Assembly: GCA_900142905.1 (NCBI GenBank)
Contig: FSRV01000003.1
Coordinates: forward strand, 372,001-436,000
Direction of reading: 5' to 3'
Length of the DNA: 64,000 nt
DNA from: Burkholderia sp. GAS332
GTDB lineage: Bacteria > Pseudomonadota > Gammaproteobacteria > Burkholderiales > Burkholderiaceae
Position 1 is the stretch's first letter. Each line of letters opens with the position of its first letter. Shown here in pieces: positions 1 through 64,000 of the stretch. The notes under the pieces were generated by a model, which saw only the letters and a list, made by a program, of their open reading frames with translations, was not told where the DNA came from and did no database searches. Both the position numbers and the translations under genes were made by a program.

Positions 1-486
1 GGATGTCGCGCTCTGGCCACTGATTACGGGTGCATTAGGGGTAGTCCCGGTGGGTGTCACCGTGTTGATGAACGAGGTGTTGTTGCTTGCGTTCGGTACG
101 GCGTTGCCACTCCAGTTGCCAGGATCAAACCAGTTGGTCGAGCTGACGCCTGTCCAGAAGGTATTCGGCAACAATTGGGCCTGAACGGGACCTGCGGCCA
201 TCGTTGCAAATCCAACGAACACCGCAGCGCCCGGCGCGAAACGGCCCGGGTGACCGGCTTCGGCGTTGGCAGCCTTCCCCCTCTTCAGCATCCACCGAAT
301 AGTCTTACCGTACAGCCAGCCGGATCGCCTGCGCATGCCAGTCTCGTTGGGCCGACCGACGCGGATCTCCATCGCATGGGCTACACAGAACTGTACCGGC
401 GCCTTGGTCGCGGCCGCGTCGCAGTGATCGTCAGGCATCAAGATGGATTGCATCTGATTCCAGACGATGTCCGTCAGTGGGGGCAT
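1..486 (-). CDS. Autotransporter-like secreted protein, N-terminal part (runs off left edge)
   Basis: The minus strand is open from a stop near position 610 to the left edge. The translation has a basic N-terminal stretch, a hydrophobic segment (G-A-A-V-F-V-G-F-A) and a signal-peptidase-like end (GPVQA) near position 180. A mature region rich in Asn, Thr and Gly then begins with the pattern W-x6-N-W-F-D-P-G-N-W, which is typical of the passenger start of autotransporter-barrel proteins. The rest of the gene lies outside the window. The start is uncertain: ATG at 486 follows a GAGGTGACC ribosome-binding sequence, while ATGs at 372 and 336 would give a shorter leader. Family is inferred from this short segment only. 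Confidence 0.55.
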   Translation of the reverse strand, partial: MPPLTDIVWNQMQSILMPDDHCDAAATKAPVQFCVAHAMEIRVGRPNETGMRRRSGWLYGKTIRWMLKRGKAANAEAGHPGRFAPGAAVFVGFATMAAGPVQAQLLPNTFWTGVSSTNWFDPGNWSGNAVPNASNNTSFINTVTPTGTTPNAPVISGQSATS

Positions 487-702
487 GAGGTCACCTCGTG
501 CTATCGTTCGCCCGAAGGCGCGCAATGCGCAGGCAGCCTGAGACGGTGCAGGCGAGCTCGATGGCTGGTACCGACATTTAACCTTGGCTGCTTGGTTCAG
601 TTTAGGCGGTCAGGACCTTTTTACACAAGCTCGCTCTACAACGGTCAGCCAGTGACCTACCTGCCCCTCTATAGGCTGGTCGAGACGGCAGCGAGCAGGT
701 CA
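487..702. other. No gene recognised
   Basis: Short open frames occur on both strands here but none has a recognisable domain or a convincing ribosome-binding site. Confidence 0.4.
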
Positions 703-903
703 TCAGTGAAGCGCACGACAAAGCGGTTCGGCCGTAGCGACCTCGACTGATGTCGCGACCATGGCCTCCGGCAAGGCTCGGGGACGGCCGCCACCATTAC
801 CCGTCGGCAGGCCGCGCAATCCGCTTTCGTTCCATGCCTTGACCCGTTTGTAGGGCAACTGCACGCTCACGCCCTCGCTGCGTCGCTGCGGTTGGGCGCT
901 TAA
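703..903 (-). pseudogene. IS630-type transposase helix-turn-helix remnant
   Basis: The minus-strand translation contains V-Q-L-P-Y-K-R-V-K-A-W-N-E-S-G-L-R-G-L followed by a Gly/Arg-Pro linker (GGGRPRALPE). This is the end of the helix-turn-helix and the linker usual at the N terminus of IS630-family transposases. No catalytic DDE domain follows. It is a small leftover, and the family call rests on about 45 residues. Confidence 0.4.
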
Positions 904-1379
904 TCCGTTACCCGGCCGCAGGAAGCCTGCCGCGCGGTTGCGAATTCGCGGAGTCGATGGTTCAGGGAGTTTTACCGACGCGCCACAGTCCCTTATAACC
1001 AAAGTCTTATGCAACTCGCCAACTGCAAAGCCACGGCTAACCAAGGTCGATCAAGGCCAAGCCACCTCATTAAAGCTGCAATTTAGCTGCACACCGATCG
1101 CGACTCGCCAAAGCGGCAACTTATCGCTGAACCCGAGGCGCTCGGCGTGAGTCATGCGCGTTCTGTGGTTCGATCGCACGAAACCGCTTGATGAAGAAAT
1201 CGCCGTCTGAGGTTTGTTTTTCGGCGCTAGAACGCAAAAAAGCCCAAGGGCTCGGCACGCTGCTGGATGGTTTGCAACGGCTTACGGCCATGGGCTCGAT
1301 GTCGCGGACCTTAGCATTCGCTAAATTCCAGTGCGAGTCTAACTTGCGCAAATATTGAAGCACCAGAGATTACAGAGGA
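904..1379. other. No gene recognised
   Basis: Open frames of 70-80 residues exist, but they lack domains and convincing start signals. No RNA gene or repeat was seen. Confidence 0.4.
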
Positions 1380-2009
1380 TCAGGAAGAGCTGGCCGCCTC
1401 GCTTGCGAGGCGGCGCTTCCGGCGCCACCATAGCGCCAAGGCCACCACTATAGCCGCCCCGCCAATCATCAGTAAACCGTTCTGGCCGTGCCGGACCCAC
1501 GCAGCTATCCACTCACGATTCTCGGCGCCGAAATAACCCAAATACACCCATACCGGCACGCTGATAAGCGCGGCAAGGCCGTCGAACACGAGGAATCGAT
1601 AAAATGGTACGCGGGACGTAGCGCCGGCAGTTGCGAACACCGCCGCCCGCATGCCGGGTAAAAAGCGAGCGATGAACATAAGACGATCGCCGTGGCGCTC
1701 GAACATGTCCTGTATCTTGGCGTAGCGCTGTGGTGTCAAGACGCGGGCGAAGACTCGCCATTGGCGAATTCGCTCGCCACAGCGGCGCCCGAGCAGGAAC
1801 ATGCCCGCATCGCCCACAAGCACGCCTGCCATGCCTACAGCGACCATCACGTGGACATTGCCATAGCCGAGACCGGCGATCACGCCACCGGCGACGAGGG
1901 TAATGTCTTCTGGCAGGGGCACCCCTGCTCCGCACACCAGCAATGCGATGAATACTGCAAGGTACCCGTTCTCAGCGAACAGGGTCACCAGTCGCTCAAG
2001 CAGCTCCAT
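1380..2009 (-). CDS. DedA family membrane protein
   Basis: The product is an inner-membrane protein of about 209 residues in the DedA (SNARE-associated / VTT domain) family, whose members affect lipid flipping, membrane homeostasis and drug or pH tolerance. Family marks visible are an N-terminal hydrophobic helix, a G-A-G-V-P-L-P-E-D motif with the conserved acidic residue, G-D-x-G-x-[FY]-x-L-G-R-R, and the R-F-L-P-G-[MV]-R motif followed by an aromatic-rich segment. A final hydrophobic helix and a short basic tail (WWRRKRR) end the protein. The ATG at 2009 is chosen because GAAGG lies just upstream and it begins the conserved MELLERL start; upstream in-frame codons add a non-conserved leader. 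It is monocistronic as far as can be seen. The natural substrate is not predictable from sequence. Confidence 0.9.
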   Translation of the reverse strand: MELLERLVTLFAENGYLAVFIALLVCGAGVPLPEDITLVAGGVIAGLGYGNVHVMVAVGMAGVLVGDAGMFLLGRRCGERIRQWRVFARVLTPQRYAKIQDMFERHGDRLMFIARFLPGMRAAVFATAGATSRVPFYRFLVFDGLAALISVPVWVYLGYFGAENREWIAAWVRHGQNGLLMIGGAAIVVALALWWRRKRRLASEAASSS

Positions 2010-2508
2010 AGCCTTCGCCGTAACAGAGACTCGTCCTATACGCTCAGTGGTCAACTGGGGGCGCCTTCGACAAGCCCATCCCAAGCGCCAATTCAACACA
2101 CTGACGCCGCCAGCTCCTCGCTCGAGCCACAAGAATGGATTGGTCTCTACTAAAAAATACACGCACACGGATCAAAATGCACGGCTTTAGCGTCGTCCGA
2201 AACGGTCGGAAGCGCACTCAACAGAAGCCGGCGCGCCGAGTGATCCGAAGTACTAAACCAGCCCACCCAACCGACGCCTGCAGGCGGGAAGAGGACTGCA
2301 TCCCTAACGCGCATAAATCTGCATAGAAAATTTCCCGCCGGATATCGCCGCGGGACCCGCCAGCAGGAGCCCAGAGCCGGCCGCGCATAGGTGCATCAAT
2401 CTGGCCCTTCTATCGGGCAGGTGCGACGCGGTGACAACTGTGGGCGCTTGCTCGAATCGCGGGCGTCGTCCCCAAGGGCAGTCTTTTCGTGCATCGGAAC
2501 GTAATGCG
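2010..2508. other. No gene recognised
   Basis: About 500 bases between the DedA gene and the prophage scar hold only short unsupported frames. The upstream promoter of the DedA gene should lie here, but no clear -35/-10 pair stands out. Confidence 0.4.
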
Positions 2509-3219
2509 TCACCGAGCTACGCCATCAGTTGGGGCGCCTGCGGCATAACAAACGTAAGGGAATCGTGGCGACGGAATCGAGGAATGGAAACTGTCGCCCG
2601 TGTATGAACGGTCGTAGCCGATCCAGACCTCGCGATAGCCGAACGGCCACACATGCAGCGGCTTGAAGTCGTCCCACTCTTCCCACGTGTCGACCCTGCA
2701 CGCCTGCAGCATCGCGAGCGGGAACACCGACGCTGTGTCGTCGATGAACTGGCACATCAACAGGTTCGCGTACTCGTCGGCGCCGCATTCCAGTCGCAGG
2801 AGGTCGAGGTCGAAAAGCTTGCAACCGCCCAGCACCGCGTCCTCGACCGTGACGATCTGTCGCCATTAGCCGTCCGCGCATACGCGGCCCGCAGCGAGCG
2901 TAACCGGTGACCGATCAATCGACGCCCGCTCGCTTTTGTCGCACCCCTCGTTGAACAGCTCGCCCGACCGGAACGGCCAGGCGTTGTGCGCGAGACTTGA
3001 TAACGTCAAGAAATACGTCTGCCGCCAGTGTGCGTGAATCGCCATGCCCGACGCGCCCTTCCGCAGTTCCTTGAAATCCTGTACACAGAAGCACTCGTCG
3101 AAATACAGGTTGCCGTGATAGCTCTGCGCGATGCGGTTGCATTCGGAGTCATGCTGCAAGGCTACCCGCCTCACGCGCGCGAGCCGTGGCGCTTCGTGTT
3201 GTACCTGTGCCCAATACAT
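2509..3219 (-). pseudogene. P2-like phage terminase large (ATPase) subunit gpP, remnant
   Basis: Two minus-strand frames in the same phase together match the middle of P2-type terminase gpP. The first contains A-Q-S-Y-H-G-N-L-Y-F-D-E, F-x-E-L-R-K-x-A-S-G-M-A and W-R-Q-T-Y-F-x-T-x-S-S. The second contains L-F-D-L-D-x-L-R-L-E, F-I-D-D-T-A-S-V-F and F-G-Y-R-E-V-W-I-G-Y-D. A single in-frame TAA at about 2866-2868 separates them. The N-terminal part with the Walker A box is missing and the nuclease end past GYD is degenerate. It lies divergent from a gpO remnant, as in P2 itself, which supports a P2-like prophage scar. Not functional. Confidence 0.8.
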
Positions 3220-3352
3220 CCGCCCTGGATTACCAGAGCATTTCGAAGTGCCGACACTGGACCCGTAACGTGATCAAAGCGCGACCACTCATCGATCACG
3301 AACCGGTAACGACAACGGACACGCACGGCAACGACCAAGGAAACAGACAGGA

Positions 3353-3556
3353 GGTCGAAGTTCTTTCGCATCGCCACCGAAGGCGCGACAACCGATGGTC
3401 ATACCATCAGCCGCGAGGTACTCGCGCAGATGCCGCGCGATTACGCCCCCTCGAAGTACGGCGCGCGAATCAACTCCGAACACATCCGCGGCATCCACCC
3501 CGAGAGCGCATTCAGGGCCTACGGCGACGTGCTCGCGCTGAAGACCGGCGAGTAGT
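3353..3556 (+). pseudogene. P2-like phage capsid scaffolding protein gpO, N-terminal remnant
   Basis: The plus-strand frame reads S-K-F-F-R-I-A-T-E-G-A-T-T-D-G and continues with Y-G-A-R-I-N-S-E-H-I-R-G and A-Y-G-D-V-L-A-L-K. These are the hallmark N-terminal motifs of the P2 scaffold/protease gpO. The ATG start is lost and a TAG at 3554-3556 ends the frame, after which the sequence changes character. It is divergent from the gpP remnant, the normal P2 arrangement. Confidence 0.8.
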
Positions 3557-3787
3557 ACGGCAAGAGAGATAGCCGGCGTGCTCGAGCCAGTCGACGGCAT
3601 CCATAAAGAAAGACGCGTCTTTTGTCAGCGCAGCGCCAGTGACGCTGGTCTCATCGATGACTGCAGCTTCGCCACATTTGATAAACCGGCCGGGCAACAA
3701 CACAATTGGTGTTGGGAAGTGCTCACACAGGGTCGCTAGCACCTGCCCCGAAAATTCATTGAACTGTTCGATATTGCAGGAATTCAT
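3512..3787 (-). CDS. Hypothetical protein, probably 3'-truncated
   Basis: From ATG 3787 the product begins MNSCNIEQFNEFSGQVLATL and has a coherent composition (E-H-F-P-T-P-I-V-L-L, then F-F-M-D-A-V-D-W-L-E-H-A-G-Y-L). The last residues are Arg-rich and come from the opposite strand of the gpO remnant, so the original 3' end appears to have been replaced at the junction near 3556. The helical D-W-L-x-x-A-G-Y-L segment resembles a winged-helix end, but I do not recognise the family. It may not be expressed as a stable protein. Confidence 0.4.
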   Translation of the reverse strand: MNSCNIEQFNEFSGQVLATLCEHFPTPIVLLPGRFIKCGEAAVIDETSVTGAALTKDASFFMDAVDWLEHAGYLSCRTTRRSSARARRRRP

Positions 3788-4267
3788 GTCTGAAAAACCG
3801 GTTGTCGGTCCGAAACAGCACGGCGACGCCAGCAATCTGTTTTTGCGAGGTCGTGGACGGGATCAAGCGGCAGATACGGCGTGACGCGGATCTGGGACAG
3901 GCGTTGCAGCGCTGGCGCCACCTACTTGAGGCCGTGCCCACCCAAACCATGGCGCAGGCGCTTGCGGGCGCCCTGACAAGTGGCCAGTACCAGGAGACCC
4001 CTAGATGCCGATGCGGAGCATGCCGGTAGGCCGAGGTACCGGTCGCATCGAAAAACGGCAAGCGGTGATGCGCTGTGCCTGTGCTCGGACCGCGACGCGC
4101 ACCATCGCGGATGGCGGGTATACGACAGTCCTGGAACTGGAAGTGAAGGCCGACGAGGTGCCTGATATGGAAGACTCCGACGCCGGCTGCAGCAACGTAG
4201 CTTCACATGTGGCTGCGCCTGCTGGCGAAATTCAGTGGGTGGCGTTACGCTCTCGCCCACACTGGCG
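3788..4267. other. No gene recognised
   Basis: Several overlapping short frames exist (for example a plus-strand one at 3802-4029), but none shows a known domain. Compositional coherence is weak, so it may hold further decayed prophage DNA. Confidence 0.35.
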
Positions 4268-5068
4268 TCATGCGGACTCTGCGCCGAACCATGCGCCAAG
4301 ATCCTCACTCCGCCAATGAAAGAGCGTCACATCGTTAATTCTCCGCGAAGTCGGCTCCCTTGATTCGTCGTTGTAGTCTTTCATGAGCGCGAGGACTTCG
4401 GGGCCAATTGTCTTCGCTGTGCCGTTCGGCACGGCCGCCGCAAGTGTCGCGATTGCGGCGAGAATAATATTGGCACTGGATTCGGCCGTGCCATCGCCAC
4501 TGTCGATAAGCGTCACGCTGCTGACTTTCCCCGTTTTCTTGTTCACCGTCCCGACCAGGGTAACGCGATCGTTGATCAACCCCGCGTTAAACACATCGTT
4601 GCCCGCCCCCTTTTCAACTTTCAGCTTTATGCGATAGGGCTCTCCCATCGCCTTCGTGATCTGGTTGAAGCGCTTTTCATATTGGGCAGGAGTCACATTG
4701 AGATCGCGCGACGGATCGGCCTGTTTCGCTGCACTCCCCTCGCCCTCTGAAGCGTCGCTTGCCACCGCATCTCTGGATGCGACAGCACCCGTCGTCGGAC
4801 CGGGAAGTTGGGCCCTGTCTCGCGGCGTGGCATCAGCAGCCACACCATCATCCGCAGCTTCCGGATGACCGGGAATCAGCGCGACGAAAAAGATCGTCGA
4901 AAGCGCAAACCCAGCGAGCGCACCTCCCAGGTGACTCGCAACTCCTCCGTTGCCCCTGCGTCGGATATATCGGGCGACAAAGTGCGAGACTACAGCCCAA
5001 ACGAGAATTGATCCAGCTAGCACCAAAGCGTCTTTCAAGTACTCCCCCGTGAGTTCATTCAATCGCAC
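4268..5068 (-). CDS. Hypothetical membrane-anchored protein
   Basis: The product is about 266 residues with two N-terminal hydrophobic helices (A-L-V-L-A-G-S-I-L-V-W-A-V-V near residues 13-30, and A-L-A-G-F-A-L-S-T-I-F-F-V-A-L-I near 50-65) separated by a basic loop. A low-complexity Asp/Ala/Ser linker (about 70-115) precedes a soluble domain of about 140 residues containing Y-R-I-K-L-K-V-E-K-G and G-K-V-S-S-V-T-L-I-D. The soluble part reads like an exported or periplasmic alpha/beta domain. The start is taken as GTG at 5068; an AAAGGA lies some 20 bases upstream. I do not recognise the family. Confidence 0.7.
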   Translation of the reverse strand: MRLNELTGEYLKDALVLAGSILVWAVVSHFVARYIRRRGNGGVASHLGGALAGFALSTIFFVALIPGHPEAADDGVAADATPRDRAQLPGPTTGAVASRDAVASDASEGEGSAAKQADPSRDLNVTPAQYEKRFNQITKAMGEPYRIKLKVEKGAGNDVFNAGLINDRVTLVGTVNKKTGKVSSVTLIDSGDGTAESSANIILAAIATLAAAVPNGTAKTIGPEVLALMKDYNDESREPTSRRINDVTLFHWRSEDLGAWFGAESA

Positions 5069-5625
5069 ACGCGATTAGATTACGTTATCCTTTCATATGG
5101 ATATCAACTGCACGGAGAACCCCGGATTGACATATCCACATTCATCAGACGAAAAGCGTCGGGCGTAGATCGCACTTGTCCGCCGCGTACCGCAACGGGA
5201 CGCAGGCCCTTTTCTATCGTGTGAGCATCGTAGGGAGGCGGATAGCTGCGACGCTATGCCATTCAGCTGACACGCATGCTGCTCACCAGTTCGCTCGCGG
5301 CAACCCGGACATCGTCCGGCAAATCTGCCTCCAGAAAAGCCTGCACGCATCCGGCAACGGCTTGAGTGCACGCCCGTACATCGCTCTATTCAGGCAAAAC
5401 AGCTCCGCCGTCTCCTTCCGGCTGGAAGTCGCGCCAATCACTCTCTTCAATTAGATTGGACTCCTTATCCTCTTCGTTCCTGCTAAACCTACTCAATGTC
5501 GTCGCCGCCCAGAGTTGTCCGAGAATCCAGTCTGCCCAGTAGCGCTGCCAAGCACCCTTTCAAAAGCATGACAAATCCATTAACGTAGAAAACTAGATTC
5601 TCTGGACCGATCAAGGAAACCTTCT
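5069..5625. other. No gene recognised
   Basis: Only short unsupported frames on both strands. The right boundary is the target site of the IS21-family element; ggaaacc at 5615-5621 is the left arm of a palindrome split by that insertion. Confidence 0.4.
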
Positions 5626-5630
5626 GAAAG
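5626..5630. repeat. Target-site duplication GAAAG, left copy
   Basis: GAAAG directly abuts the left end of the IS21-family element and is repeated at 9052-9056 just outside the right end. A 5-bp duplication fits the 4-8 bp usual for IS21. Confidence 0.8.
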
Positions 5631-5674
5631 TGTTAGCAGCGGCGTGAATTTCGTCTAAAACGGACGGTTTGAAA
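5631..5674. repeat. IS21 element left terminal inverted repeat
   Basis: Starts TGTTAGCAGC and pairs with the reverse complement of 9008-9051, sharing TCGT, TAAAA-C, ACGGT and TGAAA blocks at identical spacing. Confidence 0.75.
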
Positions 5675-5693
5675 CTCACCATGGTGACAGCGA

Positions 5694-6491
5694 TCAGGCG
5701 GTGGCGGGATCGGGGTCGGTCTGGTCTTTCATGCGGTAGCTCTTGCCCGCGATGACGACAGTCTCGGCATGATGCAGAAGGCGGTCGAGCAGCGCGGAGG
5801 TCAACGTGCTGTCGTGATTGAAGATCTCTGCCCAGTGCTTGAATGCGCGATTCGAACTGATGATGGTCGGACCTTTCTCGTAACGCTGGCTGATGATCTG
5901 GAACAGCGCGTCGGCACCCTGTTTGTCGACGGGCAAATAGCCCAGCTCATCGACGATCAATACGCGTGGCTTGACGTAGCGGCGCAACTCGCGTTTGAGA
6001 CCGCCATGGGCTTGCGCGGCATTCACCGAGTTGATGATATCCACCGCCGTGGCGAACAGCACTGAATGGCCGCGCAGACAGGCGGTATGGCCGAGTGCGA
6101 TGCTCAGGTGGGTTTTGCCCAGCCCGACGCCGCCGAGGAAGATCACGTTGGCCCGCTCTTCGATGAAGTTCAGGCGAAACAGATTCTGGATCTGCAGGCG
6201 ATTGATCTTGCTGGGCCAGTTCCATTCGAACTGATCGAGCGTCTTGAGCACCGGGAACCGGGCAAGTGCGACCCGCCGCGCGATGCTGCGATCTTCGCGA
6301 CGCTGCGCTTCGCCTTCGATCAGGTGGGCGAGATAGTCGATATGCGACCAGTGCTGGGCCGCTGCCTCAGTGGCCAGGGCCTCGTAATGTTGCAGAACGT
6401 AGCCCATGTGCAGCCCGGTAAGCTGCATGTGCAACGGATCGACGGCGGGTTCACCAGGATGAGGGGTGGTGTTACGGTCAGCTTTCGTCAC
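5694..6491 (-). CDS. istB: IS21 transposition helper ATPase IstB
   Basis: A 265-residue AAA+ ATPase that helps the IstA transposase capture target DNA. The Walker A box is G-G-V-G-L-G-K-T-H-L, and Walker B is V-L-I-V-D-E-L-G-Y-L-P, followed by the R-Y-E-K-G-P-T-I-I-S-S-N sensor region typical of IstB/DnaC-like proteins. The N terminus carries the family's helical domain. The start is GTG at 6491: it overlaps the istA stop by 14 bases, so translation is probably coupled, while the in-frame ATGs further upstream lie inside istA. The C terminus is complete (H-A-E-T-V-V-I-x-G-x-S-Y-R). Confidence 0.95.
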   Translation of the reverse strand: MTKADRNTTPHPGEPAVDPLHMQLTGLHMGYVLQHYEALATEAAAQHWSHIDYLAHLIEGEAQRREDRSIARRVALARFPVLKTLDQFEWNWPSKINRLQIQNLFRLNFIEERANVIFLGGVGLGKTHLSIALGHTACLRGHSVLFATAVDIINSVNAAQAHGGLKRELRRYVKPRVLIVDELGYLPVDKQGADALFQIISQRYEKGPTIISSNRAFKHWAEIFNHDSTLTSALLDRLLHHAETVVIAGKSYRMKDQTDPDPATA

Positions 6492-7956
6492 AGGGCTCCT
6501 CCGGTCCATAGCGCGAGAGATCCGGTTGCGCAAGTTCGATGTCCAGCAGATCCTGATGACGGATCAGGTGCAGTGCGCCGGGCTCCGGCAGGGGCCGGGC
6601 CTTCATCTCGAAGATGTTGGCGATGTACTCGCAACTGAAGGCGTGGAACGTCAGGCCATCCTCCAGGGCACGTGCGACGGCCTCGACGCCGTAGATCTCG
6701 CTCAACGCGATGATCTTGCGCATGTGCTGCCGCGCATTGGTCCGGCGTTGCTCGAGCCCTTCGTAATAGGCCTGGGCGTGCGGGCCTAGGCTCAGGAAGT
6801 GCAGCATCAGCCGCTGTTCGCGGGCACTGCGGCGCTGCTCCAGCAGTGCCTTGGGATGTTCGGGATCCTCGATATCCTGATGGCGATCGTAGCTGCGCAC
6901 ATGGCGGGCGATCAGCAGGTTGTTGTGGTAAATGCACACCCGATCGGGCCAGGCCTTGAGCGTCACGCGGGTATGCGCGTAACGCGCCGGCACGGAGTAG
7001 TGGTTGGTGTCCAGTGCCACGCGAAACTGACTGCTCGCGCGCACCGTCACAATGCGGGCAACGTCATACGCTGACGGATTGAGCGGCTTCAGTTGGGCCT
7101 GTTCCTCGGCGAACAGATCGACGGGTCGCCGGTGCGTCTCCCCGTGGATGCGCACGTTCGCGATGGTATCGAGCCAGACTCGGGCCGCGGGGTTGATTGC
7201 GCTGAACTCGGGGAGCTCAAGCCCGTTGAGGAGATTCTTCTTGATGTACCCCACGCCGTTTTCCACCCGGCCTTTCTCGTTGGCTTTTCTGACGTTGCAG
7301 GCGACGATGTCGAACCCCCAGTGGCGCGCGGCATCGAGGTAACGCGGATTGAACACCGGCGCCTGACCAATCAACCGCTGCAGCACCGCGGACTTCAGAT
7401 TGTCTACCATGACCTTGCGCGGGCAGCCATGGAAGGCCGCGAACGCATGCTCATGGCAGGCGAGGAAGTGCTCCATCGTCTGCGAGACGGTAAATTCCAG
7501 ATACATCATCCGGCTGTAGCACAGCACCATCACGAAGAACGACAGCCGTCGCCGGGTCGAGCCCACGGCAATCGAGCCATATTCGCCCCAATCGATCTGC
7601 GCGGATTCTCCCGGGGCAAACGCGAGCTTCAGGAACGCCTCGTGCCGCGGCGGCCGGATCCTGGACACGTAGTCGCGCACGATCGTGTAGCCGCCGTCGA
7701 AGCCGGCTTCGCGCAAACGCTGGAAGATCTGCTGCACGCTGTACGGGTGCGCATCGAGCCAGCGCACCACCTGCGCCTTGAAGGGATCGAGCCGGCTGGC
7801 GCGCGGCGGCGCCTGTCGTCGCCGGTACTGGTCGGCGTTGAGCCACTTCGACACCGTTTGCCGATGCAGCCCGAGCGCGCGTGCCGTCTGCGCGATCGTC
7901 AGGTGCTGCCGCTCATGACAGTCGCGGATCCTGCAGTACGTCTCGTAATCAAGCAT
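6478..7956 (-). CDS. istA: IS21 transposase IstA
   Basis: A 492-residue DDE transposase. The N-terminal helix-turn-helix is visible (L-T-I-A-Q-T-A-R-A-L-G-L-H-R-Q-T-V-S-K-W-L). The rve-type catalytic core shows G-E-S-A-Q-I-D-W-G-E-Y-G (first Asp), P-R-K-V-M-V-D-N-L-K-S-A-V (second Asp) and K-A-N-E-K-G-R-V-E-N-G-V (the Glu), with the usual P-V-D-L-F-A-E-E-Q following. The ATG at 7956 starts MLDYETYCRI and overlaps the stop codon of the preceding accessory gene as ATGCTTGA, which indicates coupled translation. Full family length, no disruption. Confidence 0.95.
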   Translation of the reverse strand: MLDYETYCRIRDCHERQHLTIAQTARALGLHRQTVSKWLNADQYRRRQAPPRASRLDPFKAQVVRWLDAHPYSVQQIFQRLREAGFDGGYTIVRDYVSRIRPPRHEAFLKLAFAPGESAQIDWGEYGSIAVGSTRRRLSFFVMVLCYSRMMYLEFTVSQTMEHFLACHEHAFAAFHGCPRKVMVDNLKSAVLQRLIGQAPVFNPRYLDAARHWGFDIVACNVRKANEKGRVENGVGYIKKNLLNGLELPEFSAINPAARVWLDTIANVRIHGETHRRPVDLFAEEQAQLKPLNPSAYDVARIVTVRASSQFRVALDTNHYSVPARYAHTRVTLKAWPDRVCIYHNNLLIARHVRSYDRHQDIEDPEHPKALLEQRRSAREQRLMLHFLSLGPHAQAYYEGLEQRRTNARQHMRKIIALSEIYGVEAVARALEDGLTFHAFSCEYIANIFEMKARPLPEPGALHLIRHQDLLDIELAQPDLSRYGPEEPCDES

Positions 7957-8344
7957 GGCGCCTGCCCAGCGCCGCGTGCAACCGCTCAAGTTGTGTCGTC
8001 ACGTCCGCAGGCCGCGGGGGCGGCGCCGGCTCGGGCGCCGGCGTATCGAGCGCCAGCACCTGGTAGAGCGGCCGTTGCCAGGCGATCAGGCCGATGCGGA
8101 TCAGGTCGCTACGCGCCATCTCCAGACGCGCCGGCGCCATCGACAGGCGCCGCGTGAGCGTCGCGTCGGCGTAGTAGCTCAGGCCCTGCGCATCGGCGAC
8201 GGTGACCAGAAACAGGTACAGCGCCGCCGCACAGGCGTCACAGCGCTCGATGTACCGCTCGCGCACCAGCCGGTGATCGACCCAGCTGAAGTGCGCCGGA
8301 ATCTGCCGGATCCGCTCAGGGCAGATGACGCGCTTGATCGGCAT
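7949..8344 (-). CDS. IS21 element accessory protein (winged-helix-like)
   Basis: About 131 residues, third gene back in the IS21 operon. The sequence contains a Cys pair (R-C-D-A-C-A-A-A-L-Y-L-F-L-V) leading into a segment that looks like a winged helix: Y-A-D-A-T-L-T-R-R-L-S-M-A-P-A-R-L-E-M-A-R-S-D-L-I-R-I-G-L-I-A-W, followed by the wing-like R-P-L-Y-Q-V-L-A-L. A Pro/Ala-rich linker and a helical tail end it. The second ATG (8344) is preferred because GGAGG lies 7 bases upstream, whereas the first ATG overlaps that sequence. It overlaps the upstream zinc-ribbon gene by 29 bases and istA by 8. A DNA-binding regulator or targeting role is inference. Confidence 0.7.
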   Translation of the reverse strand: MPIKRVICPERIRQIPAHFSWVDHRLVRERYIERCDACAAALYLFLVTVADAQGLSYYADATLTRRLSMAPARLEMARSDLIRIGLIAWQRPLYQVLALDTPAPEPAPPPRPADVTTQLERLHAALGRRHA

Positions 8345-8819
8345 GGTCATCCCTCCCGTTCAAGATGTCCTGTCCCAGTTGTAGCAACCGCCGGGTGCTG
8401 CGGAGAATGTCTTCTTGTAACGCGCTGTCGGTCAGATGCGCGATCAGCCCAATCAGGACGGCCGGTTGCGCCGACAAGACATCTTGTAACGCGCCCCCCA
8501 CCAGAGCCTCCGATTCTTCTTCTATTTCAATGACTTGCGCGGGGCAGTCATCTTGTAACGCAGCGGCCGTCGCGGTGCCGGCACGACGCCCGTATCCCGG
8601 GTGTTCGGCACGCCAGCGCTGCACGCGCGCAACCTGCTCGGCGCCGCGGAAATAGTCGCGGTTCTCGGGTTTGGCCAGCCACCGGCGTTGACTGGCGGCC
8701 TTGCTCGCCTGACGGCACGCGGATTCGGAGCAATATCGCTGGTGCCGCACATTGCGAGCATCGGGCACGAACCATGTCCCGCAATTCAGGCACTTACGCC
8801 TTTTTTGTTGGTGCTTCAT
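8316..8819 (-). CDS. IS21 element accessory protein with N-terminal zinc-ribbon-like motif
   Basis: 167 residues, first gene of the four-gene IS21 operon. The N terminus is strongly basic and has C-L-N-C-G-x-W-F, then R-H-Q-R-Y-C-S-E-S-A-C-R, a C-x2-C...C-x4-C arrangement that would bind zinc. It is followed by a basic helix (S-Q-R-R-W-L-A-K-P-E-N) and R-V-Q-R-W-R-A-E-H-P-G-Y. The C-terminal half is acidic and Leu-rich, with two repeats of an L-Q-[DE]-[DI] pattern. This looks like a nucleic-acid-binding protein. Similar proteins accompany some IS21 elements in beta-proteobacteria, as far as I recall; no enzymatic function is suggested. Confidence 0.7.
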   Translation of the reverse strand: MKHQQKRRKCLNCGTWFVPDARNVRHQRYCSESACRQASKAASQRRWLAKPENRDYFRGAEQVARVQRWRAEHPGYGRRAGTATAAALQDDCPAQVIEIEEESEALVGGALQDVLSAQPAVLIGLIAHLTDSALQEDILRSTRRLLQLGQDILNGRDDHADQARHLP

Positions 8820-8910
8820 GGACCGGCCCTCCCTGGGGGCCGATCATGCGCCGCGTGCCCCACTCGGCGCGCGCGAAGCACGCGTCAGGCGAGGCGTACC
8901 GCAAAAAGAC

Positions 8911-9005
8911 GGGAAGAGAAAACGGGACGGAAGAAAAACTCAGACCGGAAGAAAAGCCAGACCTTTAGAGGAGATGACCCCGAAGAAAAACCAGGAAGAA
9001 AAGAC
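8911..9005. repeat. Short direct repeats (GGAAGAAAA type) inside IS21 right end
   Basis: GGAAGAAAA occurs at 8929-8937, 8947-8955 and 8994-9002, with variants GGAAGAGAA at 8912 and CGAAGAAAA at 8981. They sit between the first gene and the terminal repeat, where IS21 elements usually have multiple transposase-binding sites. Confidence 0.55.
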
Positions 9006-9007
9006 AC

Positions 9008-9051
9008 TTTCACACCGTTAGTTTTTAACGACTTTCAGGTCGCCAATGACA
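9008..9051. repeat. IS21 element right terminal inverted repeat
   Basis: Reads TGTCATTGGC inward on the minus strand and matches 5631-5674 at 31 of 44 positions. The outer flank GAAAG at 9052-9056 is the second copy of the target duplication. Confidence 0.75.
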
Positions 9052-9297
9052 GAAAGGTTGGTTTCCAATTATTACAACGCGAAATCAATGGACACTGATT
9101 GGCGTAGACCGACGCAAGTCAGGTACGGCATGACACCGAATCAGGGCCGCGCCAATACTCGTAGCAATCCGAACGAAGCGCGCATCGATGCGACGAGCAT
9201 AAAAGTGATCAGCGTGCGCGAATAATCGGACGCGTCACATTGATGGCAGGGATTGGGGCGAGTCTAATCCCGGAACGAATCTGAAAGGAGCACAAGC

Positions 9298-9510
9298 ATG
9301 TTTCTGAGCCAAGAAGAACGCACCCTGCTGCAACTGGCCGCAGAAGACGGCATCGCGAAGATCGATGCGACGATAGCCACACTGCGCAGCGGGAATTCCG
9401 CCGCGTTTCACGACAGCGATTCCCTGCGCGAGCGGGTGTTTCTGGTCGAACCTGCAAACGCCATACCGCATCTCCGTTTCCTCCGCTCCCCAACGGAGAT
9501 CGGGCGTTAG
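9298..9510 (+). CDS. Small hypothetical protein
   Basis: A 70-residue protein with an excellent ribosome-binding site (GAAAGGAG, 7 bases before ATG). Composition is coherent: an amphipathic N-terminal helix (L-S-Q-E-E-R-T-L-L-Q-L-A-A-E-D-G-I-A-K-I-D-A-T-I-A-T-L-R) suggests a coiled-coil or dimerisation helix, and there is no signal or membrane segment. It ends within a few bases of a convergent phage terminase remnant, so it may be a phage-associated small gene. I do not recognise the family. Confidence 0.6.
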   Translation: MFLSQEERTLLQLAAEDGIAKIDATIATLRSGNSAAFHDSDSLRERVFLVEPANAIPHLRFLRSPTEIGR

Positions 9511-9790
9511 ACTGCCGCGAGCGCTGCATCCGAAATGCGCAGCGGCCATCGTACGATCAGTCGCGCGAACGCACGTGACAGCGCATCCATCTGGTCGTCA
9601 TGCGCGCCATACGGGAACGCGCGCAGTTCACTCACCAGCGCCGCGTTCCAGTCGGCCCGGACCATCGCGCCGTCGACCGGCGCGGTGCCCGCGATGATCC
9701 CATCGCACCGGTCCGGCGCCCACCGCCACGCTTCATGTCGCCGCTCACGTGACGCCCGTCGGGGTAATCGTCCTTGTGCGGCGTGAAAGT
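9507..9790 (-). pseudogene. Phage terminase large subunit, C-terminal remnant
   Basis: The minus strand carries V-D-G-A-M-V-R-A-D-W-N-x-x-L-V-S-E-L-R-A-F-P-Y-G-A-H-D-D-Q-M-D-A-L-S-R-A-F, the C-terminal nuclease signature (HDDQxDAxSxA) of phage terminases of a type other than the P2-like one at 2.5 kb. Further upstream, in another frame, are P-D-G-R-H-V-S-G-D-M-K-R and W-A-P-D-R-C-D. An internal deletion and frame change make it non-functional. It abuts an IS110 fragment at about 9790. Confidence 0.7.
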
Positions 9791-10230
9791 CACACAAGGA
9801 CGACTATCCCAAACAGGACAGTCTGGCGCAACAACTGATGGCCATCGCTGGCGTTGGATCACTGACCGCATCCGCTGCACTTGCCACCATCGTCGACGCC
9901 CGGCAATTCAGGAATGGCCGGCAGATGGCAGCCTGGAATGGTCTGGTTCCGAAGCAAGTAAGCAGCGGAGGCAAAAGCCGGCTCGCACACATCACGAGAA
10001 AAGGCAATGACTACCTGTGTGCGCTGCTGGTCCGGGGTGCCCGCACTGCAGTTACCACCGCGGCGCGCCGCAGCGACCGGCTCTCACGCTGGATCGCCGA
10101 ACTGCGCCCGCCCTGGCTGGTTTCGAACGCTTATAGCCGTCGCCAACAAAGATGCGCGCATCATGTGGGCCATTCTCGCCAAAGGCGAGCGCTTTTACCC
10201 TTCCCATATGCCTCATCGTCCACGCTCTGT
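9791..10230 (+). pseudogene. IS110-family transposase, C-terminal remnant with frameshift
   Basis: The plus frame has the transposase_20 region: M-A-I-A-G-V-G-S-L-T-A-S-A-A-L-A-T-I-V-D-A-R-Q-F, W-N-G-L-V-P-K-Q-V-S-S-G-G-K-S-R and I-T-R-K-G-N-D-Y-L. The catalytic DEDD N-terminal domain is absent. Near 10100 the frame shifts, and the rest of the family C terminus (I-A-V-A-N-K-D-A-R-I-M-W-A-I-L-A-K-G-E) is in the next frame. Confidence 0.8.
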
Positions 10231-10708
10231 AAAGCCCGCCGTCACGGCAGCATGATCACGCACGACACTGCCGCGCACCTCGAGGAGACCGCCCAGCAAC
10301 GAGAGACGCAAGACAAAGATAGCGATAGGTGAGACCGGCAGTGGGCGAACTCGACAGCCCGCTAGGCGATGCACCGGGTGCACATGCCTCCCAATGAACG
10401 GAGTCCGGCTACGCGGTTAATATCTTGGCCCGGCGCCGGCAACAGCAGCACCCGCAAGGCCATTTATAGGTACGCAGTCCGTCCCGCCGCTACCGTTTAA
10501 CGTCTATCGCTGCCCCGCAAACCCAGCACACATCAATCGAACAAGATCATCTTGCTTTGCAGGCAAAGTCCTTATAGGTGGGCCGTGGCACGGGAGTCTT
10601 CGGACTCGCCGGTTTGGTCCTACGCCGGTCTTCTAGCGTTGCTAATATGCCCGCTCACCATTCCCCAACGCGGAAACGTGAGCGGCCCCACTCCAAGGAG
10701 ATCGCTGC
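10231..10708. other. No gene recognised
   Basis: No supported coding frame, RNA or repeat was seen after the IS110 fragment. Confidence 0.4.
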
Positions 10709-10903
10709 ATGTCGGGCCGTATTTCCGACGTTCCCGAAGCCGCAGTAGGACCCTTCCTCTCATCCTCCCTTCACCAGCCTTCTCGACGAGTCCCCGGAGG
10801 GCGTGAAGCTCGCCCAGCAGATGCACTATGAGGAGTTCACGCAGCTCGTCACAATGGCCAAAGCCCTCGGCGCCTGGGCGACAGCGCAATCCACGTCGAA
10901 CTG
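10709..10903 (+). pseudogene. Decayed small gene of unknown function
   Basis: A strong ribosome-binding site (AAGGAG, 8 bases upstream) precedes ATG at 10709. The reading begins MSGRISDVPEAAVGPF and after a frame change near 10790 continues S-P-E-G-V-K-L-A-Q-Q-M-H-Y-E-E-F-T-Q-L-V-T-M-A-K-A-L-G-A-W until a stop near 10903. The helical second part looks like real protein. The function is unknown; the good start signal and broken frame are the evidence for a pseudogene. Confidence 0.35.
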
Positions 10904-11209
10904 AACACCCAGATCAACGTGGACGCGTTCCGTGGCCCGCACAACCGGTACTGCGCCGGATGCTCGGCGCCATCCCGCACGACACCGATCACGGCGGCTT
11001 CTTTCACGCCTGCCGCATCGGGCCATCCACGATGCCCCGGCACTGATCCCTCCCGCTGTTTGCCAGAATCCTAGCGACGCATGCCGACCCACTCACCCTG
11101 CGTCGGCGTCGCTCAAGATTTCTTCGTGTTGGCCACCGATCTGTTCAATGCCTTCCCCCTACGGACGTGAATGATGCAACCCCAAAAGTCATCCACACTT
11201 GAGAACCTG
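10904..11209. other. No gene recognised
   Basis: Sequence leading up to the first IS5-family copy. No supported gene was seen. Confidence 0.35.
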
Positions 11210-12066
11210 TTAGAACCTGTTCACGATCTTGCGCAAAAGCAGGAGAATATGGGGATGCGCAAGAAGACCTATCCAAGTGACATGAGCCGGGAGCGGTTCG
11301 AGCAGATTCTCCCGTTGCTGGAACAGGCGCGGAAGAGAGCCAAGCCGCGAACGGTGGGCCTTTACGAGGTCTGGTGCGCGGTACTGTATCTGCTGCGTAC
11401 GGGTTGCCAATGGCGGGCGTTGCCCGGTGACTTTCCCAAATGGCGCACGGTGCATTCGTTCTTTGCCAAATGGAGCGAGCCCGACGCACAGGGTGTGAGC
11501 CTGCTGGAGCGGGCGCTCAAAAAATCAGGTTGGCGAGGCCCGCGAGAGACAGGGGCGCAACGCTTGCAGCACGTTCTTGATCGTGGCCGCGCAGAGCGTG
11601 AAGAACGCGGATACGGCGGCCCAGAAGGGCTATGACGCAGGCAAGAAGGTTTCCGGAATCAAGCGGCACATCGCGGTGGACACACAAGGCCTGCCGCATG
11701 CCGTTGCGGTGACCACCGCCGGGGTAACAGATCGCAAAGGTATGCTGCAGGCGTTGATGCGCTGCAAGCCGGGGCCAGGACGGGTGCAAAGCGTGCTGGC
11801 CGGCAGCGGCTATGTGGGCGAGTCCTTCGCGCAGGGCGTGCGCGAAATCCTGGGCGAGCATGTGACGGTGCAGATCGCCAAACGTAGTGAGCTGCATACC
11901 TTCAAGGTCATGCCCAGGCGCTGGGTGGTCGAGCGTCGCTTTGCCTGGCTGGAGAAGAACCGTAGGCTATGGAAGAACTGCGAACGTAAGCTCAACATCA
12001 GTCTGCAATTCGTTCATTTGGCCTTCTTGGCTTTGCTGCTCAGAAGATTCGTGAACAGGTGCTTAG
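11210..12066 (+). mobile_element. IS5-family (IS427-like) insertion sequence, copy 1
   Basis: The ends are imperfect inverted repeats built on AGAACCTGTTCACGATCTT (left) and the complement of AAGATTCGTGAACAGGTGCTTAG (right). The right end has accumulated changes relative to copy 2 at 18.6 kb. Copies 1 and 2 are in opposite orientation and almost identical. Confidence 0.85.
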
Positions 12067-12077
12067 GGCTACGCTGA
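11255..12077 (+). CDS. IS5-family transposase in two overlapping frames
   Basis: The first frame (ATG 11255 after GGAGAA) encodes M-R-K-K-T-Y-P-S-D-M-S-R-E-R-F, Y-E-V-W-C-A-V-L-Y-L-L-R-T-G-C-Q-W-R-A-L-P and F-x-K-W-R-T-V-H-S-F-F-A-K-W, the IS427-group N terminus. A second frame, open from about 11577, encodes the catalytic part (G-I-K-R-H-I-A-V-D-T-Q-G-L-P, W-V-V-E-R-R-F-A-W-L-E-K-N-R-R-L-W-K-N-C-E-R). Family transposases of this group are normally made by ribosomal frameshifting between two frames, so this is the usual layout rather than decay. The C terminus reads on past the IS end because the end has mutated. Confidence 0.85.
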
Positions 12078-12202
12078 AGAAGCCGCCGTTTTTGCCGACG
12101 GCTTGCAGCTGAATTTCGGAATGCGAGATCAGCGACGCGACTGGTTCAATTTCCTGGCCCAGAAGAGCCTTGTAAGTAGGTCTCTCGACCCACTTTGGCC
12201 GC

Positions 12203-12529
12203 TCATGAACGTACATGTGCTATGAGGCGTTCGGGGCTCATGTAGATGTTGCTCAACGCCATTGCGGTGAAGGCGCGCGTGGCGTTCTTCGCCAGGCCGC
12301 AGTAGTGCACCTTGACGAAACCCCACAGCCGATTGACTACCGCAAAGACGTGCTCGACCCGCGCACGTATCTTCGACTTGTTGCGGTTCTTCGAGCGTCT
12401 ACCGTCATCGACTTCACCACTGCGCCTGCGGCCACGCTGGTTGGTAAAGTCCTTCGCGTGCGGTGCCTTGCTGGCGATGACCTCCTTCTGGCTCGCATAG
12501 GCGCTGTCACCGTACACACGGGGCTCGGC
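12203..12529 (-). pseudogene. IS5-family transposase, C-terminal fragment
   Basis: The minus frame contains P-R-V-Y-G-D-S-A-Y-A-S-Q (catalytic Asp region), D-F-T-N-Q-R, N-R-N-K-S-K-I-R-A-R-V-E-H-V-F (catalytic Glu) and R-L-W-G-F-V-K-V-H-Y-C-G-L-A-K-N, the C-terminal half of an IS5/IS1031-type transposase distinct from the IS427-like copies. The N-terminal half is replaced at about 12530 by an oppositely oriented transposase fragment. Confidence 0.75.
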
Positions 12530-12544
12530 GCCAACATTCCCGAA

Positions 12545-12760
12545 AATCCGCGTGGACGTAAGACGCCCAAGCGTGGTCGCAAGCAGTGCTTCGATGAGGC
12601 CCTCTTCGAGGAGCGCTTCCGCACCATCGAGCGCGTCTTCGCCCGGGAAGACAAGTCCCGCCGCCAGATGCTCCGATTCGAGCGCATCAGCCACGTCCAC
12701 TACACCTTCAAGACGCTCGCCTACAAGATGATCAACCTGCGGCACTGCTGCTGCCACTGA
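12545..12760 (+). pseudogene. Transposase C-terminal fragment (IS4/IS5-like)
   Basis: Plus-strand C terminus with F-D-E-A-L-F-E-E-R-F-R-T-I-E-R-V-F-A-R-E-D-K-x-R-R-x-x-L-R-F-E-R-I-S and Y-T-F-K-T-L-A-Y-K-M-I-N-L-R-H. This pattern is common at the ends of IS4/IS5-type transposases. Everything upstream of about 12540 belongs to another element in reverse orientation, so this is a junction fragment. Confidence 0.6.
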
Positions 12761-12783
12761 GGACTTCGTCGATGACGCGCGTT

Positions 12784-13812
12784 CTACTCTCCAGCGCCGT
12801 GCGCCGCGATTGCGCTCGTGCACATAATGCCGAATCCTTTCGGAGATCCGCTGAAATCATCGCCAGTGCCTTCATTTCCTCTCTCTTTTATCCATTGCCC
12901 CCCGTCGGCCGAACTATGCCGGCCCCAATCGAAACCTGCAACCAGTTGTTCGCGGACCACGTCAAACACTGCATCGGCATCAGCATAGCGGGCGGCATTC
13001 GTTGATGCTGCAAATGCAACGTAGTAGTACCGGGTACCGTTTGGACCGTTCACCTCGCAAAGCAGGCTACAGCCCGAAGCGCGAGTGGTTCCGGTCTTAC
13101 CCCATAGCACGTCGAGTCTGCCGTCCCTGATGAAATTTGCGGAGTGCCTGATGGGAACCGTCCGTATGTTCGGGCCGGTAATGACTAACGTCCAAGTGGC
13201 ACGCGACCATATCCGCGAGATTTCGGGATGGCATTGGTCAGCGACCTCGCAAAGCAGCGCCAAATCACGGGCGGTGGACATATTGTCCCCGCCGTCCAAG
13301 CCAGAAACATTGCCCCATCGGCTATTACTCATTCCAAGGTCCACGCTCGTGGCATTCATTTCGGCAATGAACCGAGCCCTGCCGTCCCCTTTCTTCCCCT
13401 CATGATCGAGGATCAGCTTCCCAATGGTCCGCGCCCAAACGGCAGTCGTCACGTTGGAGGAGGGCAACCCCATGTTTGCCAGTGCGTTTTCAAAATCGAG
13501 GATGTCGCCCACCGATAGGTTATTGCCCGACCCACCCGCCGCGTCCCTAGCTTGACATTCAAACTGTGTATTCAAAGCCCACAGCTTCTTTAGCCACTTC
13601 AGGCCGACGTGCGCGGTCAATAGCTTAGTCATGGAACCCGGCCGCAGAACCATATCGGCATCTTTGCCCCACAGCTCCGCTCCTTTCAAGCCTGGGGCGG
13701 GTTTCAAACGAATGATAGCTGAGGCCGAGGTCAATACCGGCCTTGTCTCCGGCCGGGCGTTATCGAGAGCATCATTAGTATTGTTCAATTGTGCAGAATA
13801 GTGTTGCCGCAT
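12784..13812 (-). CDS. Serine D-Ala-D-Ala carboxypeptidase-like protein (peptidase S11 / PBP type), apparently without signal peptide
   Basis: 342 residues. All three penicillin-binding motifs are visible: S60-M-T-K63 within R-P-G-S-M-T-K-L-L-T-A-H-V-G, S118-S-N120 in G-L-P-S-S-N-V-T-T-A-V-W-A, and K239-T-G241 in L-W-G-K-T-G-T-T-R-A-S-G. Spacing matches low-molecular-mass D,D-carboxypeptidases that trim peptidoglycan stem peptides. These normally act in the periplasm, yet the N terminus here is polar with no visible signal peptide, and the C-terminal beta domain and amphipathic anchor of PBP5-type enzymes are short or absent. It may be an exapted or truncated form, or the true start may be lost. 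It lies among IS fragments with no operon partner. Confidence 0.8.
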   Translation of the reverse strand: MRQHYSAQLNNTNDALDNARPETRPVLTSASAIIRLKPAPGLKGAELWGKDADMVLRPGSMTKLLTAHVGLKWLKKLWALNTQFECQARDAAGGSGNNLSVGDILDFENALANMGLPSSNVTTAVWARTIGKLILDHEGKKGDGRARFIAEMNATSVDLGMSNSRWGNVSGLDGGDNMSTARDLALLCEVADQCHPEISRIWSRATWTLVITGPNIRTVPIRHSANFIRDGRLDVLWGKTGTTRASGCSLLCEVNGPNGTRYYYVAFAASTNAARYADADAVFDVVREQLVAGFDWGRHSSADGGQWIKERGNEGTGDDFSGSPKGFGIMCTSAIAAHGAGE

Positions 13813-13979
13813 AAGCGTTCGTGGTCAATCGATTTGAATTTAGCTACCCTGACACCTTCACGATCCCGAGGTAGCGGATGAAGTGTGTTGCAGAACTAAG
13901 CGATTGTGAGGAAACGGCGTTGCGGCAGTTGTCGATCAAGCTGATGCTCGCGCGCAGGATCAGCGCGAACCGAGCCGCT
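13813..13979. other. No gene recognised
   Basis: Short spacer between the peptidase gene and the IS630 remnant; probably partly IS630-derived. Confidence 0.3.
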
Positions 13980-14690
13980 AACCACTTGCGCAGTTTGCGC
14001 AATGCGTGCGGACCGTTCACGGCGAAACGCCGCCCATGCCGGATCGAAAGAATCGGAGAAGCACTCAGGCACGAAGGCTTCTTGTTCAAACGCAATCGTC
14101 ACGCGCCGAAAAGAAGCGCAACGAGGAGGACTTCCAGTTGAAGGCCGATACGCTGGCCAAGTTGCAATGCGCCGCTCGCGACGGACAGTGCCGCCTGTTC
14201 TATTTCGACGAGGCAAGCTTCCGTGCAGCACCGCTAGTTCAACGAAGCTGGTCATCACGCGGCTTGCCCCACAGTATCGAGCCCAACAGCCATTGCAAAC
14301 GCAGCGTTGTTGGCGCACTTGACTTCGGCGAGAACGGTTTTATCTACACCGCGAGCGCCACGACGCCAAAGCGTCCCGACGTGATCGAGTTTTTCGACTC
14401 GCTGATCCGGCAAGGCGATGGCCAACCCACCGCAATCGTGCTCGACAACGCGAGTATCGACCGCGACACGCTGGACCGCTGGTTCATCGATCACAAGGAC
14501 TACTATTTTTATTTACCGCCGTATAACCCCAAGCTCAATCTCATCGAAATCATACGGAAAATTTGAGGTACCACTGGCGACGCTTCGTCACCTGGATGAA
14601 GGCGACCATTGACGCCGAACTCGCCGCACTTCTATCCGGTTACGACACCAAATTTCAAATCAGCATCTTGTGGACGCTTAAATCGCCTCG
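13980..14690 (+). pseudogene. IS630-family transposase, frameshifted remnant
   Basis: Pieces in three frames match a single IS630 transposase: R-H-E-G-F-L-F-K-R-N-R-H, then K-K-R-N-E-E-D-F-Q-L-K-A-D-T-L with C-R-L-F-Y-F-D-E-A-S-F (first acidic residue) and I-V-L-D-N-A-S-I (second Asp), Y-L-P-P-Y-N-P-K-L-N-L-I-E-I (catalytic Glu), then after another frameshift near 14562 Y-H-W-R-R-F-V-T-W-M-K-A-T-I-D-A-E-L. The same 3' end occurs inverted at 15.8 kb, so IS630 ends flank the peptidase gene between them. Confidence 0.8.
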
Positions 14691-14762
14691 CATGCAAATG
14701 CCACCATAGCGATGCCCGTTACCGGGCATCTCTCCACGCTAAAATCATGCATTAGAAACAAC

Positions 14763-15788
14763 TTATTCAATGGCGAGAAACGCGTCGATTTCGTAGCCTT
14801 TCACACCAGTTTGTTTTACTGTATTTTGAATGACTTTGAGTATCCGCCGGTTGTGCGATTCGCTAGTCATATTGGCAGCGGTCCAAGTGTATTCTGGCCA
14901 GCCATTTTCGTATGCTACTAGTTCAGACTCTGCCCCAAGGGCCTGAAAGATTACGCTCAGAAAGCCAAAGGACCGGACCTGGTCACCCTTGAAAATTGGA
15001 CTCCCATCGGTAAAGACTGCGTATCGGAGGTCGGTCGGGAGTTGCAGGGTGTCTTCACCTGCGGTCATCAAACTGGCCAGTCGACTCCAAAAATCGTAGG
15101 GATGGGTCTGCGAAAATACTGCCGACTGCATTTCTGCCATGGTGGATGGAAGCGGAATTGTTGGTGTAGCAGGATTCAGAGAGCCCGCTCGGAGAACCCG
15201 TTCTGCCCAATTCGCGGTTGGCTCGATGAGCCAAGACGGCTTGAACCTCGTATACCCGTACTGATACAGATGAAACATCTCGTGGGCAAGCATGCTGTAT
15301 GTTCCTGGGAACTTGTCCAATTTATTAGATATATCGATTCTGATCGAACATGCTCCATCCCTCTGCGGCACAGCCGAATAGCTGGATGGCTCACTATATG
15401 CTAGTCCGTTGTGATCGATATTTCCTACATTCACATCGATAAATGTGGCACCGCGATAGCGAGCGCTCTGAAGAGGGTCGCGAAACCCGTTGAGGTTGAA
15501 CGCTTTTCTAGAAGCCTCTGCCTGTCTTGCCACGTTTTCGATATAGTCAGGCACCCCGTTGGAATTGACATCAGTTTTGTCAACTGCCGCGTGCTCGCCA
15601 GTGAGTGCATAGAACACTCTGATATTGCTCCCAGGCAACACGTATTTCTCCGGGAGAGATGGAATGAAGCCAGTGGAGGCTTTATTGACTTGGCATGTGG
15701 TGACTGGTTGAGCATTCACGCTATGAATGCAAACCGACCCTCCAAGCAGCAACGCAAAAATGGCGTTGGGAATTCTTCTACATGTCAT
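14763..15788 (-). CDS. Secreted HExxH metallopeptidase-like protein
   Basis: 341 residues with a classical Sec signal peptide (basic M-T-C-R-R, hydrophobic A-I-F-A-L-L-L-G-G, cleavage after V-N-A at about 26). Residues 70-83 hold D-x-T-D-V-N-S-N-G-V-P-D-Y-I-E, a calcium-loop-like motif often seen in secreted bacterial peptidases of the MXAN_6640 type. The catalytic motif is H169-E-M-F-H173 in M-L-A-H-E-M-F-H-L-Y-Q-Y-G, and a candidate third zinc ligand follows in W-L-I-E-P-T-A-N-W-A-E. This fits a gluzincin-like secreted zinc protease; substrate unknown. The gene is intact but lies between inverted IS630 3' ends, so it may have arrived with them. AT-richer than its neighbours, which also suggests transfer. 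Confidence 0.8.
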   Translation of the reverse strand: MTCRRIPNAIFALLLGGSVCIHSVNAQPVTTCQVNKASTGFIPSLPEKYVLPGSNIRVFYALTGEHAAVDKTDVNSNGVPDYIENVARQAEASRKAFNLNGFRDPLQSARYRGATFIDVNVGNIDHNGLAYSEPSSYSAVPQRDGACSIRIDISNKLDKFPGTYSMLAHEMFHLYQYGYTRFKPSWLIEPTANWAERVLRAGSLNPATPTIPLPSTMAEMQSAVFSQTHPYDFWSRLASLMTAGEDTLQLPTDLRYAVFTDGSPIFKGDQVRSFGFLSVIFQALGAESELVAYENGWPEYTWTAANMTSESHNRRILKVIQNTVKQTGVKGYEIDAFLAIE

Positions 15789-15797
15789 TAAACAGCC

Positions 15798-15930
15798 TTA
15801 TTTTTCTAAGTGTTCACAAGAAATTGACTTGAATTTGGTGTCATAGCCGGATAGAAGTGCGGCAAGTTCGGCGTCAATGGTTTCCTTCGTCCAGGTGGCG
15901 AAGCGTCGCCAGTGGTACTTGAAATTTGTG
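15798..15930 (-). pseudogene. IS630-family transposase, 3' terminal fragment
   Basis: Encodes F-K-Y-H-W-R-R-F-A-T-W-T-K-E-T-I-D-A-E-L-A-A-L-L-S-G-Y-D-T-K-F, nearly the same C terminus as the IS630 remnant ending at 14690 but in the opposite orientation. It is fused to an IS110 fragment at about 15930. Confidence 0.75.
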
Positions 15931-16100
15931 AGAAACACATCCCCCCGCAGGGTGTGGGGTACCCGGGTCGCAAGCTGGCGTCGCGCATCCGGTGCGGTAT
16001 CAGCATCGCCTGCTGGAACTCGCTTTCGCCACTTCCCAGCATCCTTCTTGTTCCGAACGCTGAACGCCTTGACGTATTCATTCGGCAGCAGCTTCACATG
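15931..16100 (-). pseudogene. IS110-family transposase, internal fragment
   Basis: Two minus frames give H-V-K-L-L-P-N-E-Y-V-K-A-F-S-V-R-N-K-K-D-A and, shifted, Q-Q-A-M-L-I-P-H-R-M-R-D, both recognisable from the region following the catalytic core in IS110 transposases. It is bounded by an IS630 fragment on one side and a broken lipoprotein gene on the other. Confidence 0.6.
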
Positions 16101-16302
16101 ATCCGCTATCGTCGTCAGCTAGCGTCAGGCTTGCCGACTTGCCAGATGCGCTCGCGCCGGACACAGGATCGTCCACGGCTGACGTTTTGGCGCTAGTGTC
16201 TCCGCCGCCAGAACAGGCGGTTAACACTAGCAGCATCACGGCGACCGTCATGGCGGTAGCGGCCGGTTTCGTCGCGTCCATGAATTGTTGTCCCTGCAAC
16301 AT
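16098..16302 (-). pseudogene. Lipoprotein gene, 5' part only
   Basis: ATG 16302 follows AAAGGAG by 7 bases. The product has a hydrophobic signal and a lipobox (L-T-A-C-S-G-G-G, Cys at about residue 31), then a Ser/Ala/Asp-rich tether region as in surface or outer-membrane lipoproteins. After about 65 residues the sequence switches to the IS110 fragment, so the mature domain is lost. Confidence 0.65.
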
Positions 16303-16679
16303 CGTGTATCTCCTTTTCTGGTCGCGATGGCCGCAGCCATCTGATGAAAATTACTGGGGCCGTGCATCGGCTGGGCATAATCGGTTCATCGCTCCCGTCT
16401 CCGGCTGCTCATGTTAGGCAATCGCCTTCTTGAATACGCCTCTCATTGAATACGCCTCTCATTCATCTGCCTGCTTTCGCCCTATGGGCTCGCGGCGGCT
16501 AAACATCTTCTCTCCAGCACCGGAAGCGACCTGAGGGCCCAGCGAAGCACAGTCGATGACCAACCGGATGCCCGCGCTTTCATCATCTACTCGGGATATC
16601 CCAAGCTTAGCGAGTAGGCCACGCATCACCGAACACATAACAGGATCGCATCTAACGAATAATGCAGTGCTTGACTACG
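16303..16679. other. No gene recognised; contains a 16-bp tandem duplication
   Basis: TGAATACGCCTCTCAT is tandemly repeated twice at 16430-16461. The minus strand around 16500-16600 could encode a fragment (A-G-I-R-L-V-I-D-C-A-S-L-G-P), but it is too short to identify. Confidence 0.4.
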
Positions 16680-16756
16680 TCGGGTAGCCGTACCGCATTG
16701 CTGCGGTACAGCCCCCTGAGAACCGTGCGTGCTCCTTTCGGTCGCACACGGCTCAA
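16680..16756 (-). ncRNA. Group II intron domains V and VI (3' end), fragment 1
   Basis: On the minus strand, 16754-16720 reads GAGCCGTGTGCG, then an A-C-C-G-A-A-A-G-G loop region, then GCACGCACGGTTC: the domain V hairpin with the catalytic AGC triad, bulge and GAAA tetraloop. Downstream, 16709-16689 folds as GTACCGC/GCGGTAC, a domain VI stem, and the intron should end close to 16681. With the HNH fragment just upstream this is the 3' remnant of a group II intron. Confidence 0.75.
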
Positions 16757-16795
16757 GCCTCTGCCAAGGCACCTTTCGGTACCCGCGTTCACAGC

Positions 16796-17008
16796 TTACT
16801 TCCCGGCATATCCTTGACTTCCATGGCAATCGGGATAGTGCAGTTGAATGTTGCTCGCCGCACCTGATCCGCTTTCAGTTATTTTCACAATGAACCGGGT
16901 CGTCCACGGGCCACCCGGCGCGAGCGGTTCCTGACAGGCCGGACACTGGCCATCCTGCCGTAGCCAGACGCGGTAGAGTTTTACCCTGCCCCTTGGCGAG
17001 TTCATCAT
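16796..17008 (-). pseudogene. Group II intron reverse transcriptase, C-terminal HNH fragment
   Basis: The translation R-V-K-L-Y-R-V-W-L-R-Q-D-G-Q-C-P-A-C-Q-E-P-L, then A-S-N-I-Q-L-H-Y-P-D-C-H-G-S, matches the zinc-binding HNH endonuclease tail of intron-encoded LtrA proteins (C-x2-C ... H-x3-C-H). The central histidines that normally follow W-x-x-H-H are changed to T-T-R-F, so the nuclease is probably dead. The reverse transcriptase and maturase domains are missing. Confidence 0.65.
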
Positions 17009-17470
17009 CTACTTGTCCCAGCGGGCTTCAAAGTACGGTTCCCACTTCGGGTCGTGCGGGTTTGCTCCGGCCTTGAGCCCTTCTTTATCGAATGAATTCA
17101 AGACCGCAAGAGCTCGAATGCACACAACAGTAATTGGATAATCATCGGACAAAGCATCGATTCCCATCTATTAGGGAATATGATTAGACAAATTTCATAC
17201 TAGTCCAAGATACAAAATCTAAATTTTGTTGATTGGTTAATCTAAGGACAAAAATGATTCGGTTGCCGAAGTAAACCTAGCCCACTTGGAAGGTGGGCAC
17301 TGTCAAATTATCGGTCGACGAGTCCCAGAACACGCAGGACGTAAGGAAGATTAATTTACGCTCCAAGGCGCTCCTGCCTTGAAGTTGGGTGGCATTTATT
17401 CGGTCCATTTTCGATGGAGTTGGACGGTATCCGTCAGCGGAACCCATCGACTTAGTTCCCTGTCGCTAGT
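17009..17470. other. Non-coding, AT-rich stretch
   Basis: No supported gene. 17150-17275 is clearly richer in A+T than its surroundings. GCCCAC...GTGGGC at 17280-17298 can form a small hairpin but has no T-run, so it is not called as a terminator. Confidence 0.45.
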
Positions 17471-18603
17471 GTGGTGTTTCGTTCTTGCTGGAACTTAAAT
17501 CATTCTCACGTTTCAGTAGCATCACTACGGATCGAGTTGCGAGTTGCGAGTTGCGAGTTGCGAGTTGCGAGTTGCGAGTTGCGAGTTGCGAGTTGCGAGT
17601 TGCGAGTTGCGAGTTGCGAGTTGCGAGTTGCCCCAGAGATTGTGTTGACCGAGGAAGAGCGAGATGAGCTGACGAAATTGGCTCGTTCCAGGCTTAGCAG
17701 TGTGAGGCTGGCGTTGCGCGCAAAAATCGTTCTGCTTGCAGCCGACGGCATGCAGAACAAAGACATCGCCGAGCAACTAAACATTGGTCGCGTACAAGTC
17801 TCGCGCTGGCGCGAGCGCTACATCGAGTCGCGGCTAGCGGGCATTGAGCACGATCTTGCGCGCGGAGCGCCGCCGACGAAAGTGGATGTTGCCCGGCTGG
17901 TTGAGCTGACCACGCAGAGCAAGCCCGAGGCGGCTACGCACTGGAGCACGCGCAAGATGGCGGCGGAGTTGAGTGTCGGCGCTGCCTGCGTGTCGCGGCA
18001 CTGGCGCGCCAATGGCATGAAGCCGCACATCGTGAGAGGCTTCAAGGTCTCGCGTGACCCCAGGTTCGCCGAGAAGCTCGAGGACATCGTGGGGCTGTAC
18101 CTGTCGCCGCCGGAACACGCGCTGGTGTTGTGCTGCGACGAGAAGAGCCAGGTGCAGGCGTTGGACCGCACGCAACCCGGCCTGTCCCTGAAGAAGGGCC
18201 GAGCGGCCACCATGACCCACGACTACAAGCGCAATGGGACGACTACGCTGTCCGCCGCACTTAACGTTCTGGACGGCCAGGTCATCGCGCGATGTCAGCA
18301 GCACCATCGTCATGTCGAATGGCTGAAGTTCCTGCGCAAGATCGACCGCGAAACGCCTAGGGACAAGACGCTGCACCTGATCGCCGACAACTACGCAACC
18401 CACAAGCGCCCCGAGGTGAAAGCATGGCTGGCCAAACACCCGCGATTTCACATGCATTTCACACCCACCAGTGCATCCTGGCTCAACATGGTCGAGGGCT
18501 TCTTTCGCGACCTGTCAGTGAACCAGTTGCGGCGCGCGGTCTTTCGCTCGGTACCCGATTTGGTGAGCACAATCGTGATCCGAAGCCATTCATCTGGACC
18601 GCT
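17471..18603 (+). pseudogene. IS630-family transposase, 3'-truncated by IS5 copy 2
   Basis: A well-preserved IS630 transposase from L-T-E-E-E-R-D-E-L-T-K-L-A-R-S (17650) onward: helix-turn-helix (M-Q-N-K-D-I-A-E-Q-L-N-I-G-R-V-Q-V-S-R-W), first acidic motif (L-V-L-C-C-D-E-K-S-Q), second (L-H-L-I-A-D-N-Y-A-T-H-K) and catalytic Glu (S-A-S-W-L-N-M-V-E-G-F-F-R). Near 18570 a small deletion shifts the frame, and the last conserved words (P-K-P-F-I-W-T-A-K) run into the IS5-family element at 18602. The 5' end is replaced by the GAGTTGC array, so the native start is unclear. Confidence 0.85.
17534..17631. repeat. Exact tandem heptanucleotide repeat GAGTTGC x14
   Basis: Fourteen perfect copies of GAGTTGC (98 bp) without a single mismatch. 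The array lies inside the open frame that leads into the IS630-type transposase and ends just before its conserved A-P-E-I-V-L-T-E-E-E. Because 7 is not a multiple of 3, loss or gain of one unit changes the reading frame; three units translate as E-L-R-V-A-S-C. Confidence 0.95.
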
Positions 18604-19458
18604 AAGAACCTGTTCACGATCTTCTGAGCAGCAAAGCCAAGAAGGCCAAATGAACGAATTGCAGACTGATGTTGAGCTTACGTTCGCAGTTCTTCCATAG
18701 CCTACGGTTCTTCTCCAGCCAGGCAAAGCGACGCTCGACCACCCAGCGCCTGGGCATGACCTTGAAGGTATGCAGCTCACTACGTTTGGCGATCTGCACC
18801 GTCACATGCTCGCCCAGGATTTCGCGCACGCCCTGCGCGAAGGACTCGCCCACATAGCCGCTGCCGGCCAGCAGGCTTTGCACCCGTCCTGGCCCCGGCT
18901 TGCAGCGCATCAACGCCTGCAGCATACCTTTGCGATCTGTTACCCCGGCGGTGGTCACCGCAACGGCATGCGGCAGGCCTTGTGTGTCCACCGCGATGTG
19001 CCGCTTGATTCCGGAAACCTTCTTGCCTGCGTCATAGCCCTTCTGGGCCGCCGTATCCGCGTTCTTCACGCTCTGCGCGGCCACGATCAAGAACGTGCTG
19101 CAAGCGTTGCGCCCCTGTCTCTCGCGGGCCTCGCCAACCTGATTTTTTGAGCGCCCGCTCCAGCAGGCTCACACCCTGTGCGTCGGGCTCGCTCCATTTG
19201 GCAAAGAACGAATGCACCGTGCGCCATTTGGGAAAGTCACCGGGCAACGCCCGCCATTGGCAACCCGTACGCAGCAGATACAGTACCGCGCACCAGACCT
19301 CGTAAAGGTCCACCGTTCGCGGCGTGGTTCTCTTCCGCATCTGTTCCAGCAACGGGAGAATCTGCTCGAACCGCTCCCGGCTCATGCCACTTGGATAGGT
19401 CTTCTTGCGCATTCCCGTATTCTCCTGCTTTTGCGCAAGATCGTGAACAGGTTCTTAG
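18602..19458 (-). mobile_element. IS5-family (IS427-like) insertion sequence, copy 2
   Basis: Perfect terminal inverted repeats CTAAGAACCTGTTCACGATC on both sides. Inserted in the 3' end of the IS630 transposase gene. It is nearly identical to copy 1 at 11210-12066 and in the opposite orientation; its ends are the better preserved pair. Confidence 0.9.
18614..19412 (-). CDS. IS5-family transposase in two overlapping frames
   Basis: ATG 19412 starts M-R-K-K-T-Y-P-S-G-M-S-R-E-R-F; the catalytic second frame covers 19090-18614 and ends at L-L-L-R-R-S. It differs from copy 1 by only a few residues in the first frame (for example G-M-S for D-M-S, and E-Q-M-R-K-R-T-T for E-Q-A-R-K-R-A-K). As in the IS427 group, a frameshift is expected to join the two parts. 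Both frames are open, so this copy could supply transposase for both. Confidence 0.88.
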
Positions 19459-19700
19459 ACCGCTTTACGTACGAAATAGTGCAGGCATGTCAGCGTCACT
19501 ACGCGCAGTTCTCGAAACTCTCCGCGCCGGCCGAAGCGATTGAGCGCGGTGCGGCGTCGGCCGCCGAACGCGACGCACTGCTCGCCCTGCTGGTGGAGGC
19601 CATGATCCGCGTTGAGCTGAACGCGCGGACCGAGGTGGCAGCTTTCCGGCGCGCGCACGACGGCGTGATGCGCCCCTGCTCAGCGGTGATCCTGCCACCG
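19459..19700 (+). pseudogene. Unknown protein fragment
   Basis: The frame after the IS5 end encodes a coherent helical stretch (C-Q-R-H-Y-A-Q-F-S-K-L-S-A-P-A-E-A-I-E-R-G and L-L-V-E-A-M-I-R-V-E-L-N-A-R-T-E-V-A-A-F-R-R). Its N terminus is cut by the insertion. I do not recognise the family; a high fraction of Ala, Glu and Arg suggests a real former gene. Confidence 0.35.
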
Positions 19701-19839
19701 CAATCAGACACGTCCTATTTTCATAAAGTGTTGTGCGCGCCCCTCAGATTCGCAATCCTTGATATTCGCGTCCTGTCATTGTCGGTAGTATTCTCAGCCA
19801 TCTCCGATAGCGTGCGCGGCGGCCAGATCATAGAATGCG

Positions 19840-20648
19840 TCGAACGTCGATCAGTTCGATCTTATCGCACGTGTGGTCGGCGTCAATGCAAGGTTGTGTG
19901 CGAACACGCTGAACGTTGTCGCGTGGGCGAACCACATTGATCATGACACTCTGGCCGGCAACGCCAGTGCGGGCGATGGCGCGGCCCCTGTCATGGCGAT
20001 TTACGTGAGCGAACTCGGCGGAATGTATAGCGGGCGTCCTTTTCTGGCCTCCAACGAGTTCGGTGTCGGGCTTTCGAGCCGGGGCATCATTGAGGTGCAG
20101 GCGGGCGACCTGGCGCTGACCTCGCAGGGCCGACTGGTGTGCACCGGCCAGACCAGTGCAAGCGGCGACATGGCGCTGTCGGCGGGCGACCTCGCAAACA
20201 GCGGCACGCTCACCCCGCAGCAGGACCTGACTGCCCACGCGGTCAACATCCCATCGACCGACACGCTGGGCGCAGGTGCCAACGCAGACTGCCCGCTAGC
20301 GCAGGCGGTGCGCAGTCGATCACGGCTGGCGAACTGTCGGACCGCAACGGCCAGATCGTGTCGGGCGGCACGCTGGTTGAGAACGTCGCGGATGCGTTCT
20401 CGAACCAAGGCGGGACGATGCAGGCAGCGAGCCGTACTGACGTAGGTGCCGCCTCGCTCGACAATACGGCGGCCCGGATCGTGCCGCTGAACGGCGAGGG
20501 CCTGTGGGTCACCACCACCGCTGCGCTCATCAATGCGGCCGGCATGACCGCGAGGGGAGAGGCCGGGGGCACGAACGGCGCGCCGGATAACTGCATCGTC
20601 GCCGACCTCATCGTGCAGGAAAAGCAGAAAGTCGGCTTGCCGCAGTGA
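19840..20648 (+). pseudogene. Filamentous haemagglutinin / CdiA-type exoprotein fragment
   Basis: The plus strand carries D-Q-F-D-L-I-A-R-V-V-G-V-N-A, V-S-E-L-G-G-M-Y-S-G-R-P-F-L, G-V-G-L-S-S-R-G-I-I-E-V-Q-A-G-D-L-A-L-T-S-Q-G-R-L-V and repeated A-S-G-D-M-A-L-S-A-G-D-L-A-N-S-G-T-L patterns. These are the end of the TPS secretion-guiding region and the beginning of the beta-helix of FhaB/CdiA-like two-partner-secreted proteins. A frameshift near 20290 moves the remainder to another frame, which stops at 20648. No TpsB transporter, toxin tip or immunity gene is present. Confidence 0.75.
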
Positions 20649-20787
20649 TGGCGGGTCCGCGGCCCGGATGCCGTATCTGTACATCCCGGACCGCACGGAT
20701 GGCGGCGGCAGTCATCGGCGAGCGCGGGAGCGTTTCGCCGGCGCACCGTTCTGCAAGCCGCCGGGCTTCTCCACCGCGCGGGGGATG

Positions 20788-20815
20788 CCGGGATGCCTGG
20801 CAACCGCGCAGTTCT
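20788..20815. repeat. 28-bp direct repeat, copy A
   Basis: Ends in CAACCGCGCAGTTCT and matches 21326-21353 at 25 of 28 positions. The two copies flank the small gene at 20928-21296. Confidence 0.6.
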
Positions 20816-20927
20816 AGAACGGCGAAACCGAACTGCGAGCAGCGAGGATCCGTCGTCCTTTCGAGACGCCGGTATAGCGCCGTTGCGTTACGGCGGGAAA
20901 AACACAGAAAGAGGAGCGGATTCAGTA

Positions 20928-21296
20928 ATGACCCAGGCAAGAAAGCGCGCAGTGTTAACGATGAAGCATGTGCTGTCGCGCATGACACCCGGCGAACGTC
21001 ACTCTTTACACGAGATTGCGCGGCGGGTGAAACGATCCATTCCCGGTGTTCAAGAGGCATTGGCTGAATGTGTCGCGAAACGCACGGTCGGCAAAGCGCT
21101 CATTGGCAAGCGGTATGTGTACTGGCTGCTCACCTTAAATGAGGCGGGGACGGATGTGCGCCCCGAGCCGCCTGTACGGTCACAGCGGGAGCTTCGGGGC
21201 TACGACGCCGGGAACCGCCGCTTCGCTGAACTGTGCATGTCGGCCCGTGCACCCGTTCAGGGCCAGACCGTGCGGTACATGGCGGTAGGTGGCTGA
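20928..21296 (+). CDS. Hypothetical small helix-turn-helix-like protein
   Basis: 122 residues from ATG 20928, preceded by GAGGAG. The N-terminal half (V-L-S-R-M-T-P-G-E-R-H-S-L-H-E-I-A-R-R-V-K-R-S-I-P-G-V-Q-E-A-L-A-E-C-V-A-K-R-T-V-G-K, then R-Y-V-Y-W-L-L) has the arrangement of a winged helix: helix, turn, recognition helix, wing. The C-terminal half ends E-L-R-G-Y-D-A-G-N-R-R-F-A-E-L-C-M-S-A-R. A decayed relative lies at 22926. The gene sits between two 28-bp direct repeats. Probably a DNA-binding protein; the family is unknown to me. Confidence 0.6.
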   Translation: MTQARKRAVLTMKHVLSRMTPGERHSLHEIARRVKRSIPGVQEALAECVAKRTVGKALIGKRYVYWLLTLNEAGTDVRPEPPVRSQRELRGYDAGNRRFAELCMSARAPVQGQTVRYMAVGG

Positions 21297-21325
21297 CTGA
21301 TCAGCCCCCACCAGCGCGGATCACG

Positions 21326-21353
21326 CCGGGATTCCACGCAACCGCGCAGTTCT
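21326..21353. repeat. 28-bp direct repeat, copy B
   Basis: Partner of 20788-20815; the final 16 bases (GCAACCGCGCAGTTCT) are identical. Confidence 0.6.
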
Positions 21354-21413
21354 GACTGGTTCGCGCGCGGCATTGCGGCAGCCTATTTGAGGTTTTTCAG
21401 CAAAGTTCCATCA

Positions 21414-21703
21414 TGTCTCTGACTTTCCCGCAATCCGGACCTGTGCGAGGCGTCGGCCGACGGTATCGAAGCGGCGGAGCGACTGCTCAGGCTGCTCCAG
21501 AAAGCCAATCCCAAGCCTTTCATACCGGGCAAACGCTGTCCACTACGCATGTTCCATCACGAAGCGCCGAGGTATGTGCCGGACAGCGGCTTCGTGGATT
21601 CCATTGCTTCGGGCAGGACCGCGCGCGCTGCACAAAGGCAGGGCAGCATGTAACCGGCAGCGATGGTTATTACCAGTTTCACGCGCACCCGAGCGCGTTC
21701 TGA
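21414..21703 (+). pseudogene. Hypothetical protein, frame-disrupted
   Basis: A frame without a start encodes a coherent protein: R-N-P-D-L-C-E-A-S-A-D-G-I-E-A-A-E-R-L-L-R-L-L-Q-K-A-N-P-K-P-F-I-P-G-K-R-C-P-L-R. A different frame offers the only nearby ATG (21414). One indel near 21430 would join them. Function unknown. Confidence 0.4.
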
Positions 21704-21736
21704 TTGACGGGTGCAAGAATGGATAAGGAGGCAAGG

Positions 21737-22150
21737 ATGGAATGTCCGGGCGTTGAACGACTCGACGCGCACTGGCGGATGATGTCGCCCGCGCACAGGG
21801 CGTTCGTGACGGAACTCGGCCGGATGGATGCCAGCGACGCGGCATTCATGCTGGCGCTCGTGCTCTTGAGGGTACTGAATACATGGTCGTACAAGTCCTT
21901 TTCGGCATATGCAGCCGCGCAGGAGTCGAGCCTATCGCTGCCGGCGTTGAGGCGTGCCGTCGAAGAACTTGTGGACCTCGGCGCGCTTGATGTCCAGAAG
22001 AAGGTCTGCCTAGGTCGCAGGACGACCTTGTACCGGCTGGGGAAGGTGATCGTGTCGCGCGCGGCTGCGTTCGCGGAACTGACTGCCCACGCTCAGGCGA
22101 GGCCGGACTGCACGCGGGATTTCCTCGCCCCCCCCGCAAACAATGACTGA
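21737..22150 (+). CDS. Hypothetical winged-helix protein
   Basis: 137 residues from ATG 21737, which follows AAGGAGG by 5 bases; an earlier in-frame start has no such site. The middle contains F-S-A-Y-A-A-A-Q-E-S-S-L-S-L-P-A-L-R-R-A-V-E-E-L-V-D-L-G-A-L-D-V, then R-T-T-L-Y-R-L-G, a typical winged-helix recognition helix and wing, as found in replication initiators and small regulators. No membrane segment. It reads in the same direction as the genes around it, perhaps one transcription unit. Family not recognised. Confidence 0.6.
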   Translation: MECPGVERLDAHWRMMSPAHRAFVTELGRMDASDAAFMLALVLLRVLNTWSYKSFSAYAAAQESSLSLPALRRAVEELVDLGALDVQKKVCLGRRTTLYRLGKVIVSRAAAFAELTAHAQARPDCTRDFLAPPANND

Positions 22151-22209
22151 CGCCTCCCCGTCGACACCAGTAACGGCGCGAGCGCGCCATCTCAAAAAAC
22201 GGGGGCATC

Positions 22210-22860
22210 TTGGCATCTGAGCGCATCTACCACGACGACAATGAGTCACGCTTCTTCACTGCACCGCAAGCCTATGGACTTGTTCGCGAGCGCCGGCCCG
22301 GGCGGCTCGCCATCGCGACCGAGAACACCCCGAGGGGCCGGGCCGTCCTGTGCTTTCTTTCACCATTTGACGCGCTCATCGAGGTTGGACATTTCACGAG
22401 GCTTGGCCAAGTTTGTCACACCGTATCCGCGTCGGAGATTGGCCACAAACGGTTCCTCCGTGCGTCCCGCCACGAGCTCATTGCCTGCCTGCATCTGGGT
22501 TGGCTCGCGCGTGACGGCAGGATTCTGGCGCGACCCGGCATCGAGCCGCGCCGGTACATCCGAACGCTACACCAAGAGATTCGCATTCCCCTTTCGCTCG
22601 AGGTGGGCGAAGAGTCGATCAGGGCGCTTGACCGGTTGCATGAGGCCGCTGGCCTGTTCGCCTGGCGCGAAACGATCGGTGCGTTCCGCAACTGGGGCGA
22701 GCGAAACGTGGCGGAAGTGGTTGATTACGCACTGCGATCGATGATGCTAACGCTAGAGTTCCCCTCGTCATGCAACCAGCTTGCGCTCTTCGACCCCGAG
22801 TTTGCCCAGTGGCACTTCGTGCCGATTGCCGATGCGGCAGACATCGGCGACATAAAATAG
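22210..22860 (+). CDS. Hypothetical protein
   Basis: 216 residues if the TTG at 22210 is the start (no strong ribosome-binding site; the start is uncertain). The sequence is compositionally coherent with C-F-L-S-P-F-D-A-L-I-E-V-G-H-F near residue 50, R-P-G-I-E-P-R-R-Y-I-R-T-L-H-Q-E-I near 110 and a helical C-terminal half ending F-D-P-E-F-A-Q-W-H-F-V-P-I. No signal peptide or membrane helix. It follows the winged-helix gene by 60 bases. I do not recognise a family. Confidence 0.6.
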   Translation: MASERIYHDDNESRFFTAPQAYGLVRERRPGRLAIATENTPRGRAVLCFLSPFDALIEVGHFTRLGQVCHTVSASEIGHKRFLRASRHELIACLHLGWLARDGRILARPGIEPRRYIRTLHQEIRIPLSLEVGEESIRALDRLHEAAGLFAWRETIGAFRNWGERNVAEVVDYALRSMMLTLEFPSSCNQLALFDPEFAQWHFVPIADAADIGDIK

Positions 22861-22925
22861 CGTTCGGCTCGACAGTGAGCACGAACCGCCGAAGGTCAGG
22901 CTTTCGCAATAAGGATCATTCAGAC

Positions 22926-23415
22926 ATGACGAACGCAAAACAGAAACCACCCCTCACGCCATCGAAGATCCTTGCATCCATGACGCCCGGTACGTTCGTT
23001 GTACACGCTGGCGCAGATCGCCCAGCTCATTGGCACCGGCTTTCCGGAAACGCAGCGGCTGCCGTCAGCGTGCGTGGCGAAGGGCACGGTGAAGCAGCCC
23101 CGCGACCGCAAGCGAGCTGCCTATCGCCTGCGCACCGACGAAGACATCCGGATCGAGCGTGAGCGGGCGTAGCACAACACGGCGCCGCAGGGCGTGCTGC
23201 GGGACTATGACGCGTAGCATCGCCACTTCCGCGAAATGCGCATGGCCAGCCGCCCCCCGCTATCAGGCACCGCGAACGGGAAGCGTGACAGTGCGCATCT
23301 TCAGTGTGTCACCGAGCCACACGGCATTCAACATACCGTTCTCAGGCTGAGGCTATCGGGTATCCATGGCACCCAGCGCAAGGTCAGCGAGGTTCTGTCG
23401 CAATAAGGATGGCAG
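22926..23415 (+). pseudogene. Decayed relative of the small helix-turn-helix-like gene
   Basis: Begins MTNAKQKPPLTPSKILASMT, where A-S-M-T-P-G-T parallels S-R-M-T-P-G-E of the 20928 gene. After a frameshift near 23000 it continues L-A-Q-I-A-Q-L-I-G-T-G-F-P-E-T-Q-R-L-P-S-A-C-V-A-K-G-T-V-K. Later, in yet another phase, L-R-D-Y-D-A, a stop codon, then H-R-H-F-R-E-M-R-M-A-S-R correspond to L-R-G-Y-D-A-G-N-R-R-F-A-E-L-C-M-S-A-R. The shared order of motifs supports a duplicated gene in decay. Confidence 0.5.
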
Positions 23416-23428
23416 GTCGAGGAAAGTT

Positions 23429-23851
23429 CTATATGATTAGTATGGCTAAGATCGTCGGCCAGTGGAACCGCTCAGCGGGAGTCTGGCCGCCGCCGTTTTC
23501 CAATTGCCCCTTGGCGATCATGTGCACAATCTCGATGCCGCTCAACAGGATGCGGGCACACCGAAAATCGTGAAGCCCATCGTTGGCTTGATGATGCGCT
23601 TGATGGCACGATGGTCCTGTTCGACAATGTTGCTCAGAAACGTTGATGGCCGCATCCCTGGTTCTTCTGCTCGGGCGGCACATTCTTGCCCGGGCGGCTT
23701 GCAGTCCACCGCAACGAACTGCATCCCTGAAGGCCGCAACGATGCCGGCCCGTGCCCGCGCGGATCCGGACCGTGCTTCGAGCTTCGCCTCGTCGACCTC
23801 CATCGAAATCAACTGAACTGCCCTGCCCGGAGCCTCCCCATTGCGTGCCAA
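23429..23851 (-). pseudogene. IS6-family transposase remnant
   Basis: Minus-strand pieces read V-E-Q-D-H-R-A-I-K-R-I-I-K-P-T-M-G-F (around the catalytic Glu), H-D-F-R-C-A-R-I-L-L-S-G-I-E-I-V-H-M-I-A-K-G-Q, the well-known C terminus of an IS6-type transposase. Frames are shifted within and the N-terminal half is degenerate. Confidence 0.75.
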
Positions 23852-24092
23852 ACGTTGGACTCAGCTGTTCGACATTCGGTCGATAAATGCTTCGGCCTTG
23901 CTGAGCGAGGCCGTGCCCGACGGCATCGACAACAACACCGCAAACGGTATCTGGCCCAGATCGTAAAGCTACCCGCGTGCATCGCGCCGGTCACGAAACC
24001 TGAGAACGCTCGTCCGAAGACCATTCCCCCTCATTCCACGTTGTTTCCGAAAGCAACATGGAAAGGAGCAGCTTGCAGCGTGGAGAGCTCTT
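23852..24092. other. No gene recognised
   Basis: Spacer between the IS6 remnant and the DUF1566-like gene; no supported feature. Confidence 0.3.
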
Positions 24093-24797
24093 TCAACGTA
24101 CACACGAAACGTAGCTCCGATGCGAATCGTGGTCAATGGCAACTCCACCGTCACCAAGATTGACCACCTTGTGGAATCCCCTCCCGGCGAAGGTGTGCGA
24201 CCAATACGTGCTGCCCCCGCCCCAGCCATAGAGACCATCTGCATAACGCGAATCGCCTTTGGGCGCGACGAGCGCGTATTTGGTCCCAGCAGCGATACTG
24301 TTAGCAGTGTTCACATAAGCGAAGAGCGCCTTCAGCTCTTCGACCGTCGGTAGCCGCATGTCACGTTTCGCACAATGGTACTGGGCATCGTGGTAGTCGT
24401 ACCGCACCACCCGGGCGCCATTGAAAGGGTCCGGGACACTCTGCTTCGCGCGCGTGATTTTCTTCTCCCACGGATCGGCCTTAGTGACGGGGCGGCTAAA
24501 GCAGATCTTGTGAGAGAAGACGGTCGTGCCACCGCCAGTCATTGGATACGTCCCTTCAGGCATGCAGATTTCGTCAGCGACTATCGCCGCATCCGCCCAT
24601 GCTACGGCGGGCGAAAGACCCGAAATCAGAACGGGCATTGCCGTCAAAAGTGCGCGAAGCAGCACAAATCCCCGGCTCCGCTTTCCACTGATGGAAAGCT
24701 CGGGTCCGGAATTCGAATAGCAGTGCTGGCTGAACAGGTCGCGGAACAGCTTCGGATTGGTCTGTATGACAGACGCGGCTTCGCTAGCGGGGTCCAT
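24093..24797 (-). CDS. DUF1566 (Lcl C-terminal-like) domain protein, probably exported
   Basis: 234 residues. ATG 24797 follows AGGAGA by 6 bases. A hydrophobic segment (V-L-L-R-A-L-L-T-A-M-P-V-L-I-S-G-L-S-P-A-V-A-W-A) lies about 45-68 residues in, so export would need a long leader or an internal signal anchor. The C-terminal domain has the DUF1566 marks: M-R-L-P-T-V-E-E-L-K-A-L near its start, the aromatic Y-W-S-H-T-F region and the closing S-Y-V-S-C-V-R. Such domains occur in surface and secreted proteins and resemble C-type-lectin-like folds. Ligand unknown. No operon partner. Confidence 0.7.
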   Translation of the reverse strand: MDPASEAASVIQTNPKLFRDLFSQHCYSNSGPELSISGKRSRGFVLLRALLTAMPVLISGLSPAVAWADAAIVADEICMPEGTYPMTGGGTTVFSHKICFSRPVTKADPWEKKITRAKQSVPDPFNGARVVRYDYHDAQYHCAKRDMRLPTVEELKALFAYVNTANSIAAGTKYALVAPKGDSRYADGLYGWGGGSTYWSHTFAGRGFHKVVNLGDGGVAIDHDSHRSYVSCVR

Positions 24798-25682
24798 GGC
24801 GTTCTCCTGATGCATGCGAGAGGCTTTCCCCGAGGCGGAGATCACGCCCGGGATGATTCACTCCGGGTCAGCCTTTGTGCGGCTGTCCGCGTCTACTCGG
24901 AGCTTTACCGGCTGCCGGATGCCGTAGCGGAACCCTGCGTCACCGCCCGCAGTTCACGACCGTTCATCTGCGTCGGCCCGCTCCCCCACAGTTCGCCCTG
25001 TTCCTCGAGCTCCGCCTGAATAAAATCGATCGTCGGCTGGTCATACTTCCAGCATCACTTGACCTCGCAGGCGTCTCACGCTCGGGCGGTTGCGGTGCCC
25101 TCGTGATCGTGGGCTTCAATTCACCCGTGAAAAGTCTCGCGGAGCCGCACTCCACGGTCGGGGTTGTTTTCCGCATGGTAATCATCTCCCGAATGATGCG
25201 ACGCGTGAAAGTCCCCGGCAAGCATCAATTTACGCGTGCTTCGATGCGCCGTATATTGGCCTAAAGGCGTATGACCCACTGACCGATTGGTGTCACCGAG
25301 ACCAGTAACATCTAAGCCTTTTCGTCAAATCGCCGGCGCCAGCTGTATTTGCGCGGACATCGGATCGGGCGGCGTCCAGTCAGCCGGTGAATTTCGCGAC
25401 CATCCATCCTCGTTACACCTGGCCGACCTTGCTGGTCACCGATCGTACTTGGCTCCGAAGAGCTGAACCTTTCCGTTCCTGCGTGCTGTGAAATGAGCGG
25501 TCGGGGTACCGTCAACCGGTCAGCATTGCGGCGCACATTCGCGACCGTTGCCTTCTGCAACAGGTCGTTACGGTCACCCACATTGTCCAGCGGGGTCGTC
25601 GCACCGATGATCAGGACATCGATTTTTATTCCTTGCATTCGACGCGACAAGCGGCCAACGACCGGAGTGGCACTCAAACCCG
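24798..25682. other. No intact gene; possible small decayed frames
   Basis: On the minus strand, 25170-24875 holds M-R-K-T-T-P-T-V-E-C-G-S-A-R-L-F-T-G-E-L-K-P-T and, shifted, Y-D-Q-P-T-I-D-F-I-Q-A-E-L-E-E-Q-G-E-L-W, which may be one small broken gene. Nothing else is supported. Confidence 0.35.
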
Positions 25683-26434
25683 TCAGCTCATGAAACTCAC
25701 CTTCCCGTTGTTCAGGTCGTACATCGCCCCGACGATTCTGACTTTCCCGTTCTTTTCGAGATCCGCCAGGATTGAGCTATTACTACGGACGAGGTCGATG
25801 GTATGGCGTACGTTCGACTGAGCCACCGCATCGACAAATCCGGCGTTCTTGCTGGTGCGCTCCCCCCATACTTCGTCATCTCGATGGCAGGCTTGATGCT
25901 TTCGAGCAACCCCGTGAGATTTCCCAGTTGCACGTTATCGATGGCGCCCTTGATGGCTCCGCACGCTGTGTGTCCCATCACCATGATGACTTTCGCACCA
26001 GCGACCGCGCAGGCGAACTCCATACTGCCGAGAATATCCGGATTGGAGATGTTACCGGCGACCCGTGCATTGAAGGTATCCCCGATGCCAATGTCCAGAA
26101 TGATCTCCGCGGGCGCCCGGGAGTCGATGCAGCTCAGGATGATGGCAGCGGGATACTGGCCGGACGCACTGGCTCGCTTCTGCGCAAGGAAATTCTGCGG
26201 CTTCATCTTGCCTGAACGGAACCGCTCATTGCCTTTCTTCATTATCTCGATGATCTGGTCGGGCGTCAGCGCGTCACGTTGTGCCTCGGTCAGGGCAGCC
26301 TCCGCAACGTCCGGCCCCCATCCGATCCCGGCCAGCAATGTAAGCGCGCAGGCACTCATTCCTCCCTTCAGCCAAACGCGCCGGCCATTGTCGTTCGGAT
26401 GACATGTCTTGAGGGAATCAGAACCCGATTCCAT
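25683..26434 (-). pseudogene. Tat-exported beta-carbonic anhydrase, single-base frameshift near 3' end
   Basis: Beta-carbonic anhydrase interconverts CO2 and bicarbonate. Zinc ligands and catalytic dyad are present: C102-I-D104-S-R106 and G-H155-T-A-C158-G. The leader has a twin-arginine motif (G-R-R-V-W-L-K) and a hydrophobic core ending A-E-A, so the enzyme was periplasmic. ATG 26434 follows AGGAGG. At 25862-25867 the plus strand has six C (six G in the gene) where seven are needed; restoring one base joins E-R-T-S-K-N-A-G-F-V-D-A-V-A-Q-S-N-V and ends the protein naturally at 25683 with F-M-S. As it stands the last ~60 residues are replaced. The homopolymer makes a sequencing error or phase variation possible alternatives to loss. 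Confidence 0.85.
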
Positions 26435-26699
26435 GACTACCTCCTCTTGATATCGCAGGGGGTTGCGGGTACATCACGGGCAAACGCCCGATCGGCCTGA
26501 AACAGGCCGGCTATGGCAGCCGTGTTTCAATCAGTGATGCTTGTATTTCGGCGCAGCATCGCTATCTCATTGCTCTCTGTCGAGTGACAAGCCAGCAACG
26601 TTCGGCGCCTAGCAGGGGTAGAGGCGCTCCGTCTCCCGTCCGTGACGCCGCGCGAAGGCTCCAGATTATCTCTGCATCCGACCTGTCCCTCCAAGGCAT
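26435..26699. other. Upstream region of the carbonic anhydrase gene; no gene recognised
   Basis: Contains the carbonic anhydrase ribosome-binding site and presumably its promoter. No further feature is supported. Confidence 0.35.
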
Positions 26700-27017
26700 C
26701 CTGTGGGTCATCTCAGACTGCTCCTGTTGCTGCACACCGATTTCGTCATGGACCGTGATAAAAATGACGGGCATCCCGCTGCCTGCAAGGCGTCGCTGGA
26801 CCTCCAGTCTGTTCAGTCCTGGCATCTGCACATCAAGAATCACTCAGGCACGGTGATACGACGGCATGGACGACGAGGCTTCCAGGAAGGCGCTCCGCTC
26901 GCGAAAGACTCCGCTGCCATCCCAATGGAGCGCAACAGCCGCTTGATCGCCCGGCTCACCGATTCATCGTCATCGACGAAGACAACAAATCGCCTGGGTA
27001 GGCTGTTCCCATCGTGA
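26700..27017 (-). pseudogene. FixJ-type response regulator, receiver-domain remnant
   Basis: The minus strand encodes R-R-F-V-V-F-V-D-D-D-E-S-V-S-R-A-I-K-R-L-L-R-S-I-G, then in the next frame A-F-L-E-A-S-S-S-M, a TGA, and V-I-L-D-V-Q-M-P-G-L-N-R-L-E-V-Q-R-R-L. The receiver acidic pocket (DDD) and phosphoacceptor (LDVQMPG) are recognisable. One frameshift and one nonsense codon break it, and the LuxR-type output domain is missing. It lies downstream of a kinase-regulator pair of the same family. Confidence 0.7.
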
Positions 27018-27292
27018 ATAGTCCTGTCGCAGGAATGTGCGAGCACTCGCATACCCTAGGCACCAGACTAGAAAACCCGACGCGATTGCGGTATTGGACT
27101 TTGGTCCCGTATGCGGGCCTTGCAAATCATGCCCTCCGTGCGCTGGAAGACATCGTCGCGCGAGCGTTCAGGGAGGTAGCCGGCTGTCAGCAGCGGAGTA
27201 AAAGTCGATCCGCCCGATAGTCCAGACCACTTGCCCCAACGAAGTGACCTCCACCCTCGCCATTACGCGTGCCCGGTGGGTCTTGATAGTCT
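27018..27292. other. No gene recognised
   Basis: Spacer between two response-regulator remnants. Confidence 0.3.
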
Positions 27293-27672
27293 TTACTGCT
27301 CCGGACCGAGCTCGCTGGCGACCTGCTTGTTTAGCCGTCCGGTGACGACCAGCGCCCTGACCTGCCGTTCGCGTGGGGTCAGACGATCGACGCGCTGGCG
27401 AAGCTTGTCCAGTTCGCCGCGACGCGCAAAGTTCTGTCTGGCACGCTCAAGCGCCTGTTCGATCGCCTGCAACAGATCTGGGTCGCTCACAGGCTTTGGC
27501 AGGAAGTCGCAACCACCAGCCCTCATAGCGTGGAGTTCGCGTTGGCAAGGGATTCGCATGCCGAGGCAAATACCTCAATAGAATGGCCTGCGAACCGGAG
27601 CGATCGCGCGAGCGCGCAACACACTGAATCGTCATCGTCGACGACGTACACCACCAGATCCGGGTCTGCCAT
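27293..27672 (-). pseudogene. FixJ/LuxR-type response regulator with internal deletion
   Basis: ATG 27672, only 11 bases after the histidine kinase stop, starts M-A-D-P-D-L-V-V-Y-V-V-D-D-D-D-S-V. The reading is lost near 27525 and resumes in another phase at A-G-G-C-D-F-L-P-K-P-V-S-D-P-D-L-L (end of a receiver), followed by the LuxR helix-turn-helix start L-T-P-R-E-R-Q-V-R-A-L-V-V-T-G-R-L-N-K-Q-V-A-S-E-L-G. The deleted part contains the phosphoacceptor Asp, and the helix-turn-helix is cut short. It was the cognate regulator of the adjacent kinase and is now non-functional. Confidence 0.7.
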
Positions 27673-27683
27673 GGCTGTTACCG

Positions 27684-29174
27684 CTATTGCATGTTCCCTG
27701 CCGCGTTCCATACGGGCAACGTAACATAGAACGTCGCGCCTCGATCGGTGTTGTTTTCGGCCCAAAGCTCCCCGCCGTGCATGTCAATAATGGAACGACT
27801 GATCGACAATCCCAACCCGAGGCCCTGGGGTTTTGATGTAATGAACGGCTTAAAGATCTTGTCCAGCTTGTCTACCGTAAGCCCATGCCCCCGATCGGTC
27901 ACAGCGATGCGCAGAGTCCCGCTACGGTACCGTTTGACGACCACTGCGACCACACGATCGTCGGCCGGGCAACCGTTCATTGCGTCAAACGCATTGAGCA
28001 GAAGATTAAGCATGACCTGCTGCATGTGCACCTTGTCGCCGCGCACCTCGGGCAAATCGTCGTCGACGTCGAGGGTCACGCGGATTCCGCGAACGACCGC
28101 GTCACTGTGAACGAGCAGTACCACATCGCGTAACGTACCGGCCAGATCGAGCGGCGCGAGTTCCATGTCGCCCTTCTTGACGAACGCACGGATGCGCCGG
28201 ATGACCTCGCTCGCGCGGCAGTTGTCGTCGACAATATCATTCAGGATCTCGCGGACTTCGGTCAGGTCGACCGGATCCGCAGCTAGGAATCGCTGCGCCG
28301 CGTGAACGTTGCTCAGAATCGCAGTAAGCGGCTGGTTCAACTCATGCGCGAGCGAACCAGCCAGTTCGCCCAGGGTGGATACGCGGGTCAGGTGGGCCAG
28401 TTCCTGCCTGCTACGGTGCAACTCGTATCGCTCGGTCCTGTCGAAGATGACCGCAAGCAGCGCAGGTTCCTCTTCGAAGCGAAAGCTCTTGAGCACAATT
28501 TCGACAGGGAACTCCGTGCCGTCGCGACGCTTTGCGAACAGGTCGGGAACACGACCCTGCACCTTCGCTCGTAACGCAGTGAAAAACTCGCCTGGTGTGG
28601 AGCAATTGCCGTTGTCACCTAACATAGGGAGCAGCACGTCGGCAGGGGTTCGCGTCAACTCGCCGCGCCCGTAACCGAAGAGTCTCTCCGTTTGCCGGTT
28701 GGCCAGCACCATCTGGCCATTGCCGTCGACGATCAGGATCGCGACCGGCAACAACTCCAGAGCGTCGCGCACGCTGTTGCCGCTGTTGCCGCTGCTGCCC
28801 CGCAATTCCCCTGCGACCCCGCGCCACGTAGGCGAACGCGTCCCGCCGGGGGACTCGCGCGGAACCCTGCGGTGAATGATCGTGTCCACGGCACGACGTG
28901 TTGCAGTGCGTCGCGCATTGTGCCGCCACCCATTGCCGGGCGGTCGGAACAAAATCCGTTGGCCGGTCGACGATCGGTGCAGGGGCGAGTCCTTTACCTT
29001 CGACCAAACGCCTGCGACGGAGAAACCGAAGCCCGGAAAACCTGACTTTGTGGAGCCATTACTTCCGGACACCGTCTGCTTCGCGCGCTGGCGTAGCGCC
29101 TGCATCAGTATCAGCAGACGAATAATTATTGCAGCCTCGAGGACAGCGACGACGGCAGGCATGACGATGATCAT
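27684..29174 (-). CDS. PAS-domain sensor histidine kinase (FixL/TodS-like)
   Basis: 496 residues. An N-terminal hydrophobic helix (about 6-27) may anchor it in the membrane. A PAS domain spans about 137-250 (L-P-V-A-I-L-I-V-D-G-N-G-Q-M-V-L-A-N, then the PAC-like R-R-D-G-T-E-F-P-V-E-I). The HisKA motif is G-S-L-A-H277-E-L-N-Q-P-L, and the ATPase boxes are M-L-N-L-L-L-N-A-F-D-A-M (N), V-T-D-R-G-H-G (G1) and G-L-G-L-G-L-S-I-S-R-S-I-I (G2). Residues 40-130 are basic and low in structure and may be out of phase, so the N-terminal region could contain compensating frameshifts. Its regulator partner directly downstream is broken, leaving an orphan kinase. Confidence 0.8.
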   Translation of the reverse strand: MIIVMPAVVAVLEAAIIIRLLILMQALRQRAKQTVSGSNGSTKSGFPGFGFSVAGVWSKVKDSPLHRSSTGQRILFRPPGNGWRHNARRTATRRAVDTIIHRRVPRESPGGTRSPTWRGVAGELRGSSGNSGNSVRDALELLPVAILIVDGNGQMVLANRQTERLFGYGRGELTRTPADVLLPMLGDNGNCSTPGEFFTALRAKVQGRVPDLFAKRRDGTEFPVEIVLKSFRFEEEPALLAVIFDRTERYELHRSRQELAHLTRVSTLGELAGSLAHELNQPLTAILSNVHAAQRFLAADPVDLTEVREILNDIVDDNCRASEVIRRIRAFVKKGDMELAPLDLAGTLRDVVLLVHSDAVVRGIRVTLDVDDDLPEVRGDKVHMQQVMLNLLLNAFDAMNGCPADDRVVAVVVKRYRSGTLRIAVTDRGHGLTVDKLDKIFKPFITSKPQGLGLGLSISRSIIDMHGGELWAENNTDRGATFYVTLPVWNAAGNMQ

Positions 29175-29289
29175 GGCGTGGTGCTCCTTTCAACAGCTCG
29201 TACGAACGTTGGGCAAGCGTCGCTCGCGCCGGGAGACGTGTATGCGAACCGGTCGACTCCATGCGGGCGCCGCGACTACACCATCCTCC

Positions 29290-29784
29290 TGTAGTTGGCG
29301 CGGCTCGGTTTGTGTGCCTGAGAAATCGCCGCGCTTGAGCTGGGCGATATTCACTGGCGTTCTGGACAGCTTACCATTCATGGCAAGGGGCAAGCGATCG
29401 AACATGTTCCGCTCCTATCCGACGTTGGGTATGCGCTCGCGATCTGCCTACACGAAGATGGCGGCGCAAGCGCATCCAGACGGGTCTTCCTGCGTATGTT
29501 GGCGCCGCGCGTTGGCCTGGCGGAGCCGGCGGCAAGTGGCCATATTTGTCCACAAGGCCTTCATTCGTGCCGGCTTTCGCCCCCCGGTGCCGCGGCGCCG
29601 CGGCGCCGCGCATCTGTTCCGTCACGTTCTGGCGACGATGATTATTCGCCGCGGAGCGTCGATCGTGGAGATCACAGAGGCTTTCCGGCACCGCTCACAA
29701 GGCAGCACCGCGATTTATGCAAACGTCACGTTCGAGGACCTGCGCGGCGTAGCGGGTTCCCAGCCAACGACGGGAGGTGCATGA
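29290..29784 (+). pseudogene. RIT element integrase 1 (RitA-like), C-terminal remnant
   Basis: The plus strand carries A-A-L-E-L-G-D-I-H-W-R-S-G-Q-L-T-I-H-G-K-G, and, after a frameshift near 29540, A-H-L-F-R-H-V-L-A-T-M-I-I-R-R-G-A-S-I-V-E-I and F-R-H-R-S-Q-G-S-T-A-I-Y-A-N-V: the HxxR box, second His and catalytic Tyr of a tyrosine recombinase. The N-terminal half is missing. Its stop overlaps the start of the next integrase (ATGA), as in recombinase-in-trio elements. Confidence 0.75.
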
Positions 29785-30290
29785 TGAGTGCGATCCGAGA
29801 CTCTCTGGTTCAGTACATAGCAGTCGGCCGGGCTCGAGGGGCGCAATTCTATGAACCGGCGTTGGCACTCAATCATTTCGTTGACCTGCTAGAACTCGAG
29901 AACGCCGAGTCCGTAACCACCGATCTGGCCGGGTGACGGCGCCAGTGCTTGTCGAGCGTGCCACATGGGGGCGTCGTCTGTCGCAGGTGAGAGGATTCGC
30001 CAGGTGGCTGAGCGACATAGACAACCGCAACGAAGTTCCTCCAACGCGGCTTCTGAGTGCTCGCCGGCGGCGCAATCGTCCACATATTTATACTGCCGAG
30101 GAAATCAACCGGCTCATGAACCATGCTGTCCAACTGCGCTCGCACGCAGGAATGCGAGCACTGCCCTATTCGACGCTTATCGGACTTCTGGGCGACAGGC
30201 CTCAGGCTAGGTGAGGCCATTGGATCCGACCGGTCCGATGTTGACCTCGTCAACGTCGATGTCGGTCTCACCTATTGGTAAATCGAAGCC
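29781..30290 (+). pseudogene. RIT element integrase 2 (RitB-like), N-terminal remnant
   Basis: The ATGATG start after GGGAGG overlaps the previous stop. The protein begins M-S-A-I-R-D-S-L-V-Q-Y-I-A-V-G-R-A-R-G, A-L-N-H-F-V-D-L-L-E, and in the next frame R-A-T-W-G-R-R-L-S-Q-V-R-G-F-A-R-W-L-S-D-I-D and P-H-I-Y-T-A-E-E-I-N-R-L-M-N. These are the SAM-like N-terminal core-binding domain of a tyrosine recombinase. The catalytic domain is mostly gone (only a short G-L-L-G-D piece and G-S-D-R-S-D-V-D-L-V-N). At least two frameshifts. Confidence 0.7.
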
Positions 30291-30352
30291 GCTCTCGAAT
30301 TGCTAAAACTCGCTGCTGGCGATCTCGACAGGAACTCTTCGGGGGATCCATC

Positions 30353-30548
30353 ATGAGCGCCGCCAGTCTTCCATCTCTTGTCCGGCGTTTCTTTACCCAG
30401 CGCCTGCTGGAGAAGCAACTTTTAAGCACACACAAAGTGGCGAGTTACCGGGACACGTTCCGCCTGCTGCTCGCCTACGCCGCGCAGCATGTCGGTCGTG
30501 CGCCATCAGATTTGCAGATCGACAGCTTGACGTATCCCTCACTAGCCC
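30353..30548 (+). pseudogene. RIT element integrase 3 (RitC-like), N-terminal remnant
   Basis: ATG 30353 starts M-S-A-A-S-L-P-S-L-V-R-R-F-F-T-Q-R-L and contains Y-R-D-T-F-R-L-L-L-A-Y-A-A-Q-H-V, the N-terminal domain of the third integrase of RIT elements. The gene is cut off at about 30545, directly against the 3' end of the convergent phbB. Confidence 0.7.
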
Positions 30549-30568
30549 CCTCCCCCGGGCCAACCTCG

Positions 30569-31312
30569 TTAATGCATATGCTGACCACCGTTGATGGCGA
30601 TGTTGGATCCGGTCACGAAACCTCCATCGTCCGAACAAAGGTAAAGAACCAAGGCTGCCACTTCCTCCGGCTTGCCAAGCCGACCGGCCGGTATGTGCGG
30701 AATGATCTTCGTGTCCAGAATCTCCTGCGGGATAGCCGTAACCATTTTGGTGGCGAGATAGCCTGGCGACACCGTATTGACGGTGACACCCTTGCGCGCC
30801 ACCTCCAGTGCCAGCGATTTTGTAAAGCCGTGCATACCAGCCTTGGCAGCTGCGTAGTTGGTCTGGCCGACTGAACCTTTCGAACCGTTGACGGACGAAA
30901 TATTGATGATGCGGCCCCAACCACGCGCGACCATGTCTTCAGACAGCGGCTTGGTCATGTTGAAGACCGAATCGAGGTTGGTGCGGATAACCATGTCCCA
31001 GTTGACCTTGTCCATCTTCCTGAGCGTCATGTCCTGTGTGATTCCGGCGTTGTTCACCAGGATGTCAACAGGTCCGACTTCAGCCTTAATCCTGGCTGCA
31101 CAGCGCTGGCATGAGTCATAGTCCGTCACGTCGACCGGGTACGCATGAAAGTTCCGACCCTGTTTTTCCGTACGGACCAACCATTCCGTTACACCAGTGT
31201 TATTGGGCGAGTGCGTAACTATCACCGCATATCCCGCATCATGCAGTTTCGTGCTGATTGCGTCCCCAAGGCCGCCCATGCCACCCGTCACCAGTGCGAT
31301 TCGTCTCGTCAT
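30569..31312 (-). CDS. phbB: Acetoacetyl-CoA reductase (PhbB)
   Basis: 247 residues, the usual PhbB length. It reduces acetoacetyl-CoA to (R)-3-hydroxybutyryl-CoA with NADPH for polyhydroxybutyrate synthesis. Short-chain dehydrogenase marks: cofactor motif V-T-G-G-M-G-G-L-G, the NNAG motif (I-L-V-N-N-A-G-I-T), catalytic Ser in N-I-S-S-V-N-G, and Y-x3-K (Q-T-N-Y-A-A-A-K-A-G). Specific to PhbB are the D-M-T-L-R-K-M segment and G-S-K-G-S-V-G-Q-T-N-Y. ATG 31312 has AAGGA at good spacing. No phaC or phaA is adjacent; it stands alone between a RIT remnant and nested mobile DNA. It appears intact. Confidence 0.93.
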   Translation of the reverse strand: MTRRIALVTGGMGGLGDAISTKLHDAGYAVIVTHSPNNTGVTEWLVRTEKQGRNFHAYPVDVTDYDSCQRCAARIKAEVGPVDILVNNAGITQDMTLRKMDKVNWDMVIRTNLDSVFNMTKPLSEDMVARGWGRIINISSVNGSKGSVGQTNYAAAKAGMHGFTKSLALEVARKGVTVNTVSPGYLATKMVTAIPQEILDTKIIPHIPAGRLGKPEEVAALVLYLCSDDGGFVTGSNIAINGGQHMH

Positions 31313-31642
31313 TGTTTCCTTCCATGATTGAAAATACTGGGAAGTCATGAATCGTACGATGATGCGTCAGGTTCACTCGCCCGTCGCCATTGCCGGGCAT
31401 CTCCAAGAGATCATCGCCAATCCATGACCTGCAATCCAGCCCACCTTGCTCTCCGTCAATTAAACCCACTCCATTTCACTTCACAAAACCGGTCCGAACA
31501 CAAACCGATAGACCTTTCATCGCCTACACTTTTCGAAAGGCGGGCTATAAGAGCAACTATATGGCCTCAGGACCGGCTCGAATATCTGACTAGTACTATA
31601 AATTTACAGATTGCCGTTCGCCCCCGGGCGATTGCATGAAGC
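31313..31642. other. No gene recognised (upstream of phbB)
   Basis: 330 bases with no supported frame; presumably holds the phbB promoter. No phasin or thiolase remnant is apparent. Confidence 0.4.
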
Positions 31643-31846
31643 TCACAAGCCGAGCAGACAGGCGCGATATGGGTCGCTGGCGCCGGCCTTGCGGCGACTT
31701 TTCAGTCCGACCTTGGTTTTCGTATCGCGCTTGAGCAGATCATCTGCGATACGACGAAGGATTGCGAAGTTCTGCGCCGCGTTTTCGACCCTCACCCTGC
31801 TGTGATCCTCGCCAAAGGCCATGTCCAGCACCAAGAGCATGTTGTG
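31643..31846 (-). pseudogene. ISAs1-family transposase, C-terminal fragment
   Basis: The minus frame reads L-D-M-A-F-G-E-D-H-S-R-V-R-V-E-N-A-A-Q-N-F-A-I-L-R-R-I-A-D-D-L-L-K-R-D, then K-V-G-L-K-S-R-R-K-A-G, the C terminus of ISAs1-family transposases, including the catalytic Glu region. It directly abuts the 3' end of a group II intron, so the intron had inserted in the transposase gene. Confidence 0.75.
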
Positions 31847-31925
31847 GTGAGTAGGCCGGAGGAATTTCACCCCCGGCCTCTCGCAGAACGGTGCGTGAAC
31901 CTCTCGATTCACACCGCTCCCATCA
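31847..31925 (-). ncRNA. Group II intron domains V and VI (3' end), fragment 2
   Basis: Minus strand 31919-31886 is a 34-nt domain V: GAGCGGTGTGAA, TCGAGAGG loop, TTCACGCACCGTTC, with the AGC triad and a GAGA tetraloop. Domain VI is the GGCCGGGGG/CCTCCGGCC stem at 31878-31854, and the intron ends C-T-A-C-T-C-A-C at about 31847. All features of a bacterial group II 3' end are visible. Confidence 0.85.
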
Positions 31926-32567
31926 GGCAAACGCCCCTGTCATGCCTCGCCGCCAGTGTGCAAACATTCGCGGATGCTTCGTGGCGATGCTCTCCACGAA
32001 GCGACTTGCCCGCGTCTTATGTCCTTTCAGACGTTTGTACTTCCGCATGGCCCATGCAACCAATGTCCGGTTGAAGTGCTGAACACCGGATACATGGCCG
32101 ATGGACAGAACCGCCCGTAATACTCAAACCAGCCCCTCAGGACCGGGTTGTGCAAACGGGCGATGTCCGCCAGACCCAGGGTGGTCCGGTTACGGAAGTT
32201 TGCCTTGCGGGTCGGTGGCCGCATGGATTTCCGCGCAGCCGCACTGACCGCTGGCGTGAAGCTCACAAACATACTGTTGCGTTTGCGATTCTTCACGACC
32301 CGCGACCGAAAGGTGTATCCAAGAAAGTCAAACCGCGTGTTCGGATACTTCCCTTTGCGACTGCCATCCTTGCGGTACACGATCTTGATCTTGGCGGGAT
32401 GCATTTCCAGATGGCACTCTGCCAGCCTCGCCTCAAGCGCAACCTTGACAGCTTGCCCCTCCTGCTCGGGCCGGCAGTGAACCAGGCCGTCATCTGCATA
32501 CCGGCACCAGGGAAGTTCAGGAAACGTTCGGCCCATCCAGACATCAAACGTATAGTCGTAGACCGAC
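31926..32567 (-). pseudogene. Group II intron reverse transcriptase/maturase, C-terminal part
   Basis: Contains the catalytic box W-C-R-Y-A-D-D-G-L-V-H-C, F-D-F-L-G-Y-T-F-R (domain 7) and the maturase region A-R-L-H-N-P-V-L-R-G-W-F-E-Y-Y-G-R-F. A frameshift near 32060 moves the final R-K-Y-K-R-L-K-G-H-K-T-R-A segment to another frame. The N-terminal reverse transcriptase motifs are missing because the Tn7-like element begins at 32568, just upstream of Y-T-F-D-V-W. So the transposon interrupted the maturase gene. Confidence 0.85.
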
Positions 32568-32612
32568 GCAAAAGTGTCACCGTTTCGGCAGTAATTGTGT
32601 CAATCGGCCTAA
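32568..32612. repeat. Tn7-like transposon left end, two TnsB-type sites
   Basis: Outer copy GCAAAAGTGTCACCG at 32568, inner copy GTAATTGTGTCAATCGG at 32591. They share xxxxxxGTGTCA and match the inverted sites at the right end. Confidence 0.65.
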
Positions 32613-32768
32613 ATTACAGTGCTGACAGCAATCTGATCGTTTTGTTGGTGCGCGCCAGCAAGCGAACTGGCGGCGGCGACTGCGGCGAGCGCGCAGACAA
32701 CCGAAATTTCCTCGGGCGTCACCATGGCCCTCGACCCAAGCGACGGGTCAAAGCTCGCTTCGGCCGCC

Positions 32769-33437
32769 CTACAGTAACCCCCGCTCGATATAGACCCGCG
32801 TGATCGCCCGTCGATGCTCCCCCGACAACGGTTGTATCCTGTCCGGTGACGATTTCTTACTGCCGTACCGTGCTCCGCACTCTGCACAGCGATAAGGTGT
32901 CTCGAGCAGGCGCACGTTTAGTAGATACGGCGCTTCATACCCGCACCTCCGGCAAGCTACCTCGAGAGGCAACGAATGTGCGGGGCAAACGACAACCCTT
33001 TCAATCTGGTAGAGCGCGCTGTGGTACCCACAAGCGATGCATCGGCGGCAGTAGCGGAATGACTCGCTACAAGGCCGATGCTGAAGTGCCGGCAGGAGCG
33101 CAGCACGCAGGGCTTTCACCGGCAGATCAAGGGTGCTGCGTAAGCGCTCAAGCTCGATCGCTTCCAGTTGCGGCGCCACCCCTTCGTACGGATCCACACG
33201 CGGCCCCAGCAGTCGTGCGAGAGCGTACCCGGGAAGCGCGTTGGCCGTCTTGAACTTCCACAAGATCGAAACTATGGACTCGTACGGCTCGAGCCATTTC
33301 TCGTTGAAAACGTACCCGAGCGCGGGCGTTAGCGAGCGCTCCTCAAGCGTGAGAATTGGAAAACTCAGCCGCGTTAGCTCCGCAACGCTACGCGGCGGCG
33401 ATGAGGACGCGACCGGTTGCATGGCGTGATTGAACAT
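32769..33437 (-). CDS. tniQ: TniQ/TnsD-like zinc-binding target selector
   Basis: 222 residues. TniQ proteins link the target DNA or a targeting complex to the TnsC ATPase. The N-terminal part has the family's E-S-I-V-S-I-L-W-K pattern. The zinc region shows Y-C-R-R-C-I-A-C-G-Y-H, V-V-V-C-P-A-H-S-L-P-L, A-C-R-R-C-G-Y and Y-R-C-A-E-C-G-A-R-Y-G: several C-x2-C units and a C-x2-H typical of TniQ. It is shorter than most TniQ proteins (usually over 300). A different frame continues for about 50 residues after the stop (A-M-V-T-P-E-E-I-S-V-V-C-A), so a 3' frameshift is possible. Start at 33437 or 33422. Last gene of the operon. Confidence 0.75.
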   Translation of the reverse strand: MFNHAMQPVASSSPPRSVAELTRLSFPILTLEERSLTPALGYVFNEKWLEPYESIVSILWKFKTANALPGYALARLLGPRVDPYEGVAPQLEAIELERLRSTLDLPVKALRAALLPALQHRPCSESFRYCRRCIACGYHSALYQIERVVVCPAHSLPLEVACRRCGYEAPYLLNVRLLETPYRCAECGARYGSKKSSPDRIQPLSGEHRRAITRVYIERGLL

Positions 33438-33515
33438 AGCCGCAGTGATGTACCGCGTAGGCCCACAAAGCGGGTTCCGGACAATAGCCGAACCCGTCCT
33501 TGAGTTCGCTTTCTT

Positions 33516-34367
33516 TCAGGACGATCTCAACGACGCGTGCGAACGACTCCATGGAATCTCCAGGCGCCCAGGCAGACTTGCCTTGTGGTGCGCCGCTTCG
33601 AACGTCCGCCAAAGCGTGTCGGCATCACTGACAAGACGATACCCGGCGTCGAACGCCTGTGGAATATAGAACCGTGTGAAGCTCCACTCGCTTGCTTCAG
33701 GGTACGCGGTCTGGTCGTATCCGTTCAGGCACGTCGCGACATCCCCGGCGTTGCGGATACCGTGGAATGACAGCTCCTCGACCATCAGGCGCGCAACGAT
33801 CTGGGTTTTGGCTGCGATCTGCAGCCCGGTTTTCTGCGCGAGGAGTTCCTGCTGGCCGACGAGGAACGTGAACAGTTTGATCTGCTGCCGGTCGAGCGCG
33901 TCGTGAACATCTCGCAACCACTCGTACTCGTTTTCGTTGTAGCGCTGGGCCTCGTCGCAGAACAGGAGCACCGTTCCGCTGCCAGCGCGCGCCGCTGCCT
34001 CCCGTATCCTCAGCGACAAGCGCATGCGTTTTGATGGATTTGTACCTGCGTTGGGATCCGGGTCGCCGACGGCCTCAAGCAGGTTTGCAAAGAACGGCCC
34101 TTCTGCGTGCCGCGGTTTATGCTCGCACTGCGCGTGGTAGCTCGTCATCTTTGGATGGTTCTGCGCTAACAGCAGGCGAACGTATTCAATCGCGCGCGTT
34201 TTGCCGATCCGGGACGGGCCGTAGATCAGAGCGCCCATGATCCGGTAGCGCAGACAGCGGATGACCAGCTCATAGAAGGCCTCAATGGCGGGCGTGGCGA
34301 TACGGTAATTGCCAGTCACGAGCGGGTGCAGCGACGGGTCGATCGGGCGCGGTATCTGAAGCGACAT
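33516..34367 (-). CDS. tnsC: TnsC/TniB-like AAA+ ATPase, likely frameshifted at C terminus
   Basis: 283 residues as read. Walker A is G50-P-S-R-I-G-K-T57, Walker B V-L-L-F-C-D-E-A-Q (about 133-141), followed by sensor-like F-T-F-L-V-G-Q-Q-E-L. TnsC proteins bind target DNA as ATP-dependent filaments and pass the target to TnsB. ATG 34367 has GGGAGG at ideal spacing. After G-R-L-E-I-P the frame ends in a non-family tail, while the next frame continues M-E-S-F-A-R-V-V-E-I-V-L-K-E-S-E-L-K-D-G-F to about 33388, overlapping the tniQ start. One lost base near 33550 would explain this. If real, the protein has an abnormal last 15 residues and lacks about 55. Confidence 0.75.
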   Translation of the reverse strand: MSLQIPRPIDPSLHPLVTGNYRIATPAIEAFYELVIRCLRYRIMGALIYGPSRIGKTRAIEYVRLLLAQNHPKMTSYHAQCEHKPRHAEGPFFANLLEAVGDPDPNAGTNPSKRMRLSLRIREAAARAGSGTVLLFCDEAQRYNENEYEWLRDVHDALDRQQIKLFTFLVGQQELLAQKTGLQIAAKTQIVARLMVEELSFHGIRNAGDVATCLNGYDQTAYPEASEWSFTRFYIPQAFDAGYRLVSDADTLWRTFEAAHHKASLPGRLEIPWSRSHASLRSS

Positions 34368-34526
34368 GACTCACCTCCCAAAAGCAAAGTCCAGAACTAA
34401 AATACCTGACCGGTGCCGATTGACAGTTTGCGGGGTCGGGCCGCGGTGCCTTGTGCACGATCAACGACACCGTCGGTCGGGGCGGCGGATGTCGCCGTGG
34501 CTTCCCGCGCAGGGGCGACTACTGTT

Positions 34527-36401
34527 TCAGGCTGGCGCGCCGGGCCCGGTGGAGTTTTCGCAGTCGACTGCCGACCCAATCAATCGGTTGACGTTGGCAA
34601 GTTCTGTCGCCTCCTTCCGCGCTGTCTTTGCACCTGCCAGCTTTTCCTTAACATAGGCTTCGATCGGGTCTGGCGCGCCCGCTCCACGTTGACGGCGTTC
34701 GCCTGCCTGCTTCAGGATTTGCTGGCGTAGCTTGAGGTTGTGCGGAATCAGACACCATGACCCTTGCACGTCAAGCACGCCAAGTTCAGCGCCATCGGAC
34801 AGAAATGCCCGGACGCAGCGCAGATCGTCCGTGTTCATATAGACGAGCAACTGCTGGCCGATGAGGTGCGTGCTTGTGGCGAGCACGCGGTTGGTGTAGC
34901 GGGCACCATGCAGATTGATGTGAGGACGCACGCCCTGGTCGAGATACGCCCGAACGCGACACCGCCGCGCCGACTGCATCAGGCAAAGGGTGCGACGGTG
35001 ATGCTCGGCCAGCCACGTTACCAGCGTCTGCTTGCCGCGCACGAAATACCCGATCGCTTCAAGAGGCGTGACGTTGTTCAGGCCGCCGTGTGGCGTACCG
35101 TTGTAACTCGCGATGGCATATTCGACCAACTCTTCAAGCTCGTCGAACGAGACATACAACCGCAGGTTACCCTTGGGGTCGCTCAGCGCTCTGCGCAGAT
35201 CGCGTGGGTGGGACCCTGTGTAGCCTGGCAGGCGGGAAGACAGCCGACTTGCGATCGTGCCGAAGAACCGTTCGATGTAAGGCCGTTCGTCCGGGCTGTA
35301 TTTTGGTCCGGCGTCAACAAGACACCCGATAAACTCACACAACGCGGTCAACGTCTCGTTCGCGAGGTTAGCCCTCCCGTTGCCGAGCTTCATCCATTCC
35401 CAGGTGGCATACGCCAGCTCCGGTAGCCGTTGCGACGGAAAGCCGTCCTGCGGCCCGTATGTCAGGCCAGCGATGGTGAAACTTCGCTCACGATGTGGCT
35501 CCAGAGCCTTCTCGATCGTCTTGATGACGTCGTAACGGCTGTATTCTTTCCCAACTGCAATGTGATATCCGAGCACGGCGCGTGTGCAGACATCGATGAT
35601 GACAAGGAGCCACGCCCGGTCGATCTCGAACTCATGCTCAAAGCCAAGCGGGTCACGCGTGACCACCTTAAGTCGGATATCAAGCCGGTGGCCGTCGAAT
35701 TCGACCACCTGATACGGGCGGCTCGCTGCCGTGACACCCGCGTCGGTCGGGCGTGGCAAGCCCTTGAGATGCGAAGCGCCCGCCGACCGCGCTGCTGTGT
35801 CGAAGCGACGCAACAACTCTGCCTTCACGCGTCGCGACAGGGAACGGATCGCGTTGTCTGAGGTGTTGAATGGGTAATCGCCGGCAGTCAGTCCGACTGT
35901 GCGACATTGGCGGAGAAATTCATCGTGCAACGCTTGCAAACCGCTTAGACGGGTTCGCAGCCCCGAGTCCGTATGTATCTTTACGAGCAGTACCTTGCGT
36001 TGCTTGAGCTTCAGCAGCAGCCAGCCTGTCAGGGCCGGGTATTGCTCGAACAGGAGCGATAGCGCTCCTGCTGCCCCATAGCCACCGCAATCGCAACCGG
36101 TCTCCACGGCTCTTACCCGCGTATATTCCGCGATGCGCGTGTAACGCACGAGCGCGCGGAAACCATACGGTCTTCCATCCGGGTGCGGCAACGTAGCGCG
36201 TTCAAGCAAGCGGTACAGCTGACGACGGTTCACCCCTGTTGATAGCTCGATCGATTTGACCGACTCTCCGGCGGCATAGCGCACGACGGCCTGCCTGCGT
36301 TTTTCGAAAACTCGCCGCGCGACCTCGTCGAGTTCTGTATGCGCAACGGTCGGCCAGACGCTCACGTCGATCGCCTGCAACTCGGTCTTCCAGTGGTTCA
36401 T
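34527..36401 (-). CDS. tnsB: TnsB/TniA-like DDE transposase, catalytic Asp apparently replaced
   Basis: 624 residues with an rve core and Mu-type C-terminal domain. First catalytic Asp: Q-V-V-E-F-D236-G-H. Catalytic Glu: D-E-R-P-Y-I-E377-R-F-F-G-T-I. Between them the family expects D-N-[AG]; here M-K-L-G340-N-G-R-A-N-L-A has Gly at the Asp position (codon GGC, one change from GAC). If the alignment is right, strand cleavage and joining would be lost. N-terminal helix-turn-helix: V-K-S-I-E-L-S-T-G-V-N-R-R-Q-L-Y-R-L-L. ATG 36401 overlaps the tnsA stop (ATGA), so coupled. Near 34575 one extra base in a C-run shifts the end; in the other frame the tail runs to 34397, close to tnsC. Confidence 0.85.
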   Translation of the reverse strand: MNHWKTELQAIDVSVWPTVAHTELDEVARRVFEKRRQAVVRYAAGESVKSIELSTGVNRRQLYRLLERATLPHPDGRPYGFRALVRYTRIAEYTRVRAVETGCDCGGYGAAGALSLLFEQYPALTGWLLLKLKQRKVLLVKIHTDSGLRTRLSGLQALHDEFLRQCRTVGLTAGDYPFNTSDNAIRSLSRRVKAELLRRFDTAARSAGASHLKGLPRPTDAGVTAASRPYQVVEFDGHRLDIRLKVVTRDPLGFEHEFEIDRAWLLVIIDVCTRAVLGYHIAVGKEYSRYDVIKTIEKALEPHRERSFTIAGLTYGPQDGFPSQRLPELAYATWEWMKLGNGRANLANETLTALCEFIGCLVDAGPKYSPDERPYIERFFGTIASRLSSRLPGYTGSHPRDLRRALSDPKGNLRLYVSFDELEELVEYAIASYNGTPHGGLNNVTPLEAIGYFVRGKQTLVTWLAEHHRRTLCLMQSARRCRVRAYLDQGVRPHINLHGARYTNRVLATSTHLIGQQLLVYMNTDDLRCVRAFLSDGAELGVLDVQGSWCLIPHNLKLRQQILKQAGERRQRGAGAPDPIEAYVKEKLAGAKTARKEATELANVNRLIGSAVDCENSTGPGAPA

Positions 36402-37042
36402 GATCCTGCCTCCGCCTCTACAAATGACGACAACAGAGACAATGGCTGGGTGTGAAGCTCCGGTGCCTTGACTCGCCCGCTGTACAACAAGCCAAACAAC
36501 GCCGCACGGCATAGAACCGGATCGCCGGTCGAAAACTCACGCTCGATGGCAAGTAGTCTCTGAGGCACAGCAACGAACCGCACGATCGCCTCCGACAGCG
36601 TCGGTGAGATAAGGCCATGGTTGGCGACAACATAGGGCAACATGCGCTGCCAGTTCTCAATCCAGACCCGTCCGGCGGCAAGCTCAGCCGGGCCGACTCG
36701 ACGGATGGCTAACGCGTTGCCATCGATTGAACGTTGGGAACTCATCGCCTCGTGCAAGCTACTGTCAGCATCACAGCCTGTTAGGACTGCAAATTCATCA
36801 TGATCAACGTAACGAACCAGAAAATCCGCGAGCCGTAGGCGCCCTTCCATCTGTATGTAACCGGGACGCTCGCAGAAAGCGACCACCGCCGGATCCGTCT
36901 CTAACAGCACCCACAACTCAAGCAGGGAATGTCGACAGAACGTAACCCGGCGCTGCAGCTTGGCGCTGAATGCTTCGAACCGATGCGCGCCTCGTGGTCG
37001 CACGAGCGCGATGGGTTTGACCAGCGGCAAGGACAATTCCAT
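36398..37042 (-). CDS. tnsA: TnsA-like endonuclease subunit, non-canonical active site
   Basis: 214 residues, first gene of the transposition operon. TnsA cuts the non-transferred strand so that transposition is cut-and-paste. The N-terminal nuclease-fold part has H-S-L-L-E-L-W-V-L-L-E-T-D-P-A-V-V-A-F-C-E-R-P-G (candidate Glu, then the typical E-x-P strand) and R-L-A-D-F-L-V-R-Y-V (candidate Asp). The E/Q-x-K that should follow about 15 residues later is not visible (F-A-V-L-T-G-C-D). The C-terminal half (W-I-E-N-W-Q-R-M-L-P-Y, then C-R-A-A-L-F-G-L-L-Y-S-G-R-V-K-A-P) is winged-helix-like, as in TnsA. ATG 37042. Identity is inferred from position and fold pattern. Confidence 0.65.
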   Translation of the reverse strand: MELSLPLVKPIALVRPRGAHRFEAFSAKLQRRVTFCRHSLLELWVLLETDPAVVAFCERPGYIQMEGRLRLADFLVRYVDHDEFAVLTGCDADSSLHEAMSSQRSIDGNALAIRRVGPAELAAGRVWIENWQRMLPYVVANHGLISPTLSEAIVRFVAVPQRLLAIEREFSTGDPVLCRAALFGLLYSGRVKAPELHTQPLSLLSSFVEAEAGS

Positions 37043-37081
37043 GAGATCCACGCCTTCAAGACGGGATTCGAAGTGTAGGAG

Positions 37082-37128
37082 GCGAATTGACGAATTTAAT
37101 ACGTATATATGCGAATTGACACTTTTGC
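37082..37128. repeat. Tn7-like transposon right end, two TnsB-type sites
   Basis: GCGAATTGAC occurs at 37082-37091 and 37111-37120; the outer copy continues as ACTTTTGC, the complement of the left-end GCAAAAGTGTCA. Confidence 0.65.
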
Positions 37129-37140
37129 TCCGCTTGGTAC

Positions 37141-38755
37141 GAGAGCGTGCAAAAGTTGGGGAGGTGCATTTTGTCAGGCATCCCGGGCTTATGACATGAC
37201 TGCATTGTCTGTTCTGTCCGTTCGCCGGCGCCCGCCTGCCGACGTTGGCCCGATGCATTTCCCGTAACGCGAGTCGGCAGTTTTGAGCGCCAGAATGCGA
37301 TGGGACGAGAATTCCCCGTTCAGAACCGCGACTCTGACCTGTGCCATGCAGTGCGCCCCTTCGTCAGTCCAGCGCATCTGTCGCTTCTTGGCCATACGGT
37401 GGCTGACGACCTGGTTCACCGCGGACTCGGCAATGCTGCTGCTGATCGGGAGACCTTTGCGATGCCGGGCGCTGTAGTTGACCAACGTGTGCGCGTTGTT
37501 CCTCAGATAACTGGAGACGGTGTTCAGATTCCACCAAAGCGTTTTGAATTCGTATCCCTCTCTCGCCAGCAGCCGACTGTCCAGTGCCTTGATCCGCTCC
37601 ACCGCCTTGCTGCCCTTGCCATGCCAGACCAACCACTTCGCGTGGGTGATTTCGGTCTCCACCGACTCCTGGTCCATCGAGTCGATCATCTTGCTGCCGA
37701 ACACGGAACGCTGCGCCGCCTGGAACTTCATCGCGATGTGGAACCAGTCGAGGATCCGGCCGCGAGCCAGCTGACTGCCCTCGACGGTTTTTGAAAATTC
37801 ACCAGCGTCGTCGCTGATCACGGTCACGCGTTCATCGCTCGCCACACCGTTCCGGCTGAGGAACTGATCGAGCCGCGCTGCAGCCGAGGTGACTTCCCTG
37901 TGCACATACGCATACAGTTTTGGAGGACCATCGGTGAACGTCGCCCGCCCGGCGACGATATTCACGTGGCGGCCAGGGCCTCTCCCTGAGTCGCAATTGC
38001 GCAGCCACGCCGAGTCGACGCTCACGGCCGCGACATGGCTGGATTCGCGAACCTGCACGTCTGCAACGGCTTGAGGTAGCTTCGCGATGTCACGCTCGAT
38101 GTCAGCGTCGAGCTGTTTTCCAAGAGTGTGAATCCGATCCCGGGTGCCGCTGAACGAAATGCCCTTGTCCAGCGGGAGCACTTCCTTAAGCATGGCCGCG
38201 GCCTGCCGGTATGGCAGATGGACTGCCCACTTCGCCTGGAGATATTCCAGTTCCGGCGTGACGCGCGTGGTTAGGGTTTGGGACAAGGGATGCACCACAC
38301 GCCGCGGCGTCCGCGCATTCCGCTGGCAAGCACACGACCACAGCCGCGGACTCTTCACCATCACTTTGCCGTACACGGTGCGCAGCACCGTCGAGCGACT
38401 ATCCTTATGACTCAAGGCCGCACCGCAGCTCCGACAATGGGTCTGGCCTGAGAGCCACGACTGCACCTGTTTCGAAATGAGCCCGGCCTGCACCTTGGCC
38501 AGCAGCGACCGCCCTTCCGCGAGAGTCAGGCCCAGTTCGGCAAGACAGCAGTCAGGGCGCTCAATCACAGCCAGAACTCCGTCACCTACCTCGACCGTAT
38601 CATTGTCTCCGTCGGCCAACCTTGCTTCGATGATCAACCGCATGACTTGCTCCCACCGTTGCGAGACCGATCAGCCTACTCCAGACGAAACCGATGCCGC
38701 TACCGGAAGCACAAGCGGCCCTCCTTGGGAGCCTCCCCAGCTTTTGCACGCTCTC
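37141..38755 (-). mobile_element. ISKra4-family insertion sequence
   Basis: Bounded by inverted repeats GAGAGCGTGCAAAAG-Y-TGGGGAGG (24 bp, one mismatch) at 37141-37164 and 38732-38755. It contains one intact transposase gene. No clear target duplication was seen. It lies 12 bases outside the Tn7-like right end. Confidence 0.85.
37189..38643 (-). CDS. ISKra4-family transposase
   Basis: 484 residues, full length for the family. An N-terminal zinc-ribbon-like region is visible (H-C-R-S-C-G-A-A-L-S-H-K-D and S-C-A-C-Q). The DDE core shows A-A-V-S-V-D-S-A-W-L-R (first Asp), V-T-V-I-S-D-D-A-G-E-F (second Asp), L-D-W-F-H-I-A-M-K, and S-I-A-E-S-A-V-N-Q-V-V-S-H-R-M-A-K-K-R-Q-M-R-W (catalytic Glu and the family's closing motif R-W-x-x-x-G-A-H). 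ATG at 38643; the gene runs almost from end to end of the element. Confidence 0.92.
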   Translation of the reverse strand: MRLIIEARLADGDNDTVEVGDGVLAVIERPDCCLAELGLTLAEGRSLLAKVQAGLISKQVQSWLSGQTHCRSCGAALSHKDSRSTVLRTVYGKVMVKSPRLWSCACQRNARTPRRVVHPLSQTLTTRVTPELEYLQAKWAVHLPYRQAAAMLKEVLPLDKGISFSGTRDRIHTLGKQLDADIERDIAKLPQAVADVQVRESSHVAAVSVDSAWLRNCDSGRGPGRHVNIVAGRATFTDGPPKLYAYVHREVTSAAARLDQFLSRNGVASDERVTVISDDAGEFSKTVEGSQLARGRILDWFHIAMKFQAAQRSVFGSKMIDSMDQESVETEITHAKWLVWHGKGSKAVERIKALDSRLLAREGYEFKTLWWNLNTVSSYLRNNAHTLVNYSARHRKGLPISSSIAESAVNQVVSHRMAKKRQMRWTDEGAHCMAQVRVAVLNGEFSSHRILALKTADSRYGKCIGPTSAGGRRRTDRTDNAVMS

Positions 38756-39433
38756 CCCGTTAGCGAAGCAATGTTGTCAATTCAATGGCTAAACCGTTGT
38801 CCCCACGAGCACAGTCCAGTGACAACATTCCTTCGTTTTACGCATGTCCAGTAATTGCGCTAGCGTGCCTTGCATGTGCTGTTAATCAATTCGTGCATCG
38901 CACTTTACCTCGAAGCCGCAGCACCGCTTTTCGCACAGGAGACGTCTCGCGGATTATGGCCGCGGCCGAACACTACCACGCGTGCTAATCAAAATAGCTC
39001 TTTGCACAAGAGCTAAAGTTATCTTTCCTTAAACCAGATAACAAAACACAGAAGCGCTTTCTGACTGCATGCGGCCGGTAACGATCCTGAACTCCACCCA
39101 AAAAAAGTGTCCCTCGGATCGCATCGTCCGTAAGACTTGATATCCAGCACCGATGCCACGCTAGCAGAGTTACCGAACAAGCATCATCACGATTGTTGTA
39201 CCGTCGCGACAGGCGTGATCGCACGTAACGCGTTACGCAGCAAGCCATCCCGGCGTTTTGGCCGCTAGCATTCATGTGAACATGGCTAGTGGCAATTGTG
39301 AGCACCAACACTGGCTCAGACCCGTACCCATAACCGTACGGCGGCCCGTAAGACCTGCCGCAAGCGCGAAAATAGTACGCCCAGCGCCGAACGTTCGCGC
39401 GTTCATCGCGAACCAGTTCGGCACTGAGCCATC
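38756..39433. other. No gene recognised; one perfect 10-bp inverted repeat
   Basis: AATGTTGTCA at 38770-38779 and TGACAACATT at 38820-38829 form a perfect inverted repeat with a 40-bp loop. A long minus-strand frame across 38985-39515 has no domain and poor coding character. The transcription end of the OmpA/adhesin operon should lie here, but no clear terminator hairpin with a T-run was found. Confidence 0.5.
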
Positions 39434-40156
39434 TCACTGCGCCCGAACTTCGATGGAGACCCGCCTGTCCGGTTGCAGGCAAGCGATGAGTGACCTGCCC
39501 CCTCCGTCCGGACATTGGGTCGTTGAATCACGGGACCCCACTCCCGTCGCATGAATCACCTCACCGTTAAGCCCGTGATTGATCATGTATTCCCGTATCG
39601 TCTTCGCTCGGGCCAGTGACAACGACTGGTTGACCGCATCCGGCCCGAGGCGGTCGGTATGGCCTACGACCGAAATGGACTGAACACCGCTTCGTTGCTT
39701 GATCCGCGCGATGACCTGCTCGAGGTTGGCCGCGCCGCGCGGCGAAATCGAAGCCAGACTGGACTGGCCGAAAGCAAACAGGGCATCGGTTTGCAACACG
39801 AACTGATCAACCGTTTGCGCCACAGGTGCGGCCGGCTGCGTGGCCGCCGCTGCTGGGGTATCCGGCGCGCCACCACACGCGAAGGTCAGCCGCCGCGTGA
39901 CATCGGATTCATCATTATCCGGCAGGAGGCGTCCGACTTTCTGCACCGGGCGAACCGGCTCTCCCTGACATATCCGTTGGGCCACCTTCATACAGGTAGC
40001 AGGTCCTTCGAATATCCCATGACATTCGACCTGATGAAGCCGCGAGCCACCCGCGGCCGTGACCGTATATGCGTTAAACGTCGGCCCGGAAGCACTCGAA
40101 CATCCCGCAAGAAAAACCAGGCTCAGCGATAAACTCCATCCAGAAAGCTGCTTCAT
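39434..40156 (-). CDS. OmpA-family outer-membrane lipoprotein
   Basis: 240 residues. The lipoprotein signal ends in the lipobox L-A-G-C (Cys about 19), so it is probably anchored by lipid in the outer membrane. After a Pro/Ala-rich linker (about 115-130) comes an OmpA C-terminal peptidoglycan-binding domain: F-A-F-G-Q-S-S-L, V-V-G-H-T-D-R-L-G, N-Q-S-L-S-L-A-R-A-K-T-I-R-E-Y-M and D-R-R-V-S-I-E-V. Start at 40156 because GGAG lies 7 bases before it. It follows the giant adhesin gene by 80 bases on the same strand; lipoproteins in this position (for example SadB with SadA) help trimeric adhesins reach the surface. A chaperone or cell-wall anchor role here is inference. Confidence 0.88.
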   Translation of the reverse strand: MKQLSGWSLSLSLVFLAGCSSASGPTFNAYTVTAAGGSRLHQVECHGIFEGPATCMKVAQRICQGEPVRPVQKVGRLLPDNDESDVTRRLTFACGGAPDTPAAAATQPAAPVAQTVDQFVLQTDALFAFGQSSLASISPRGAANLEQVIARIKQRSGVQSISVVGHTDRLGPDAVNQSLSLARAKTIREYMINHGLNGEVIHATGVGSRDSTTQCPDGGGRSLIACLQPDRRVSIEVRAQ

Positions 40157-40236
40157 TGTGTTCTCCATACTATTTTTCGTACGTCCGGTTCGGCGCACGA
40201 TCACGTTGTCCGCACTTGAGCGAAGGCGTCTGCGCC

Positions 40237-43200
40237 CTACCATTGCATGGCCGCACCCATCCCGAAGGTTGTGCCGCCGGGGCTCATACCGACGCCTGCT
40301 TTCATCTTGATGTTCTCGGTGATACGCGCGGTTCCGCCGAGCGCGACGGCCTGATAGCCGCGGAAGCCCGCCGTGCCGACGCCAAATGACAACGTCTTGT
40401 CCTTGTCGACCTCCGGAATCATCGTCAATGCCGTCGCTGCGGCGATGCCGGAATAGGCATTGCGCGCGACGGAGTTGATTCCCGACTGCAATTGATCCAC
40501 CCGTTGATCGGTATAGGCATTGGCCTGTGCGAGCCCGGCATTGAGCTGGTCCACGTTGACCGCGTCCGTCCCCTGGGTTCCCGCAGCCACGTTTGCCACC
40601 TGCCGCGTGTCGTTAAGTGAGCCGACGGATACCACGTTGTTTCGGCCTCCGTCCGTGCTATTGGAACCCAGCGCCACCGAGTTATTCCCACTCGCGGCTG
40701 CTCCGACGCCTACCGCGGTCGCGCCATTCGCGCTGGCTTGCGAACTGTTACCGACCGCCGTGCTATTCGAGCCGGAAGCTACCGAGCCCTGCCCGCCCGC
40801 CGACGAATTCGAACCCGTGGACGCGGGTGAAGAACCAGGAGTGGACGAGAAGGGGGCACCGCCGCCACCCCCGTTTTGATTATTGATCAGCGTGGTCAAC
40901 TGCGTGGTGACTGCGGCAAGCTGGCTTACGTTGACCGCATCGGTGCCAGCCTTGCCGGCTGCCACGCCAGTGATCTGCCGATTGCCGATATTGACCTCGC
41001 CCGCGGACGACTGCGGACTGCTCAGTCCGTACGCAATGTAGTTGCTCAACGCGCCAACTGTGGTCACCGATCCCGCTCCCAGCGCAACGCTGTTTGCCAT
41101 CGTCGCGCTCGCGCCCGGGCCCATCGCGACCGCATCGATGGCGCTGCTTTGCGCCCCCGAGCCGATAGCAATGCCGCCTGCATTCGCAGCCTTCGCGTTC
41201 GCCCCTTGTGCGATCGACTGGGCGCCGCTTGCGATGGAGCCGCTGCCGAGTGCAATCGCGTCGGCCTGCGCCGCGTTCGAGCTTTCGCCGATCGCGACAC
41301 CGCCCGGTGCAGTCGAATCGACGATGGCGCCGTTGCCGATGCCCACGCCGTTGTCACCGTTGACCACCGTCGTCGGTCCGACGGCAATCGACTGCGCGCC
41401 GACCGCCAGCGAATCCGCCGCCGTCGAATTCGCGTGAAAGTACATCTGTCCGGTCACGGCGAACGACGACAGCGCACCTGCAAGCTGCCTGATGGTGACC
41501 GCATCCTGTGCCTGCGTGCCGTCTGCGACGTTGGTCAACTGGCGATAGGTATTGCCGGTCGCGCTGCCGAAAGATACTGCGCCGAGCAGCGTTTGATCCG
41601 ACGTGTTGAAGGGAATCGCATGGGTGCCATTCGCAATTGAACCGATGCCCGACAGGACCGCGCGATTGGACACCGATCCCGAGCCGATCGCGACCCCGCC
41701 GGCCACCGAGGCGCTCGACAGAGCGCCCAGTGCAAGCGCGTTGTCCGCCTGCGCGGCAGCGCCGTTGCCGCCGGCGAAGCTGCTCACGCCGCTTGCCGTC
41801 GCCCCAACGCCCGCCGCCAGCGCATTGACGCCGGTGGCGCCATCGTTGTTGTAGTTGCCGCCCTGCGTGCCGCCATCGTTGACGCTGTAGTAGTGCGTCT
41901 TGCTGGCCGTCACTACGCTAGCGAGGCTGTCGACCGCCTGATCCGTCGCGTACAGCTGCGAGCCGTTCACCGCGTCGGTGCTGGTCGCGCCCACCCGGCC
42001 TGCCGCCACATTGGTCACCGTACGCTCGTTACCGGCGCTGCCCACGCTCACCGTGCTCGTCGGAGCAGTACCCGCGTATGTGTAGGCCGTTCCGTTGATC
42101 GTGTCGCCGGTCGTTGCCACTGCCGCAGCCGTGGTCGAACCGCTGCCCAGCGCAACGGCATTGGTGTTATTCGCCACTGCGCCCTGACCCAGGGCCGTGC
42201 TGTTGGCGCCGGCCGCGGTGGCGGCGACACCTGCCGCAAGCGCGTTGGTGCCGGTGGCGCCGTCGTCGGCATAGTTAGCACCCTGAGTACCGCCGTCGTT
42301 GACGCTGTAGTAGTGCGTCTTGTTGGCGGTTACCGTTGTGGACAGACTGCTGACTGCCTGATCGGTTGCATACAGCTGCGAGCCGTTCACTGCGTCGGTA
42401 CTGGTCGCGCTCACCCGGCCTGCCGCCACGTTGGTCACCGTGCGCTCGTTACCCGGGCTGCCCACGCTCACCGTGCTCGTCGGGGCAGCCCCGGCGTACG
42501 TGTAGGCTGTGCCGTTGATCGTGACACCCGTCGTCACCACCACCGCGGCGGTTGCCGATGCGCTGCCCAGCGCCACGCTATTGGCGAACGTCGAGCTGGC
42601 GCCGGCGCCAAGCGCGACAGCGTCGGTTGCGCTGCTTTGCGCGCCGGAGCCGACCGCAACGCCGCCCTGATTTGCGGCATTCGCGTTGGCGCCCTGAGCA
42701 ATCGATTGCGCACCGCTCGCGACGGCGCCGCTGCCAAGCGCCATTGCGTCGGCCGCAGCCGAATGCGATTGCTGGCCGATCGCGACGCCGCCGGGCGCCG
42801 TCGCATCGACCACGGCGCCGTTGCCAACGCCGACGCCGTTGTCGCCGTTCACGACGGTCGTCGGTCCAACTGCGATCGACTGCGCGCCCACGGCCAGCGA
42901 ATCGGCCGCGGTCGAATTCGCGTGAAAATAGTTCGTGCCCGTCACCGAGAACGATGACAATGCGCCCGCGAGTTGCCTGACGGTGACGGCGTCTTGCGCC
43001 TGCGTGCCGTCGGCGACATTGGTCAACTGACGGTAGGTCGTGCTACTGCCGACGGACACCGCACCCAGCAAGGTCTCGTCGGAAGTATTGAACGGAATCG
43101 CGTGGGAGCCGTTGGCGATAGATCCGACTCCAGGCAGAACCGTGCGATCCGAAACCGATCCCGATCCAATCGCCACGCCGCCGACGATTGAGGCACTCGC

Positions 43201-46200
43201 TTGCAGTCCAAATGCCAGTGCGTTGTTCGCCAGCGCCTGGGCACCGTTGCCCAACGCCGTGCTGCTCGCCCCCGAAGCCAGAGCTCCGACGCCCGCGGCG
43301 AGGGCGTTAACGCCAGTGGCGCCGTCGTCGGCATAGTTTGCACCCTGTGTGCCGCCGTCGTTGACGCTGTAGTAGTGCGTCTTGTTGGCGGTTACCGTCG
43401 AGGACAGCGTGTCGACTGCCTGATCGGTCGCATACAACTGCGAGCCGTTCACCGCATCGGTACTGGTCGCACTCAACTGGCCCGCAGCAACGTTCGTCAC
43501 GGTGCGTTCCGCGCCGACCGTGCCGACACTCACCGTACTCGCCGGCGTGGTGCCGGCAAACGTGTAGGCGGTGCCGTTGATGGTGGCGCCTGTCGTCGCC
43601 ACCGCTGCAGCGGTGGTACTTCCTGCACCCAGGGCCACCGCGCCGGCATTGGAGACCTTGGCTCCGGAGCCGATCGCGACGCCTTGCGTCGCAGCGGCCG
43701 ACACCGTTGCAGCGTCACCTAGGGCGACTGAACCGGCATTGTTCGCCTGCGATGCGTTGCCCAGCGCTACAGAACCCTGACCGGTCGACAGGTTGCCATT
43801 GCCAAGCGCAACTGCACCCTGGCCGTTGGACGTATTGTTGGCGCCCATCGTTATCGCACCTGTACCGGTCGCCGAGTTCGGATCGCCGATGGCGACCGCG
43901 CCATCGCCGCTGGCAGTATTGCCGACGCCAATCGACACGGCGTGGCCACCTGTCGCCGTTGCCGTCTGACCTATCGCTATGGCGCCGGCCGTATTCGCGG
44001 TTGCCCCGGCCCCCTGGGCGATCGAATTGCCACCAGTGGCCTGAGCTCCGTTACCCAGGGCAATGTCGTTGGCCGTCGCGGGTGTGCCGCTCACGCCGGC
44101 TACCGCATTCAGGCCCTGCGCGATTGAATCGTTGCCGAAAGCATCGGCAGCCGGCCCCACTGCAATCGCGTCGGTGCCGGTTGGAACGCTGTCCGCCAGC
44201 ACCGAATTGGTGTGAAAATATTTGATCCCGGCGCCATTGTTGATGTTTGAGATCGCCGTGGTATTGGCCGTTACCTGCTGGTTGGTGGCAAACAGCTGCG
44301 AACCATTAACCGCGTTCGTACTCGTGGCGCTCAGTTGCCCTGCCGCCACATTCACAATCTGCCGTTCGGCGCCTGTCGTGCCCACACTCACGACACCGGC
44401 CGGCGTACCGCCGGCAAATGTATAGGCCGTGCCACCAATGGTCGCACCAGTGGTCGCGACAGCGCCTGTTGTCACGGTGCTGCCCTGGCCCAGCGCAACA
44501 TTGCTGCCGGTCGTGCCCGCGGCAATGCTTGCACCCTGGCCCAATACCGTCGCATTGGCATTGCCGTTGTCAGTAGACCGGTTACCCACCACCGTGGAAG
44601 ATGCACCCGTCGCGCTCGCACCGAAACCACCGGCACTGGCATTGGCTCCGCTCGATACCGGTTGTACCGCCGTCACGCTGTTGTTCGATACAAACGGACC
44701 AGCCTGTCCGTTGACGATAGACGTCACATTCTGGTTCGTGGCGAATAGTTGCGACCCATTCACGGCATCCGTGCTCGTCGCGTTCAATGCAGCGGGCGCC
44801 ATGTTGGTGATCATCACCGGAGATCCCGCTCCCGATCCGCCAGTCGCGCCGAGGGTAATTTTCGTGCCACCCGCCGCGTCGTACTTGACTGCGATATTTG
44901 CCGTGTTATCAATATTCGTGTTCAGTGCGGTCAAGGCACCCGCAACCGTCGTCTGGTCAGTTGGCCCGGTCACAGCCCCGGTACTGCCCACGCTGTTGAT
45001 CGGCTGGCTAAAGCCGGTGAGATTACCGGTAGCTGCGCTATAGCTAGCGCCGCCGCCTAATGTGCTCGCTGTCGACGTGCCCAGGTTATTGATGCCAGTG
45101 ACAACCGTATTCAGCTGCGAGCCGTTGATGGCATCGGTACTGGCAGCAGAGATCACACCCGCCGCCACGTTTTGCAGTTGCCGCTCCTTCCCGGCCGAAC
45201 CAACCGACACCACGCCATTGCTCGCGCTCGCGATTCCGGCCGCCGTGCCGCCGTAAAGCGCAGCGGTACCCGTATGGGGTGTTGCGGTTGTACTTCCCGC
45301 GCCCAGCGCCACGTCGTTCGCGTTGCTGGCAGTCGCGTTTGGTCCGATCGCAACGCTATCCGTGCCCAACGCCTGGCTGTCCGGTGCGCTTGAGTTCGCG
45401 TGGAAGTACTTGATGCCCGGCGTCGTGCCACCACCGGTCAGGGAGTTAACAAGGTTCTGCACTGAAGTGTAGGTGTTGCCGCCGTAGCTCAGGCCGGTAG
45501 TCAACGCACCGGTCGTGGTGTTGTAGGTGCTGCCACCGCCCAAGCTGGAGGCCACGCTGTTGCCCAGACTGCTCACCTGGCCACTCAGCGCATGGCCCAC
45601 GTTGTACAACTGGCTGCCGTTCACCGCATCGGTACTGGTGGCGCTCACCTCGCCGTCGGCCAGTTGAGTAATCTGGCGCTGACCGACCGCCACCGCACCG
45701 TTGGTCGGCGCCTGGTGTACGGTGAAAGTCTGGCCGTTCACCACGGCATTGGCCGTCGTGTAGGTAGTGGTCGCGTCCGCTCCGTTGCTGGTCGTGCCGT
45801 TACCGAGCGCGACATCCCCCGCGCCGTTGGCCACCGCGCCCGAACCCACCGCTGTGCTGTTGGTCCCGGTCGCCGTTGGCGCCGTATACGTGGTCGGATT
45901 ACCGGTGATCCACCTGTTTGCCGCCGAGGCGGTCGAGCTGGTCAACTGACTGACGTTCACCGCATCGGTTGGATTGACCCCCGCGGCGAGGTTGGTGATA
46001 GTGACACCGCCCGCGGGGGCACCTACGCCACCGGTCGCGCCGAGGGTAATTTTCGTGCCACCCGGCGCGTCGTACTTGACCGCGATATTTGCCGTGTTAT
46101 CAATATTCGTGTTCAGCGCAGTCAAAGCACCCGCAACCGTCGTCTGCGCGGTCGGTCCGGTCACAGCCCCGGTACTGCCCACGCTGTTGACCGGCTGGCT

Positions 46201-48039
46201 AAAGCCGGTCAGATCGCCGGTCGCCGCGCTATAGCTTGCGCCGCCGCCCAAGGTGCCCGCTGTCGACGCGCCGAGATTATTAACGCCGGTGACAACGGTA
46301 TTCAGCTGCGAACCGTTGATTGCGTCGGTGCTGGCAGCCGAAATCACGCCCGCTGCCACGTTCTGCAGTTGCCGCTCCTGGCCTGCGGAGCCAACCGACG
46401 CCACGCCGTTGGCCGCGTTTGCGATGCCGACCGCCGTACCGCCATAAAGCGCAGTGGTGCCCGTGTGTGGCGCTGCGGTTGTACTGCCCGCACCCAGCGC
46501 GACGTCGTTTGCGTTGCTGGTTGACGCGCCGGCACCCAGCGCGATCGCTTTGGCCTGGTTGGCCACCGCCGAATCGCCGAGCGCCAGCGCGCTCGCACCG
46601 TTCGCATTGCTCGCGTTGCCCAGCGCGACCGCGCCTTGACCATTGGCGGTATTGCCGTTGCCCTGCGCTACCGCGCCATTGCCCGTGGCGGTATTGTTCG
46701 CACCCACGGCGACCGCACCATTGCCTGTCGCGGTATTGGGATCGCCAATCGCGACCGCGCCGTTACCGCTGGCGGTCTGCGCCTGACCGAGCGCTACTGC
46801 GCCGGTCCCACCGAGCACCTGCGAGTTATGGCCACCGGCGAACGACCCGGCGCCGGCTGCGGCAGCGACGGTGCTGCCGTCGCCGATGGCAACCGTGGAG
46901 GCGGCGAGCGCTCTCGCAGCATTGCCGATGGCGGACGCATTGGCCGCGTTAGCCGTTGCGGAGGTACCCATGGCGAGGGCATCTGTGTTGGCGCCCGTCA
47001 GAGCCGAATCACCTATCGCAATTGACGAGGAGCCACCCGAGCTCGCGCCAGAGCCGATCGCAATGGCGCGAATGCCCGACGCCGCGGCGCCCGCCACTGT
47101 CGCTGGGGCAGACGCGCCGCCTTCCGCGACAGAATCCGCTCCGCCCAACGCTATTGCATTAGCACCACTCGCATTGGAGCCGTTCATCATGCCGAGAGAG
47201 TTGAGCCCTGAGGCGGCGGCGCCCGCCCCCAATGCCACCGCATTCTGTGCCGAGGCTGTGGACACTGTGCCGGCGGCCAGCGAAGAGGGGCCGGAAGCAG
47301 TGACATCCGTGCCAATGCCAATCGCCCCCGCCGCCGTTGCACCCGTGCCTGCGACGGAACGCGGCCCAAGATAAACCGCGTTGAGGCCGCTGGCGATGGA
47401 CTGAAAGCCGACAGCGACGGCATGCGTCCCGGCGGCATTGGCGACATAACCCATCGCGACGGCTGCAGGCCCGCTCCCCACCGCCTGGAAGCCAATCGCG
47501 GTGGCATAGTCGGCGTTAGAGACGGCGTCAGTGCCAATACCAATGGACGACGAGCCGCTAGAGGTGACATCCGTACCGATGCCAATCGCCGACTGTGCGG
47601 TCGCGCCGGTACCCGCAGCAGTGCGCGCGCCCAGGTAAATGGTGTTGGTAGCACTGGCAATGGCTTGAAAGCCGAAGGACAAGGCATTAAGTCCCGTACT
47701 GCTGGCGGCATAACCCACCGCAGTGGCTCCGCCTCCAGAGGCTGTGGACTGAAAACCCACGCACGTGGTGCTGCCACTATAAAAGTTATAGGGCGCCGCC
47801 GAGCAGCTCACCTGCGCCTGCGCCTGTGCGCCCCATCCGCCCAAACCCATCAGCAACAGTATGGCGACGACATGAGGACCGGAACCGTGCGGTGCCGAAG
47901 CACGATGCTCACCGCTGCGCCCGTCGCATGCTGAGGCAGCCGCCCCTGACTTTCCTTTGCCGCGCGACGCGTCCAGCTCCGACGCGGCTACGAAGGCGCC
48001 TAACGCCTTGTTCCAGATGGTCCGATATGCCTTGTTCAT
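40237..48039 (-). CDS. Giant trimeric autotransporter adhesin (YadA/BpaC-like), 2600 residues
   Basis: A trimeric surface adhesin. N terminus: extended signal peptide [20 protein letters not shown], hydrophobic core about 60-75, cleavage after A-Q-A-Q-A. The passenger is a long array of head repeats (A-x-G-x-x-A-x-A-x-G / A-I-A-I-G) with neck motifs N-V-A-A-G-x-[IVL][13 protein letters not shown][YF] recurring many times. A block of about 430 residues with [14 protein letters not shown] and [12 protein letters not shown] is duplicated near the C terminus. The anchor (last ~75 residues: [10 protein letters not shown] ... G-A-A-M-Q-W) is the YadA barrel ending in aromatic Trp. GGTGAGG precedes ATG 48039. 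Followed by the OmpA-like lipoprotein. Ligand not predictable. Confidence 0.95.
41040..43390. repeat. Long internal duplication in the giant adhesin gene
   Basis: About 41040-41900 and 42540-43390 encode closely similar blocks (both with S-I-A-N-G-[ST]-H-A-I-P-F-N-T-S-D and V-V-N-G-D-N-G-V-G). [14 protein letters not shown] is encoded three times (near 41890, 42310, 43370). Confidence 0.75.
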
Positions 48040-49171
48040 GTCGTTGCCTCACCAGTTAATTGAAATTCGAAGTTCACAAACACGAGCGTGTGCATGCATC
48101 CCACTTATTCAGGATGCCTATTTATAGTTTTTAAGCCATCTCGTTGCGGCACGATTTGCTTCAGCGTTGAACCGGTTGCAAACCGCTCTCACACTCGACG
48201 AATCACGAATGCTTAGCGCGAGCGAATACACACGCTTACTATTCGATTTGCATAACTAAGCAAATAATGAGGGGCGGTCAGACAGTCAGCTTTCGGGGCG
48301 TTGGCCGCTGAAACGCTTGACGAATGTCTTGGTTATGACGGTCCGAAGGGCAGACGCAGAGGAAACGCGATCACGTGGCGGAGCGCCAATCGCCGGCCAG
48401 ACTGGTGCGCTTTCTTCGCCGAGCCAGCGCGCTGCTCTGTTCCGACTGGGTTACACATCGATACCGCCCCCTCAGTAGCCTGTTGCAACGCTTCCTCGGT
48501 TCGTGGCGTGGCATGGCAACTTGATCTTGCGCCCGCTACACACCCCGTTATTTTCATTCTCGCAACGCATTGAGCACTATGTGAGACGAAGGCCGCCAAG
48601 CAATTCACACGGAATGCTGCGACGCCCTTTATTTGAGTCATGTAACAAAAAGAAAGATGAGTGCCCGCGGAAACTTTCTCATAGGTCTTTTCATTTGTCT
48701 ACAAAAAGCCGTTGGCGGTATCAGGGTATTGTGGAATCTAACAATTAGATTTCATTTAACCCTATTCGCGACTCCGAAACCAGGGTAAGGGTTTCCTGAC
48801 ATTTTTTTCAGGATATCTGTAATTTTTTCTTGATTTTTTTAAGCCAATTTCGTGTAGCAACGCGCATTAAAAATGCAAGACAGTTGATATGACTCCGCTT
48901 GTCAAGAGGGGATCGGTTTTGGGTTTTGAGCTGCCATCTGAATTTCCTGAGGGCGACGTAGCAGTAAATCTCGACGGTGGATCATGCTGATATCCGCGGG
49001 TTGGTTACCGCATTACAGAAGTCCGCCCAGCGAGCCTGCCGCTATCTAGTGCCGCAAGTCGAATCGAATCCGTTGCCTAACTGTCTCGCGGGTTGCTCGG
49101 GTGCCGGGCTACGCCGCCTTCAGGAAACTCTTGCTCAGGTGGTGAGGTTTACGTGTTGCTCAAGGGTTGGG
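48040..49171. other. Upstream region of the giant adhesin; no gene recognised
   Basis: Over 1.1 kb without a supported gene. On the minus strand TATAAAT (complement at 48119-48125) is a candidate -10 box about 75 bases before the adhesin ATG, but no strong -35 is seen. 48660-48870 is unusually AT-rich, with TCCTGA/TCAGGA around a T-run (48794-48818) that could act as a weak terminator or a silencer-bound tract. The IS110 element's own end lies toward 49150. Confidence 0.45.
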
Positions 49172-50302
49172 TCACGCCATGCGCACCTCGGGCCGTACGG
49201 CGAGCGACATGGCGAGCTGGCTGATGTCCCAGATGAAACCGGCGAGTTCGCGAGCGACCGCGACCACCGCAATATTCTTCTGCTTGCCGCGCGCAACGAG
49301 CTTCCGGTAGCGCCGGCACAGGCGCACCTGCGCGTCCCAGGCGCGGTCAACGATGGGCTTGGGGATGCCTTCGTGGCGGCGCTGGATTTCGGGACTCACG
49401 CGGGCCGGGTGCTGGTAGCTCCAGGCCGCTTCCACCAGCAACTTTCTTGCATAGCTGTTGCCATTCTTGGTGATGCTGCCCTGACGGCGCTTTTCGCCCG
49501 ACGAGTGTTCGGACGGGGTCACCCCCAGCCAGGCCATCAGCTGGCGCGGGTGGGCGAAGCGTGACAGATCCCCGAGCTCGGCGAGCATGCCCACTGCCGT
49601 GGTGAACTGGACGCCCCGCATCGTCTGCAGGCCCAGCACGGCAGGATAGAATCGCCAGTTGACGACGGCCTCGCGCAACGCGGCCTCCAGCCGGTCGCAT
49701 TGCGCCAGGCGATCCTCGATCGTGCGCCGATACTCCTCGAATGCCAGTTGCTGCCAAACGCTGTCGAAAGCATAGGCGCTCAGCCAGCGCCGGTGCGCAG
49801 GGCCCCAGTCGGCGCGGCCGGCATAGCGCACGCCATGCAGGAGCAGAAAGCCCTTCAGCCGTTGCCGGGCACGCTTAAGATCGTCCTTGGCGCTGACCCA
49901 CGCGCGAGCCAGATCGCGGAATGCTTCGTCTTCCACGCTTGGCACGTACACCGCTGACAGGTCGCCGGCGCGCAGCGACCGCACCAGCTTGATCGCATCA
50001 CGCCGGTCGGTCTTGACCCGATCGCCCGGCTTTTTCGGAATCAGCGACGGCGCGCACACCATGCAGTCGAAGCCTTCCTGCACGAGCTGACGGTAAAGTC
50101 CATAGCCGCACGGGCCCGCCTCGTAGACGATGCGGATGTCCCGCGCCTTCGATTGCAGGCGCTTACACAGGCGATCAATATCCGTCTTCGTCGTGCCAAT
50201 CTTGCCGAGCAGTTCGACCTCGCCTGTGCCCAGCGCATAGGCAACCGTGATCGAATCCTTGTGAACGTCGAGCCCTACGTACAGTGTGCTATCGTTTTCC
50301 AC
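49172..50302 (-). CDS. IS110-family transposase (between the two adhesin genes)
   Basis: 376 residues, complete. The DEDD catalytic domain begins L-Y-V-G-L-D-V-H-K-D-S-I (first Asp) with V-Y-E-A-G-P-C-G-Y-G-L-Y (Glu) and D-R-V-K-T-D-R-R-D-A-I-K-L (Asp pair). The C-terminal transposase_20 region is L-Q-T-M-R-G-V-Q-F-T-T-A-V-G and S-S-G-E-K-R-R-Q-G-S-I-T-K-N-G-N (catalytic Ser region). GTG 50302 follows GGAGG by 5 bases; an upstream in-frame ATG has no such site. IS110 elements lack clear terminal repeats, so boundaries are not defined. Its position separates the second adhesin from the first and probably uncouples their transcription. Confidence 0.92.
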   Translation of the reverse strand: MENDSTLYVGLDVHKDSITVAYALGTGEVELLGKIGTTKTDIDRLCKRLQSKARDIRIVYEAGPCGYGLYRQLVQEGFDCMVCAPSLIPKKPGDRVKTDRRDAIKLVRSLRAGDLSAVYVPSVEDEAFRDLARAWVSAKDDLKRARQRLKGFLLLHGVRYAGRADWGPAHRRWLSAYAFDSVWQQLAFEEYRRTIEDRLAQCDRLEAALREAVVNWRFYPAVLGLQTMRGVQFTTAVGMLAELGDLSRFAHPRQLMAWLGVTPSEHSSGEKRRQGSITKNGNSYARKLLVEAAWSYQHPARVSPEIQRRHEGIPKPIVDRAWDAQVRLCRRYRKLVARGKQKNIAVVAVARELAGFIWDISQLAMSLAVRPEVRMA

Positions 50303-50543
50303 GCTGGCCTCCGTGATGGATATCGCCGGGTGTGGCCCTGTCCACACCGTGCGGCTCTGGCAGAAATACTAACCCGCGTTTGAGTCCTCGCGGCGGGTCA
50401 GCCTCTACCTCGCGGAGTCATACTGACTAGTGAAGATGGAATAGGAATCCGTTCGGTATGCCGTGTTGTCAGACGCTTCTAGTTCTTCCATGTCTGCCCG
50501 CTGCTGCAGCACAAGTGCGAGCAGCGGGACACAGCCAGGTTAC

Positions 50544-52511
50544 TTACCAGCGGTAGCCAACGCCCGCGCCAGCGCCCACGGACCCGTGGCCGGAAACGCC
50601 CGTCGTGACCGAGCCTTTGACCATCCATTTTTGCGTCGCAACCGACAGCCCAACAGCCATTGCGGACTGTCCGCCGTAGTTGCCGGCTGCGAGTGCTACA
50701 ACCTTCTCACCTGGCAGGACAGCCTGCGGCAAGTTCGCCATAGCGATTGCGGACGCTGTACCAGCGCTCGCGTCACGGCGATATTTCTGGATGTCATCGC
50801 TAACGCTGTTGATTGCGCTATTCAACTGTCGCACGTTAACTGCATCCGTCGGAGCCGTACCGTCCGCAACGTTGGTAATCTGACGCTCAGCACCCGGCGC
50901 ACCGACCGAAACCGTGTTGTCCCGGTCTGCGACTGAATTTGCACCTAGGGCAACCGAATTATTCGCAGTGGCCTGGCTGTTGTTGCCGATTGCGGTCGAA
51001 CCCGTACCTGTGACTTTGGAGTTCGTGCCGATGGCGGTTGCCCCCGCAGCAGTGACCGTCGAGTTCGTGCCGATTGCAGTCCCATCTTGACCCGAAACGT
51101 TCGAACCATTGCCGACAGCGGTTCCGTTTGGTACGGACACCACCGAGTTTTTACCAACTGCCGTGCCGGTCTCGTCGGTGGCCGTGCCATTCGAGCCGGA
51201 TGTCGAAATCCTGTCGACCGTGGTTGTGATTGACGTCAGATTGGTCGAGAGCGCAGAAACCTGTGAAGCAATTGAGAAAAGCTGCGAACCGTTCACCGCG
51301 TCCGTGCTGGTGGCACTAATTTGACCGGCGGCGACATTTTGCAACTGATGCTCCTGGCCGACCGCGCCGATACTCACGACGCCGGTCGGCGTTGCCCCTG
51401 CGAAGCCACCGAACGTGACGCCGTTCAGCGTGACGCTACTCACGTTCGTTGCCGCACGTGTGACCGCGCCGGAACCGAGCGCCGTTGATTCTGCGGTCGA
51501 AGCTGCGGCCGCGTTACCGATCGCGATTGAATTTGCGCCTGTCGCTTGTGTGAGCGTGCCCAGCGCAATCGCGTTGGCCGATGCGGCATTCGCATTAAAT
51601 CCAATCGCAACAGAAGTAATTGCTGATGCGGTTGAAGACTGACCAATTGCAATAGCCGATCCCCCGCTCGCCAAGCTTGAGTTGCCGAGCGCCGTCGAGC
51701 TGCCGCCGCTTGCCGTCGCTAAGGGACCAACTGCCGTGGCGCTGTTGGTGGCTGCGTTCGACCCAGCCCCAACCGCTACGGAATTCACATCAACTGCCGA
51801 GGCATTCTCACCAATAGCGATTGCGTTCTGGGCAGTTGCCTGTGCGCGGGCAATTGCAACGCTACCGATCCCGGATGCAACGGAATCCACACCGATGGAC
51901 GTAGCGTCAGCCGCGCTCGCGTTCGCCTGAAAACCCACCGCCGTTCCGCCTGCGGCTGAACTATTGGTGCCGACCGCCGTTGAGAACTGCGCAGTAGTGT
52001 GTGCCAGAGCACCAATCGCAGTCGAGTCACCATTAGCCGCGCTCGAGCCACCGCCGAAAGCTACTGCTCTGGTGCCGGTTGCGACCGAATTTGCGCCAAC
52101 TGCCGTGGCATTCTGGCCGCTTGCAGTTACCGTATCACCCAGAGCGGTTGCGGCTCCGCCATTAGCGGTGACATTGATCCCGACCGCTGTATTCTGACTG
52201 GTGTTGCTCGCGTCACCGGCTACAGCGGGAAGGGTCCCGCCTGTACTCGCGGACGGAGCCGTAGCACCCCCGATCGTTGCAGTCGTCCCGCCGACCTCGC
52301 CGCCAACTGCCAGGTTATCTGCATGTGCATATCCAGCCGAGAGCGAAAGCGCCGTGAGTAGTGCAAGTGCGACTTTCGACCTCAGGGGACCGCCAGCCTG
52401 CCCCATTTCCGCTTGCCCCGCTTCGCCCTGCACGCCGCGCTGCGTCTCGGCTGCCGCGACCAGTGCGCCAATTCGACGATTCCAAACCAACTTATATCGG
52501 CTCTTGTTCAT
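50544..52511 (-). CDS. Trimeric autotransporter adhesin, 655 residues
   Basis: Second YadA-like adhesin. Extended signal peptide [20 protein letters not shown], hydrophobic core at about 48-60 and cleavage after Y-A-H-A. The head region is made of A-x-G-x-x-[SA]-x-A repeats from about residue 90 to 380, then one neck ([16 protein letters not shown]) and a short stalk. A second head patch and neck ([10 protein letters not shown]) follow. The C-terminal anchor (last ~75 residues: [13 protein letters not shown] ... G-A-G-V-G-Y-R-W) forms the trimeric barrel. Divergent from the response regulator gene, 361 bases apart, and so a likely target of it. Confidence 0.95.
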
Positions 52512-52872
52512 TACGTTCCGCTCTCACTTGTCTGATAGTCAATAAAGGGATTCATATCTGGCCTCCGTCACGCTCTGCCGCGGGAGTCACCGCACTGATG
52601 CCTTACAAAATGTATGAATTGGCAACTTTGTGTAAGGCCGCGAGGAATTATGGGCAGCGTTATTGCCGCAATCGTTTTGCCGGAGGGACGAAATGCTTTG
52701 CCGGAGGGAAAATTCTTTTGCTATCCGTATGGATACCGCTCGATTTAAATTGAATTAACAATCTGATACGCTTCGCGGCTTTATGCTGGCGACCGATCCT
52801 CGCAAGTCTCAAGCTGCGCAGTCAGCCGCCGTTAACCAGAAACGTTACCCGTCAGCTCTTTTCGCCTAAACG
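52512..52872. promoter_or_regulatory. Divergent promoter region between adhesin 2 and the response regulator
   Basis: This 361-bp intergenic region must hold the promoters of both divergent units. It contains the direct repeat described at 52676-52709. No convincing sigma-70 boxes could be assigned by eye. Confidence 0.5.
52676..52709. promoter_or_regulatory. Direct repeat TTTGCCGGAGGGA x2, 21-bp spacing: candidate operator
   Basis: TTTGCCGGAGGGA occurs perfectly at 52676-52688 and 52697-52709. The 21-bp period is two helical turns, the geometry typical of AraC-type regulators binding as a dimer to one face of DNA. It lies about 165-200 bp upstream of adhesin 2 and 165-195 bp upstream of the regulator gene. 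Confidence 0.55.
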
Positions 52873-53682
52873 ATGTCGCCCCGAAACACTGCCCTCACGG
52901 ATGCCCATCTTCTTGTGGTAGACGACCAGCCGGACCAGCTTCGATTGTTGATTGACGTATTGCGCAATGCTGGATGCAGGATTAGCGTCGGATTCGACGG
53001 GTCACAGGCGTATCAACGAGCACTGGCGATTTCACCCGACCTGATCCTGATGGACGTACGGATGCCGCGGATGGATGGATTCGCTGCCTGCCGGCTTCTT
53101 GCCGCGGACCCCCGCACCTCTGCGATTCCCGTCATATTTCTGACCGTGGCTGGGGACCTTCACGATCGGATCAACGGTCTGGAAATCGGTGGCGTGGACT
53201 ACGTGCTCAAGCCATTCGAGGCGGACGAGGTACTTGCACGGATTCGCGTTCACCTCGCCCGGACGCGCGGCAACCGGTATACCGAAGATGAGGTATCCGC
53301 TTCGGACTTCACGGGCAACAGCGTCATCGTTCGCGCGGCCATTCGACATTTGTCGCAAAGGCTGAACGATGCGCCAACGGTCGAACAACTCGCCCGCCTC
53401 GTGGGGACCAATGAAAAACGACTGTCGCGTGCGTTTCGGGACAACCTTGGCCAAACAGTATTCGAGTATCTCCGCGACGAACGCTTGCGGATTGCACAAA
53501 AGCTATTAAGCAGCACGCCGTTGAGTATCGCGAGCATCGCCGAAGAAATTGGCTTTTCCAGTGCCGCGAATTTCGCCACGGCGTTTCGCGAGCGATTTGG
53601 TATGCCCCCGTCAACCTATCGGGAGGAATTTCGCAGTCGGGATCTGGCTGATACCGTGGAACCCGCCCTCGAGGCAGAGTAA
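52873..53682 (+). CDS. Response regulator with AraC-type output domain
   Basis: 269 residues. Receiver domain 12-125: acidic pair V-V-D-D-Q-P, phosphoacceptor D61 in L-I-L-M-D-V-R-M-P-R-M-D-G, Thr in F-L-T-V, and the conserved Lys in V-L-K-P-F-E. The AraC/XylS helix-turn-helix domain (about 155-250) shows P-T-V-E-Q-L-A-R-L-V-G-T-N-E-K-R-L-S-R-A-F-R and the signature I-A-E-E-I-G-F-S-S-A-A-N-F-A-T-A-F-R-E-R-F-G-M-P-P-S-T-Y-R. It is the likely regulator of the divergent adhesin gene, activated by the kinase encoded 7 bases downstream. ATG at 52873 lacks a strong ribosome-binding site. Confidence 0.92.
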   Translation: MSPRNTALTDAHLLVVDDQPDQLRLLIDVLRNAGCRISVGFDGSQAYQRALAISPDLILMDVRMPRMDGFAACRLLAADPRTSAIPVIFLTVAGDLHDRINGLEIGGVDYVLKPFEADEVLARIRVHLARTRGNRYTEDEVSASDFTGNSVIVRAAIRHLSQRLNDAPTVEQLARLVGTNEKRLSRAFRDNLGQTVFEYLRDERLRIAQKLLSSTPLSIASIAEEIGFSSAANFATAFRERFGMPPSTYREEFRSRDLADTVEPALEAE

Positions 53683-53689
53683 CGACATC

Positions 53690-56005
53690 ATGACTACGAC
53701 TCGGTGGCTCCGCTTACTGTTCTTATGCCTGGGCTGGTGGGCCACTCACTCGTTGGCCGTCGGTCTCGACGCCACCGGGAAACAGACACAACGAGCCCCC
53801 ACCCTGGACCATGTGCACGTATTCGAAGACGTCTCGGGCAAGATGAGATTGGACGACATAGTCACACTGTCCGCCGGAGCCACGCAAGGCTTCCTTCCCA
53901 TGCAACGGAGTCGACTGAAGCCAGGTTTCACCCACTCGGCATGGTGGCTCCGCGTGTCGGTGAGCAACGATGGCTCAACATCCCTTCCGCTCGTGCTCGT
54001 GTTCCAGGACGCGCGCCTCCAGAAAGTGGACTTTTACACCGTGTCCAGTGGCCACTGGACACGTGACGCAATCGATCCTGCCCGCCCCGCATCCGAGTCC
54101 TTTTCATCCCGCTATCCGTTGGTACATTTCACGCTCGCTCCCGCTGAACAGCGCCTTTTTCTCATCCGCGTAGCCAGCGATACCGCACTCACGCTCGAAC
54201 CGAGGCTGTATTCCACAGCGGCATACGACGCGCTGGAGAAACGCGCGGCGCTCTGGGATGGCGGATTGATTGGCGGCACACTTGCACTGGCGTGGTGCGC
54301 GCTGCTCATCGCATATTTTTCCCGCAGTGTCTCGTTTCTCGTCCTGACAGCACTGTGTGCCATGACAGCGCTGTTCGAAGCTGCGGATCGCGGCTATACG
54401 AAGCTATATTTGTGGCCGTTCGCAACCGAGTGGAGTGCGAGAAGTGTGACGGTGCTCGGATGTACTGCCGTGCTGCTGTTCATTGTCTTTATCCTGCGCA
54501 TCTCTCACAGCGAAAAAGCAAACCTGCCAGCACGCTACATACTGTTCGGGTTTGCGTTGCTGGAGTGCGTTGCAGCAATAGGCGCCGCATTCGGCAACCT
54601 GTTCGTGTTCGCGCAAGTCGGCGTGTATGTCAATGCGCTGTTCGGTGTCTTCACGGTGATTATCGCTGCACGCCTCTCGCGTCAGTCGACCCCCACCGCG
54701 CGGATCATGCTGCTCGTCATGATCTTCTCGCTGTTCAGCTTTACGTTGCGCATGCTCGAAACGCTCGGGTCCTTGCCGACAGCTCTCGCCTGGCTGAAGT
54801 CCGACATTCATCCGAACCCCGTCGTTGCAATTATTGGGTTAGCCACGAACCTTATTGTGCTTGCAGCGTGGATCAACCACGTCGGAAAGCAGCGAATAGC
54901 GGCAAGGACCGAACTTGCAGACTGGCAAAGAACCGAACACGACCGACTACGCGAACAGGTTGCGCAGCGCACATTGGAGCTGAACGAAGCATTGCTTTAC
55001 GCCGAGGAGAAAAACCAGCAACTGATCGAAACCTTGGGTTATGTCAGTCATGACCTCCGTGCGCCGCTCGCTACGATTACGGGTTACGCCAGACAGCTAC
55101 GGGATCTGGCGGATTCGAAGCAGGTGCGACCGATCCAGGCAATCGAGCGCAGCGTGAACTATCAACTCGGCCTGATCGACGAACTAGTCGGGTACGCGAA
55201 AACTGAGTTGCAGCCGTTGGATATCGTCCCGGTCGCAACCAACCTGCTTGCACTTCTCGATGACATTGCCGAATACGCGCTCGCACTCTGTGCGCAGTTG
55301 AACAACCAGTTCAACTATCGGGCACTGACGTCGCTGCCCCGTCGACTGACGATCGACGGCCGCCGGTTGCAACAGGTATTGCTCAATCTGCTGTCGAACG
55401 CGTCCAAGTTCACCCGCGACGGCTTCGTCACGATGACGGTGAGCGCGCGCCTGCAGGACGATCAATGGCACATGAGTTTTGAGGTCGCAGATACCGGCGT
55501 CGGCATCGACATCGAGGCGCAGTCGAAACTCTTTACGGCCTTTCGCCAGATACAGGCGGTGAACGGTAGCACTGGCCTCGGCCTGATTATTGCGCAGCGC
55601 ATTGTCAACACAATGGGCGGCGACTTGCGCGTTTCAAGCGCGCCGCATCGTGGCACCTCGTTTTCTTTCGAACTCATCGTTCCATTTGCGGAAGATGAGG
55701 ATGCGTTGCCGTCGAACGTCGTAGAGCATTCTTCCGCCGGTTCTGCTCCTATTCACTCACAACGCAAACACGGGTTCGCCGCTGCCGTTCCTCCAGAGAG
55801 CGATCGCCGGGAACTGGTCGTTCTTGCGAAGGACGGACGCCTGACTGACATAGAGCGATGGATAGAAAACATGATCAACGCTCACCCCACCTGCATCGCG
55901 TTTCTGACTGACATGCGGCATTGCCTCGAAGCGTTGGATTTCGCAGGCATCGAGGCTCTTGCTCTAGCACAGCACGAAATATACGACGTCTCGCGCCCCT
56001 GGTAA
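53690..56005 (+). CDS. 7TMR-DISM sensor histidine kinase
   Basis: 771 residues. A signal peptide (about 1-22) leads to a periplasmic 7TMR-DISM extracellular 2 domain (about 45-175: W-W-L-R-V-S-V-S-N-D-G, typical of carbohydrate-like sensing folds), then seven membrane helices (about 190-395), a coiled linker (400-445), HisKA with H454 in Y-V-S-H-D-L-R-A-P-L, and HATPase boxes N (L-L-N-L-L-S-N-A-S-K-F-T), G1 (V-A-D-T-G-V-G-I) and G2 (G-S-T-G-L-G-L-I-I). About 100 extra C-terminal residues follow, ending in a helical segment of unknown role. ATG 53690 is 7 bases after the regulator stop, so co-translated. Pairs with the AraC-type regulator; signal unknown. Confidence 0.93.
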   Translation: MTTTRWLRLLFLCLGWWATHSLAVGLDATGKQTQRAPTLDHVHVFEDVSGKMRLDDIVTLSAGATQGFLPMQRSRLKPGFTHSAWWLRVSVSNDGSTSLPLVLVFQDARLQKVDFYTVSSGHWTRDAIDPARPASESFSSRYPLVHFTLAPAEQRLFLIRVASDTALTLEPRLYSTAAYDALEKRAALWDGGLIGGTLALAWCALLIAYFSRSVSFLVLTALCAMTALFEAADRGYTKLYLWPFATEWSARSVTVLGCTAVLLFIVFILRISHSEKANLPARYILFGFALLECVAAIGAAFGNLFVFAQVGVYVNALFGVFTVIIAARLSRQSTPTARIMLLVMIFSLFSFTLRMLETLGSLPTALAWLKSDIHPNPVVAIIGLATNLIVLAAWINHVGKQRIAARTELADWQRTEHDRLREQVAQRTLELNEALLYAEEKNQQLIETLGYVSHDLRAPLATITGYARQLRDLADSKQVRPIQAIERSVNYQLGLIDELVGYAKTELQPLDIVPVATNLLALLDDIAEYALALCAQLNNQFNYRALTSLPRRLTIDGRRLQQVLLNLLSNASKFTRDGFVTMTVSARLQDDQWHMSFEVADTGVGIDIEAQSKLFTAFRQIQAVNGSTGLGLIIAQRIVNTMGGDLRVSSAPHRGTSFSFELIVPFAEDEDALPSNVVEHSSAGSAPIHSQRKHGFAAAVPPESDRRELVVLAKDGRLTDIERWIENMINAHPTCIAFLTDMRHCLEALDFAGIEALALAQHEIYDVSRPW

Positions 56006-56342
56006 TGGAGCCTGGCTGTTTTCAAGCTAGTGCAACTTTCGGCCGATATCCTCGAAACACTCCCGCGCAACGCAACGAAGAGAGACACGCCACTGAAGCG
56101 TGCGACGCTCACCGGGGAAAAATGAGGCGGCGGCCGGACGGCTGTCGCTCTTTGACAAACGGGCCGGCCGAGCAGGCTGCCAAGAAAACGGAGTAGCAGA
56201 AGATGGTGTGAACAACGGGCCCTATCGGCCGCTTGCGCCCTTGGCTGAATAGCTAGGTACGCGATCCTGTAAAAAAACAAAGTTGCCGTAGGGACCTGTC
56301 AGATGCGATGAAGTCCTGCGGACGCCTAGCTGGGGCACCTGT
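56006..56342. other. No gene recognised (between convergent genes)
   Basis: The region between the kinase and the convergent lipoprotein gene has no supported frame. A terminator would be expected here, but none with a clear stem and T-run was seen. Confidence 0.35.
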
Positions 56343-56852
56343 TTACCTCGCAGCCTGCGGTGAATTAAGTCTACGTTGAATTTCGTTGAGAATTCCCCTT
56401 TCAATATTTCCGTTCGAATATGATTGTTGCCATTGATACTGATACGGAAAAACGTGGCTACCGTTGCCTGTTCTAACCTGCATCGCGAAACTGGTGTTCA
56501 CCCGGACGATTGTTTTCCCATCCTCCTGACGCGTCGCAAAGATGTTGAATTTTGCATTGCGATTGACTATCTGGTCCGAGACTCCCATCACCGAGCCGCG
56601 ATATCCCTCATTTGCATCACCCGGGGAATAAGAAACTCCGTTTATGGCAATCAGACCACTTGCTTTTTCGAGAGTGGTCACCGGTAAATTTTTATCGGCG
56701 ATGCTGCCAATTACGGCAGTCCACACTTGATCGAAGGGAGCGCCGTACGTTCGACTTTTCTCGACACTCATTGAGACGGGAGCCATGCCCTGCGTGACGC
56801 AACCAGTTAATCCGGCGAGAACGAGCGCAGCCATGGCAGTCTTGATTTTCAT
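56343..56852 (-). CDS. Small exported lipoprotein
   Basis: 169 residues. Signal M-K-I-K-T-A-M-A-A-L-V-L-A-G with lipobox L-T-G-C (Cys 18), so probably an outer-membrane lipoprotein (no Asp at +2). The mature part has V-W-T-A-V-I-G-S-I-A-D-K-N-L-P-V-T-T-L-E-K-A-S-G-L-I-A (similar in layout to the helix-strand start of BamC/DUF3576-like domains) and a C-terminal strand-rich part with F-N-I-F-A-T-R-Q-E-D-G-K-T-I-V-R-V-N. GGGGTGAAC precedes ATG 56852. Single gene, function unknown. Confidence 0.75.
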   Translation of the reverse strand: MKIKTAMAALVLAGLTGCVTQGMAPVSMSVEKSRTYGAPFDQVWTAVIGSIADKNLPVTTLEKASGLIAINGVSYSPGDANEGYRGSVMGVSDQIVNRNAKFNIFATRQEDGKTIVRVNTSFAMQVRTGNGSHVFPYQYQWQQSYSNGNIERGILNEIQRRLNSPQAAR

Positions 56853-57449
56853 AGTTCACCCCGTTTACATTGTTTATTGATATTCCCGTGCGCGCATGGG
56901 CACAACCGGGCAAGGACTAGCGGATATAAGTTCGCACTCTGAGCACATGCCGAATTGGTTAGGCACAGACGAGCGTGCTGCACGGATCGTGCCAAGCCTA
57001 GAGGGCTGGCGCGCCGTTTGGCGTAACGCGGCGGGATTTTTGTTCTATATCGCCGCTCCTGTCCAAAGTGTCTCTGGTATGAGACATCACGCCCCGAACT
57101 ATATCCCGCCGCACCGGCACCGCCACCGCTTATCAAGCGGTTGATTTGGCTCATCTCTCATGACCTGCGGGGGCTTGCTGAGGCCGAAACAATGCTCTTC
57201 CGAGACGTTTCATTTCAGAAACATCGGCTCTCGGAAAGCTACATTCCTCGGGGACGAGCGACGAATGGAGTCTCAAGGGCACTCCGTCGAGTGATATGTG
57301 GGCTCATCCAAAATGCTGACATATTTACCATGTCACGAGCCGCGTCCGAATGGCCTCTGGCCCCGAAGAAGCCAGCTGCAAATCAAAGGGACGAGCACGA
57401 CCCGCACTGGCTTTGTCGCGTTGCCGAGGTGGTCGCGTAAAATTGGGAG
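56853..57449. other. No gene recognised
   Basis: About 600 bases with only unsupported short frames. The left end of the IS6-family element should lie in the last 50 bases or so, but its terminal repeat was not matched at the other side. Confidence 0.4.
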
Positions 57450-58223
57450 ATGAAAAAGACGAAGTCTCTCTATTACGGGCATCGCTTCCCGGCTGTGGTG
57501 ATCAGTTGTGCCGTTCGTTGGTACTTTCGATTTCAGTTGAGCTTGCGCGACATTGAAGAGTTGCTGTTCGAGCGTGGCATCGTGGTGAGTTACGAATCCG
57601 TGCGCCGCTGGTGCGATAAATTCGGCACCGGGTTCGCGCATCGCGTCAAGGCAGCCCGGCGCAAACCGGGCAGTACCTGGCATCTCGATGAGTTGTTCGT
57701 GATGCTGCGCGGTGAACCTTATGTGCTGTGGCGAGCCGTTGACGAGCACGGCTCCGAACTCGATATCCTGCTGCAGAAGCGGCGCGACACGTCCGCAGCC
57801 AAACGATTCTTCAGGCGCGTGCTTTGTTCGTGCCCGACGCCGCGCAAGATTGTCACTGACCAGCTGCGCAGTTATCCGGCCGCGAAGTCCCGCATCCCGG
57901 AGTTGGCGAATATCAAACACGTGTTCGTCAAGGCTGCAGCCCGCGTGAGCAATCGGGCCGAAAATAGCCATCAACCTACGCGTGAACGTGAGAGGCGCTT
58001 TCGCGGGTTTCGCGACCCTAGGCGCACCCAGGCGTTTCTCGCGAACTTCGGACCGATCCGGCAGCACTTCGCGCTCAAGCGACATTTGCTGCGCGCGTCT
58101 CTCTACGCAAACAACTCACTCGACGTTTTGACGCGTGGCATCGTTTCACCGAGCTTACCCAAATTCCGTCCTGCCTCTAAGGAAAGCTCCATCCATCGCA
58201 CTTCTGCGGCGCGATCACTTTAA
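57450..58223 (+). CDS. IS6-family transposase
   Basis: 257 residues, slightly longer than usual IS6 transposases (about 235). N terminus G-H-R-F-P-A-V-V-I-S-C-A-V-R-W-Y-F-R-F-Q-L-S-L-R-D-I-E-E-L-L-F-E-R-G-I-V-V-S-Y-E-S-V-R-R-W gives the helix-turn-helix. DDE: D80 in W-H-L-D-E-L-F-V, D137 in I-V-T-D-Q-L-R-S-Y, E171 in N-R-A-E-N-S-H-Q-P-T-R-E-R-E-R-R. IS6 transposition is replicative. It appears intact. Terminal repeats were not confirmed; the last ~20 residues may come from flanking DNA. Confidence 0.9.
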   Translation: MKKTKSLYYGHRFPAVVISCAVRWYFRFQLSLRDIEELLFERGIVVSYESVRRWCDKFGTGFAHRVKAARRKPGSTWHLDELFVMLRGEPYVLWRAVDEHGSELDILLQKRRDTSAAKRFFRRVLCSCPTPRKIVTDQLRSYPAAKSRIPELANIKHVFVKAAARVSNRAENSHQPTRERERRFRGFRDPRRTQAFLANFGPIRQHFALKRHLLRASLYANNSLDVLTRGIVSPSLPKFRPASKESSIHRTSAARSL

Positions 58224-58263
58224 TGTGACACCCATTAGCGGGCCAAAATCAAGGAACAAAATT

Positions 58264-58323
58264 ACCCATCGAGAAGTACGGTGTTGATGCTTTGTGACAT
58301 CACCGCCGTACTTCTCGATGGGT
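58264..58323. repeat. 18-bp perfect inverted repeat (strong hairpin)
   Basis: ACCCATCGAGAAGTACGG at 58264-58281 and its exact complement at 58306-58323, with a 24-base loop whose edges (GGTG/CACC) extend pairing imperfectly. No T-run follows on either strand. It sits 41 bases after the IS6 transposase stop. Confidence 0.85.
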
Positions 58324-58671
58324 CTGCAAAGCTCTTTCACGCCGCTTGCGGGTTCGAATCGCGCCCAGGTTTTCGTTCGGGTGGCTGCGAACTGGATCGC
58401 GCCAGACACCCATCTGGATCAAGCAGGTGCGACACCGCCCGCAACTGCCCTGGCGGCCCAGGCCGCCCCAGAAAACCGTCGGTTCCAGACCGTGTCCAGA
58501 GGCGAGACAAAAGCAATGGCTATCTCACGAAATGTGAGCGCCAGTCCTGATGTGGCTCACGGCCTGGGCGACCCAGTTATCCGCAAACAGAGGCGACGCA
58601 AGACAGGCGTCCAATCAAAGCCATGGCTGCAGGCCAGTCACGTTACTGGCTCGCCCGCTTGCGCCGAACCT
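58324..58671. other. No gene recognised
   Basis: A long plus-strand frame crosses this area but runs antisense into the IS110 transposase and has no domain. G-G-G-T-T-C-G-A-A-T-C at 58348 resembles a tRNA T-loop, but no tRNA fold could be completed. Confidence 0.4.
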
Positions 58672-59685
58672 TTAAGCAAAGCATCGCGTCACATCAAACG
58701 GTTGCTGCTCGCGCAGCATGTAGTAACAGGCTCGCGCAAGTTTGTGGGCCACGGCCTTGAGCGCGACGATCCGGTTGGTCGTGCGCTGCTTGCGTTCATA
58801 GAAACGCCGTGCCGGCGCGCATTGCCTCAATGCAAAGTTCGCCGCCTCGATGAAGGCCCACGCGAGGTATGCGTTGCCATTGCGGGTGTTGCCTTCGCCT
58901 TTCTTCCTGCCGTTGCTTTGCCGCACGCTATCGACACAGCGACAGTACGAGCTGAACTGACCCACGCCCGCAAACCGTTTCACCGTCCCGGTCTCCAGCA
59001 TGATCACCGTCGCAAGCGTCTCACCAATCCCGGGCACTGTCTTCAGCAGGCGGTAGTCGGCTCGTAGTTTGACGCACTCGGCTAGCCGTTTCTCGAGGAT
59101 CGCAATCTGCTGCTGCAGTGTTTCGCAGATCGCGAGATTGGCCTTGAGTGCCAGCGCGACGTCTGGCGGCAACCCGAGGGCGTTCACCTGATCGGCGGTC
59201 ATTCGCTTGACCTGGGCGCAGCCTGGCCGCGCACCGGTGTGACGGGCAACGAGGTTCTCGATCGATACCACCTGGGCCGTACAGCATCGCACGAGCTGGA
59301 TCCGCTTGCGCGCCAGATCGCGTGCGGCCCGTTGCTCGCGGGGATAGATATAGCCTTCAGGCAGCAGTCCCAGACGCAGCAGCTGTGCCAGATAGGCAGC
59401 ATCGGCGGCATCCCCGCTGTGTTTCAGTCCTTCGTAGCGCTTGATCGCCGCAACGTGCGCCAGATGCACGCGGTATCCAGCGTCCATCAGGCCATCTACC
59501 AGCCAGTACCAGTTGTAGGTCGATTCCACAACCACGCCCGCAAAATCTTCGCGGTGAGGCACCAGCGCCGCGAGGATTGCGCCGAGCTCATTCGGCAGGC
59601 GACGTTGCAGTACGATCCGGTCTTCGGCGTCACTGACCACGACCACACTGTTGTTCGAGTGCAGGTCTATTCCACAGAACTTCAT
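58672..59685 (-). CDS. IS110-family transposase
   Basis: 337 residues, complete. DEDD domain: M-K-F-C-G-I-D-L-H-S-N-N (first Asp), V-V-V-E-S-T-Y-N-W-Y-W (Glu) and K-H-S-G-D-A-A-D-A-A-Y-L (Asp pair). The C-terminal part has L-K-T-V-P-G-I-G-E-T-L-A-T-V-I-M-L-E-T-G and R-K-K-G-E-G-N-T-R-N-G-N-A-Y-L. It belongs to a different subgroup from the copy at 49-50 kb. ATG 59685 follows GGAGG by 5 bases. Element boundaries are not defined because this family has no clear terminal repeats. Confidence 0.92.
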   Translation of the reverse strand: MKFCGIDLHSNNSVVVVSDAEDRIVLQRRLPNELGAILAALVPHREDFAGVVVESTYNWYWLVDGLMDAGYRVHLAHVAAIKRYEGLKHSGDAADAAYLAQLLRLGLLPEGYIYPREQRAARDLARKRIQLVRCCTAQVVSIENLVARHTGARPGCAQVKRMTADQVNALGLPPDVALALKANLAICETLQQQIAILEKRLAECVKLRADYRLLKTVPGIGETLATVIMLETGTVKRFAGVGQFSSYCRCVDSVRQSNGRKKGEGNTRNGNAYLAWAFIEAANFALRQCAPARRFYERKQRTTNRIVALKAVAHKLARACYYMLREQQPFDVTRCFA

Positions 59686-59957
59686 GTCGGCCTCCGTCAG
59701 GTCAAAGGGTTTGCTTGACCTTGACCTCGACTCTACCCCTCGGCCGCTCGCCGCGAGGCCTTGGCCCGCTACATGATTATCAAAGCCCTCGCACAACGAT
59801 TTGCGAACGCCGATATCCTTTACCGCTCACTGCGGGCAGTCGGTATTGTCAGGATTGATAGGGATGTCCCAGCGACACTGAGGAGACAGTCAGGCCTCAC
59901 TGAAGCGAACGCCAAGGCGACAAAAGCCCGGGTGAGCACGCACCGATTATGCAAACG
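59686..59957. other. No gene recognised
   Basis: Spacer between the IS110 gene and the next secreted protein; probably contains the IS110 end. Confidence 0.3.
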
Positions 59958-60431
59958 CTAGGGCAACCACGAAAGGTTTTTACAACTCCATATTTTGGAT
60001 AGGCGTTCGTCACACGGAGCCATACACTGTTTCAGGGCAGCCGCATTGCCATTGATCGGGAAATATTTGCATTTGTCGGCACAAGCGTGCACCTTCGGAT
60101 CAGTCGCGATGAACTGTTCGTCCGTCGAACCACGCTTGGTGGCCGCATCGATATCCTTCACTCTCATAAAGGCGAGGCGACGATCAAGATAATGGTGCAA
60201 GCGCTGAAGGCGGGTTTGCGCGGTCGCCGCCGTCCGCCTGTGAAAATCGCTTGTCGCCGGGTTACTGGCGGCCGTAGCTGCGGCGCTTTCCCAAGCCGCT
60301 TCGTGTTCTTCCGTGCCGACACAATATGCGGCGTGGAGATCAGTTTCGGAGGGTGTAGACAACGGCACCGCGGCGTGCCCCGACAGTGAGTGAACAACTA
60401 TTGCCCCCACAATTAGATCTCTAATGGACAT
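59958..60431 (-). CDS. Small secreted Cys-containing hypothetical protein
   Basis: 157 residues from ATG 60431, which follows AGAGG by 6 bases. A short signal peptide (M-S-I-R-D-L-I-V-G-A-I-V-V-H-S-L-S-G-H-A-A, cleavage after H-A-A) predicts export. The mature protein is helical and Ala-rich in the middle and has six Cys: one near the start (A-A-Y-C-V-G) and C-A-D-K-C-K-Y, Q-C-M-A-P-C-D and W-S-C-K in the last third, which could form disulphides in the periplasm. I do not recognise a family. The upstream in-frame codons lack a start signal. Confidence 0.6.
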   Translation of the reverse strand: MSIRDLIVGAIVVHSLSGHAAVPLSTPSETDLHAAYCVGTEEHEAAWESAAATAASNPATSDFHRRTAATAQTRLQRLHHYLDRRLAFMRVKDIDAATKRGSTDEQFIATDPKVHACADKCKYFPINGNAAALKQCMAPCDERLSKIWSCKNLSWLP

Positions 60432-60454
60432 TTCTGGCCTCTTATTATGGCTGT

Positions 60455-60849
60455 TTAAGCCGTTTTCGCTGGCAATATGATAGTCGAGAGAAGCCGTAGG
60501 TTGACCATGTGGCCGGACTCGAGTTTGCAGACTTGACACGCGTTGTCGACTGTCATGTCGAACGTTTCAAAATGGCCGGACGACAATGACCCACGGGGAT
60601 CGATGCATAGGTAACCGGTCCATTGGCGGATCGCTCGATTGCCGTCAATCTTGGTCCACCAGTCGAATGTCCTTTCCCTGGCCGAACCAGGAAATTCACC
60701 TCTGACAGATGACACACGACCAGGATCTGGCTTGAACTTCCGTACATCGACCCTGAAGGGATTGTCTCGTCAACCGAGTATGACGTAACGACGTGAACGA
60801 CCGCGCTGTTCGATGTCGCGACCACGCAATCTGCGTCGAAAGACCCCAC
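60455..60849 (-). pseudogene. Hypothetical gene downstream of the glycosyltransferase, frameshifted
   Basis: Starting 3 bases after the glycosyltransferase stop, GTG 60849 opens S-F-D-A-D-C-V-V-A-T-S-N-S-A-V-V-H-V-V-T-S-Y-S-V-D-E-T. After about 45 residues the coherent reading moves to another frame: S-A-R-E-R-T-F-D-W-W-T-K-I-D-G-N-R-A-I-R-Q-W-T-G-Y-L-C-I-D, ending at 60455. One indel near 60710 would join the halves. Function unknown. Confidence 0.4.
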
Positions 60850-60852
60850 GCG

Positions 60853-62085
60853 TCACGCCAAACCCTGCAACACCTCAAGCTGTCGAGGCAAACAAATCGC
60901 GCGCAAATCGAATCGTTCACGTACCGTCTGCATCGCAGCACGACCCAGGCGTTGCCGCAACTCGATATCCCCGCAAACACGCGCGACTGCATCCACCAGC
61001 TCCTCTGCGGAGAAAAAATCCACCATCAAGCCGTTGCGCCCGTCGTCGATCACGTCTTCGACCGGCGCGGTTCGGGAGCCGATGACCGCCGCCCCACTCC
61101 CCATCGCCTCCAGCATCGACCACGATAGAACGAATGGATACGTCAGATAAACGTGCGCGGTGGAAATTTGCAGAACGCGCAAATAATCGATGTAAGCAAT
61201 CCGCCCCATGAAGTGCACGCGCGACATATCCAGTTGCGGCTTGATTTCGGCGAGATACTTGTCGCGGTACGTCCCCGCCTCCGGTGGCCTGCCATACGAG
61301 ACCTTGTTGCCTCCAACGATCAGCACGTGAGCCTGCGGCAGCCGACGCAGCAGTGCCGGCAATGCCCGCATGAAGATGTGGAAGCCACGGTAAGGCTCGA
61401 GGTTGCGGCTGACATACGTAATGACCTGATCCGCCTTCGTCAGCGTCAACGATTTATCCGGCAGATGCACCCGCGCCGCCGCATCCGGTTTGACGATATT
61501 GAGGTCGATCCCGTCGTGTATGACGGACATCCGCTCTTGAAACAGCGCCGGGTAACGGGACTGTTGCCAGGACGTCGGGCTAATACCCGCATCGGCAGCG
61601 ACAAGGCTGACCAGTTGCGGCATGTTTTCGGTACGAATTCGAAACCCGTCCGGATCGGAGTCGGGAAATTCTGGATCGTAGGCGTAATCCTGGCCGTCGC
61701 GATTGAAATAGAACTCGCAGTAGTTGATCACCCGCGCATCTGGAAACACGTCTTTGACATGGAGCATTTCGCCCCATCCGGGATGACCATAGACCACGTC
61801 CGGGGAAAAACCCTCGCTTCGAAGCCGCTTCAGGCAAACGGCTGCGGCGCGGCCACGGCGCAGCGCATTCGCGGCGCTCCACAGATCTCGCGAAATCCTG
61901 TTGTGCGGTGTCGGGTCGAAGTCGTAGCCGTAAAACCTCACGCCGGGAATCGCGCGACGGACATTGATCAGAATCCGTTTTTTTTCACCGATCGCAACCA
62001 CATCGTTGGCCGGATCCTGACCCAAGTGAAACAGGAGATGCCGGAACTGGCCCGGCAGGTTTTGATGAATAAAAAGTATTTTCAA
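60853..62085 (-). CDS. GT4-type glycosyltransferase
   Basis: 410 residues, a GT-B fold retaining glycosyltransferase of family 4. N-terminal domain: M-K-I-L-F-I-H-Q-N-L-P-G-Q-F-R-H-L and D-V-V-Y-G-H-P-G-W-G-E. C-terminal nucleotide-sugar domain: V-I-T-Y-V-S-R-N-L-E-P-Y-R-G-F-H-I-F, H-V-L-I-V-G-G, then the E-x7-E-like motif region S-W-S-M-L-E-A-M-G-S-G-A-A-V-I-G-S, I-D-D-G-R-N-G-L-M-V. The N-Q-N-x-P-G-Q-F-R-H start is typical of a subgroup found beside secreted giant proteins. It follows the RTX-repeat gene by 134 bases on the same strand; glycosylation of that protein or of an exopolysaccharide is possible but unproven. Confidence 0.88.
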   Translation of the reverse strand: MKILFIHQNLPGQFRHLLFHLGQDPANDVVAIGEKKRILINVRRAIPGVRFYGYDFDPTPHNRISRDLWSAANALRRGRAAAVCLKRLRSEGFSPDVVYGHPGWGEMLHVKDVFPDARVINYCEFYFNRDGQDYAYDPEFPDSDPDGFRIRTENMPQLVSLVAADAGISPTSWQQSRYPALFQERMSVIHDGIDLNIVKPDAAARVHLPDKSLTLTKADQVITYVSRNLEPYRGFHIFMRALPALLRRLPQAHVLIVGGNKVSYGRPPEAGTYRDKYLAEIKPQLDMSRVHFMGRIAYIDYLRVLQISTAHVYLTYPFVLSWSMLEAMGSGAAVIGSRTAPVEDVIDDGRNGLMVDFFSAEELVDAVARVCGDIELRQRLGRAAMQTVRERFDLRAICLPRQLEVLQGLA

Positions 62086-62219
62086 CGCGATGTTGCCATG
62101 TATGTTGAATGCATGCTGACGCAGCCGGCAAGCCGCATCAAGCGGCCAGCCGGCTGAACTGCGCTTTCAATCCGCTATCGCTCTTTTTCATGCGCGACAG
62201 GTTGTTCTCCGCCACGGAT
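62086..62219. other. Spacer; no feature recognised
   Basis: 134 bases between the RTX-type gene and the glycosyltransferase gene. Confidence 0.3.
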
Positions 62220-64000
62220 CTAGTGATGCCACGCTGTGTTCACCGCGGCGAGCACCGTTGGATCCGGAATGACCGGGTTGGACGACGACGTAGGATCGAA
62301 CCCGGTGTTATTGGCGCTGAAGGTCGCCATGGCCTGAACCAGTCCGTTGATCTGTGTGTCGAGCGTCAGGTTCCCCGCTGTGCCTCCGCTGACGGTTAGT
62401 TCGCTGAGTTGGCTCGCCGTATAGGTGAACCAGTTCTGGATCGTCGCTTCGGTCTTGGACCCCATAATGTCGACTTGCAGGTCGTTGCCGACGCGCTGCA
62501 ACCAGAGCTCGTCGGGATTCACGCCCGCGACGGCCAGATCGCCCGCTGCCGCACCGCTGTAAACACCGTTGACGATCGTCTGCGTGCCATAACCGGCCTG
62601 CATGACGTAAGTATCGTCACCGCCTTTACCGTATTCGACGTCGTTACCGCCCTTGCCGTCGAAAACGTCCGTGCCAGACGTGCCGTACAGCGTGTCGTTT
62701 CCAGTGGTCCCAGTCGTTTCCATCTGAAAGAGTTGCGCGATCGAGAGCGTCGTGCCATCGGCGAAGGTAACCTGCTCGATCCCGTAGACAGAAGGAGCCA
62801 GCAACATATCGTCGATCGTGATCTGGTCGCCGCTCACGCCATCCGAGAGGACCAGTCCATACCCGTCGGACGTGGCCTTGACCTGCAGTGACGACTTGCT
62901 GATGCCGTCGCCTAACTGAAGCACGTTGGTCGCACCGTGCGATTCCTCTTCCAATATCTCGAGTTGCCCATAGCCGGGGTTGAACACGAACGTGTCTCCA
63001 CCACCGCCGCCGTACTCGAAGTCGTTGCCGCCCTTGCCGTCAATCAGGTCGGCGCCGCTTCCGCCAAACAGCGCGTCGCTGCCGGTGGTGGCAACGTTCA
63101 CCTTCTGAAGGATTTGATTCAGCGACCACGTCGTGCCATCCGCGAACTGCACCTGCTCCACGCCCGCGTTGATGATGCCGTACAGGTTGCCCAGCACGCC
63201 GTCGTCCACGGTGATCTGGTCGCCCGCGATGCCGTCGGTGATGACCAACGCGCCTTGTCGCGTTGCCGTCAAGGTGATGGACGATTCGCTGATCCCTGCG
63301 CCGAGCTGCAACGTGTTGACTGCGTTCGTCGTATCGCCCTCCTCGATCTCCAGTTGGCCATAACCCGGATTGAAGATAAAGGTATCGCCGCCGCCCTGAC
63401 CGATTTCGAGGTCGTTACCGCCCTTGCCGTCGAACACCTCTGCACTCGGCGTGCCGGTCAGCGTGTCGTTGCCAGACGTTCCGTATATGACCGTTCCCGC
63501 CGCCACCGGCGGAATTTTCTGGAGTAGTTGCTGGGCTGTCCAGACGGTGCCATCCGCAAACTGAACCTCCTGCACGCCGTCGCTGCTATTCGTCAGCATC
63601 GCGTCGAGCGTGATCTGATCGCCGCTGACGCCATCGGTCACGACCACGTTGTTGCCCACGGACGCGACCGTCACCGACGACTCGCTGATACCGGCGCCCA
63701 GTTGCAACACGTTAGCCGCCGTGCTGCTGTCGTCGGTCTCGTTGATTTCGAGCTCGCCGTACCCGGCGTTGAACACGAACGTATCGTTGCCGCCGTCGCC
63801 GATCTCGACATCGTTACCGCCCTTGCCATCGAACAGATCTGCGCCGGCTGTTCCGTACAGGGTATCGTTGCCAGTGGTGCCAGTAGTTTCCATCTGGATC
63901 AATTGCTGCCGGGACCAGGCGGTGCCGTCAGCGAATTGCACCAACTCCACGCCATCGCTGGCATTCGACAGCATCGAATCGAGTGTGATCTGGTCGCCGC
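62220..64000 (-). CDS. RTX-type calcium-binding repeat protein, C-terminal part (runs off right edge)
   Basis: The last ~590 residues of a large secreted protein. It has at least four repeats of about 130 residues, each with [ST]-G-N-D-T-L-[YT]-G-[TS]-x-[GS]-[AT]-[DE]-[LV]-F-D-G-K-G-G-N-D-x-E-x-G-x-G-G-D-T-[FY] (RTX nonapeptide pair that binds Ca2+) followed by Y-G-[QE]-L-E-I, L-Q-L-G-x-G-I-S-x-S-S, D-G-[VI]-[SA]-G-D-Q-I-T-[IVL]-D and V-Q-F-A-D-G-T-x-W: the haemolysin-type calcium-binding related domain. The C terminus (A-V-N-T-A-W-H-H) would carry the type I secretion signal. Stop at 62220; upstream part is outside the window. Substrate of an ABC exporter not seen here. Confidence 0.9.
   Translation of the reverse strand, partial: GDQITLDSMLSNASDGVELVQFADGTAWSRQQLIQMETTGTTGNDTLYGTAGADLFDGKGGNDVEIGDGGNDTFVFNAGYGELEINETDDSSTAANVLQLGAGISESSVTVASVGNNVVVTDGVSGDQITLDAMLTNSSDGVQEVQFADGTVWTAQQLLQKIPPVAAGTVIYGTSGNDTLTGTPSAEVFDGKGGNDLEIGQGGGDTFIFNPGYGQLEIEEGDTTNAVNTLQLGAGISESSITLTATRQGALVITDGIAGDQITVDDGVLGNLYGIINAGVEQVQFADGTTWSLNQILQKVNVATTGSDALFGGSGADLIDGKGGNDFEYGGGGGDTFVFNPGYGQLEILEEESHGATNVLQLGDGISKSSLQVKATSDGYGLVLSDGVSGDQITIDDMLLAPSVYGIEQVTFADGTTLSIAQLFQMETTGTTGNDTLYGTSGTDVFDGKGGNDVEYGKGGDDTYVMQAGYGTQTIVNGVYSGAAAGDLAVAGVNPDELWLQRVGNDLQVDIMGSKTEATIQNWFTYTASQLSELTVSGGTAGNLTLDTQINGLVQAMATFSANNTGFDPTSSSNPVIPDPTVLAAVNTAWHH

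Follow-up and report, generated by a model that had tools for sequence, protein, structure and literature searches.

A decayed member of a compact family of Tn7-like transposons with an apparently disarmed TnsA

Relation to described Tn7-like systems

The TnsA nuclease of Tn7-type transposons is characterized by a catalytic E, a D and an (E/Q)xK motif. IS26-type replicative insertion sequences are small elements, which move by copy-in, generate adjacent deletions and as single copies often lack a target duplication. A Tn7-like transposon has been defined by TnsB and TnsC together with TnsA and/or TniQ, and the same source, in its accessible part, describes type V-K CAST as having no working TnsA, with cointegrates being expected (PMC11406308). 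For Tn7, the accessible sections of Benler et al. state that catalytic TnsA mutations abolish cut-and-paste but leave replicative transposition unimpeded, and they tie the loss of tnsA together with the gain of a resolvase to replicative transposition (PMC8649781). Tn6022 is presented, in the portion of the source available, with a TnsF partner and an insertion in comM (PMC10293859). The term pseudonuclease refers to Cas12k in the available text of PMC10761935. Within a literature search that had subscription papers mostly outside its reach, and in the parts of the papers accessible, neither a natural lysine-less TnsA nor a report of the compact family described below was found.

The window, which is the whole stretch of 64,000 nucleotides analysed, harbors the single copy of such an element in its genome. 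Homologues of TnsB, TnsC, TnsA and TniQ are present in this one element, which makes it Tn7-like by gene content. The best explanation for it and for its relatives in Paraburkholderia, Caballeronia, Burkholderia, Cupriavidus and Trinickia is a compact element of Tn7-like type whose TnsA is disarmed and which is mobilised by copying, to which we assign a probability of roughly two in three.

With the Tn7-like transposons using TnsA and TnsB, the family shares the gene order tnsA-tnsB-tnsC-tniQ, several TnsB-type sites per end and a TnsB core that is alignable to a type I CAST TnsAB chain; a target duplication, in the few copies that show one, has 5 bp as well. Unlike these, most family copies with two ends are cargo-free, TnsA has no motif lysine, the right end contains a divergent site pair and TniQ is very short. 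Tn7 proper differs in its termini, TGT..ACA vs. CGTAG..CTACG in the family (TGTAG only in L011 and L023), and in having TnsD (attTn7) and TnsE, where the profile search of the window copy shows only a TniQ of 222 aa. By analogy to the Tn7 TnsA mutants, a TnsA that is present but non-cutting would leave copy-in; however, those mutants are laboratory-made, whereas the change in the family is natural, lineage-wide, under selection and known from sequence.

Like the Tn5053/Tn402-type elements and the tnsA-less branches (clades 2 and 3 in the accessible part of Benler et al., 2021), the family is predicted to transpose replicatively, and the tyrosine recombinase of its cargo forms was counted as a further likeness. 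In contrast to the tnsA-less branches as described there, tnsA is conserved and overlaps tnsB, and the compact forms contain no resolvase gene. Tn5053/Tn402 elements are defined by a resolvase inside and by the absence of tnsA; in the window tnsA is present, and ORF and profile searches revealed no resolvase gene between the termini. Judged by gene content the family is also not Tn6022, since the compact form has no further gene of TnsF size, and the target in the window is a group II intron reverse transcriptase gene instead of comM. Type V-K CAST shares the apparent lack of a working TnsA, the expected cointegrates and a distantly alignable TnsB, but the compact form has no room for Cas12k and retains a TnsA homologue. 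Small size, the proposed copy-in, copies without duplication and the proposed adjacent deletions resemble the IS26-type elements, whose one-gene machinery is, however, unrelated.

The compact family and its damaged copy in the window

All four genes of the window copy lie on the minus strand. Here, tnsA (36398..37042) is an open frame of 214 aa, matched by NF033179 at 6.9e-6, under its cut-off, and shares the ATGA at 36398-36401 with the DDE transposase gene tnsB (34527..36401; 624 aa). TnsB was matched by rve_3 at 1.2e-4, under the Pfam cut-off, and by solved TnsB chains in a sequence search and a profile comparison. The AAA+ ATPase gene tnsC (33516..34367; 283 aa; AAA_22 1.7e-12) is frameshifted. 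The short TniQ of 222 aa (32769..33437) matched Pfam TniQ at E=1.1e-4, under the cut-off, and its homologue in L010 is equally long. The gene order and the tnsA/tnsB overlap had been predicted before and are borne out by the ORF coordinates and the profile matches.

The original prediction further had the element bounded by an inverted repeat, between 32568 and 37128. A perfect 12-bp inverted repeat is present at both sides of the module and is real, since relatives show the motif again at constant places, but the boundaries lie elsewhere. The true left terminus, on the tniQ side, lies at 32557, 11 bp outside of 32568; its outer TnsB-type site 5'-CGTAGACCGACGCAAAAGTGTCA (32557..32579, plus strand) forms an edge common to L010, L015, L005 and others, and the flanks diverge just beyond. 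A second, inner left-end site (AATTGTGTCA; 32593..32602, plus strand) is arranged as in L010. On the right side, comparison with relatives places the repeat at 37117..37128 (minus strand) as an internal site, accompanied by an inner site (AAATTCGTCA in sense) at 37088..37097 (minus strand), with a start-to-start spacing of 29 bp in most relatives compared. In intact relatives, a divergent site starts 30 bp outside the repeat, followed by 63 bp to the terminus, which puts their right end about 90 bp outside the repeat. This right terminus, CGTAGACCG...TGTCA, mirrors the left one, and the outermost end motif is common to most relatives compared.

Each end of the family copies has predicted TnsB-type sites in inverted orientation; of the window copy, the left end is complete and the right end is split. 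The right end of the compact family is unusual, as two putative TnsB-type sites face apart with 20 bp between them. An origin of the divergent outer site from a second, abutting element was rejected, as the site keeps a constant 30-bp start-to-start spacing in most aligned relatives, changes in step with the inner site (TGGCA in L011/L023) and has the terminus 63 bp beyond it.

The existence of the compact family is practically certain. An intact element has about 4.6-4.7 kb and contains only tnsA-tnsB-tnsC-tniQ between termini 5'-CGTAGACCG..AAA.TGTCA. Two close relatives, L010 (99.3% identity over 4.59 kb) and L015 (84.7%), are complete and cargo-free. The census comprises 59 clusters with tnsA and tniQ matches, of which 29 (25 distinct) are two-ended, 2 show neither end and 19 a right but no left end; due to these 19, cargo-bearing or cut copies are under-counted and the compact share is biased. 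Using a fixed end-calling rule, lengths of 4.5-4.8 kb were obtained for 23 of the 25 distinct copies with two ends, which rules out that the element is always cargo-bearing. Five calls are doubtful (L014, L092, L016, L064 and L077, the last with a right terminus differing from that seen in the end alignments) and others have up to 3 mismatches; once these doubtful calls are removed, 18 of 20 copies are compact, and a 5-of-5 duplication still occurs in none. L003, whose far end is that of a divergent element, was excluded, and L011 and L023 represent one 14.8-kb stretch present twice (99.8%), for which no left end was called. Cargo-bearing relatives are L009 with 9.66 kb and L022+L082 with 15.0 kb; in both of these examined forms a tyrosine recombinase adjoins tniQ.

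The predicted compact, cargo-free four-gene transposon therefore holds as a family, while the window copy is no working unit. Of what had been named as speaking against it, half was found: homologous ends do lie further out, and cargo-bearing relatives do exist. A Tn7-like module can exist and spread cargo-free, with at least 18-23 distinct copies here.

The stretch 32557-38842 is a decayed mosaic copy of this family, almost certainly immobile, and there is hardly any doubt that it is dead. Aligned to solved TnsB, the window protein has a Gly at the second catalytic Asp, which 41 of the 42 family ORFs retain, with the window as the sole exception, and so lacks the intact DDE triad of a working copy. 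Frameshifts removed the conserved C-terminal tail of TnsB and the C-terminal end of TnsC (283 aa vs. 326 aa in L010), the lost tnsC tail being readable in another frame at 33388-33612. This damage to tnsB and tnsC had been missed before. An ISKra4-family insertion sequence (37141..38755, minus strand) splits the right end; it has perfect outer inverted repeats of 15 bp and a transposase at 37189-38643, which matches NF033572 at 9e-83 (278.7 bits vs. a cut-off of 205). Beyond it, the outer right terminus (38756..38842, minus strand; divergent site 38770-38779, terminal site 38820-38842) belongs to a different subtype, that of L074-L077, making the right end a hybrid. The left end cuts a group II intron reverse transcriptase/maturase gene, whose 3' half remains at 32027..32556 (minus strand; TIGR04416 positions 207-334 in one profile search and 196-334 in another) with the intron domain V at 31846-31921; no counterpart of the 5' half was recognised in the rest of the window genome. 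That the window copy is a complete, minimal and mobile transposon with its boundaries at 32568 and 37128, as the perfect repeat and four adjacent genes might suggest, has next to no probability given the displaced termini, the hybrid split end, the replaced catalytic Asp and both frameshifts. Alone, this copy is a dead remnant of little interest by itself.

TnsA and the mode of transposition

At the nuclease motif of the family TnsA, the lysine is present in 0 of 49 sequences, the Asp in 49 of 49, and the Glu column reads E in 31, D in 16 and A in 2. The window TnsA likewise has no such lysine. With the lysine missing and the Glu variable, the motif of a Tn7-type cut-and-paste TnsA is absent. 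A strict lysine-type motif was found in none of 141 family homologues vs. 52 of the 57 sequences grouped around L118, and a looser search located a lysine a few residues downstream in 5 of the 141. In the family an Arg follows Cys-Glu (CERP) in 138/141 sequences, whereas the other type has Gln there in 56/57; the two types are alignable (hhalign 96.8%, E 2.2e-10). A PDB search with TnsA returned unrelated chains only, and the predicted structure has a mean pLDDT of 62.9, mostly below 60 in the nuclease half, which is too low for judging the active-site geometry. Median dN/dS within the family is 0.225 for TnsA, 0.216 for TniQ, 0.121 for TnsB and 0.073 for TnsC, and by this codon comparison TnsA is under purifying selection. 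In a TnsB tree of 13 rows the deep branch order is not fixed, and one or several lysine losses both fit.

Since TnsA is apparently disarmed, the family probably spreads by copying itself, and a copy-in mechanism is favored at nearly the same level as the overall explanation. Here, TnsB would join the 3' ends of the element to a target DNA selected by TnsC and the short TniQ, and TnsA would not cut but have a structural or regulatory role as a subunit. Because the 5' ends would stay uncut, transposition between molecules would yield a cointegrate, and transposition within one molecule a deletion or inversion adjacent to the element. Resolution would proceed by homologous recombination only, unless the element has a tyrosine recombinase, as in the two cargo-bearing relatives examined.

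The flanks bear on this proposal as indirect genome signatures. A perfect 5-bp target duplication is present in 0 of the 25 rule-called two-ended copies (L015 matches in 4 of 5 bases) and in two copies outside the rule, L042 (GCCAC) and L022+L082 (CCAGC), these counts coming from the lysine-less family alone. The missing duplications were counted for copying, the two perfect ones and L015 against it; duplications would be expected from cut-and-paste, but also from copying followed by resolution. In PGU19, also counted for copying, two copies are identical over 4681/4681 bases, and ACGAG occurs both in the right flank of the first and in the left flank of the second. Their two flanks joined match uninterrupted loci in four other genomes with 74-76% over 694/700 bases, the bases exactly at the join being different. 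Over all 600 flank cross pairs about 0.6 chance 5-of-5 matches are expected, and the ACGAG match counts despite this rate, as both of its flanks come from a single genome. The PGU19 copies are on separate replicons, therefore a further recombination is needed under copying. Both flanks of L010 are clean half-loci, whose missing halves were not found in the L010 genome beyond short weak matches; since the assembly is a draft with some 390 contigs, their absence is not proof. Together with the window reverse transcriptase gene lacking its 5' half, the L010 flanks were counted for adjacent deletion.

An ordinary cut-and-paste element, with TnsA still a nuclease, the CERP Arg in the lysine's stead and duplications erased by later rearrangement, is unlikely, although it is the most probable of the alternatives. 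The invariant Asp and an Arg where the other type has Gln could reflect a rewired, still active site, and purifying selection and the two perfect duplications fit as well. Against it, the motif Glu is replaced by Asp or Ala in 18/49 sequences, no rule-called copy has a perfect duplication, and L010 cleanly joins two loci whose lost halves were not found.

Two further readings are each given a small chance. Homologous recombination between dispersed copies may have swapped flanks, which would explain missing duplications regardless of TnsA cutting; several family matches in many genomes and the split target shared by the identical PGU19 copies on two replicons agree with this, but the window genome has one copy only and the lost halves of L010 were not found in its genome. 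The 600 flank cross pairs are mostly between genomes and have little bearing on such an exchange. Equally, the compact copies could be core-only derivatives of the tyrosine-recombinase cargo form, resolved by it in trans. The closely related tns genes of both forms and the recombinase beside tniQ in L022+L082 and L009 would fit, against which stands the abundance of compact copies where both ends were found (23/25).

For the preferred reading, a disarmed TnsA and copying, a wider version is about evenly balanced between true and false: an entire Burkholderiales lineage in which TnsA is a conserved pseudonuclease, and a mostly four-gene, cargo-free, insertion-sequence-like copy-in element remodels multipartite genomes through deletions and inversions and by fusing replicons. 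The family offers a natural test of the Tn7 switch between cut-and-paste and copy-in with TnsA kept for non-cutting reasons, and bears on why some elements keep TnsA, on the cointegrate tendency of CAST tools and on rearrangement in multi-replicon bacteria. If true, the pseudonuclease lineage would stand in nature midway between Tn7 elements with a TnsA nuclease and the replicative elements without tnsA, and surveys based on the PF08722, PF00665 and PF06527 cut-offs may largely overlook it. PF08722 matched L118 at 4.3e-12, but none of the 30 family members searched at E<=1.

Gene identities and distribution of the family

The four genes tnsA, tnsB, tnsC and tniQ are located on the minus strand in the order originally predicted, and the claimed ATGA overlap between tnsA (36398-37042) and tnsB (34527-36401) is present. 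These putative identities rest on profile matches that are individually weak and mutually concordant. TnsA has no Pfam match at all and reaches NF033179 with 6.9e-6, under its cut-off, TnsB (1.2e-4) and TniQ (1.1e-4) stay under the Pfam cut-offs, and TnsC is matched with 1.7e-12. Furthermore, TnsB matches solved TnsB chains with 3e-5 when searched alone and with 3.9e-10 when a profile built from eight relatives is used, and the TnsA family aligns to a nuclease-type TnsA with 96.8% in hhalign. Since TnsA lacks a Pfam match and TnsB and TniQ score under the cut-offs, surveys resting on PF08722, PF00665 and PF06527 may miss this family. The available parts of PMC10293859 and PMC10702557 hold no description of it, and it is Tn7-like under the broad definition in PMC11406308.

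Matches of some kind, many of them short, occur in 71 of 144 genus genomes. Among plasmid records, 35 have a DNA match, eight of which cover at least 80% of the query, and 27 loci were drawn from genome contigs. The genome of the window itself harbors a single copy plus 120 bp from a second relative. Among full-length relatives, L010 (99.3% over 4.59 kb) and L015 (84.7%) come closest, and both are complete and free of cargo. Cupriavidus necator plasmid pBB2 (L119, 11947-21253) carries two tandem tnsB-tnsC-tniQ-like sets with an adjoining tyrosine recombinase and no annotated tnsA.

Ends, size and cargo

The original prediction was a compact transposon of only these four genes at 32568-37128. 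Here, the genes and their order stand and the boundaries have to be moved, since the ends of the relatives lie elsewhere. On either side, the relatives lose homology at a terminus 5'-CGTAGACCG(n)AAA.TGTCA, which on the tniQ side of the window is position 32557. On the tnsA side, the terminus is followed inwards after 63 bp by an outward-facing site TGACA.TTTT, 30 bp further by an inward-facing AAAA.TGTCA, which is the 12-bp repeat taken as the right boundary (37117-37128), and after another 29 bp by a weaker inward site, spacings that are kept in most of 21 relatives compared. This layout and terminus indicate that the repeat is an internal site about 90 bp inside the terminus.

A fixed rule asked for tnsA and tniQ matches within one cluster and took the best terminus upstream of tnsA and the best one downstream of tniQ. 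Of 59 clusters from the compared loci, 29 were two-ended (25 distinct). Among the latter, 23 measure 4.5-4.8 kb and the other two 9.7 and 22.6 kb; leaving out five doubtful end calls, the compact share is 18 of 20. A further 19 of the 59 clusters display a right terminus and no left one, because the contig or fetched stretch ends there or the left end is distant, so cargo-bearing copies are under-counted. Solitary left-end pieces were seen in L086 (near 7874-8362, about 490 bp, 84% identical to the window left end, with a tniQ remnant) and L087 (about 240 bp, 81%).

At least one cargo gene is present in 96% of 6,549 delineated Tn7-like transposons, according to Benler et al. (PMC8649781). Within this family, L022+L082 is a 15.0-kb element by its coordinates with a perfect 5-bp duplication (CCAGC), in which a DUF3701 tyrosine recombinase adjoins tniQ and the further cargo comprises an FAD-linked oxidase, a methyltransferase, a partial transporter and a gluconolactonase-like protein. 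In the 9.7-kb L009, a tyrosine recombinase is accompanied by a KfrA_N protein. The two cargo forms examined have their own tyrosine recombinase, like the tnsA-less clades described by Benler et al. Plasmid p3 of Caballeronia sp. Lep1P3 (L079) holds a possible 22.6-kb relative of uncertain ends, with arsenic genes between tniQ and the distant terminus.

TnsA, flanks and the mode of transposition

The TnsA motif was placed with the active-site residues of Tn7 TnsA. An alignment of 49 distinct intact ORFs of the family shows an invariant Asp, a Glu column with Glu in 31, Asp in 16 and Ala in two, and no lysine where the motif has it, although a single row contains one within four columns. A strict lysine-type motif occurs in none of 141 family homologues and in 52 of the 57 proteins around L118; relaxing it yields five of the 141, with the lysine some residues further on. 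By eye, the lysine is in place in the six genus TnsA proteins viewed (of 14 extracted and 16 found); the TnsA of the sister systems L116, L117, L122 and L065b lacks it, as in the family. L118 (CP079755, labelled Klebsiella grimontii) is a Tn7-like operon with nuclease-type TnsA beside a CBASS-like operon; this TnsA shares 95% identity with a protein of Bacillus cereus, and the record may be mislabelled or reflect a recent transfer.

TnsA is maintained, as judged by its median dN/dS of 0.225 (149 pairs), next to 0.216 for TniQ (82), 0.121 for TnsB (81) and 0.073 for TnsC (112), all from pairs with dS 0.05-1.2. The residue after Cys-Glu is Arg in 138 of the 141 lysine-less proteins instead of Gln (56 of 57 in the L118 group), and a rewired active site is therefore possible.

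A 5-of-5 target duplication is present in none of the 25 rule-called copies, L015 having four of five; a perfect one (GCCAC) was seen in L042, outside the rule. Among 600 cross pairs of flanks, a full five-base match occurs once, against a chance expectation of about 0.6, and the pair in question is that of two identical copies (4681/4681) on two replicons of PGU19. Joined at one ACGAG, these flanks match uninterrupted loci in four genomes (G110, G072, G047 and G023; positions 1-694 or 1-696, 74-76%) and one elsewhere within PGU19 (75%), the bases directly at the join differing. One insertion site thus seems now to be divided between two replicons. The left flank of L010 consists of the 3' part of a gene that resembles the KbaZ/GatZ aldolase subunit and is uninterrupted at this point in the window genome, G065 and G052, and the right flank runs on uninterrupted in G030. 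Neither the 5' part of that gene nor the sequence continuing the right flank was found in the L010 genome, where searches gave only short weak matches. Similarly, the left end in the window cuts a group II intron RT gene of which the 3' half alone is present, and the 5' half is recognisable in none of 14 RT matches in that genome, three being partial (mid-model) in long open frames. Such leftover half-loci would be expected from intramolecular copy-in transposition, and deletions of another kind could produce them too. Matches to group II intron domain V lie at 31846-31921, in the interrupted intron, and at 16679-16756.

From the genes, the ends, the missing motif and the flank patterns, which are observed directly, we infer that the family most likely transposes by copy-in, copying without cutting. 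Here, TnsB would join the element ends to the target, TnsA would leave the 5' ends unfreed, and replication would result in a cointegrate or an adjacent rearrangement, for the resolution of which the compact forms would depend on the host.

Decay of the copy in the window

The right end is split by an ISKra4 element (37141-38755), beyond which lies a right terminus (38756-38842) of the L074-L077 subtype, unlike the element inside, which is of the L010 subtype. This suggests a right end recombined from two related elements and a mosaic locus. Counted by eye, the IS leaves 14 bp beside each of two sites where the native spacer has 20 bp, and in L021 a more distant ISKra4-family element likewise lies 14 bp from the inward site, which suggests repeated use of this spot. 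The two insertions (37141-38755 in the window and 7546-9280 in L021) are strongly diverged, with 63% amino acid identity, and sit in two different transposon subtypes. In L067 (sense 14578-14916), the right end of a relative lies inside an ISKra4-family transposase gene.

In TnsB of the window, Gly replaces the second catalytic Asp, which 41 of 42 intact family ORFs keep and which lines up with its equivalent in a solved TnsB, and frameshifts remove the conserved C-terminal ends of tnsB and tnsC. Together with the split right end, this makes the copy almost certainly immobile. The frameshifts could be assembly errors, which is less likely for the substitution and the IS; intact copies exist elsewhere. 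Beside the element, a repetitive protein of 2600 amino acids, YadA-like by eye, is encoded at 40237-48039.
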